This document shows, one piece after another, positions 1 to 39,903 of a stretch of 39,903 nt of DNA (the first letter of the stretch is position 1; the number at the start of each line of letters is the position of its first letter). The notes beneath the pieces are model-generated. The model was not told where the DNA came from and did no database searches. It saw nothing but the letters and a program-made list of their open reading frames with translations. The stretch comes from Candidatus Eisenbacteria bacterium (lineage in GTDB: Bacteria; Eisenbacteria; RBG-16-71-46), in the NCBI GenBank assembly GCA_013140805.1, contig JABFRW010000201.1:1-39903 (forward strand), written 5' to 3'. A program made the position numbers and the translations under genes.

Positions 1-2
1 CG

Positions 3-376
3 TTCTCCCTGTGCTACTTCACGTCTGAGAACGGCGGCAAGGCGGCAACGGCGGCGCGGGCGGCCTCTTCGGCATCGGCGCGGGCGGCGCGAGTGGAGTG
101 GCCGGCACCGGAGCGCCCAACAGCGGCGGAACCGGTGGCACCGGAGCGGCCGGCATTCGCGGCGGTGGTGGTGGCGCCGGCGGCGGCGGCGCGGGCGGCA
201 TCACCGCGTGCGTCGCGAACGCGGGTGTGTCCGGTGGGACCTACTCGAACAACTCGTTCACGACCGGCGTGCCCGGCAACGGCGGCAACGGCGGTGTTCA
301 TCCGGTGACGTTCGTCCAGGCCCCGACTGGCCCGAACGGAAGCGCCTCGCAGACGGTCACGCTGCCGGGGAACTAG
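3..376 (+). pseudogene. Glycine-rich protein, C-terminal part, with apparent frameshift
   Basis: The gene enters from outside the window. Frame 3 reads FSLCYFTSENGG up to about base 38. The glycine-rich reading then continues in frame 2 (GGNGGAGGLFG...) to the TAG at 374-376, while frame 2 has a stop at 26-28. One base lost around 36-46 would join the two parts. The C-terminal part is a low-complexity GG-rich tract, then a short unique tail with two cysteines or near-cysteine contexts and the ending SQTVTLPGN. It resembles secreted PGRS- or collagen-like glycine-rich proteins in composition only; I do not recognise a family. The shift may be real or a sequencing error in a GGC repeat. Confidence 0.5.
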
Positions 377-394
377 CGACTCGAATCGTCACTC

Positions 395-441
395 AAAACA
401 TTGGGCGCGGCGCCGGATCCCGGCGCCGCGCCCGAGTGTTT
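395..441. terminator. Strong intrinsic terminator, probably bidirectional
   Basis: A perfect 14-bp GC-rich inverted repeat (403-416 with 420-433) encloses a 3-base loop. Outside the stem, AAAACA at 395-400 pairs with TGTTTT at 437-442, giving an A-tract before and a T-tract after the stem. It lies 19 bases after the glycine-rich gene's stop and before the kinase gene. Confidence 0.8.
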
Positions 442-488
442 TCGGAGCCAGCGACACGCCGTCTCCGTTACTGCCACGTGGAGCATCC

Positions 489-3400
489 ATGTCCGATGAG
501 CCGCGCCCGCCCCGCAACGAACACGATGAGACGCGAACCATGCACGCCTCGGCGGGCGAGGCGGCTCCGCCCGAGTTGGGCGGTATGCCGGCCGAGGTCG
601 ATGGCTACCGGCTGCTCGGCGTGCTGGGGCAGGGCGGCATGGGTGTCGTGTACCTGGCCGAGCAGAAGGAGCCGCGCCGGCGCGTCGCTCTGAAGGTGAT
701 CCGCGGCAGCGCGCACACCGACGCGCTGCACGTGCGACTGTTCCGGCGCGAAGCCGAGACGCTGGGCCGGCTGCGGCACCCCAACATCGGCGCCATCTAT
801 GGTGCCGGGCGCCTGCCCGACGGCCGGCCGTACTTCGCCATGGAATTGGTCGAAGGCCCGACGCTCGATGTCTATCTGGCGTCGCGGCCGTCGCCCGCCA
901 ACCGCGCCGAGCTGCTGCACCGGCTCGCGCTCGCCGGCCGCATCGCCGAGGCCGTGCACTACGCGCATCAGCGGGGCGTCATCCACCGCGATCTCAAGCC
1001 CTCGAACATCGTCATCCCCACGCAGCTCGGCGCTGACACGACCGGTTCGAGCACCGCGGCCGCCCTCGATGTGAAGATCCTCGACTTCGGACTCGCGCGG
1101 CTCACCGATGACGACTCGCAGATGAGCGTCATGAGCGACGTGGGGTCGATCCGCGGAACCTTGCCCTACATGAGCCCCGAGCAGGTGCGCGGCGACACGC
1201 ACGCGCTCGATGTGCGCTCAGACGTTTACGCGCTCGGCGTGATCCTGTTCGAGATGCTCGCCGGCGAGCGGCCGTATGACGTGAGCCGCGTGTCGCTGCC
1301 CGAGGCCATGCGCGTGATCAGCGAGCAGGAGCCGCGAGCCCTGCGCGATACGCCGAGCGGCCTGATCCGCGTGGACACCGATCTGCAGAGCATCGTGCTC
1401 AAGGCGCTCGCCAAGGAGCCCGACCGACGCTATTCGAGCGCTGCGGCGCTCGCCGAGGACCTGGATCGCTACCGCAACTCGCAGCCCGTGCTCGCGCGCA
1501 CGCCCAGCACGGCCTACCAGGTGCGCAAGCTGGTCGCGCGCCACAAGCCGCTCGTGGCCGCGCTCTCGGTTGCGCTGCTGGCGATCGTCGCGTCGGCGAT
1601 CGTGAGCACCGCCATGTTTCTGCGCGCGCGCAACGAGGCAGCCAAGTCGCAGCAGGTCGCCGCGTTTCTGTCCGACATGCTCGAGGGCGCAGGTCCATCG
1701 GTCGCGCGCGGCCAGGACACGGCGCTCATGCGCGAGATCCTGGATCGCACGGCCGGGCGTGTGCGCACCGAGCTGGCCGGACAACCCGACGTGGCCGCCG
1801 GGATCGAGCAGGTGCTGGGCCGCACGTACCTGCAGATCGGCGACCTTGCCGCGGCAGAGCAGCACGCGCGCGCGGCGTTCGAGACGCATCGTCGCCTGCG
1901 TCGGGCGCCGCACGCGGACCTGGCTGCCGATCTCTCGCTGCTGGCCGAGACCAGCTGGCGCAGTGGCCGGCTGGCGCGCGCCGACTCGGTGGGCCGCGAG
2001 GGCGTTGCCATGTGGCGTGCCCTGCATAAGGGAGCGAACCCGAGCCTGGCGGAGGCACTGATCTCGCTCGGCAGCATCGAGCTGGATGCCTCGCAGTTCG
2101 AAGCGGCCGAGCCGCTCATGCGAGAGGGACTGGCGATGACCCAGGCTCTGCACCCGAACGGCGACCGGACCGTTGCAGTGGGATTCAACGCACTCGGCAA
2201 CCTGATGCACTACAGCGGACGATACGACGAGTCCGATTCGCTCTACCGGCTTGCGCTCGACATGCACCGCCGGATCGGCGGTGACTTGAACCCCGACGTC
2301 GAGGTGGATCTGGTCAACATGGGACAGGTGGAAATCAGCCGCGGGCGCTTTGCCGCGGCGGAGTCGCTGGTGCGAGCGGGGCTCGAGACCGGACAGCAGA
2401 TCCACCCGGGCAACTATCCTGACCGCGCGGGAGAACTGCTCACGCTGGCGATGGTCTATCACCGCATGGGTGCCATGGCACGCGCGGAATCGCTGGCGCG
2501 TGAAGCCGTGGTGGTTGCACGAGGAGTGCGCGGCGGCGGGTTGGTGGCGGTGGGTGATGCGCTCAGCGCCGTGGGCGTCTACGTGAACGACTCCGGACGC
2601 TCCGAGGAGGCGCTCGCGATCCACCGCGAGGCGCTGGCCGCCTATCGCGAAGCTGGCGATGCCGGCGCGTCGCGCGTGGCGACTGCGCTCGATAACCTGG
2701 CGAGCGCGCTGTCGAGCCTGGGGCACTTTGACGCGGCGGACTCCGTGTACCGCGAGACCATTCCTCTGAAGGTGGCGGCGTACGGAGCGGGCAACCCGCA
2801 GACGTTGCTGACCATGAACAACTACGCGCGCATGAAGTACTTCCTGGGCGATCTGACCGGGGCCGAGGCGTTGTTCCGTGAGGTGCTGAAAGGCCGGCGG
2901 AAGGCGCTGGGAGAGGGCAGCGATCAGGTGGCCGTGACCATGAGCGACATCTCCCGCAGCGCGCAGGCACGCGGGCAGCTGGCCGAAGCCGAGTCGCTGC
3001 TGACCCCCGCGGTCGCCATCCTGACCGCGAGCCTCGGGCCCGACAACATGAACACCAACTTCGCGTACGCCAGTCTGGGCCGCCTGCACCGCGAGCAAGG
3101 CCAGTACGCCAAGGCCGCGACGGAGCTACGCGAGGCGCGAACACGCCTGGCCGCCGCGCTTGGAGACGCGAACCCTGAAGTGGTGTGGATCAACTACGAG
3201 CTCGCCGGTGCGCAGGGCGCAGGGGGGCCATCGCGCGAGGCCGACTCGTTGTTCGGTTCGCTCGCGAACGCGCCACCCGGACAGCTCCCGCCGAACGAGA
3301 TGCTGCGATTCCACCTGGCCTACGGGCAGTACCTGACGAAGCTGGGCCGCGACGCGGAGGCCGAGAAGTACCTGCTGCTCGCCGAATCGGCGCTGCGCGC

Positions 3401-3602
3401 GCCGCGCGAGTCGAACATGCGCCGCCGCCTGAGCGTGCTGGATGCACTGGTGGATTTGGAGCGCGACTGGGCGACACGTGCGCCGTCGCCTGCACGCGCG
3501 GCCGCGCTGCGGCACTGGACGTCGGTGAGCGATGCGGAAGCGCCGGAGCTGCGGGCGGCGATTGCGGAGGGGCGGGCGCCGCGGTTGGGCGGAGCGAGGT
3601 AG
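489..3602 (+). CDS. Membrane-anchored Ser/Thr protein kinase with C-terminal TPR repeats
   Basis: Hanks-type (PknB-like) kinase, 1037 aa. The N-terminal cytoplasmic kinase domain spans about residues 40-330: glycine loop GQGGMGVVY (47-55), ATP-binding lysine in VALKV (K69), catalytic loop HRDLKPSN (166-173), DFG (199-201) and the GTLPYMSPEQ activation segment. All key residues are present, so it should be active. One transmembrane helix follows (about 354-377). The remainder, about 380-1000, is a long series of TPR repeats of the kinesin-light-chain type, probably outside the membrane, as a ligand or partner sensor. This architecture is common in Acidobacteria- and Gemmatimonadota-like genomes. 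The ATG at 489 follows the terminator directly; its SD is weak. The substrate is unknown. Confidence 0.93.
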   Translation: MSDEPRPPRNEHDETRTMHASAGEAAPPELGGMPAEVDGYRLLGVLGQGGMGVVYLAEQKEPRRRVALKVIRGSAHTDALHVRLFRREAETLGRLRHPNIGAIYGAGRLPDGRPYFAMELVEGPTLDVYLASRPSPANRAELLHRLALAGRIAEAVHYAHQRGVIHRDLKPSNIVIPTQLGADTTGSSTAAALDVKILDFGLARLTDDDSQMSVMSDVGSIRGTLPYMSPEQVRGDTHALDVRSDVYALGVILFEMLAGERPYDVSRVSLPEAMRVISEQEPRALRDTPSGLIRVDTDLQSIVLKALAKEPDRRYSSAAALAEDLDRYRNSQPVLARTPSTAYQVRKLVARHKPLVAALSVALLAIVASAIVSTAMFLRARNEAAKSQQVAAFLSDMLEGAGPSVARGQDTALMREILDRTAGRVRTELAGQPDVAAGIEQVLGRTYLQIGDLAAAEQHARAAFETHRRLRRAPHADLAADLSLLAETSWRSGRLARADSVGREGVAMWRALHKGANPSLAEALISLGSIELDASQFEAAEPLMREGLAMTQALHPNGDRTVAVGFNALGNLMHYSGRYDESDSLYRLALDMHRRIGGDLNPDVEVDLVNMGQVEISRGRFAAAESLVRAGLETGQQIHPGNYPDRAGELLTLAMVYHRMGAMARAESLAREAVVVARGVRGGGLVAVGDALSAVGVYVNDSGRSEEALAIHREALAAYREAGDAGASRVATALDNLASALSSLGHFDAADSVYRETIPLKVAAYGAGNPQTLLTMNNYARMKYFLGDLTGAEALFREVLKGRRKALGEGSDQVAVTMSDISRSAQARGQLAEAESLLTPAVAILTASLGPDNMNTNFAYASLGRLHREQGQYAKAATELREARTRLAAALGDANPEVVWINYELAGAQGAGGPSREADSLFGSLANAPPGQLPPNEMLRFHLAYGQYLTKLGRDAEAEKYLLLAESALRAPRESNMRRRLSVLDALVDLERDWATRAPSPARAAALRHWTSVSDAEAPELRAAIAEGRAPRLGGAR

Positions 3603-3642
3603 AGGGGGACGGGATGGCGCGTTGGGCCCTGGACGACCCGTC

Positions 3643-4077
3643 ATGAGCAGAGCCATCGCTCGCATGCTTCCATCGCTCCGCGCCCGCGTGACGTTCGTCG
3701 TGCTCGCCGTGGGGACGATTGCGCTCGGTCTTGGAGTGCACGCGTACGGCTCGGGGCTTGGCTCGTCGGCGCGCGATGTGGTCGGTGATGCGCTCTGGGC
3801 CATGATGATCGCGTGGTGGATCGGGGCGCTCGCGCCATCCGGATCGCTGCGCGTCCGCAGCGCGGTGGCCTTTGCGATCTGCGTCGGGGTCGAGCTTAGC
3901 CAGCTCCTGCGCACCCCGGAACTCGACGCTCTGCGGAGCACTCCGGTCGGACAACTGGTGCTTGGGAGTGGGTTCGATGCGCGAGACTTGGTGGCCTACG
4001 CGGTCGGCGTACTGGGAGCGGTCGGCCTCGAATTGGCGGTCCATTCGCGACAGACTCGTGCTTCGCGGGGCGAGTGA
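3643..4077 (+). CDS. DUF2809 family small membrane protein
   Basis: 144 aa starting at the ATG at 3643, 40 bases after the kinase stop; a longer in-frame ORF runs back into the kinase gene but its extra N-terminus is arginine-rich shadow sequence. Three or four hydrophobic segments are visible (FVVLAVGTIALGLGVHAY, ALWAMMIAWWIGAL, AVAFAICVGVELSQLL, LVAYAVGVLGAVGLEL). The motifs VGDALWA, GVELSQL and FDARDLVAYAVG match the DUF2809 family of bacterial inner-membrane proteins, whose function is unknown. Probably cotranscribed with the kinase. Confidence 0.82.
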   Translation: MSRAIARMLPSLRARVTFVVLAVGTIALGLGVHAYGSGLGSSARDVVGDALWAMMIAWWIGALAPSGSLRVRSAVAFAICVGVELSQLLRTPELDALRSTPVGQLVLGSGFDARDLVAYAVGVLGAVGLELAVHSRQTRASRGE

Positions 4078-4226
4078 GCGGGTTGGACCGACTCGCCGAG
4101 GCTCCCGACTGGTTTCTGGTGCTCACCTTGTGTCGTTGGATATGCCCGCGGTTTCCAAGTCCATAGCGACACTCGAACCCGACGAACTCCACAAAGCACT
4201 GCGAGAACGCTGGTAGGATTGTCGCC

Positions 4227-4661
4227 ATGAGACGCGTCCTGGCGTTGATCGGACTCCTGCTCTTGACCGCCCCTCGAGCACTCGCTTGCACCTGCCAAGC
4301 TGAGCTGTCGGTGGCGTACTCCCGAGGTCTCGCTGACGCTGTCTTTGTCGGTGAGGTCCTCTCGATCCGAGACAGATCGTTCGGTGCAGGTGGCCGCAGT
4401 GGCAAGTACATTGGAAGGGTCGCCCGTTTGCGAGTTCTCACCGCGTGGAAGGGAGTCGCCCCCGGTACCATTCTCAAGATGTTCACGGGCCACGGCGGAG
4501 ACTGCGGCTACGACTTCGGACGAAGCTCGAGACATCTTGTGTACGCGACTCGCTGGGGCAACAAAACCGAGCTGACGACAAACATCTGCACGCGAAGTCG
4601 GCCAATGCCCTACGGAGCTCCTGATTCAGTTGCACTCAGTCGATTGGTCACACTTCGCTGA
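4227..4661 (+). CDS. Secreted TIMP/NTR-like cysteine protein
   Basis: 144 aa. A signal peptide (about 1-20, LALIGLLLLTAPRALA) is followed directly by CTC, as in the mature N-terminus of tissue-inhibitor-of-metalloproteinase-like NTR domains. Later features fit the same fold: AVFVGEV, LKMFTGHGGDCGYDF, and the G-x-x-HLVYAT strand. Bacterial members are exported and their roles are mostly untested; protease inhibition is only an analogy. A TAGGAT hexamer lies about 9 bases upstream of the ATG and no SD is visible, so the message may be near-leaderless. The stop overlaps the leader of the next gene. Confidence 0.7.
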   Translation: MRRVLALIGLLLLTAPRALACTCQAELSVAYSRGLADAVFVGEVLSIRDRSFGAGGRSGKYIGRVARLRVLTAWKGVAPGTILKMFTGHGGDCGYDFGRSSRHLVYATRWGNKTELTTNICTRSRPMPYGAPDSVALSRLVTLR

Positions 4662-4674
4662 AATGGAGGTCGCG

Positions 4675-4962
4675 ATGGCAAAGCGTTTCTTCTACGTTTG
4701 CGCGGGGCTGTTTCTGCTGGCAGGGGCCTACGCGATGGGGGCGAGGAATGCGGTGGCGCAGGCTCCGAGCAATCCCGTCGTTGGAACGTTCTCAGCAGAC
4801 GTTTGCGCTTCGGGCTTCGCAAGCGCAGTCGTCACGGCCAACGGCGATGTGTACGGGTGCGCTGGCGGCGGGCAATGGGTTCACCACGGTAACGTGTTTG
4901 CAGGCGGCCCGATTCCAACGAAGCAAGAGAGCTTCGGCAGCGTGAAGGCGCGGTATCGATAG
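4675..4962 (+). CDS. Small exported protein, unknown function
   Basis: 95 aa from the ATG at 4675, chosen because GGAGGT at 4665-4670 sits at ideal spacing; an upstream in-frame ATG (4630) would overlap the TIMP-like gene. The N-terminus is a signal peptide or signal anchor (FFYVCAGLFLLAGAYAMGA), followed by ARNAVAQA. The mature part has the pattern SGFASAVVTANGDVYGC and a GGGQWVHHGNVF segment, like a single beta-propeller or blade-type repeat. I recognise no family. It forms a tight series with the genes on either side. Confidence 0.65.
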   Translation: MAKRFFYVCAGLFLLAGAYAMGARNAVAQAPSNPVVGTFSADVCASGFASAVVTANGDVYGCAGGGQWVHHGNVFAGGPIPTKQESFGSVKARYR

Positions 4963-4970
4963 GAGTCGAC

Positions 4971-5204
4971 TTGAGACTGGTCGTAGCGGTTGCACTCGCG
5001 TTCTCAATTCATGGCTGCGGTGATGGCCGTCCCGACGAAGCACAAGCTCGCGCGCCCGGCGGTCTGCCGATCGCCCAACTGCTCGATCTCGCGATCCCGC
5101 TCGCAAACAGATCGGTGGCAGCGCGTGAGAAGGCGGTCGTCCATTGCGACCTCAATCCCGCGAACCGCCTCGCCGTGACGCCGACTCGAGTTCGAGCTTG
5201 CTGA
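4971..5204 (+). CDS. Putative short lipoprotein
   Basis: 77 aa with a TTG start and AGGAG at 4961-4965. The N-terminus RLVVAVALAFSIHGC resembles a lipoprotein signal with a weak lipobox ending at Cys16. The rest has no recognisable domain. The end overlaps the start of the CPBP gene. It could be a remnant or a chance ORF; the SD and position in a tight series support it modestly. Confidence 0.4.
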   Translation: MRLVVAVALAFSIHGCGDGRPDEAQARAPGGLPIAQLLDLAIPLANRSVAAREKAVVHCDLNPANRLAVTPTRVRAC

Positions 5205-5971
5205 CTTCGCTCAGACCACGGCAATTGCTCGTCCTCTTCTTCGCGCTCGCCTATGCCATTTCGTGGGCGTCCTTCCAGATTCTCCATGGCCCATCGGTCT
5301 TCACTCTCGGTCCGTTGCTGGCGGCGCTCCTCCTCGCGGCGGTCACGGGAGGAGGGACCCGTCTGCGAATGCTCGCGGGTCGAATGCTTCGTTGGCGCGT
5401 CCGCCCGATCTGGATGGCGGCTGCGTTTCTGGTCCCCGTGGCGATCGGACTGGCGACGGTCGCGGTTACCTTCGCCCTCGGTGCACGGTTCGCGACTCCC
5501 GTCACGATCGGACCCTGGTACCGATCGCTTCTGTTGTTCGGCATGCTTCTGGTCACCGGCGACACGCTATTCGAGGAGACCGGCTGGAGAGGGTTCGCGC
5601 TGCCCGAGTTTTCCGCTCGACGCTCACGCCTGACGAACTCCCTGATCTTAGGCGTGCTGCTGGCCGGGTGGCATCTTCCGCTCGCACTGTCTGAGTCCAC
5701 CGCAGTCGTCCCTTATCTGGTGGCGGCGCTCACGTCCGCGGTCGTGACCAACTTCGTGTACCACTATGGACGCGAGAGCGGCCTGATCGCCTGGATCTAC
5801 CACACGTCCGCCAACACGGTCGGCCAGTTCTTCCTGCCTCTGTTCTCAGAGCCGGATCGAGTGACCTACTTCTGGGCACTCGCGGGAGTGAACGTCGTGG
5901 CGGCAGTGGCGATCGTCTCGGCGACGGGTCGAGAGTTCAGTCTCCCAAGGCGGACCGCGACGATCAACTGA
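5198..5971 (+). CDS. CPBP-family intramembrane metalloprotease
   Basis: About 257 aa if started at the TTG at 5198 (a TTG at 5144 would add 18 residues; neither has a clear SD). Multi-pass membrane protein with the CPBP/Abi signature: EETGWRG (E126, E127, R131 from the 5198 start), then GWHLPLAL and HTSANT, which supply the metal-binding Glu/His residues of motifs 1, 2 and 4. The family is related to Rce1 and includes prenyl-protein proteases and bacteriocin self-immunity proteins; substrate unknown. All motif residues are present. Confidence 0.85.
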   Translation: MLTSLRPRQLLVLFFALAYAISWASFQILHGPSVFTLGPLLAALLLAAVTGGGTRLRMLAGRMLRWRVRPIWMAAAFLVPVAIGLATVAVTFALGARFATPVTIGPWYRSLLLFGMLLVTGDTLFEETGWRGFALPEFSARRSRLTNSLILGVLLAGWHLPLALSESTAVVPYLVAALTSAVVTNFVYHYGRESGLIAWIYHTSANTVGQFFLPLFSEPDRVTYFWALAGVNVVAAVAIVSATGREFSLPRRTATIN

Positions 5972-5992
5972 CCGCGGGTCCGCGACTTCCGA

Positions 5993-6943
5993 TCAGTCGG
6001 AGCCTCGCGCGCGCGCGCCGTCATCCGCAAGCACTCCGATCTTGTGCAACCACGCCTCCATGAGCTCCGGCCAGCGAGTGATCGGCAGCTTCGTTCGCCG
6101 CAGGCCGAAGCCGTGGCGGCCCTTCTCGAACACGTGCAGCTCCGCCGGCACTCCGGCCTTTTTCAGAGCCGAGTGGTAGACGATCGAGTTCTCCACGGGG
6201 TCGATCGGATCATCCTGTGCCTGCACGAGGAACGTCGGTGGAGTATGTGCCGTGACGTGGATGTCGGAGTTCAGGATGCGCCCCTTGCGAGTCGCCAGGT
6301 GGCCGGGGTAGAGCGCGACGGCGAAGTCGGGACGCCATCTCTCGCGATCGGCGGCATCGACGGGCGCATAGATGCGTTCCGCGTGCGTGCTGATCGACGC
6401 GACCATGTGACCGCCCGCGGAAAAACCGAGCACCCCGATCTTGTGAGGATCGATCTGCCATTCGGCCGCGTGCGAGCGCACGAGGCTCATGGCTCGCTGT
6501 GCGTCCTGGAGCGCCGTCGGGCAGTCACGATGCGGTCCTACCACGGCGCACGGTACGCGGTACTTGAGGAGCACAGCGGTGACGCCGCGAGATGCCAGCC
6601 AATCACAGACCTCCGAGCCTTCGAGATCGATCGCCAGGACGTTGTAGCCACCTCCCGGGAAGACGACGACCGCGGCGCCGGTGTTCGTCTGCTTCGGCGA
6701 ATACACGGTGATCGTAGGCGTCGCGACGTTCCTGACGTAGGCCCAAGTCCTGCCGGCGACGTACTTAGCGGGCTCGACGTTGGCCGCGGTCTCCGGCCCG
6801 GGAACTGGCACTGCGTCCGGGACCTTGCCGGGCCATAGCGGCAACTGCGTGTGACCCGGAGACGGCTGCCAGGGCGCGGCATGCGCGCCAGTAGCTTGGA
6901 ATGCGAGAAGCAGGACGAGTGAGGCTGCCGTGCGTCGATTCAT
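5993..6943 (-). CDS. Exported alpha/beta hydrolase (esterase/lipase type)
   Basis: 316 aa from the ATG at 6941-6943, chosen because GGAGGG lies just upstream; a longer frame reaches 7027 but starts without an SD and lacks the signal peptide at its N-terminus. Signal peptide about 1-22 (LVLLLAFQATGAHA). Alpha/beta-hydrolase features: oxyanion motif FPGGGY (95-100), nucleophile elbow GFSAGG with S175, acid in QAQDDPID (D244 or D245), and H277 in GRHGFG. It resembles acetyl-xylan or carbohydrate esterases and BD-FAE-type proteins, so deacylation of a plant or cell-wall polysaccharide is plausible. It converges on the CPBP gene. Confidence 0.85.
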   Translation of the reverse strand: MNRRTAASLVLLLAFQATGAHAAPWQPSPGHTQLPLWPGKVPDAVPVPGPETAANVEPAKYVAGRTWAYVRNVATPTITVYSPKQTNTGAAVVVFPGGGYNVLAIDLEGSEVCDWLASRGVTAVLLKYRVPCAVVGPHRDCPTALQDAQRAMSLVRSHAAEWQIDPHKIGVLGFSAGGHMVASISTHAERIYAPVDAADRERWRPDFAVALYPGHLATRKGRILNSDIHVTAHTPPTFLVQAQDDPIDPVENSIVYHSALKKAGVPAELHVFEKGRHGFGLRRTKLPITRWPELMEAWLHKIGVLADDGARARGSD

Positions 6944-7444
6944 CGGGATCCCTCCGGTCGTCCAGGGGGCCGTTGTCCGCCCCCGTTCGATCTCGCTGCT
7001 CAGCCGAGACCTGGAATGCGACGTCACACTTTAGTTGAGACGGACCGGCGAGCGGGGCTTCGTCTTGTGATCAGGAGACGACAGGAAGGGACAGGAGTGG
7101 ACTTTGAAGAGGGCGACCAATCGGCCCGAGGAGCCTGAGAAGCGCGGCGGCTAGTACGGCCGCTGAGGCGAGCGCGAGCGGCGGGCGGAACGGGGCGCGT
7201 GATGGGGGGGGCGGTTCACGGGATCTCCATCCGAAGGTCTTCGGGTCGGCGCCGAGACGCTGGCAAACTGGCGCAACCTGGGCGCTCGATGTTTCGAGGG
7301 GAGGACGCGTTCTACCTGCGCGGAGGTTGGCGGGGCCAGCGCGGGCTCTCCTGCAGCGAGTCGGCGGGCGACCGGAAGCATCGCTCCTCAGCCCCATGTG
7401 CGGGCGCCGGGAACCATTCCGGACCTCCGCGCCTTCCAGCCTGC
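6944..7444. other. Intergenic region between divergent hydrolase and ndh genes
   Basis: About 500 bases without a convincing gene. ORFs here are arginine/proline-rich shadows. It contains the hydrolase SD (near 6950), a purine-rich stretch at 7070-7115, and a conserved ECF-type promoter motif at its right end (7409-7439). Confidence 0.6.
7409..7439 (+). promoter_or_regulatory. ECF-type promoter motif, site 1 (ndh)
   Basis: GGGAAC at 7409-7414 and TTCCAG at 7434-7439, with 19 bases between GGGAAC and TTC. Five other sites in this window have identical spacing. The ndh ATG at 7445 begins only 11 bases after the start of TTC and has no SD, so this transcript is probably leaderless. Confidence 0.65.
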
Positions 7445-8800
7445 ATGAGCCACCCCACACCGACACGGATCCTGATCCTCGGCGGCGGCTTCGGCGGGGT
7501 CTACGCCGCGCTGGAGCTGATGCGCGCGCACCGGCCGGATCGTCCGCTGCACATTACCCTCGTCAACCGCGACAACTTCTTCCTGTTCACCCCGATGCTG
7601 CACGAGGTCGCGGCCAGCGACCTCGACTTCACGCACATCGTCAATCCGCTGCGGAAGCTGCTGCCCGGCGTGCATCTCTTCCACGGCGATGTCGACTCGA
7701 TCGATCTGGCAACGAAGCGCGTCACGGTCTCGCACGGCAGCGACCATCACGATCACGAGATCGAGTACGACCACCTGATCCTCGGCTTCGGCTCGGTCAC
7801 CAACTTCTTCGGTTTGCCCGGCCTTGCCGAGCGCGCCATCACCATGAAGTCGCTGGGCGACGCGATCCACCTGCGCAATCGGGCGATCGCGCACCTCGAG
7901 GAAGCCAACTTCGAGTGCGGCGCGCACAATCGCGAGCCGCTGCTGCGAGTCGTCGTCGCCGGCGGTGGCTTCGCCGGTGTCGAGACGGTCGGGGCGCTCC
8001 ACGACTTCCTCGAGGAGGCGGTCCGCTTCTATCCGAACCTCGACGTGGGGGCGATCCGCATGACGTTGGTGCATCCGGGCGAGGTGATCCTGCCCGAACT
8101 CGGGCCCGAACTCGGCGCCTACGCGCAGCGCAAGCTGATCGAGCGCGGCATCGACGTGCGCACCCGCACCCGCGTCACCGGCGTTACCGCGGATGGTGTC
8201 GCACTGAGCGATGGCACCAGCCTCGCCACGCGCACGCTGGTGTGGACCGCGGGCACCTCGCCGCACCCGCTGCTCGCGACGTTGCCGGTCACCTGCGAAC
8301 GCGGCCGCGTGCGGGTCAATGCCCAGCTCGAAGTGGCAGAATGGCCCGGCGTATGGGCGGTCGGCGACTGCGCTTCGATTCCCGATCCGGCTACGGGTGG
8401 CGCATGCCCGCCGACCGCTCAGCACGCCATCCGCCAGGGCACCCTGATCGCCCGCAACATTCTGGCGACGATCGCCGGCCGGCCGCGGCGCGCATTCGCC
8501 TTCCGCGGCCTTGGCCAGCTCGCCGCCATCGGCAAGCGCACCGGCGTCGCGCGGGTGTTCGGCCTGCAGTTTTCGGGTTTCCTCGCCTGGTGGCTGTGGA
8601 GGACGGTCTACCTCAGCAAGCTGCCGCGTGCCGAGAAGAAGATGCGCGTGATGCTCGACTGGACGCTCGACCTGATCTTCGCCAAGGACCTCGTTCATTT
8701 CGAGACGGCGCGCTCGTTCGCCTACGACTCGCCGATGAGAGTGATGCCCGAAACGGTCGGCACCGCTGCGGTGGCGCCTACCCAGGAGGTCCGCCCGTGA
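7445..8800 (+). CDS. ndh: Type II NADH dehydrogenase (NDH-2)
   Basis: 451 aa FAD-dependent, non-proton-pumping NADH:quinone oxidoreductase. The FAD-binding Rossmann motif LGGGFGG is near the N-terminus; the NADH-binding motif AGGGFAGVE starts around residue 172. The typical WTAGTSPHPL and VWAVGDCAS segments follow. The C-terminus carries a hydrophobic/aromatic patch (GFLAWWLWRTVYL) and basic residues for membrane attachment. The ATG at 7445 starts the protein right at the Rossmann strand; the frame stays open to 7199, but that extension is not protein-like. It overlaps the GH1 gene by four bases (GTGA), so the two are translationally coupled. Confidence 0.93.
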   Translation: MSHPTPTRILILGGGFGGVYAALELMRAHRPDRPLHITLVNRDNFFLFTPMLHEVAASDLDFTHIVNPLRKLLPGVHLFHGDVDSIDLATKRVTVSHGSDHHDHEIEYDHLILGFGSVTNFFGLPGLAERAITMKSLGDAIHLRNRAIAHLEEANFECGAHNREPLLRVVVAGGGFAGVETVGALHDFLEEAVRFYPNLDVGAIRMTLVHPGEVILPELGPELGAYAQRKLIERGIDVRTRTRVTGVTADGVALSDGTSLATRTLVWTAGTSPHPLLATLPVTCERGRVRVNAQLEVAEWPGVWAVGDCASIPDPATGGACPPTAQHAIRQGTLIARNILATIAGRPRRAFAFRGLGQLAAIGKRTGVARVFGLQFSGFLAWWLWRTVYLSKLPRAEKKMRVMLDWTLDLIFAKDLVHFETARSFAYDSPMRVMPETVGTAAVAPTQEVRP

Positions 8801-10167
8801 TCGACCCGACGACACCGCACGCCGCCGAAGCTCCGCCGTCCATCGCGTCGCCAGACGGGATGCCGCATGCCGAGCACGCCGCCGAGGGGCCGGGTATCCA
8901 TTCGGCGAACTTCCGCTTCCCGCCCGGGTTCCTGTGGGGCGCCGCGACCTCGTCGCACCAGGTCGAGGGCGGCAACACCAACAGCGACTGGTGGGCGTGG
9001 GAGCAGTCGGGCCGCGTGAAAGAGCCGTCGGGCGCCGCCGCCGATCACTTCAATCGCTATGGCGCCGACTTCGATCTCGCCCGCTCGCTGAACCACAACG
9101 CCTACCGCTTCTCGCTCGAGTGGAGCCGCATCGAGCCGCGCGAAGGCGAGTTCAGCGCCGAGGGGATCGCGCACTACCGGCAGAAGCTCGAGGCGCTGAA
9201 GGCGCGCGGGATGGAGCCGGTGCTCACGATCTACCACTACACGCTGCCGCAGTGGCTCGCCGAGAAGGGCGGCTGGGAGAACCCCGAGATCGAGAACTAC
9301 TTCGAGCGCTTCGTCGTGCGCGTCGCGAAGGAGTACGGCGATCTCGTGCGCTGGTGGCTGACGTTCAACGAGCCGGTGGTGCAGGCGTTCAAGGGCTGGA
9401 TCCTCGGCCAGTGGCCGCCCGGCAAGATGAAGGATTTCCCGACGGCGCTGCAGGTCGTCCGCCGCATGCTGCGCGCGCACGTGAAGGCCTACCACGCGAT
9501 CCACGAAGCGCGGCCCGATGCGATGGTCAGTGTGGCCAAGCACGCGCTGGCGCTGACGCCCTGTAATCCGAAGAACCGGCTGGACCGGCTGTCGGTGTGG
9601 GCGCGCACCTACCTCTTCAACCACCTGTTCCTCGATGCGCTCCACACCGGCGCGCTGCGGGTGCCCGGGCTGTTCTGGGAGAACCTGCCGCACAAGCGCA
9701 CGCTCGATTTCATCGGGCTCAACTACTACACGCGGGACTTCGTGCGGAACACCGGGCTCTCGCTGCCGGGCCTCGTCGGCGACATCTGCACGCTCGAACA
9801 CCACCAGAAGATCGGGAAGCGGAACGACCTCGGCTGGGAGATTTACCCGGAGGGTCTCGCGCACTTCCTGCGCACGTACTCACGCTACCAGCTGCCGATC
9901 CTCATCACCGAGAACGGGCTGCCGGTCGACAAGGACGAGGATCGCTGGACGTTCATCTTTCTGCACCTCTGGCAGGTGGCGCGTGCCCTCGACGAGGGCA
10001 TCAACGTCATCGGCTACCTCCACTGGTCGTTGCTCGACAACTACGAGTGGGCCGACGGCTTCAAGGCTCGCTTCGGGCTCATCGAAGTCGACTACGCGAC
10101 GCAGAAGCGCACGGTCCGCGAGAGCGCGAAGCGCCTCGCGAGCATCATCGAACGCAACGAGCTGTAG
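8797..10167 (+). CDS. GH1 family beta-glucosidase
   Basis: 456 aa, GTG start with AGGAGGT at 8784-8790, overlapping ndh by 4 bases. GH1 signatures: FLWGAATSSHQVEG near the N-terminus, acid/base glutamate in TFNEP (E192), LNYYTRDFV, nucleophile in ITENG (E372), and HWSLLDNYEWADGF/RFGL at the C-terminus, which bind the glycone. It should cleave beta-glucosides to free glucose. About the usual GH1 length. There is no signal peptide; the first about 40 residues are an alanine/proline-rich extension. Coupling to NDH-2 is unusual. Confidence 0.93.
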   Translation: MIDPTTPHAAEAPPSIASPDGMPHAEHAAEGPGIHSANFRFPPGFLWGAATSSHQVEGGNTNSDWWAWEQSGRVKEPSGAAADHFNRYGADFDLARSLNHNAYRFSLEWSRIEPREGEFSAEGIAHYRQKLEALKARGMEPVLTIYHYTLPQWLAEKGGWENPEIENYFERFVVRVAKEYGDLVRWWLTFNEPVVQAFKGWILGQWPPGKMKDFPTALQVVRRMLRAHVKAYHAIHEARPDAMVSVAKHALALTPCNPKNRLDRLSVWARTYLFNHLFLDALHTGALRVPGLFWENLPHKRTLDFIGLNYYTRDFVRNTGLSLPGLVGDICTLEHHQKIGKRNDLGWEIYPEGLAHFLRTYSRYQLPILITENGLPVDKDEDRWTFIFLHLWQVARALDEGINVIGYLHWSLLDNYEWADGFKARFGLIEVDYATQKRTVRESAKRLASIIERNEL

Positions 10168-10169
10168 CC

Positions 10170-10200
10170 GGGAACCTTCTCGGGGTTCGATTCCTTCTAA
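10170..10200 (+). promoter_or_regulatory. ECF-type promoter motif, site 2 (DM13/HbpS/cupin/SMP-30 operon)
   Basis: GGGAAC at 10170-10175 and TTCTAA at 10195-10200, again 19 bases from GGGAAC to TTC. It begins three bases after the GH1 stop codon and 97 bases before the next start. Of the six sites, this one is closest to the classical sigma-E pattern (GGAAC...TCTAA). Confidence 0.65.
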
Positions 10201-10266
10201 CGGTGAAGCCGACAAAACCGCGCTCGGCTCCGGCCGGGCGCTTCACCACCACGAAGGAGGTTCGCG

Positions 10267-10605
10267 ATGGAATCCGTCATGACCAACCCGATAGGGATGA
10301 TGAGCACCACGTTCAACGGCCCCGAAGTGAAGGGCGGCAGCATCATCGCGATGCGCAGCCGCGAGGGCATCACGCTCTCGCTGTCCGACGACTTCATGAT
10401 TCCGGGCGCGCCCGCGCCGCACTGGCAGGTCGTCGATGCCGCCGGCAACGCCTACCTGCTGCAGCGGCTCCAGGTCGTCAACGACCGCGTGAACCGCACG
10501 ATCACCGTGCCCGCCTACGTCCGCCAGGTCTCGAGCGTCCGCATCTACTGCGCGTTCGCTGAAGTCGTCCTCGGCGAAGTGACGTTCTCGTCCCCGGTCA
10601 TGTAA
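10267..10605 (+). CDS. Short DM13-like protein
   Basis: 112 aa with GAAGGAGG at 10254-10261. It has no signal peptide. The pattern APAPHWQVVDAAGNAYLLQRL ... RTITVPAYVRQVSSVRIYCAF ... LGEVTF follows the DM13 fold seen in the 22614 gene (GPDVHVYLV ... YRAVTIWCARF ... FGTA), including the near-C-terminal cysteine. DM13 domains are proposed redox or electron-transfer modules with a conserved Cys. The match is by eye and distant. It heads an operon with the next three genes. Confidence 0.55.
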   Translation: MESVMTNPIGMMSTTFNGPEVKGGSIIAMRSREGITLSLSDDFMIPGAPAPHWQVVDAAGNAYLLQRLQVVNDRVNRTITVPAYVRQVSSVRIYCAFAEVVLGEVTFSSPVM

Positions 10606-10666
10606 TCCCCGCCGCGACGCCCGCCGGCCGCCGGCGGGCGCGCGGCTCTCTTTCGAGGAGACTCCC

Positions 10667-11161
10667 GTGAAGACCGCTACCCGCATGCTGCTCGTCGCCG
10701 CGCTCGGCCTCATGGCCGCCCTGCCGGCTTCGGCCCAGACCACCACCAAGAAGATCCTGACTCTCGAAGGCGCCAGGTCGGTCGCCGCTTCCGCCGAAGC
10801 GGAAGCCCGGCGTGTCAACGCCGGCGGCGCGATCGCGATCGTCGACGACGGCGGCCAGCTGCTGCTGCTCGTGCGCCTCGACAACACGTTCCCCGCGGCA
10901 GCGGCCGTGGCCGCCGAGAAGGCGCGCACCGCGGCGCAGTTCCGCCGCCCGACCCAGGTGTTCGAAGACGCGATCAAGGGCGGCCGGCTGTCGCTTCTCG
11001 GCGTGTCGGTGATCACACCCCTGCAGGGCGGAGTGCCGATCATGGTCGACGGCGAGCTGGTGGGCGCGATCGGGGTCAGCGGCGCGATGAGCGCCCAGCA
11101 GGACACCGACATCGCCAACGTCGCGGCGGTCGCGCTGCAGAAGATGAGCGTGAAGCCATGA
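10667..11161 (+). CDS. Exported HbpS/GlcG-like (DUF336) protein
   Basis: 164 aa with signal peptide 1-23 (LLVAALGLMAALPASA). The mature domain matches the HbpS/GlcG family: LTLEGARSVAASAEAEA, GGAIAIVDDGGQLLLLVRLD, EKARTAAQF and GGVPIMVDGELVGAIGVSG. HbpS binds haem and acts in redox sensing; other members are cofactor-binding domains beside glycolate or alcohol oxidation genes. An exported role near sugar-oxidising enzymes fits. The SD is GAGGAGA; the gene overlaps the cupin gene by four bases (ATGA). Confidence 0.83.
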   Translation: MKTATRMLLVAALGLMAALPASAQTTTKKILTLEGARSVAASAEAEARRVNAGGAIAIVDDGGQLLLLVRLDNTFPAAAAVAAEKARTAAQFRRPTQVFEDAIKGGRLSLLGVSVITPLQGGVPIMVDGELVGAIGVSGAMSAQQDTDIANVAAVALQKMSVKP

Positions 11162-11688
11162 GCGCGCGCACTCCTTCGTCGCTGCGGGTGCTCGCCGGCG
11201 CGCTGGCCCTCGCGATCGCCTCGGCCTGCGCGGTGCCGGTCGGCCATGCCGAAGTGCCGGATGCTTACTCGGGCAAGGAAGCGGAAGCCGTCCCGGCGGC
11301 AGTCGCCGCGCCGGTCCACTACTACCGCGCCGAGAACGTCACCAAGTCGTTCGCGGCCGGCGCCGTTCTCTTCGACGACCACACCAACTACATGATCCAC
11401 ACCAGCCGCCGCGAGAAACCGGGGCTGGCCGAAGTCCACACCACCGACACCGACCTGATCCACGTGCTCGAGGGCAGCGCGACATTCGTCACCGGTGGCC
11501 GAGCGATCGACCTCAAGAACACCGGCAAGGACGAGTGGCGCGGCACCGCGATCGAAGGCGGCGAAACCCGCGTGCTCGCTGCCGGCGACGTGATCATCGT
11601 GCCCGCCGGCGTGCCCCACTGGTTCAAGGACGTGCGCGGCCCGGTGCGCTACTACACCGTGAAGGTTCGCAACGAAGGAGCCCGGTGA
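11158..11688 (+). CDS. Exported cupin-domain protein
   Basis: 176 aa with an N-terminal signal sequence (about 1-31, LAGALALAIASACAVPVGHA; a lipoprotein form ending at the Cys is possible). The cupin core is clear: EVHTTDTDLIHVLEGSATFV for the first motif and AAGDVIIVPAGVPHWF for the second, with His/Glu-type metal ligands. Similar small exported cupins are of unknown function. It overlaps both neighbours (ATGA and TGATG), so the operon is translationally coupled. Confidence 0.82.
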   Translation: MSARTPSSLRVLAGALALAIASACAVPVGHAEVPDAYSGKEAEAVPAAVAAPVHYYRAENVTKSFAAGAVLFDDHTNYMIHTSRREKPGLAEVHTTDTDLIHVLEGSATFVTGGRAIDLKNTGKDEWRGTAIEGGETRVLAAGDVIIVPAGVPHWFKDVRGPVRYYTVKVRNEGAR

Positions 11689-13319
11689 TGCGCACGCTTC
11701 GACTGTTGTGCTCAGCGGCACTGTTCGCCGCGCTGTTCGCCGTGTCGGCGCGGGCCCAGGCGCCGGCCGGCACGCCCGACGCGACGCTCGACCTCGCGAC
11801 GCGCGAGGGCGTCGCGACGGTGCGCGGCGCATGGAGGACCAGCGAGACGAAGATCTCGGAGATCGACTTCCGCAGCGTCGGCGCCGATCTCAAGGCTTCG
11901 GGCCCGGCGAACCGCACCTTCGACTTCGCGCCGCACGCCGAAGGCGTGGCGTTCGACGATTCGCAGTGGGAGACGATCGACCCCACGACGCTCGGTGCGC
12001 GTCGCTCGACCGGCAAGCTGTGCTTCAACTGGTATCGCTTGAGCGTCACGGTGCCCACGAAGGTCGGCACCTTCGATCCGACCGGCGCGACGCTGGTGTT
12101 CGAGACGGTCGTCGACGACTACGCCGAGGTGTGGGTGGACGGCGTGCTGGCGCGCTCGCTCGGCCAGACCGGCGGGAGCGTGGTGGCCGGCTGGAACGTG
12201 CCGAACCGCCTCGTGATCGGCCGTGACGTGAAGCCCGGGCAGAAGATCCAGCTCGCGGTCTTCGGAATCAACGGACCGATCTCGGCGGTGCCCGAGAACT
12301 ACATCTGGGTGCGCTCGGCGCGCCTGGACTTCTACCGGCCAGACCGGGACGCGCTCAAGTTCCCCGCAGTCGCCGCCGACCTGGTGCGCAAGGACGCGGC
12401 GATCGACGGGCTGTTCGCTCGCGATGCGCGCGTCGAAAAACTTGCCGACGGTTTCCAGTTCGCCGAGGGCCCGGTGTGGGCGCGCGACGGCTCGCTGCTG
12501 TTCAGCGACCCCAACACCAACGTAATCTACCGCTGGTCGCCCGATGGCAAGGCCACCGTGTTCCGCACCAAGAGCGGTTACGACGGCGCCGATGTCGGCC
12601 GGCTGCACCAGCCCGGATCGAACGGGCTCGCGTTCGACCCCGAAGGCCGGCTCACGAGCTGCGAGCACGGCAATCGGCGGGTCACGCGGCTCGAGAAGGA
12701 CGGCAAGCTCACCGTGCTCGCCGATCGCTACGAGGGCAAGCGGCTCAACAGCCCCAACGACCTGGTCTATCGCTCCGACGGCGCGCTCTATTTCACCGAC
12801 CCGCCGTTCGGGTTGCCGAAGGCGCACGACGATCCGGCGCGCGAGGTGCCCTACACCGGGGTGTACTGCTGGCGCGACGGGCAGCTGAAGCTGGTGAGCA
12901 ACGACCTCACCGGCCCCAATGGCCTCGCGTTTTCGCCCGACGAGCGCTGGTTCTACGTGACCAACTGGGACACGCGGAAGAAGATCATCATGCGCTACGA
13001 AGTGCAGCGCGATGGCTCGCTCAAGAACGGCCGCGAGTTCTTCAGCATGAACGGGGCGCCGGGTGAGGAAGCGCTCGACGGCTTGAAGATCGACCAGCGC
13101 GGCAACCTCTACGCGTCGGGCCCGGGCGGCGTGTGGATCATCTCGCCTGCCGGCAAGCACCTCGGCACGCTGCGCGCGCCCGAGCTGCCGGCCAACCTGG
13201 CGTGGGGCGATGCCGACGGGCGCGGCCTCTACATGACCGCGCGCAGCGGGCTGTACCGCGTGCGGCTGGAAGTGGCGGGGGCCACGGCCACGCGTCAACT
13301 CGTGGGGGAACACCGCTGA
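11688..13319 (+). CDS. Exported SMP-30/gluconolactonase family protein with N-terminal jelly-roll
   Basis: 543 aa; the ATG overlaps the cupin stop. Signal peptide 1-23. The first half, about residues 40-220, looks like a galactose-binding/jelly-roll domain (DDSQWETIDP, FNWYRLSVTVP, VDDYAEVWVDGVLARS). The second half, about 245-540, is a six-bladed SMP-30/LRE propeller: FAEGPVWARDGSLLFSDP, GSNGLAFDPEGRL, RLNSPNDLVYRSDGALYFTDPP, GPNGLAFSPDE, ALDGLKIDQRGNLYASGPGG. The Glu, Asn and Asp metal ligands of lactonases are present. Gluconolactone hydrolysis would complete glucose oxidation by dehydrogenases encoded in the same region. Confidence 0.9.
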   Translation: MRTLRLLCSAALFAALFAVSARAQAPAGTPDATLDLATREGVATVRGAWRTSETKISEIDFRSVGADLKASGPANRTFDFAPHAEGVAFDDSQWETIDPTTLGARRSTGKLCFNWYRLSVTVPTKVGTFDPTGATLVFETVVDDYAEVWVDGVLARSLGQTGGSVVAGWNVPNRLVIGRDVKPGQKIQLAVFGINGPISAVPENYIWVRSARLDFYRPDRDALKFPAVAADLVRKDAAIDGLFARDARVEKLADGFQFAEGPVWARDGSLLFSDPNTNVIYRWSPDGKATVFRTKSGYDGADVGRLHQPGSNGLAFDPEGRLTSCEHGNRRVTRLEKDGKLTVLADRYEGKRLNSPNDLVYRSDGALYFTDPPFGLPKAHDDPAREVPYTGVYCWRDGQLKLVSNDLTGPNGLAFSPDERWFYVTNWDTRKKIIMRYEVQRDGSLKNGREFFSMNGAPGEEALDGLKIDQRGNLYASGPGGVWIISPAGKHLGTLRAPELPANLAWGDADGRGLYMTARSGLYRVRLEVAGATATRQLVGEHR

Positions 13320-13378
13320 CGGCGGGGGCGGGCGCTCGTGCGGATTCGCGGTAGGGGCTCTGCTATCCTCCGCGCCCC

Positions 13379-13981
13379 ATGAGCGCCACGACCCCCGCAT
13401 CGGCTGCGCCCTCGTTCGAGTCGCTGATCGAGCCCCTGCTCGATTCGGCCTTCGGCGCCGCCTACCACATGTCGCGCAACCACGCGGATGCGCAGGACAT
13501 CGTGCAAGAGGCGGCGTACAACGCGTGCCGCTCATTCCACCAGTTCCAGCCGGGCACCAACTTCAAGGCGTGGTTCTTCCGCATCCTCACCAACTGCTTC
13601 CTCTACCGGTACCGGCGGAAGAAGCGCGGGCCCGAGATCGTGGATCTCGAGGATGCGTCCGAGTTGTACATGTTCGTTTCGGCGGCGGGGTCGGGGCAGC
13701 TCGGACCCGATGACGACCCGGCTGGCCTCGTGCTCAGCAAGATCTCGACGGAACACGTGAACAGCGCGATCGAATCGTTGCCGGTCGAGTTCCGGGTGGT
13801 GGCGAGCCTCTACTTCATGCAGGAGTTCGCCTACCAGGAGATCGCCGAGATCCTCGATTGCCCGGTGGGAACGGTGCGCTCGCGCCTGCACCGCGCGCGC
13901 CGCATGCTGCAGAAGTCGCTCTGGAATCTCGCGCAGGAACACGGCGTGCGCACGAACGAAGCGGAGGGGAACCCCGAATGA
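13379..13981 (+). CDS. ECF RNA polymerase sigma factor (SigR/RpoE-like)
   Basis: 200 aa. Region 2 is at about residues 18-80 (AYHMSRNHADAQDIVQEA, FKAWFFRILTNCFL, RYRRKKR); region 4 at about 130-190 (LPVEFRVVASLYFMQEFAYQEIAEIL, PVGTVRSRLHRARRML). It resembles SigR-type factors paired with zinc anti-sigmas. The ATG has no SD and a TATCCT hexamer lies about 10 bases before it, so the transcript may be near-leaderless. It overlaps the anti-sigma gene by 4 bases. It is the best local candidate to recognise the GGGAAC-N19-TTC promoters, though its own upstream region lacks that motif. Confidence 0.93.
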   Translation: MSATTPASAAPSFESLIEPLLDSAFGAAYHMSRNHADAQDIVQEAAYNACRSFHQFQPGTNFKAWFFRILTNCFLYRYRRKKRGPEIVDLEDASELYMFVSAAGSGQLGPDDDPAGLVLSKISTEHVNSAIESLPVEFRVVASLYFMQEFAYQEIAEILDCPVGTVRSRLHRARRMLQKSLWNLAQEHGVRTNEAEGNPE

Positions 13982-14241
13982 CCCCGGCGAATCGTCTGAC
14001 CTGCGAAGAGATCTTCCGGCGTCTGGACGATTACCTCGATCGCGAACTCAGCGCCGACGAGATGCGGCTGGTGAAGGAGCATCTCGAAACGTGCGCTCAA
14101 TGCACGCGCGAACACGCGTTCGATCGCCGGATGCTCGACGACGTGCGCGAGAAGCTCCAGCGCATCGAGGCGCCCGCCGACCTGCGCAGCCGCATCGCGA
14201 GCGCGATCGCCAAGGCGAAGCTCGAGGGGCCGGCCAGCTAG
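13978..14241 (+). CDS. Zinc-binding anti-sigma factor (ZAS/RsrA-like)
   Basis: 87 aa, starting at the ATG inside ATGA and overlapping the sigma stop. The ZAS motif is complete: Cys8, then H-x3-C-x2-C in HLETCAQC. In RsrA this motif binds zinc and releases the sigma factor on thiol oxidation. The helix DYLDRELSADEMRLVKEH and the C-terminal tail match the family. It should hold the upstream sigma factor inactive. Confidence 0.9.
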   Translation: MTPANRLTCEEIFRRLDDYLDRELSADEMRLVKEHLETCAQCTREHAFDRRMLDDVREKLQRIEAPADLRSRIASAIAKAKLEGPAS

Positions 14242-14249
14242 ACTCCGGT

Positions 14250-14279
14250 TGAGAACTTCGCGCTTGCGAGAAGTTCTCA
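14250..14279. terminator. Hairpin between the convergent anti-sigma and pentapeptide genes
   Basis: TGAGAACTT (14250-14258) pairs with AAGTTCTCA (14271-14279), with possible further pairing in the loop. It lies 8 bases after the anti-sigma stop. No strong T-tract follows, so the terminator function is moderate. Confidence 0.5.
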
Positions 14280-14303
14280 GGCAGCGCGGCACTGCCACGG
14301 TTG

Positions 14304-15098
14304 TCAGTGGGCCGCGAGTTCTTCCTCGCGCACTCCCGCCGCCAGCAGGAACTCCTTCGGCAGCTTCCGGGCGCCGGCGCGCAGCGTCTCCAGGTCGATG
14401 AAGCTCACGCGGTGATGTTCGATCGTGTCGAGGCCGATCGCCTCGGCGAGGCCGGCGAGGCCGGCGAGCTGTGTTCCGGAGAACATCGCGCGCGTGAAGT
14501 CGGCGCCGGCGAGCTGCGTGCGAATGAGGCTCGCGAGGGTGAAGTCGGCCTGGCAGAGCCGGGCATCGCGAAGGTCGGCGGCGGTGAAGCGCGCACCGGC
14601 CAGCATCGCGAACTCGAGCCGCGCGGCGCGCAGGTTGGCGAAGTCAAAGCGCGCATCGCGGGCGTCGACGCCGGTCAAGTCGGCCTCGGGGAACGCGGCG
14701 CGATTGAAGTCGCCGCCTCGCAGGTTGGCTTCCACCAGTTTCGTGCCGGCGAAGTTCGACCACTGGTAGATGCCGTGCTCGAGACGCGCGCTGCGCAGGT
14801 CGGCGCCGACCAGCTGGGTCGCGAGGATCCGCGAGTCGGTCAGCACGGCGCGCCGCAGGTTCGCGCCGGTCAGGTTGGCGGCGCAGAACTCGACGGCGTT
14901 CATCGTGCAGCCTTCGAAGTTCGCGCCCGAGCAGTCCGAGTTGGAGAGCGTGGTGCCGCGGAGGTCGCAGCCGCGCAGGTCGGCGCCCGCGAGGTCGGCG
15001 TAGTCGAGGTGGAGCGAGCGGAAGGACTGGCCGCGGAAGTTGGCGGCGTCGCTGCTGAACAGCACGGCGCCGTTTTCGCGGTGGCGGATCTCGGGCAT
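14304..15098 (-). CDS. Pentapeptide-repeat protein
   Basis: 264 aa. From about residue 15 to 205 the protein is a run of A(D/N)LXX pentapeptides (ADLAGADLRGCDLRG, ANLTGANLRRAVL, ADFTRAMFSGTQL), which form a right-handed quadrilateral beta-helix. A short non-repeat C-terminus (about 215-264) ends in LAAGVREEELAAH. Some family members mimic DNA and protect gyrase (Qnr/MfpA), but most have no known role. It lacks a signal peptide. It is transcribed against the two flanking anti-sigma genes. Confidence 0.88.
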   Translation of the reverse strand: MPEIRHRENGAVLFSSDAANFRGQSFRSLHLDYADLAGADLRGCDLRGTTLSNSDCSGANFEGCTMNAVEFCAANLTGANLRRAVLTDSRILATQLVGADLRSARLEHGIYQWSNFAGTKLVEANLRGGDFNRAAFPEADLTGVDARDARFDFANLRAARLEFAMLAGARFTAADLRDARLCQADFTLASLIRTQLAGADFTRAMFSGTQLAGLAGLAEAIGLDTIEHHRVSFIDLETLRAGARKLPKEFLLAAGVREEELAAH

Positions 15099-15244
15099 GC
15101 GGCACCTCGGGGCGGGAGTGCGGCAAAAGAAAGAGCGGGGCTCGAACCGGGGGATTCTCAGGCCTCGTCCTGTTGGAATTCAAGGACTTAGCGGGGGCAC
15201 CGCCCGCAAGCACGGCGGCGCGGAGCCGCCGGGTCGCGCGGCCC

Positions 15245-15275
15245 GGGAACCTTTTGAACGACTCGGGCCTTCCCA
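15245..15275 (+). promoter_or_regulatory. ECF-type promoter motif, site 3 (second anti-sigma)
   Basis: GGGAAC at 15245-15250 and TTCCCA at 15270-15275, spacing 19. It lies 45 bases upstream of the second anti-sigma start, suggesting negative feedback if the motif is recognised by a sigma factor this protein restrains. Confidence 0.65.
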
Positions 15276-15314
15276 ACGCGGATACGACTACCCGGCCCGC
15301 CCTTGGAGGAGCAG

Positions 15315-15575
15315 TTGGAGACACCCGATGCCTACGGCTGCCGCGAAGCCTTCAGCCGCATCCACGACTACGTCGACCGGGAACTCACGGTCGAGGAGAT
15401 TCGCCTCGTTCAGGAGCATCTCGAGGTCTGCGCGGGCTGTGCGCGCGAATTCAAGTTCGAAGCCCAGCTGCTGGATGACGTACGCGACAAGCTGCAGCGC
15501 GTGACGGCTCCGGCCGACGTGAAGGCGCGCGTCCTTTCGTCGCTGCGCGGCACGCCACCACCGCCCAAGAGCTGA
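15315..15575 (+). CDS. Second ZAS/RsrA-like anti-sigma factor, without an adjacent sigma gene
   Basis: About 86 aa from the TTG at 15315, chosen because GGAGGA sits at 15305-15310; a TTG at 15303 overlaps that SD. It is a clear paralogue of the 13978 product: DYVDRELTVEEIRLVQEHLEVCAGC against DYLDRELSADEMRLVKEHLETCAQC, with matching DDVR(D/E)KLQR tails. The ZAS cysteines and histidine are present (upstream Cys in YGCREA, then H-x3-C-x2-C). It may bind the same sigma factor or a distant one. Confidence 0.85.
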   Translation: METPDAYGCREAFSRIHDYVDRELTVEEIRLVQEHLEVCAGCAREFKFEAQLLDDVRDKLQRVTAPADVKARVLSSLRGTPPPPKS

Positions 15576-15691
15576 ACCTCGGCGCGGGGAAGCCTTCGTT
15601 AGGCATCGCGCCCCAACTTGCCGGCGCCACACGCCCTGGATTCCCCTGGCGGGGTCGCGCCCCGGCTTCCCGACCGCTGCTCACGACGCCC

Positions 15692-15722
15692 GGGAACTTC
15701 GCCCCACCTCCTCGCATTCACA
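15692..15722 (+). promoter_or_regulatory. ECF-type promoter motif, site 4 (glucosidase operon)
   Basis: GGGAAC at 15692-15697 and TTCACA at 15717-15722, spacing 19. It is 81 bases upstream of the small cysteine-rich gene that heads the GH63/GH133/aquaporin operon. Confidence 0.6.
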
Positions 15723-15797
15723 CCCTCGTCTGGCGCAAAGCGCGTCACCCGAAAAGAACTCGAAGCCGCGAGGCGCGGGAGCAAGGAGGGCAGTGAC

Positions 15798-16019
15798 ATG
15801 GTGTGGGCCACCGGAGTGATATGGGAATCGTCCGACGCCGTTGAGGACGCCGCTCGCCGCATTCGCAAAGACTTCACTCCGTCCGCGGCGCTCGTGCCGG
15901 TTCGCGCGACCGTCCCGGCCTGCGGCTGCGCTGGTCAGTGTCACTGCGCCACGCTGGTTCCGGCGCTGCTCCATCGCCAGATCGAACTCGAGTGCGAGTT
16001 CTATCGGGACATTCACTGA
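15798..16019 (+). CDS. Small cysteine-rich protein, unknown function
   Basis: 73 aa from the ATG at 15798, with AAGGAGG at 15783-15789. It ends one base before the glucosidase ATG. The centre carries C-x-C-x3-C-x-C (CGCAGQCHC), a compact metal-binding or redox arrangement; a further Cys follows near the C-terminus (ELECEF). It has no signal peptide. I recognise no family. Its position after an ECF-type promoter and beside a zinc anti-sigma suggests a thiol or metal role, by inference only. Confidence 0.65.
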
Positions 16020-16020
16020 G

Positions 16021-18801
16021 ATGGCACTCCGCAACGGAACTCATACCCGCCCCACGACGCAAGGGCCACAGAACGTGTCCAACCCCGAAGCGATCCGGCT
16101 CGAAGAAGACACCCGCCGCACGAAGAACTGGAAGCGATGGGGCCCGTACCTCTCGGAGCGCCAGTGGGGCACGGTGCGCGAGGACTACTCCGAGGGCGGT
16201 TCGTGCTGGGACTACCTGCCGCACGACCACGCCCGCAGCCGCGCCTACCGCTGGGGCGAGGACGGCCTCCTCGGCTTCACCGACCGCGAGTGCCGCCTGT
16301 GCTTCGGGCTCGCGCTCTGGAACGGCCGCGATCCGATCCTCAAGGAGCGCCTGTTCGGCCTCACCGGCCCCGAAGGGAATCACGGCGAAGACGTGAAGGA
16401 GTCGTACTTCTACCTCGAGTCGACGCCGACGCACTCGTACATGAAGGCGCTCTACAAGTATCCGCACGCCGAGTACCCGTACGCGCGCCTCGTCGATGAG
16501 AACCGCCGCCGCGGCAAGGGCGAGCCCGAGTTCGAGCTGAAGGACACCGGCGTGTTCGACGAGAACCGCTACTTCGACGTGGTCGCCGAGTACGCGAAGG
16601 CCGGCACCGACGACATCCTCATCCAGCTCACGGTCACCAACCGCGGGCCTGAAGCCGCAAAACTCCACCTCGTTCCGACGCTCTGGTTCCGCAACACGTG
16701 GAGCTGGGGGCGGAGCGGCGAGGGCTATTGGCCGAAGCCGGAGCTGCGCCGCCTCGACGACACCACCATCGCCGCGAAGCACGCGACGCTCGGCGAGTAC
16801 CGCCTGTTCGTGGGCGCGGGTCCCTACGGCCGCCCGCCGGCGATGATCTTCACCGAGAACGAGACCAACTCGCAGCGACTGTTCAACGCGGCCAACGCTT
16901 CGCCGTTCGTGAAGGACGCGTTCCACGAATACATCGTCAACGGCCGCTCGTTCGCGGTGAACCCGCGGCGCGCCGGTACCAAGGCCGGCGTCTACTACCG
17001 CGTCGAAGTCCCGGCCGGCGGGGAAGTGGTCGTGAAGCTGCGGCTTGCCGCGGCCTCGGCCGATCCGCGTGAGGCGCTCGGCCCGGAGTTCGATCGCACG
17101 TTCGACCAGCGGCGCGCGGAGTGCGATGAGTTCTACACCGCGCACGTTCCGGCGGGCGCGACCGACGACGAGAAGCGCGTTGTGCGCCAGGGCTACGCCG
17201 GTCTCCTGTGGTCGAAGCAGTTCTACTACTACGTCGTGAAAGACTGGCTCGAGGGCGACCCTTCGCAGCCGGCGCCGCCGGCCGGGCGCAAGCACGGTCG
17301 CAACGCCGACTGGCACCACCTGCACAACCGCGACGTGATCTCGATGCCCGACAAGTGGGAGTACCCGTGGTACGCCGCGTGGGACCTGGCGTTCCACATG
17401 ATCCCGCTCGCGCAGATCGACCCCGAGTTCGCGAAGGAGCAGCTCGTGCTGTTCCTGCGCGAGTGGTACATGCACCCGAACGGGCAGCTGCCGGCCTACG
17501 AGTTCGCGCTCGGGGACGTGAACCCGCCGGTCCATGCGTGGGCCTGCTGGCGCGTCTACAAGCTGACCGGGCCGCGCGGCAAGCGCGATCGCATCTTCCT
17601 CGAGCGTTGCTTCCAGAAGTTGCTCATCAACTTTACCTGGTGGGTCAACCGCAAGGATCTCGAGGGCAAGCACCTGTTCGGCGGCGGATTCCTGGGGCTC
17701 GACAACATCGGCGTGTTCGACCGCTCGAAGCCGCTGCCGGGCGGCGGCCATCTCGAGCAGGCCGACGGCACCGCGTGGATGGCGTTCTACTGCGCGACCA
17801 TGCTCTCGATGGCGCTCGAACTCGCGAGCGAAGACCCGGCGTACGAGGATCTCGCTTCCAAGTTCTTCGAGCACTTCATCGCGATCACCGACGCAATCAA
17901 CACGCTCGGCGGTTCGGGCCTGTGGGACGAGCGCGACGGCTTCTACTACGACCAGCTGCACATGGACGGCACGCTCCAGCCGCTGCGGATTCGCTCGCTG
18001 GTCGGCGTCATTCCGCTGTTCGCGGTCGAGATCCTCGAAGAGAGCGTGATCCAGAAGCTGCCGGGCTTCACCAGGCGCATGCGATGGTTCCTCGAGAACC
18101 GCGGCGATCTCGCACGTCACATCAGCTACATGGAGGCGAAGGGCGGTGATGGCCACGCGCACCGGCTGCTGGCGATTCCGTCGCAGGATCGGCTCGTGAG
18201 CGTGCTGCGCTACGTCCTCGACGAGTCGGAGTTCCTCTCGCCGCACGGTGTGCGCTCGGTTTCGAAAGCGCACGAGAAGGATCCGTTCGTACTCCACGTC
18301 GAGGGCGCCGAGTACCGCGTCGCCTACACGCCCGCTGAATCCGACACCGGGCTGTTCGGCGGCAACTCGAACTGGCGCGGACCGATCTGGTTCCCGCTCA
18401 ACTACCTGCTGATCGAAGCGCTCGAGCGCTATTCGCACTTCTACGGCGACGACCTGAAGGTCGAATGCCCGACCGGCTCCGGCGTGCAGATGACGCTCGC
18501 CGAAGTCGCGCGCGAGCTGAGCCGCCGGCTCGGTACGCTGTTCCTGCGCGACGACTCCGGCCGCCGACCGGTGCATGGCGACGAGCAGCGCTTCCAGTCG
18601 GATCCGGCGTGGCGCGACCTCGTGCTCTTCTACGAGTACTTCCACGGTGATACCGGGCGCGGCGTCGGCGCTTCGCACCAGACCGGCTGGACCGCGCTGG
18701 CGCTGCGCTGCATTGAAGACACCGCCCGCAGTCGGCTCGGCGAGCGTTCGACGCTGAGCGGCGTGACACCGCACGCCGGGATCGGAGTGCCGCAGCCATG
18801 A
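16021..18801 (+). CDS. GH63-type glucosidase
   Basis: 926 aa from the ATG at 16021. Bacterial relative of mannosyl-oligosaccharide glucosidase (GH63/MGH1-like). The N-terminal beta-domain covers about 1-360 ([32 protein letters not shown]). An (alpha/alpha)6 barrel follows: [28 protein letters not shown] (about 446-459, D455 a likely catalytic acid), [10 protein letters not shown], and the [22 protein letters not shown] segment near the C-terminus. It should release glucose from alpha-linked oligosaccharides; the exact linkage is uncertain. No signal peptide is seen. It overlaps the debranching enzyme by four bases. Confidence 0.88.
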
Positions 18802-20816
18802 GAGCGGACTCGAATCCCAATGCCGCGGCACCGCTGCGCTACGCGCTCGACGCCGAGTGGCTCGAGGCCGACGGGCTCGGCGGGTTCGCTTCGGGCACCG
18901 TGTCGGGCGTTCGCACGCGGCGTTACCATGCACTGCTGCTGGCGGCGATCACTCCCCCGACGGGCCGCAGCGTGCTCGTCAACGGCCTCGAGTTGTGGGT
19001 CGAGACCGCCAGTGGTACCTACCCGATCTCGACGCAGCGATACGCGCCCGGTGTCACGCACCCGAACGGCGCCACGCACCTCGCCGGCTTCGAGCCCGAG
19101 CCGTGGCCACGCTGGACGTTTCGCCTGCCCGATGGCACCGCGATCGAGCAGGAGCTGCTGGTCGCGAAGGGTACGGCTGCGACCTGGCTCGCGTGGCGGC
19201 GCAGCGCCGGTGAAGGCCCGGTGCGGCTGCACGCGAAGCCGCTGTTCTCGGGCCGCGACTCGCACGCGCTGCACCATGAAAGCGCGGCATTCCCGTTCGC
19301 CGTCGTGGCCGATGAGGGCCGCGTCGAGTTCGCCGCCTACTCGGGGCTGCCGGGCGTGATCGTGCGCCACAACGGCACGTTCGTTCCGCGCCCCGAGTGG
19401 TTCCGCGCTTTCCAGTACGACGAAGAACTGCACCGGGGGCTCGACTGCGTCGAGGATCTCGCCGCACCCGGCGAGTTTCACTTCGACCTCGCGAATGACG
19501 AGGCGGTGCTGCTGCTGGCGGCCGGCGTCGATGCCGAAGCCGCGGCCATGGCCGCGCAGCCCGGCGTCGAGCGCGCCGTACGTCGCGTGCGGGCCGCCGA
19601 GACGAAGCGCCGTGCGCGCTTCGCTTCGCGGCTCCACCGCGCCGCCGACGCGTACCTCGTGAAGCGCGGCGAGGGCTCGACCATCGTCGCCGGCTACCCG
19701 TGGTTCACCGACTGGGGCCGCGACACGTTCATCGCGCTGCGCGGGTTGTGCCTCGCGGGCGGCCGGCTCGATGTGGCCGGCGCGATCCTGCTCGAGTGGG
19801 CGGGCGCGGTGAGCGAAGGCCTGCTGCCGAATCGCTTCGCCGATCAAGGCGCGCCCGAGTACAACGCGGTCGACGCCTCGCTCTGGTACGTGGTCGCAGT
19901 GGGCGAGTGGCTCGACGCGATGGCGGCCGCGAAGAAGCGCGTCGCGGCCACCACGCGCCGCGCGCTGGTCGCGGCGACGCAGGCGATCCTCGAAGGCTAC
20001 GCGCGCGGCACGCGCTACGGCATCCGCATGGATGCCGACGGCCTGATCGCCTCGGGCGAGCCCGGCGTGCAGCTGACGTGGATGGACGCGAAGGTCGGCG
20101 ACTGGGTGGTGACGCCGCGCACTGGCAAGGCGGTGGAGATCCAGGCGCTGTGGATCAACGCGCTCGACTTCGGCGCGCGGAGCGAGGCGCGCTGGGGCGA
20201 GATCCGCGATCGCGCGCGCGCCGCATTCGAGGCGCGCTTCTGGAACGAGACGGCCGGCGCCCTCTACGACGTCGTCGATCTCGATCATCACGCGGGCGCC
20301 GTCAATTCGGCGTTCCGCCCGAACCAGATCTTCGCGGTCGGTGGCCTGCCGGTGCGGCTGATCGAAGGTCCACGTGCGCGCCGGATCGTCGACGCGGTCG
20401 AGGCGCGGCTCTGGACGCCGATGGGCCTGCGCTCGCTCGCGCCCGGCGAGCCCGGCTATGCGCCGCACTATGCCGGTGGCGTCAGCGAACGCGATGGCGC
20501 CTATCACCAGGGCACGGTGTGGCCGTGGCTGATCGGCGCGTTCGTCGACGCGTGGGTGAACGTGCGGGGCGACGGCGAAGCCGTGCGCGCCGAAGCCCGG
20601 CGCCGCTTCGTCGCACCGCTCCTTGCGCACCTCGACGCGGCCGGCATCGGCCACGTCTCGGAAGTCGCCGACGCCGAGCCGCCCCACACGCCGGGCGGCT
20701 GCCCGTTCCAGGCGTGGTCGGTCGGGGAGTTGCTGCGGTTGGAGGCCACGATGCCTGCGCACGTTTCGCCCGTGGCTGGGCCGGCCGCGCTTTCCCTTGC
20801 GAGCATCACGCTGTGA
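18798..20816 (+). CDS. Glycogen debranching-type amylo-alpha-1,6-glucosidase (GH133)
   Basis: 672 aa. The N-terminal bacterial debranching domain covers about 15-230 ([27 protein letters not shown], the family hallmark). The C-terminal GH133 barrel has [19 protein letters not shown] from residue 299, [20 protein letters not shown], and [14 protein letters not shown]. It hydrolyses alpha-1,6 branch points of glycogen-like glucan, releasing glucose. The start lies in ATGA after the GH63 gene and the end overlaps the aquaporin start, so all three are coupled. Confidence 0.9.
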
Positions 20817-21658
20817 AGGCCACCGCGACGCATTTCGCCGAGTACGCCGCCGAGGCACTCGCGCTCGGACTCTTCATGATCTCGGCCTGCGCGTTCACGA
20901 CTCTGCTCGAGTACCCCGGCTCGCCGTGGCACGCCGCGATTCCCAACGGCGACCTGCGCCGCGCGTTGATCGGCGCGGCGATGGGGCTCACCGCCATTGC
21001 CCTCATCTACTCACCGTTCGGCCGGCGCTCGGGCGCGCACATGAACCCGAGCGTCACGCTCGCGTTCCTGCGGCTCGGGCGCATCGCGCCGCGCGATGCC
21101 GCGGCCTACATCGCCGCACAGTTCGCGGGCGGCACGCTCGGCGTGCTGGCGAGCGCCGCCCTCTTCGGCCCGTGGCTCGCAAGCCCCGAGGTACACTACG
21201 TGGTAACCGTGCCCGGACCGCTCGGCACGGGCGCGGCTTTCGCCACCGAGTTCGGCATGTCCTTCGGGCTGATGGCGCTGGTGCTCAACGTCAACGCCTC
21301 GCCGAGGCTCATGCGGTGGACCGGCGTGTTCGCCGGCGTGACGGTCGCGCTCTACATCGCGCTGCTCGCGCCACTGTCGGGGATGAGCATCAACCCGGCG
21401 CGCACTTTCGCGTCGGCCGTACCGGCGCACACCTGGTCGGCGTGGTGGCTCTACGTCCTCGCGCCGCCGCTCGGCATGCTGGCGGCCGCCGAAGGCTTCC
21501 GCCGCACCCACGCGGCGCCCGAAGCGGGTTGCGCCAAATTTCACCACGCGCCGGGCAGAAGTTGCATCTTCTGCGAGCATCAGCACGGCGCCTCGCCAGT
21601 GAGCGCCGCCGGTGCGGTCTCCAGGCCCGCGTTCATACCCACGTCGCGGTTCGACTGA
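20813..21658 (+). CDS. MIP-family aquaporin with Cys/His-rich C-terminal tail
   Basis: 281 aa, GTG start overlapping the GDE stop. Six membrane helices and the two half-helix motifs are present: HMNPSVT (NPS instead of the usual NPA) and SINPART (NPA). The selectivity arginine follows the second motif. It should conduct water or small neutral solutes. After the last helix comes an unusual 40-residue tail with C240, two His, C251, C254, H256 and H258, which could bind metal or be redox-active. Ordinary bacterial MIPs lack such a tail. Confidence 0.88.
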   Translation: MKATATHFAEYAAEALALGLFMISACAFTTLLEYPGSPWHAAIPNGDLRRALIGAAMGLTAIALIYSPFGRRSGAHMNPSVTLAFLRLGRIAPRDAAAYIAAQFAGGTLGVLASAALFGPWLASPEVHYVVTVPGPLGTGAAFATEFGMSFGLMALVLNVNASPRLMRWTGVFAGVTVALYIALLAPLSGMSINPARTFASAVPAHTWSAWWLYVLAPPLGMLAAAEGFRRTHAAPEAGCAKFHHAPGRSCIFCEHQHGASPVSAAGAVSRPAFIPTSRFD

Positions 21659-21660
21659 GG

Positions 21661-22404
21661 ATGAGCGCGACTCCGCTGTCGTCCGCCGCTCGCCCGAGCG
21701 GGATTTCGCGTCTCACGATGCCGGTTCGCCGCAGCGAACTCGCGTTGCGCACCCGCACCGATTTCGTCGGCCACATCGCTGCGCTCGCCGAGCGCGTCAT
21801 GGCGACACCGCCGGCGCGGCCGGCGTGGGCACGGCTCATCGCGCTGAGCGGCATCGATGCTTCGGGCAAGGGGCTGATCGCGCGCCACCTGGCCGCCGCG
21901 ATCGAGCGGCTCGGGCTCCGTACCGCAGTGATCGGGCTCGACGAATGGCACCAGCCACCGGCGATCCGTTTCGGCGATCCTCCCGGCGAGCACTTCTACC
22001 GCCACGCCTTCGACTTCGAGGGCGTGTTCGCACGAGTGCTCGAGCCGCTGCGGCTTCATCGCATGCTGCACACGCTGTGCGTGCGGCCGCATCCGCACGA
22101 CGGTACGCCCCGCGGGATCTCGTACCGGCTCGACGACATCGACGTCGTGCTCTTCGAGGGCGTGTTCGCCCTCCGGCGTGACCTGCGCCCGCGCTACGAC
22201 CTGCGCGTCTGGGTCGACTGCCCGTTCGAAATCGCGCTCGAACGCGCGCGGGCTCGCAACTAGGAAGGCCTGCCCGACGACCGCCTCGTTGCCGACTACC
22301 GCCGGATCTACTTCCCGGCGCAGCAGGTGCACTTCGAGCGCGACCGGCCATGCGAAGCGGCCGACGTCGTCTTTGCGAACGGAGCGATCTCCACCGGCGC
22401 CTGA
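21661..22404 (+). pseudogene. Uridine-kinase-like P-loop kinase interrupted by an in-frame TAG
   Basis: The ORF from the ATG at 21661 has a P-loop LSGIDASGKG (Walker A), the GLDEWHQ substrate segment and DVVLFEGVFAL, as in the uridine kinase/phosphoribulokinase family. It stops at TAG 22261-22263 after ERARARN. The same frame continues without further stop to 22402-22404 with family-like sequence (EGLPDDRLVADYRRIYFPAQQ, then VHFERDRP). Replacing TAG by CAG would restore a continuous 247-aa protein ending in a normal helix. So it is a recent nonsense mutation, a sequencing error, or a read-through codon. It is last in the glucosidase operon. Confidence 0.75.
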
Positions 22405-22531
22405 AGTCGCGCGGCCGCCCCGCCGCTGTCCCTTCCGCAGCAGTCGCTGACCCAAGGATGGCCGCCGGCCGCCGGCCGTCACCGCCCGAACCTGTCACCC
22501 GCGTGCCCGCGCGAAGAGCCCGGCAGCCTTC

Positions 22532-22562
22532 GGGAACCCGCCGCGCCCCTCCGGCATTCCTT
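22532..22562 (+). promoter_or_regulatory. ECF-type promoter motif, site 5 (DM13/spondin genes)
   Basis: GGGAAC at 22532-22537 and TTCCTT at 22557-22562, spacing 19, located 57 bases upstream of the tandem-DM13 gene and after the broken kinase gene. Confidence 0.62.
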
Positions 22563-22613
22563 TCCGCGACGGCAATGATCCCGACGTCCGTCCCAACCGT
22601 AAGGAGGGTTCCC

Positions 22614-23495
22614 ATGCAGTCCCGCAACATCCTCGTCGTGCTCGTGCTTCTCGCAGGCGGCGCCATCGGCTGGTACCTGTTCCGGCCCGAGCGCCTGTTC
22701 GTCAACCAGAAGGTCAGCGAAGCGCTGCCAGCGGTTGCCGCAACGGCCACGCCGGCGTCCGGCGCTCCCGAAACCGCCCTGATGGGCCGCTTCCACAAGG
22801 GCGCGCACGAGACGAAGGGCGTCGCCACGATCTACCAGCTGCAGGACGGCTCTCGCGTGCTACGCCTGACCGAGTTCGAGACGTCGAACGGGCCCGACGT
22901 GCACGTCTACCTCGTGGCCGCGATGGACGCGCTGGACAACGCGTCGGTCGAGAAGGCCGGCTTCGTCGATCTCGGCAGCATCAAGGGCAACGTCGGCGAC
23001 CAGAACTACACGCTGCCCGCCGATCTCGATCTCTCGAAGTACCGCGCCGTGACGATCTGGTGCGCGCGCTTCAAGGTGAACTTCGGGACCGCCGCGCTCG
23101 AGACCGGCGACGCGATGAGCGCGGTTTCCGAGGCGATGCCATCGTCGCCGCGAGCGGCGCTCACCGGCCAGTTCCACAAGGGCACGCACGACACGCACGG
23201 CATGGCCGGCGTGTACGAAGTAGGCGGCAAGAAAGTCCTGCGCCTGACCGAGTTCGCGACCTCGAACGGTCCCGACGTGCACGTGTACCTCGTCGCGGCG
23301 AACGACGCGATGGACAATGCCTCGGTCGAGAAGGCCGGCTTCATCGACCTCGGCAGCCTCAAGGGCAACATCGGCGACCAGAACTACGAGATCCCCACCG
23401 GTACCGACCTCTCGAAGTACCGCGCGGTCACCATCTGGTGCGCGCGCTTCAAGGTGAACTTCGGCACGGCGCCGCTCGCCGCGCAGAATTCCTAA
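22614..23495 (+). CDS. Membrane-anchored protein with two DM13 domains
   Basis: 293 aa, ATG with AAGGAGGG at 22601-22608. One N-terminal anchor (ILVVLVLLAGGAIGWYLF). Two DM13 domains follow, at about 60-160 and 180-290, nearly identical copies: GRFHKGAHETKG/GQFHKGTHDTHG, TSNGPDVHVYLVAA twice, VEKAGFVDLGSIKGN/VEKAGFIDLGSLKGN and WCARFKVNFGTA twice. The high identity points to recent internal duplication. DM13 is proposed as a redox or electron-transfer domain with the conserved Cys of WCARF; this is a family-level proposal. It is probably periplasmic, working with the oxidoreductases of the region. Confidence 0.88.
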   Translation: MQSRNILVVLVLLAGGAIGWYLFRPERLFVNQKVSEALPAVAATATPASGAPETALMGRFHKGAHETKGVATIYQLQDGSRVLRLTEFETSNGPDVHVYLVAAMDALDNASVEKAGFVDLGSIKGNVGDQNYTLPADLDLSKYRAVTIWCARFKVNFGTAALETGDAMSAVSEAMPSSPRAALTGQFHKGTHDTHGMAGVYEVGGKKVLRLTEFATSNGPDVHVYLVAANDAMDNASVEKAGFIDLGSLKGNIGDQNYEIPTGTDLSKYRAVTIWCARFKVNFGTAPLAAQNS

Positions 23496-23527
23496 GTCCT
23501 TCACTCAACCCTCAGGAGACCCACGTA

Positions 23528-24259
23528 ATGTCCCGCCAGCTGATGGTCGCTGTCCTCGCCGCCCTCGTGATTCCGAGCCTCGCGGCTGCCGATCACAACC
23601 CGATGCATCACTGGATGAAGTTCACGGTCACGGTCGAGAACGTCTCGACGGCCGGCTCGCTCCAGCTCTCGACCGGCGGCACGGCGCCGGCGCCGACCTC
23701 GCCGGTGATCTTCCTCACCCACACTTCGAACGCGCCGCTCTTCAAGGCCGGCACCGCCGATCGCGGCAAGGGCCTCGAGCACCTGGCCGAGGACGGCAAC
23801 CCGTCGATGCTGGTCCAGAACTCGCGCGGCGTGAAGGGCATCAGCACCGTCGACGCCGTCGCGATTCCGGTCGGTGACGACAAGGCGGGTCCCGCGCTCC
23901 CCGGCAAGAAGTTCGTGTTCACCTTCACCGCCAACCCCGGCGAGAAGCTCACCGCCGCGATGATGTTCGGCCAGTCGAACGACTGGTTCTACGCGCCGTC
24001 GGAGAAGGGCATCGAGCTGTGGACGAAGCAGGGCGAGGCGGTCGCGGGCGACATCACCTCGCAGTTCCTGCTGTGGAACGCCGGCACCGAAGTCGACGAA
24101 GAGCCGGGCGTCGGCGCCAACCAGGGGCCGCGGCAGAAGGCCCCGAACTCGGGTCCTGCCGAGAACGGCAAGGTCGGCCTTGCGAAGGGCTACGCGGTCC
24201 CGGCCGTGAACCAGGTCATCAAGGTCACGATCGCCCCGGAGGCAATGGCCGCGAAGTAG
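23528..24259 (+). CDS. Exported spondin-domain protein
   Basis: 243 aa with signal peptide about 1-21 (LMVAVLAALVIPSLAAA). The mature part has the bacterial spondin pattern: KFTVTVENVS, SPVIFLTHTSNAPLFKAGTA, GLEHLAEDGN, FTFTANPGEKLTAAMMFGQSNDWFYAP, and LWNAGTEVDEEPGVGANQ. Bacterial spondin and DM13 genes often stand together; an adhesive or protein-binding role is inferred. The SD is AGGAG at 23514-23518. It follows the DM13 gene by 32 bases, so they are probably cotranscribed. Confidence 0.88.
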   Translation: MSRQLMVAVLAALVIPSLAAADHNPMHHWMKFTVTVENVSTAGSLQLSTGGTAPAPTSPVIFLTHTSNAPLFKAGTADRGKGLEHLAEDGNPSMLVQNSRGVKGISTVDAVAIPVGDDKAGPALPGKKFVFTFTANPGEKLTAAMMFGQSNDWFYAPSEKGIELWTKQGEAVAGDITSQFLLWNAGTEVDEEPGVGANQGPRQKAPNSGPAENGKVGLAKGYAVPAVNQVIKVTIAPEAMAAK

Positions 24260-24304
24260 CTCGCGGCGGACGGAAGGTTCGCCGCAGTTCCAGTAACACC
24301 CGCT

Positions 24305-24345
24305 GGACGCCGCTCGGGGAGAAGCCCCGGGCGGCGTTCACTTTT
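24305..24345 (+). terminator. Intrinsic terminator after the spondin gene, next to the IS end
   Basis: A GC-rich stem (GACGCCGC-T-CGGGG at 24306-24319 with CCCCG-G-GCGGCGTT at 24325-24338) encloses a short AGAAG-type loop, followed by CACTTTT. The last nine bases are the left target-site duplication of the IS. Confidence 0.72.
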
Positions 24346-24367
24346 GGTTGTGCGGCGAAGATTGTGG
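24346..24367 (+). repeat. IS terminal inverted repeat, left
   Basis: 22 bases beginning GGTTGTGCGGCGAAG. Its reverse complement matches 25537-25558 at 21 of 22 positions. The transposase stop lies 41 bases inside this end. Confidence 0.88.
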
Positions 24368-24408
24368 ATCGGGCGGAGTGCGCTCACGCGAGGCCCCGCC
24401 CGATTCGC

Positions 24409-25506
24409 CTAACAGGCAAGCCTCAGCGCGTGCCTCCGTGGCCGTGCCATGCGTCGCGTGTCGATCTCGCGCCGGTAGTAGCGAGCCCATGCTTCAGGGA
24501 GCGCCACGAGACTCGGGAACCTCCGCCGTTCGAGTAGTTCCGCCACCGGGATCGGCCGCTCTCGCAGCCCGAGCCGCATGGCCGGCGTCCCGCCGCCTCG
24601 TCGCTCGGAGAACCGTTTGGCGAAGTTCTGCCACAGCACCAGAACCGCCGCCCGTTCCACCGCACTCTGCCGCCTCTTCGAGAACGCGATCGTGTCGCGC
24701 TTGTGGTTGGCGCTGTTGTGGCGAAGCAGCAGGTCCATGCGGTTGACCGGGAACAGTGGGTTGCCCGCGTGCCGCGCCGCGCGGCTCGAGGTGCGTTCGT
24801 GGCGGAATGACCATTCGGAAAGCCGTCGCATCGCCCGCGGGTAGTCATCGTGTTCATCCGAGCGCACCACCAGCGCCTGAGGCTGAGGGGCGGCGATGCG
24901 CAACGCGGTCGCCATGCCGTGCTCGATCGCACGCGGGTCTGGCCGTCCGAACTGGTGCTCCAGCCACAGTCGCCTCCGCTTCTGCCTCAATGTCATGCGG
25001 CCCTTGCGCCTCAGCTCCGATTCGGTGAAGGCATAGACATAGTGAGAGTCGGCTCCCACCACCAGGTTCAAGTGCAGCGGGTGATACTGACTGAACTCGA
25101 ACGACTCGAAGCCATCGATCACCAGCGGCTCGGCAATGGCAGACGGCGGCCGCTGCTCATGGAGGTAGAGCAGTGCATGGCGGCCGAGTCGCGCCGCCTG
25201 GCCCATCACCGTGGTCGGTGAACAGCGCGCCTCGCGAGCGATCTGGCGATAGCCCGAGCACGTGAGCAGGCGCTGAAAGACGGGCGCGAGGAGTTCCGGG
25301 CGCTTCAACCAGTAGGTCGGGCTGAAGGTCTGGGCGCTGAAGGTGTGGCGGCAGTGGCTACAGCGGAAGCGAGGAATGGTCCGCGGTTCACAGCGTCGGT
25401 GATAGACGCCGTGACGAACCCAGCGCCAGCCAACGCTGCAACGATGGAAGCGGCAAGCAGTTCGCGGGCAGTGGGGCGGAATGAAGTCGCGCGGCGTGTT
25501 CGACAT
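24409..25506 (-). CDS. IS1-like transposase
   Basis: 365 aa from the ATG at 25504-25506. N-terminal zinc ribbon (CPRTACRFH at 13-21, CEPRTIPRFRCSHC at 39-52) is followed by a helix-turn-helix (about 84-110, YRQIAREARCSPTTV). The DDE-type catalytic core has D131 in VIDGFE, D217 in RSDEHDDY and a likely E284, with the IS1-like NHKRDTIAFSKR segment before it. The gene is a single uninterrupted ORF, without the frameshift of classical IS1. It appears intact. Confidence 0.8.
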   Translation of the reverse strand: MSNTPRDFIPPHCPRTACRFHRCSVGWRWVRHGVYHRRCEPRTIPRFRCSHCRHTFSAQTFSPTYWLKRPELLAPVFQRLLTCSGYRQIAREARCSPTTVMGQAARLGRHALLYLHEQRPPSAIAEPLVIDGFESFEFSQYHPLHLNLVVGADSHYVYAFTESELRRKGRMTLRQKRRRLWLEHQFGRPDPRAIEHGMATALRIAAPQPQALVVRSDEHDDYPRAMRRLSEWSFRHERTSSRAARHAGNPLFPVNRMDLLLRHNSANHKRDTIAFSKRRQSAVERAAVLVLWQNFAKRFSERRGGGTPAMRLGLRERPIPVAELLERRRFPSLVALPEAWARYYRREIDTRRMARPRRHALRLAC

Positions 25507-25536
25507 GCTGCGGAGCCGTCGCAGGTCCCGCGCCGT

Positions 25537-25558
25537 CCACATTCTTCGCCGCACAACC
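25537..25558 (-). repeat. IS terminal inverted repeat, right
   Basis: 22-base partner of the repeat at 24346-24367, on the transposase start side. A possible upstream start at 25542 would fall inside it, which argues for the start at 25506. Confidence 0.88.
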
Positions 25559-25616
25559 TTCACTTCTTGGCAACGGCAGGCCGGCCGCCGGCCGGATCGG
25601 GCAGGATCGGGGGCGC

Positions 25617-25647
25617 GGGAACCCAAATGGCCGGCCCGGCATTCCAG
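25617..25647 (+). promoter_or_regulatory. ECF-type promoter motif, site 6 (GMC/VOC/GDH operon)
   Basis: GGGAAC at 25617-25622 and TTCCAG at 25642-25647, spacing 19, identical in the TTCCAGCC end to site 1. It lies 50 bases upstream of the GMC start and just outside the IS. Confidence 0.65.
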
Positions 25648-25691
25648 CCCCCGTGAGCAAAGCTCCATCCCGCGATTTCCCAGGAGGCGCC

Positions 25692-27299
25692 ATGTCCGCC
25701 GCAAACCACTACGACGTCATCATCATCGGCACCGGAGCCGGCGGCGGCACGCTGGCCTGGGCGCTGGCCCCGACGGGCAAGAAGGTCCTGCTGCTCGAGC
25801 GCGGCGACTACGCGCGCCGCGAGACCGAGAACTGGAGCACGAAATCGGTGGTGCTCGAAGGTCGCTACAACAACGCCGAGAAATGGCGCGATGCCAAGGG
25901 TCACGAGTTCCAGCCCGGCCAGCACTACTTCGTCGGCGGCAACACCAAGTTCTTCGGCGCCGCGCTTCTGCGCATGCGCGAGCAGGACTTCGGCGTGGTG
26001 CAGCACGCGGGCGGCGTCTCGCCGGCGTGGCCGGTCGCCTACGCCGACCTCGAGCCGTACTACACGCAGGCCGAGCGCCTCTACAGCGTTCACGGCACGC
26101 GCGGCGAAGATCCGACCGAGCCGTGGGCGAGCGCGCCCTACTCGCATCCGGCGGTGAGTCATGAGCCGCGCATCCAGCGCCTCCACGACGGGCTGGTCTC
26201 ACAGGGCTACCGGCCGTTCCACGTGCCGCTCGGCATCCGGCTCGACGAGTCGAACTGGCGGAAGAGCGCCTGCGTGCGCTGCGCGACCTGCGACGGGCAT
26301 CCGTGCCTCGTCAACGCCAAGGCCGACGCGCAGGTCACCTGCGTCGATCCGGCGCTCGCGCACGGCAATGTGACGCTGCTGACCGGCGCGCTGGCGACGA
26401 AGCTCGAGACCAGCGCCGACGGCCGTACCGTGACCGGCGTGGTGGTCGAGCGCGAGGGCCGCATCGAAAACTACTCGGCCGAGCTCGTGATCTCGGCGGC
26501 CGGCGCGATCAACTCGGCGGCGCTGCTGCTGCGCTCGGCCAACGATCGCCACCCGAACGGGCTCGCCAACTCCTCGGACCAGGTCGGGCGCAACTACATG
26601 TGCCACCTGAACAGCGTGATGATGCAGATCACGAAGTGCGCGAACCCGACGGTGTTCCAGAAGACCTGGGCCATGAACGATTTCTACTGGGGCACGAAAG
26701 ACTGGCAGCACCCGATGGGCCACGTCTCGTTCGTGGGCAAGCTCGACGAGAACACGCTGCGCGCCGGCGCGCCGAAGTTCGCGCCCGGCGTCGTGCTCGA
26801 CCAGATGGCGAAGCACTCGCTCGACTTCTGGCTGACGAGCGAAGACCTGCCGGCTGCCGACAACCGCGTGACCGTGGAGCGCGACGGGCAGATCCGCCTG
26901 AGCTACACGCCGAACAACGAAGAGTCGCACCGCCGCCTCACGCACGAGCTGCAGGGCGCGCTCAAGCGCGTGCCCTGCGACGTGCACGGCGTCGAGTGCC
27001 ACAAGGAGCTCGTGCCGATGCAGGCGTACATCGGCAAGCGCATCCCGCTCGCCGGCGTCGCGCACCAGAACGGCACGGTGCGCTTTGGCGCCGATCCGAA
27101 GGCCTCGGTGCTCGACGTGAACTGCAAGGCCCACGACCTCGACAACCTCTACGTGGTCGATGGCGGGTTCTTCCCGTCGAGCAGCGCGGTCAATCCGGCG
27201 CTCACGATCATGGCCAACGCGCTGCGCGTCGCCAATCACTTGAAGGCACGTCTCGGCGTCGGCAAAGCGGCGACGGCGATGATCGGAGGTGCAGTGTGA
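25692..27299 (+). CDS. GMC-family FAD oxidoreductase (glucose/choline dehydrogenase type)
   Basis: 535 aa from the ATG at 25692 with AGGAGG at 25682-25687 (a GTG at 25653 is less likely). FAD-binding Rossmann motif IIIGTGAGGGTLA near the N-terminus; GGNTKFFGAALLRMR; the C-terminal VVDGGFFPSSSAVNPALTIMANALR is the GMC_C signature. C194-x2-C197-x2-C200-x4-C205 recalls the cysteine cluster of FAD glucose dehydrogenases that carry an Fe-S cluster. It probably oxidises a sugar or alcohol and passes electrons on; substrate not determined. No Tat signal is visible. It overlaps the VOC gene by 4 bases. Confidence 0.88.
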   Translation: MSAANHYDVIIIGTGAGGGTLAWALAPTGKKVLLLERGDYARRETENWSTKSVVLEGRYNNAEKWRDAKGHEFQPGQHYFVGGNTKFFGAALLRMREQDFGVVQHAGGVSPAWPVAYADLEPYYTQAERLYSVHGTRGEDPTEPWASAPYSHPAVSHEPRIQRLHDGLVSQGYRPFHVPLGIRLDESNWRKSACVRCATCDGHPCLVNAKADAQVTCVDPALAHGNVTLLTGALATKLETSADGRTVTGVVVEREGRIENYSAELVISAAGAINSAALLLRSANDRHPNGLANSSDQVGRNYMCHLNSVMMQITKCANPTVFQKTWAMNDFYWGTKDWQHPMGHVSFVGKLDENTLRAGAPKFAPGVVLDQMAKHSLDFWLTSEDLPAADNRVTVERDGQIRLSYTPNNEESHRRLTHELQGALKRVPCDVHGVECHKELVPMQAYIGKRIPLAGVAHQNGTVRFGADPKASVLDVNCKAHDLDNLYVVDGGFFPSSSAVNPALTIMANALRVANHLKARLGVGKAATAMIGGAV

Positions 27300-28305
27300 G
27301 GCTTCTGCGATCCACCCTCGCGAGCGCGCTGTTCGCGCTGTTGTTCGCGTTCGCGGCCCGGGCCGCCGAGGTCCCGCTCGTCCAGGGCGTCGGCCCGATC
27401 GAGATCACGGTGTCCGACCTCGATCGCTCGGTGAAGTTCTTCACCGAGGTGCTCACGTTCCGGAAGGTCGCCGAGACCGAGACGATGGGCGAGGGCTACG
27501 AGCACCTGCAGGGTGTGTTCGGCGCGCACGTGCGGCAGGCGACCCTGGCGCTCGGCGACGAGCAGATCCAGCTGACCGAGTACCTCGCACCACGCGGGCT
27601 CGGCCGGCCGGAGACGCAGCGCTCGAACGACCGCTGGTTCCAGCACGTCGCGATCATCGTCAGCGACATGGACGCGGCCTACCGGCGCCTCCGCGAGTTC
27701 AAGGTCGAGCACGCCTCGACGGCTCCGCAGACGCTCCCGGCCTGGAACCCGAACGCCGGCGGGATCTCGGCCTTCTACTTCCGCGACCCCGATGGCCACG
27801 CCCTCGAGATCCTGCACTTCCCGGCCGGCAAGGGCGCCCAGCGGTGGCATCGCAAGGACCGCATGTTCCTCGGAATCGATCACACCGCGATTGTGGTTCA
27901 CGACACCGACCTGAGTCTCGCCTTCTACCGTGACCTGCTCGGCATGAAGGTCGCGGGTGGCGCCGAGAACTGGGGTGTCGAGCAGGAGCGGCTCAACAAC
28001 GTGTACGGCGCGCACCTGCGCATCACGTCGCTCACCGCCGGCGCCGGGCCGTCGATCGAGCTCCTGGAGTACCTTGCGCCCGGTGACGGCCGCCCGTACC
28101 CAGCCGACGAGCACGCCAACGACCTCATCCACTGGCAGACCACGCTGAAGACACGCGACCTCGACGCCGCCGCGAAGGCGCTGCGCGCGGCGCGCTCACC
28201 GATGGTGTCGGGCAGCGCCGTGCAGCTTCCGGATCGCTCGCTGGGATTCTCGAAGGCCCTGATCGTGCGCGACCCCGATGGTCACGCCATGGAGGTGGTG
28301 CAGGA

Positions 28306-28309
<4 letters not shown>
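27296..28309 (+). CDS. Exported protein with two VOC (glyoxalase/dioxygenase) domains
   Basis: 337 aa, GTG start with GGAGGT at 27285-27290. Signal peptide about 1-23 ([18 protein letters not shown]). Two VOC modules follow: first [21 protein letters not shown] to [16 protein letters not shown], second [25 protein letters not shown] to [17 protein letters not shown] domains form metal-dependent glyoxalases, dioxygenases, isomerases or epimerases; the reaction here is unknown. An exported VOC pair between a GMC oxidase and a glucose dehydrogenase suggests action on an oxidised sugar. It overlaps the GDH gene by four bases. Confidence 0.85.
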
Positions 28310-29469
<1,160 letters not shown>

Positions 29470-29587
29470 GGGCTCGCGCGCGGCCATGCCCCTGGCAGGC
29501 TCCTCGCGTCGATGCTGGCGATCGGGCCACATCAGGGCTCTCACCCCGTCTTGCGCCGAATCAGCTGAGTCCTGCAAGAGCAGCGGC

Positions 29588-29635
29588 GGAGAGGTGCCGG
29601 AGCGGTCGGACGGCGTGGTCTACTGGACCGTGAGC
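29588..29635 (+). tRNA. tRNA-Ser-like 5' half (degenerate fragment)
   Basis: GGAGAGG-TG-CCG...CGG matches the acceptor 5' strand, positions 8-9 and D-arm of bacterial tRNA-Ser. An anticodon stem can be drawn only with two G-T pairs, and its loop would carry ACT, which is unexpected. No T-arm or acceptor 3' strand follows, so it is not a working gene. Confidence 0.4.
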
Positions 29636-29681
29636 TTCCTGGCTTTCGCACGCTCTCGGGTCGTGCTAACTGTTGCGTCAC

Positions 29682-29720
29682 GGCCCCGTAGCTCAGACGG
29701 ATAGAGCAGCGGTTTCCTAA
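29682..29720 (+). tRNA. tRNA-Arg(CCT) 5' half, cut after the anticodon loop
   Basis: GGCCCCG acceptor 5' strand, TA, D-arm GCTC...GAGC, then GCGGT and loop TTCCTAA with anticodon CCT. An intact gene should continue with ACCGC; the sequence instead changes abruptly to TCGCCCC at 29721. No T-loop or CGGGGCC-type 3' half for it occurs in the next 300 bases. This is the pattern of an attachment site with crossover in the anticodon loop. Confidence 0.8.
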
Positions 29721-29782
29721 TCGCCCCAGGCTGATCTGGACTTGGTGCCCCGGAACATGAACCGCCACAAGGAAATCGTTGC

Positions 29783-29821
29783 GGCCCTGAAGGATTGACC
29801 ACCTTCGGGGCCCCGCTCTTT
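29783..29821 (+). terminator. Hairpin terminator downstream of the ORF remnant
   Basis: GGCCCTGAAGG (29783-29793) pairs with CCTTCGGGGCC (29802-29812), one G-T pair, followed by a CTCTTT tract. It overlaps the end (TGA 29796-29798) of the short reading frame. Confidence 0.65.
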
Positions 29822-29877
29822 CAGGGACAGGGGTGGACCACCACGGCCCCTCGTGGACCCTCAGGCGGTAGCCAAAC

Positions 29878-29903
29878 GGTAGCCACGCGTCGATTCTCGA
29901 CGC
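29878..29903. promoter_or_regulatory. Palindromic site A shared by two island promoters
   Basis: GTAGCCAC is followed by the perfect inverted repeat GCGTCGA-TTC-TCGACGC (29887-29903). A related arrangement (GTAGCCAC then GCGTCG-N6-CGACGC) occurs at 32886-32912 before the restriction gene. It may be a repressor or ParB site. Confidence 0.4.
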
Positions 29904-30033
29904 CACCGTCGACACGCCGGGATTCCTCCCGCACATTCCGTGCGGAACCTGTCCACCATGCTGTGTCCGCCCCGAAGCTGAAGGGCGGCGAACTCACTGC
30001 CGCCTACGTGCGGCCAACGCAAGGAGAAGCGCC

Positions 30034-31932
30034 ATGGAAGACCGTTTGCTTACCGAGATCCAGCGCCAGCAGAAGTACCTGGACGAGCTGGGACCCGAGT
30101 TCACGTTCCCGCTGTTCAACCCGAAGCACGCGATGGACTCCCAGCGCCGCAACGGCTACCGCAACACGGCAGCCGCGGCGCGCGAGATCGTCGACAACTC
30201 GATCGAGGCCGGCGCGAAGAAGGTCCACGTCGTCTTCGAGCGCGCCGCCGCATCGAAGGTCCACGGCCGTACGGAGTCGGTCACCGCGATCGCGTTCATC
30301 GACGACGGAGCGGGCATGCTGCCCCAGATGGCGCGTTGCGCCCTTTGCCTGGGGGGCGGCACTCACTTCGACGAGGCGAGTTTCATCGGGAAGTTCGGAT
30401 TCGGATTGCCGAACTCCTCGATCAATCAGACCAAGCGCGTCGAGGTGTACACCAAGACCGAGGACGATCCCGCGATCTACATGACGTACCTGGACGTCAA
30501 CGAGGTGCAGCACCACGGTCGGGTGGACATCCCCGAGGCGGTGGAGAAGCCCCTGCCGAGGTTTGTGCAGCGGCACCTGGAGAAGTCCGGCTTCAATTTC
30601 GACCACGGAACGGTGGTCGTGTGGGTGGAGCCGGATCGTCTCACCCGGCGCAGCGGAGCGCTCCTCAAGGAGCACCTGGTCGACGACTTCGGTGTCGTGT
30701 ACCGGTACCTGCTCGACAACTTCGAGCTCGAAGTGGACGGCCTGACCGTCGAGAAGGTCGATCCGCTCTTCCTCGACCCGAAGGCGCGGCTCTACGCGAA
30801 GCCCGAGGACGGTGGCGCGACGCTGGCTCGCGACTGGGCCATCGCCGTCAAGTTGGTGCGCAATGGCAGCGAAACGGGGCATCTCGAGCGGGTTCAGCCC
30901 GACGAGGACCTCTTGAAGGACGAGAACATCATCGCGGCCGGCGTGATTGAAGTCCGCATCGCGCACTTCCCGATCGGGCTGGTCGAAGGCAAGAACGAGT
31001 TCGGTGACGACGCGAAGAAGCGAATGGAGATCAAGAAGAGCCGTCCCGGGATCTCCTTCGTCCGTGCGAACCGCGAGATCGACACCATCACGAACCTGCC
31101 GCGTTCGCAGCGTGACAAGAGCAACGGTATGGGCAACTGGCCGTTGCTGCAGGGCTACATTTACAACGTCGGCTGCGAGGTGCGTTTCCAGCCTTCGCTC
31201 GACGAGGCGTTCGGCATTACGAACGACAAGCAAAGCGTCCGTCCTCTGGAGGACTTCTGGAAGATCCTGTCGGCCGAGGAGGTCGACATGGTCTTCAGCA
31301 AGGAATACCGCTGGCACCCGGTCGAGCGCCGTCGGCTGAAGGACGAGCGCAACAAGGTGACAGCCGAACCGAGCCAGGAGGCTTCGCCGGCGGAGAAGGC
31401 AGCTGCCACCGCTGACATGGTGCAGGGCACCGTCCCGAAGGCACCCGAGACCGAGCGCCCGACGCTTCGGCGAAAGTTCGATGCCGAGGCCGAGCGGCAG
31501 TCGAAGGTGACGGGGGAGACGATCGAGGAGGTCAAGAAGGCCCTCGAGAAGCAGGCCAAATTCCGGCCTTACCTCATCGACTACTTCGATGACCCGAACG
31601 CGCCGTTCTATGTGCCGGAGTGGACGCCGGCGGGGCAGGTGCTGGTCAAGGTGAACCGGCAGCACCCGTTCTTCGAGACCCTCTATTCCGCCACCCTGGT
31701 CTCGGGGCAGGGCGCCAGGCTGAAGTACGGCATGGATGTTCTGCTGTTGATGCTCGGCCGCGCGGAGCTCACCGCGGAGCATGACCACACCAAGATGCTC
31801 TACGAGGCTCAGCGCGTGGGAATCTGGTCGCCGTTCCTGCGGAACTCGCTGAAGGTGCTGGAGCAGGCGCTCCAGGATCAAGACGAAATCGAGGAGTCGC
31901 TCGAGGACGACGAGGCCCCGGCGACCGCGTAA
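30034..31932 (+). CDS. GHKL-fold ATPase (MORC/Hsp90-like)
   Basis: 632 aa, ATG with AAGGAGAAG at 30021. GHKL ATP-binding motifs are complete: N-box EIVDNSIEAGA (E51, D54, N55), G1 box IDDGAGM (90-95), G2 box GKFGFGLPNSS (119-129). A transducer-like second domain includes SRPGISFVRANREID and a catalytic-lysine-type NDKQSVRP loop. The C-terminal third is charged (about 430-510), then ends in a domain with LKYGMDVLLLMLGRAEL and an acidic tail. Prokaryotic MORC-type ATPases occur in conflict systems and mobile elements; it may act on DNA, but no partner nuclease is fused. First gene of the island. Confidence 0.82.
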   Translation: MEDRLLTEIQRQQKYLDELGPEFTFPLFNPKHAMDSQRRNGYRNTAAAAREIVDNSIEAGAKKVHVVFERAAASKVHGRTESVTAIAFIDDGAGMLPQMARCALCLGGGTHFDEASFIGKFGFGLPNSSINQTKRVEVYTKTEDDPAIYMTYLDVNEVQHHGRVDIPEAVEKPLPRFVQRHLEKSGFNFDHGTVVVWVEPDRLTRRSGALLKEHLVDDFGVVYRYLLDNFELEVDGLTVEKVDPLFLDPKARLYAKPEDGGATLARDWAIAVKLVRNGSETGHLERVQPDEDLLKDENIIAAGVIEVRIAHFPIGLVEGKNEFGDDAKKRMEIKKSRPGISFVRANREIDTITNLPRSQRDKSNGMGNWPLLQGYIYNVGCEVRFQPSLDEAFGITNDKQSVRPLEDFWKILSAEEVDMVFSKEYRWHPVERRRLKDERNKVTAEPSQEASPAEKAAATADMVQGTVPKAPETERPTLRRKFDAEAERQSKVTGETIEEVKKALEKQAKFRPYLIDYFDDPNAPFYVPEWTPAGQVLVKVNRQHPFFETLYSATLVSGQGARLKYGMDVLLLMLGRAELTAEHDHTKMLYEAQRVGIWSPFLRNSLKVLEQALQDQDEIEESLEDDEAPATA

Positions 31933-31938
31933 TCAGTG

Positions 31939-31972
31939 CCGGCCGGTTGCCAGTTGTCGGGCGACCGGCCGG
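31939..31972 (+). terminator. Hairpin after the GHKL ATPase gene
   Basis: CCGGCCGGT (31939-31947) pairs perfectly with ACCGGCCGG (31964-31972), six bases after the ATPase stop; a weak TGTACTCTT tract follows. A probable terminator. Confidence 0.55.
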
Positions 31973-32115
31973 AGATGTACTCTTCACGACCTGAACAGCC
32001 GGTGCAGGTGCGGCCAACGTGCCGCCTAGGCCCCCGGGCGCTGCAGCGGCATAACGAGACGTCGCCAGTTGATGGCGGCGTTGGCCTGCTGCAAGCGCAA
32101 GGGAGAGCCGCACCC

Positions 32116-32742
32116 ATGTCCATGCCCTCGACCCGTGCAGGGTCGGCCCGTGCAGGGCTGTGCGACCTTTTGGTCGCTTACCTCCGTGGTGACCTCGACG
32201 CCCGCGAACGGTTTCCGGCCGAGGCCCACGACGTTCTCACCCGCCTCGCCGCGCATCACGCCTGGTTCCTGCCTCAGGATGTGCGAGACGAAGTCGTCAG
32301 CGAAGCCCACCTCATCCTGCTCGAACGCGGCGCGGTCTTCGACCCGTCCCGTGCGCCGGCGCGCGTCTTCCTGCGCCTCGTCGTGCGCGACGCGGTGAAG
32401 CGTGTCGCCGCGAGCTACTGCCCGCCGGGGTGGCGCACGCGCCCCACGGCCGGCGATGCCGAACAGCAGCAGCGGGCCGTCCTGTCGCTCGAGCAGCACC
32501 TCGGGCAGGGCGCCGACTTCTGCGACCACTGTGCGGAACGCGAGATCGAGCAGCGGTGCGACCTGCGGACCGTGTTCGACCGCGCGCCGGGCGTCGTGGG
32601 CATCGCGCTGCGGCGCATCTACTGCGACGGCGTGCCCGCCGCTGGCGTCGCGAAGGCGCTCGGCTTGTCGCGGTTCACGCTGCTTCGGCGGATCCACGCC
32701 TTCACGGCCGCTGTTCGCGAAGGGGGTGCCGTCGCCGCGTGA
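32116..32742 (+). CDS. Sigma-70-like protein of the island
   Basis: 208 aa from the ATG at 32116 with GGGAG upstream. The N-terminal half looks like sigma region 2 (VAYLRGDLDARERF ... WFLPQDVRDEVVSEAHLILLERG ... VFLRLVVRDAVKRVAASY). The C-terminal half is a region-4-like helix-turn-helix (VVGIALRRIYCDGVPAAGVAKALGLSRFTLLRRI). A Cys/His patch (FCDHCAEREIEQRC) links them. It could direct island transcription or be a diverged regulator. The match is by pattern and not certain. Confidence 0.6.
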   Translation: MSMPSTRAGSARAGLCDLLVAYLRGDLDARERFPAEAHDVLTRLAAHHAWFLPQDVRDEVVSEAHLILLERGAVFDPSRAPARVFLRLVVRDAVKRVAASYCPPGWRTRPTAGDAEQQQRAVLSLEQHLGQGADFCDHCAEREIEQRCDLRTVFDRAPGVVGIALRRIYCDGVPAAGVAKALGLSRFTLLRRIHAFTAAVREGGAVAA

Positions 32743-32884
32743 CGCAGCTCGCAAGATTGCCTCGGGAGCCCTGGGAAGGCTACCGCTACGCCCCGTGGAA
32801 TTAGTGTCCTGCGGGGCGTTGCGCTGAGCGGTCCAGAAGTAGACGCTCGCCACCATTCATGGACGTTCAAGCCGCAGCCGAATG

Positions 32885-32932
32885 GGTAGCCACAGCGTCG
32901 CGGAATCGACGCTCGTGTCGGCCAGCCGACAC
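32885..32932. promoter_or_regulatory. Tandem inverted repeats upstream of the R-M genes
   Basis: GTAGCCAC, then GCGTCG-N6-CGACGC (32895-32912), then GTGTCGG-CCAG-CCGACAC (32915-32932). Two adjacent operator-like palindromes 76 bases before the nuclease start suggest control of the R-M operon. The first resembles site A at 29878. The 32743-33008 gap shows nothing else. Confidence 0.45.
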
Positions 32933-33008
32933 CTGTTAGTTTCCCGAGCAAATCGCCACCTGGGCGGTTCCTGCGTGCAGCAGCACTCCACCGTGGAGGT
33001 GGTAGGCC

Positions 33009-34394
33009 GTGGCAAAGAGCGACATCGCATTCAGTTCCGAGTTTTCCCCGTCTCAGGTGGATCTTGTGGACGTCCTCAATGTGTTGGAATCGACCGCGGG
33101 CAATAGCGGCGCCCTCCTGAGGGCCGTCCAAGCGAAATGGTTCCCCAAGGCGGTCGTGGCCAAGAACGTGCGTCTGTCCTTGTTGGCCTACGGGATCATC
33201 GCTGATGGTTCGGGGCCGAACGACAAGGGCAGCAAGCTGCACGAGCGGTTCCACCTGACTGACGCCGGCAAGCGGCTCATGGCTCTGCGCGACAACCCCG
33301 ATGCCCTGTATGCCGAGATGGGCCGCCACGTGCTACTGAAGGTGAGGGGGGGCATGGCCGTACTGAACGTCGTCGAGGACCTCGACGCATCTGGCATCGC
33401 CGTCAAGATGGATGCGGTCCGCGAGGAACTGGTGAGGCGCGGCCTGCACATTCCAAAAAACAACATGGCGGCGACGCGTGTCAGGCAGTGGCTCGAGAAA
33501 TGCGGGGTGGTGACTCCCGAGCCACATCGGGTCGTCGAGGCACGCAAGGCCGAACTCCTCGGATCCTCGACGCAAGAGATCGAAGCATTGGACGGGCTGA
33601 CAAGCGAGCAGAAGGCCTACGCCCGGGCGCTCGCCCGGATGAACGTCACGGAAATCCGCTCGAACGAGGTCGCCAAGTTCGCGACGGAGACCTTTGGCGT
33701 CCGGTTTCCCGACACGGGTCTGCCTGGTGCCGTCCTCGAGCCCCTGAAGGAGCGAGGGCTGTTGACCTATCAGAAGACGACCGGAGGGCGAGGGGCGAAG
33801 CCGTCGATTGTTCGCCCGACGGAGAAACTCAAGATCGACGTCTTCGAGCCTCTGCTCGACGCCGTCGAAGCATCCGCCGGCATCGAGTATCGCTCCTTCG
33901 TTCGCGCGCCTTGGGCCGACGTCCTGCGCGACCTGAAGAGCGAGAACAAGAACGTCAAGGGGAAGGCCCTGGAGGCTCTCGCGGCGAAGCTCTCCTTCGT
34001 CGCCGGCTTGGAGTATCGTGCGTGGCGGCTCCGGGGGACGACCACCGGCGGCGCCGAGGTCGACCTCTTGGTCGAGAGTCACAAGCCCGTCTTCCTGCGT
34101 TGGAACATTCAGTGTAAGAACACGAGCTCAGTGCGCCTGGACGATGTCGCGAAAGAGGTTGGGCTCGCCGTCCAGATGGACGCGAACGTGGTGGTTGTCG
34201 TCTCGACCGGGCGGTTCTCCGCTGACGCCATCGAGCACGCGAAGAGTGTCATGAAGCGCACCAACTTGACCGTGGTCCTCATGGACGAACGAGACATCAA
34301 GGCGATCGCCGAGAACCCCGCAACAATCTTCGAGATCTTGCACCGGACGGCGAAGCTGGCCGCAACCCTCAAACGGATTGAGGACGAGTCGTGA
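33009..34394 (+). CDS. Type II-like restriction endonuclease with PD-(D/E)XK core
   Basis: 461 aa, GTG start with GGAGGT at 32996-33001. The N-terminal two-thirds appear to be winged-helix-type DNA-binding segments (LRAVQAKWFPKAVVAKNVRLSLLAYGII; later EVAKFATETFGVRFP, LEPLKERGLLTYQ). The C-terminal nuclease core has E322 (KALEALA), D352 in AEVDLLVES and QCK (Q368, K370) in WNIQCKNT: the E-D-QxK pattern of PD-(D/E)XK enzymes, Mrr-like. It overlaps the methyltransferase gene by four bases (GTGA), which supports a restriction partner. The recognition site is unknown. Confidence 0.82.
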   Translation: MAKSDIAFSSEFSPSQVDLVDVLNVLESTAGNSGALLRAVQAKWFPKAVVAKNVRLSLLAYGIIADGSGPNDKGSKLHERFHLTDAGKRLMALRDNPDALYAEMGRHVLLKVRGGMAVLNVVEDLDASGIAVKMDAVREELVRRGLHIPKNNMAATRVRQWLEKCGVVTPEPHRVVEARKAELLGSSTQEIEALDGLTSEQKAYARALARMNVTEIRSNEVAKFATETFGVRFPDTGLPGAVLEPLKERGLLTYQKTTGGRGAKPSIVRPTEKLKIDVFEPLLDAVEASAGIEYRSFVRAPWADVLRDLKSENKNVKGKALEALAAKLSFVAGLEYRAWRLRGTTTGGAEVDLLVESHKPVFLRWNIQCKNTSSVRLDDVAKEVGLAVQMDANVVVVVSTGRFSADAIEHAKSVMKRTNLTVVLMDERDIKAIAENPATIFEILHRTAKLAATLKRIEDES

Positions 34395-35341
34395 CGGCAT
34401 TCCCAAGGATCAAGCAGGACGCGGCATACACGACCAAGCTCGGCAAGGCGTACATCGCGGACTCCCGCGGCCTGATGGAGACGCTTCCCGACGAGAGCGT
34501 CGATCTGGTGATGACCTCGCCGCCGTTCGCGCTCCTGCGTCAGAAGGACTACGGAAACGTCCCCGACCACGAGTACATCGCCTGGTTCACGCCGTTCGCG
34601 AAAGAGATCCAGCGTATCCTGAAGCCCACCGGGAGCTTCGTACTCGACATTGGCGGGACTTGGAACAAGGGTGAGCCCACACGCTCGGTCTACCATTACG
34701 ACCTCGCGGTCCAGCTCGTGCGCCACGGCTTCTTTCTGGCACAGGAGTTCTTCTGGTTTAACCCGGCCAAGCTGCCCAGCCCGGCTGAGTGGGTGACGGT
34801 CCGGCGAATCCGCGTGAAGGACGCTGTCAACATGGTCTGGTGGTTCTCGAAGACCACGAAGCCGAAGGCGACGAACCGCAAGGTGCTGACGCCGTACAGC
34901 GAGTCGATGAAGGCCCTCCTCAAGAATGGCTACAACAAGGGCCTGCGTCCTTCTGGCCACGATATCTCCGATAACTTTTCGAAGGACAACGGCGGCGCGA
35001 TCCCGTCCAACCTCCTGGCCATTCCGAACACGGAGAGCAACACGCTTTACCAACGACGGTGTAAGGAGTGCGGCATCAAGGCACATCCGGCGCGGTACCC
35101 CGCGGGACTGCCTGACTTCTTCGTGAAGATGCTCACGGATCCGGGCGATCTGGTGCTCGATCCGTTCGGGGGCTCGAACATGACCGGCCAGGTGTGTGAG
35201 GCCGATGGTCGGCGCTGGATCTCCTGCGACCTCGATCCTGAATACGTCACCGCGTCCATGTTCCGCTTCGACGGGAAGATCGTTTCGAAAACGATTGCGC
35301 TCCCACGGCCGAAGCTCAAGGTCGTCAAGAAGACCGCTTAA
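34391..35341 (+). CDS. DNA methyltransferase, beta class (N4-cytosine or N6-adenine)
   Basis: 316 aa, GTG start overlapping the nuclease stop. Catalytic motif IV TSPPF (42-46) precedes the AdoMet motif DPFGGSNMTG (257-266), which is the beta-class order. TSPPF and the FWFNPAKLPSPAEWVTVRRIRVKDAVNMVWWF region resemble M.PvuII-like N4-cytosine enzymes. It would protect host sites from the coupled nuclease. The product ends 6 bases before a terminator-like hairpin. Confidence 0.9.
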   Translation: MTAFPRIKQDAAYTTKLGKAYIADSRGLMETLPDESVDLVMTSPPFALLRQKDYGNVPDHEYIAWFTPFAKEIQRILKPTGSFVLDIGGTWNKGEPTRSVYHYDLAVQLVRHGFFLAQEFFWFNPAKLPSPAEWVTVRRIRVKDAVNMVWWFSKTTKPKATNRKVLTPYSESMKALLKNGYNKGLRPSGHDISDNFSKDNGGAIPSNLLAIPNTESNTLYQRRCKECGIKAHPARYPAGLPDFFVKMLTDPGDLVLDPFGGSNMTGQVCEADGRRWISCDLDPEYVTASMFRFDGKIVSKTIALPRPKLKVVKKTA

Positions 35342-35346
35342 GAAAA

Positions 35347-35369
35347 CCCCGCTTCACTTGGAAGCGGGG
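35347..35369. terminator. Bidirectional hairpin between methyltransferase and CHC2 genes
   Basis: Perfect 9-bp stem CCCCGCTTC (35347-35355) with GAAGCGGGG (35361-35369). On the minus strand it is followed by TTTTCTT, a good terminator for the CHC2 gene, whose stop codon lies in the arm. Confidence 0.72.

Positions 35370-39903: not shown

What the first reader, a model, noticed from the sequence alone, without database searches (positions are those of the whole stretch)
29682..29720. tRNA-Arg(CCT) severed at the anticodon loop marks the island edge
The tRNA is intact up to A38, then diverges. Downstream genes (parA, parB, Rep, CHC2, R-M, TIR) are plasmid-like. Integration by crossover in the anticodon loop is a known tyrosine-recombinase mode. 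Unusually the chromosomal 5' half is left without a restored 3' half and no integrase is nearby, so a deletion or an element that restores the tRNA at its other end is implied. A chimeric assembly join at 29720 is also possible.
Basis: partly seen in the sequence, partly recalled or inferred. Interest (0 to 1): 0.6.

Follow-up and report, generated by a model that had tools for sequence, protein, structure and literature searches.

The report
Island edge: displaced tRNA 5' half
The broken arginine tRNA gene is the scar left by a ~30-kb plasmid-like element that jumped into the tRNA gene, carried its own replacement front half, and rebuilt a working copy at its other end; this is a known integration mode that is rarely seen in this direction.

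Summary
Confirmed and resolved. Window 29682-29720 is identical to bases 1-39 of the only intact tRNA-Arg(CCT) found in this Eisenbacteria MAG, on contig C23 (41247-41323, minus). There a tyrosine integrase (IntA, 41332-42327, minus) stops 8 bp before the restored tRNA, with an excisionase-type HTH gene behind it. Both contigs end inside the same IS256-like element, and their flanks carry a matching 8-bp target duplication (TGGTTTGC), unique among 15 possible pairings. This places C201 and C23 on either side of one IS copy and closes the element: 10.1 kb + IS + 19.1 kb, not a chimeric join. The severed half keeps the chromosomal leader; the C23 side keeps the chromosomal 3' flank; joining the two flanks gives a site like that of a relative lacking this element. 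So this is a tRNA island of the rare '5'-fragment' type: the element brings the tRNA's 5' half and the tRNA loses its own promoter. It is recurrent at this tRNA: 11 orphan 5' halves against 2 orphan 3' halves in 20 family genomes. IntA's clade uses several tRNA anticodon loops in either orientation. The kind is known; the dual-orientation integrase clade is the interesting part.

The parts
29682..29720 (+). Displaced 5' half of tRNA-Arg(CCT), bases 1-39: left attachment junction of the element
   Evidence: 100% identical to the intact tRNA on G000:C23:41323-41285(-)
29714..29720 (+). 7-nt anticodon loop TTCCTAA, inferred crossover (overlap) segment
   Evidence: identity between the two att junctions ends at its last base; integrase relatives abut the same place in other tRNAs
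29624..29681 (+). Original chromosomal leader/promoter region of the tRNA, with extended -10-like TGCTAACT at 29664-29671
   Evidence: window 29624-29720 matches G001 at 89%; the shorter leader is shared with G014, G008 and G019; promoter role inferred
29866..29885 (+). Right-arm tandem pair CGGTAGCCA, 11-bp spacing: candidate arm-type integrase sites
   Evidence: the same repeat pair lies left of the core at the end of IntA on C23; two pairs sharing a 7-mer occurred in 0 of 4000 random 400-bp windows
29721..39776 (.). Right arm of the integrated element (10,056 bp)
   Evidence: plasmid-like and defence gene content; bounded by the severed tRNA and the IS
30034..31932 (+). HATPase_c_3 ATPase, weakly MzaB-like
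   Evidence: Pfam 3e-15; PADLOC 1e-11
33009..34394 (+). Mrr-type restriction endonuclease
   Evidence: PF04471, 1e-8
34391..35341 (+). N6/N4 DNA methyltransferase (type II MTase)
   Evidence: PF01555 6e-41; PADLOC MTase_II 5e-127
35802..36887 (-). Replication-initiation-like protein
   Evidence: phrog_270, 4e-5
36969..37985 (-). ParB
   Evidence: PF02195 4e-26
37903..38718 (-). ParA
   Evidence: PF13614 2e-45
39150..39800 (+). TIR-domain protein
   Evidence: PF13676 2e-14
39769..39776 (+). 8-bp target-site duplication TGGTTTGC, repeated at C23:60463-60470 (reverse complement)
   Evidence: only matching pair of 15 left/right IS-flank combinations
39777..39903 (+). Left end of an IS256-like insertion sequence where the contig stops
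   Evidence: 127-bp overlap shared with four other contig ends; its terminal repeat resembles that at the end of C23

Best explanation
The severed half is one attachment junction of an integrated, plasmid-like mobile element of about 29.2 kb plus one IS copy. Its attP carried the 5' half of tRNA-Arg(CCT) next to the integrase gene. IntA (inferred) recombined attP with the chromosomal tRNA gene across the 7-nt anticodon loop. The chromosomal 5' half and its promoter were pushed to the distal end (the window). The element's 5' half joined the chromosomal 3' half to rebuild an intact tRNA beside the integrase (contig C23). The rebuilt tRNA must now be transcribed from element DNA: read-through from int, or a promoter at int's end, where the int stop codon TAA coincides with the -10-like TAACTTGTTG also found upstream of the native gene. 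Shown by sequence: both junctions, the IS link, the paired arm repeats and the pre-insertion-like site in a relative. Inferred: catalysis by IntA, excision, and the new tRNA promoter.
For: (1) 39-nt identity from tRNA base 1 to the loop end, and one intact tRNA-Arg(CCT) found in a 96%-complete genome. (2) IntA (PF00589, catalytic residues conserved) stops 8 bp before that tRNA, with an HTH_17 excisionase-type gene behind it. (3) C201 and C23 end in the two termini of one IS type; the 8-bp flanks TGGTTTGC match only for this pair of 5 x 3. (4) The severed half keeps the native leader (89% over 97 nt with G001), while C23 keeps the 3' flank seen after the native-leader tRNA in G008 (about 91%). 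(5) Repeat pairs (GGTAGCCA/CGGTAGCCA) flank the reconstructed attP core on both sides, 0 of 4000 random windows. (6) Contig L203 and G010:C199 show integrase, then 5' half, then element DNA with parB, the arrangement predicted for an attP. (7) Both arms look plasmid-like: parAB and Rep-like on one side, SSB, Replic_Relax and TraG-like on the other.
Against: No reads or closed assembly span C201-IS-C23. The number of contig ends at the IS left terminus (5) and right terminus (3) differ, so some IS joins are missing from the bin. No sigma-70-like promoter was found before the restored tRNA. The chromosomal context around this tRNA is not syntenic among relatives, so the 'empty site' comparison rests on short flanks, and G008's 3' flank may itself be the arm of another element (AGGGGAGACC pair). 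The excised circle of this particular element was not found, and L203 has no end repeats.
Confidence: 0.95

Rival explanations
1. A chimeric assembly join at 29720 fuses a chromosomal contig to an unrelated plasmid contig at the shared 39-nt tRNA sequence.
For: 39 nt is shared with another contig, and the assembly is a fragmented MAG.
Against: 39 nt is far shorter than the 127-bp overlaps at contig ends, so it would not by itself be an assembly breakpoint. The same junction type occurs in independent MAGs, and the island's far end links to the predicted partner by a target-site duplication.
Confidence: 0.02
2. The severed half and the restored tRNA belong to different insertion events: a tandem array of two or more elements, so that the window's element has lost its own integrase.
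For: Arrays do occur at this tRNA: several orphan 5' halves in one genome (G001, G019) and a second apparent element downstream of the tRNA on C23.
Against: Only one orphan 5' half and one intact tRNA were found in G000, the IS bridge joins the two arms without another att junction between them, and the arm repeats on the two contigs match each other.
Confidence: 0.05
3. A decayed tRNA pseudogene left by deletion or rearrangement, unrelated to site-specific integration.
For: Some orphan halves in the family are degenerate (2-3 mismatches, G009, G001).
Against: Zero mismatches over 39 nt, an end precisely at the anticodon loop, and an integrase at the matching junction.
Confidence: 0.01

Closest known systems
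Genomic islands in tRNA genes of the '5' tDNA fragment' class (Islander database, PMC4383910)
   Same: Intact tRNA gene plus displaced fragment bounding an integrase-bearing island; crossover at the anticodon loop; 5' fragment upstream of the tRNA, as Islander's configuration filter requires.
   Different: Nothing essential; that class is 159 of 3919 islands. Here it is the predominant scar at one tRNA across a bacterial family.
pTN3-type integration in Thermococcales (PMC5495485, PMC8371274)
   Same: [quoted passage not shown] the full tRNA is rebuilt separated from its original promoter, beside the integrase gene.
   Different: Archaeal. pTN3's attP lies inside the integrase gene, which is split on integration; here IntA stays whole and ends 8 bp before the tRNA.
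tRNA-dependent lysogeny of mycobacteriophages (PMC10865867)
   Same: Tyrosine integrase at a tRNA gene (commonly its anticodon loop), with pairs of putative arm-type sites flanking the attP core.
   Different: There the common core is only ~10 bp, the host tRNA is not rebuilt and the phage brings a whole tRNA gene; here the tRNA is rebuilt.
Integrative and mobilizable elements (general knowledge)
   Same: Integrase, excisionase-like gene, relaxation-type protein, TraG/TraD-like ATPase, parAB, restriction-modification cargo.
   Different: No conjugation apparatus seen in the arms held; mobility untested.

Membership tests
tRNA-gene genomic island, 5'-fragment class (Islander criteria) | Intact tDNA and a cognate terminal fragment in the same orientation, with the 5' fragment upstream of the tRNA | tested here: met
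   39-nt 5' fragment at window 29682-29720, intact tRNA on C23, correct order once joined through the IS
tRNA-gene genomic island, 5'-fragment class (Islander criteria) | Non-Xer tyrosine integrase gene inside the element | tested here: met
   IntA at C23:41332-42327(-), PF00589 and phrog_1 integrase
tRNA-gene genomic island, 5'-fragment class (Islander criteria) | Length between 2 and 200 kb | tested here: met
   10,056 + 19,147 bp plus one IS
tRNA-gene genomic island, 5'-fragment class (Islander criteria) | Both ends on one continuous replicon | tested here: inconclusive
   two contigs linked by IS termini and an 8-bp target duplication, not by continuous sequence
pTN3-type integration | 5' half of the tRNA shared by attP and attB; tRNA rebuilt away from its native promoter | tested here: met
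pTN3-type integration | Integrase gene split by integration | tested here: not met
   IntA ORF is whole and stops 8 bp before the tRNA
tRNA-dependent lysogeny | Host tRNA not reconstructed at either junction | tested here: not met
   intact tRNA-Arg(CCT) called at the IntA junction
Integrative and mobilizable/conjugative element | Relaxase and coupling protein, with or without a secretion system | tested here: inconclusive
   Replic_Relax (3e-12) and marginal TraG-D_C (1.5e-4) proteins found; no secretion genes seen among the proteins scanned
Integrative and mobilizable/conjugative element | Excision and transfer | not testable with these tools
   no reads or cultures

The most novel reading that the evidence does not exclude
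A single clade of tyrosine integrases in Eisenbacteria and their mobile elements recognises the near-palindromic anticodon stem-loop of many tRNAs in either orientation, and has switched orientation at least three to four times. Some members therefore carry the tRNA 5' half and take over its transcription, while close relatives carry the 3' half. At tRNA-Arg(CCT) this leaves stacks of orphan 5' halves.
Probability: 0.55. Interest if true: 0.5.

Novelty: new member of a known kind. Interest (0 to 1): 0.38.

Why it matters
It turns an odd tRNA fragment into a mapped mobile element in a poorly studied phylum. It shows that the rare 5'-half mode can be the usual one at a given locus (11 orphan 5' halves against 2 orphan 3' halves). 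The integrase clade, with near relatives of opposite orientation and different tRNA targets, offers a natural set for testing what fixes the polarity of tRNA integration, and what happens to a tRNA whose promoter is replaced by a mobile element's.

Tried and rejected
Chimeric join: rejected because the far end is found and linked. Deletion of the 3' half: not needed, since the chromosomal 3' half survives in the restored tRNA. An exact search for this element's severed-half junction (loop plus right arm) in the viral collection found nothing. Chromosomal synteny around the tRNA was sought in the relatives' flanks and was almost absent, so the empty-site argument uses short flanks only. Rfam found no tRNA in the severed region. 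A consensus promoter before the restored tRNA was not found. L203 was tested for end repeats; none. The integrase is not close to any plasmid-collection integrase (best about 30%).

Full report
What is there. The window is the whole of contig C201 (39,903 bp) of a 3.80-Mb, 96%-complete genome in 215 contigs. Named relatives with the same integrase are mostly Candidatus Eisenbacteria MAGs. Bases 29682-29720 equal bases 1-39 of tRNA-Arg(CCT), ending with the last base of the anticodon loop; ARAGORN and Rfam find no tRNA there. The own genome holds one further copy of these 39 nt, in an intact tRNA-Arg(CCT) on contig C23, 41247-41323 on the minus strand. A tRNA-Arg(TCT) on C9 resembles it at 89%.

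The other end of the island. On C23, reading in the tRNA's direction, come an excisionase-type HTH_17 protein (42330-42500), a tyrosine integrase IntA (42327-41332; PF00589 4.5e-19; conserved R, K, HxxR, H and Y), eight bases, and the intact tRNA. Upstream of IntA, out to the contig end at 60596, lie SSB, a Replic_Relax protein, a marginal TraG/TraD-like ATPase, a GmrSD-type protein, a second integrase fragment and an IS21 pair. In the window, to the right of the severed half, lie an ATPase, Mrr-type nuclease, DNA methylase, a Rep-like protein, ParB, ParA and a TIR protein.

Closing the element. C201 ends with 127 bp shared with four other contig ends, and C23 ends with about 126 bp shared with two others. 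Aligning these gives the two termini of one IS: GTTAGCGTAACGTCGCTTCTGTAA and GATAGTGCAACGCGCTTTCTGTAA. The inward reading frame at the C23 end resembles the C-terminus of an IS256-type transposase; that family name is from general knowledge. The 8 bases before the IS on C201 are TGGTTTGC, and the 8 bases after it on the reverse complement of C23 are TGGTTTGC. None of the other 14 left/right pairings matches by more than 2. A chance 8-mer match among 15 pairings is about 2 in 10,000. The simplest reading is that C201 and C23 flank one IS copy with its target duplication. The element is then 10,056 + 19,147 bp plus the IS, with the severed half at one end and IntA plus the restored tRNA at the other.

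The site before insertion. The leader of the severed half (window 29624-29720) matches G001 at 89%, and shorter stretches match G014, G008 and G019. The last three carry an intact tRNA behind this leader. The sequence 3' of the restored tRNA on C23 matches the 3' flank of the G008 tRNA at about 91%. So the chromosomal promoter stayed with the severed half and the chromosomal 3' side stayed with the restored tRNA, as a 5'-half-carrying element requires. Caution: a tandem pair AGGGGAGACC in that 3' flank, also seen in G008, suggests that a second, 3'-half-type element sits just downstream in both. An orphan 3' half at C23:37107 would be its far end. That second element is an inference.

Attachment-site anatomy. 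Joining the IntA end, the 5' half and window 29721 onward gives the predicted attP. Tandem pairs of GGTAGCCA/CGGTAGCCA with 11-12-bp spacing lie 74 bp left and 149 bp right of the loop. No random 400-bp window of 4000 had two pairs sharing a 7-mer. Such pairs are expected of arm-type integrase sites (compare PMC10865867). An independent contig from the viral collection (L203) has an integrase region 84% identical in DNA to that of G010:C115, followed by the tRNA-Arg(CCT) 5' half and then element DNA with parB related to G010:C199. This is the predicted attP arrangement, though L203 has no end repeats and could also be a tandem junction.

How it most likely works. IntA recombines the attP loop with the chromosomal loop. 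The element supplies 5' half + loop, so the rebuilt gene is element 5' half + chromosomal 3' half. Unlike the common 3'-half mode, the tRNA is cut from its own promoter. In C23 the int stop codon TAA is the first triplet of TAACTTGTTG, which also stands at the -10 position of the native leader in G001 (CTAACTTGTTG). I infer that the tRNA is transcribed from there or by read-through from int; no consensus promoter was detected.

How common. In 20 family genomes the 5' half (up to 3 mismatches) occurs 21 times: 10 in intact or nearly intact tRNAs and 11 as orphans, in 8 genomes. A matching search for the 3' half found 2 orphans. Islander counts 159 islands with a 5' fragment against 3760 with a 3' fragment over 2168 genomes (PMC4383910). 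The numbers here are small and the elements related, so this is a local bias, not a general claim.

The integrase clade. Relatives of IntA (about 43-72% identical for the nearer ones, down to about 32% for the farthest used) mostly point their 3' end at a tRNA anticodon-loop junction. In same orientation with an intact tRNA or a 5' half: Arg(CCT), Ser(CGA), Lys(TTT), Val(GAC), and Ser in viral contig L205. In same orientation with a 3' half only: Ser, Lys(TTT), Cys, Arg. Convergent: Arg(CCT), Met, Lys(CTT), Glu. On a maximum-likelihood tree of 34 integrases the orientation label needs at least 4 changes; with half and orientation together, 8 changes. Several inner branches are weak and short partial matches are involved (L202 is ambiguous as to which half it carries), so I put the switching claim at about 0.55.

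Known or new. The element is a new member of a known, minority kind of tRNA island, and resembles archaeal pTN3 integration in separating the tRNA from its promoter (PMC5495485; PMC8371274, calls the bacterial situation seldom encountered). It differs from pTN3 in keeping the integrase gene whole, and from tRNA-dependent lysogeny in rebuilding the tRNA.

Noticed in passing
window 29588-29621: Degenerate 5' half of a tRNA-Ser (GGAGAGGTGCCGGAGCGG...GGTCT) ending at the anticodon loop, about 60 bp before the severed tRNA-Arg. It scores above all of 400 same-contig control windows; perhaps an older scar of the same kind.
   Followed up: partly
G000:C23:37062-37107 and 41111-41247 (L035, L036): Orphan 3' half of tRNA-Arg(CCT) about 4.1 kb downstream of the intact tRNA, with ArsR-like, methyltransferase, DsrE and FCSD-like genes between and an AGGGGAGACC repeat pair beside the tRNA: probably a second, 3'-half-type element without its integrase.
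   Followed up: partly
G000:C23:33487-34392 (+): Second integrase (IntB, 51% to IntA), convergent with the orphan 3' half but 2.7 kb away; its nearest relative (G018:C12) sits beside an intact tRNA-Arg(CCT) in convergent orientation.
   Followed up: partly
L080 (G018:C250) 1442-1519: tRNA-Arg(CCT) copy beside an IntA relative with an extra base in the anticodon region; ARAGORN reads a 4-base anticodon (ccta).
   Followed up: no
window 16021-17500 and 27512-29469: In G006, G015 and G017 the dehydrogenase gene that precedes the island here is followed directly by the gene found at window 16021; gene order left of the island is rearranged in G000.
   Followed up: no
L195, L198-L201, L204, L207: Viral-collection contigs with an IntA relative convergent with a tRNA-Met 3' half, most with a ParB-like gene beyond the att site: likely temperate phages or phage-plasmids of Eisenbacteria.
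   Followed up: partly
L066 (G001:C18) 8907-17260 and L082 (G019:C100) 1236, 8130: Several orphan 5' halves of the same tRNA in one orientation, 3-7 kb apart: apparent accretion of successive insertions.
   Followed up: no
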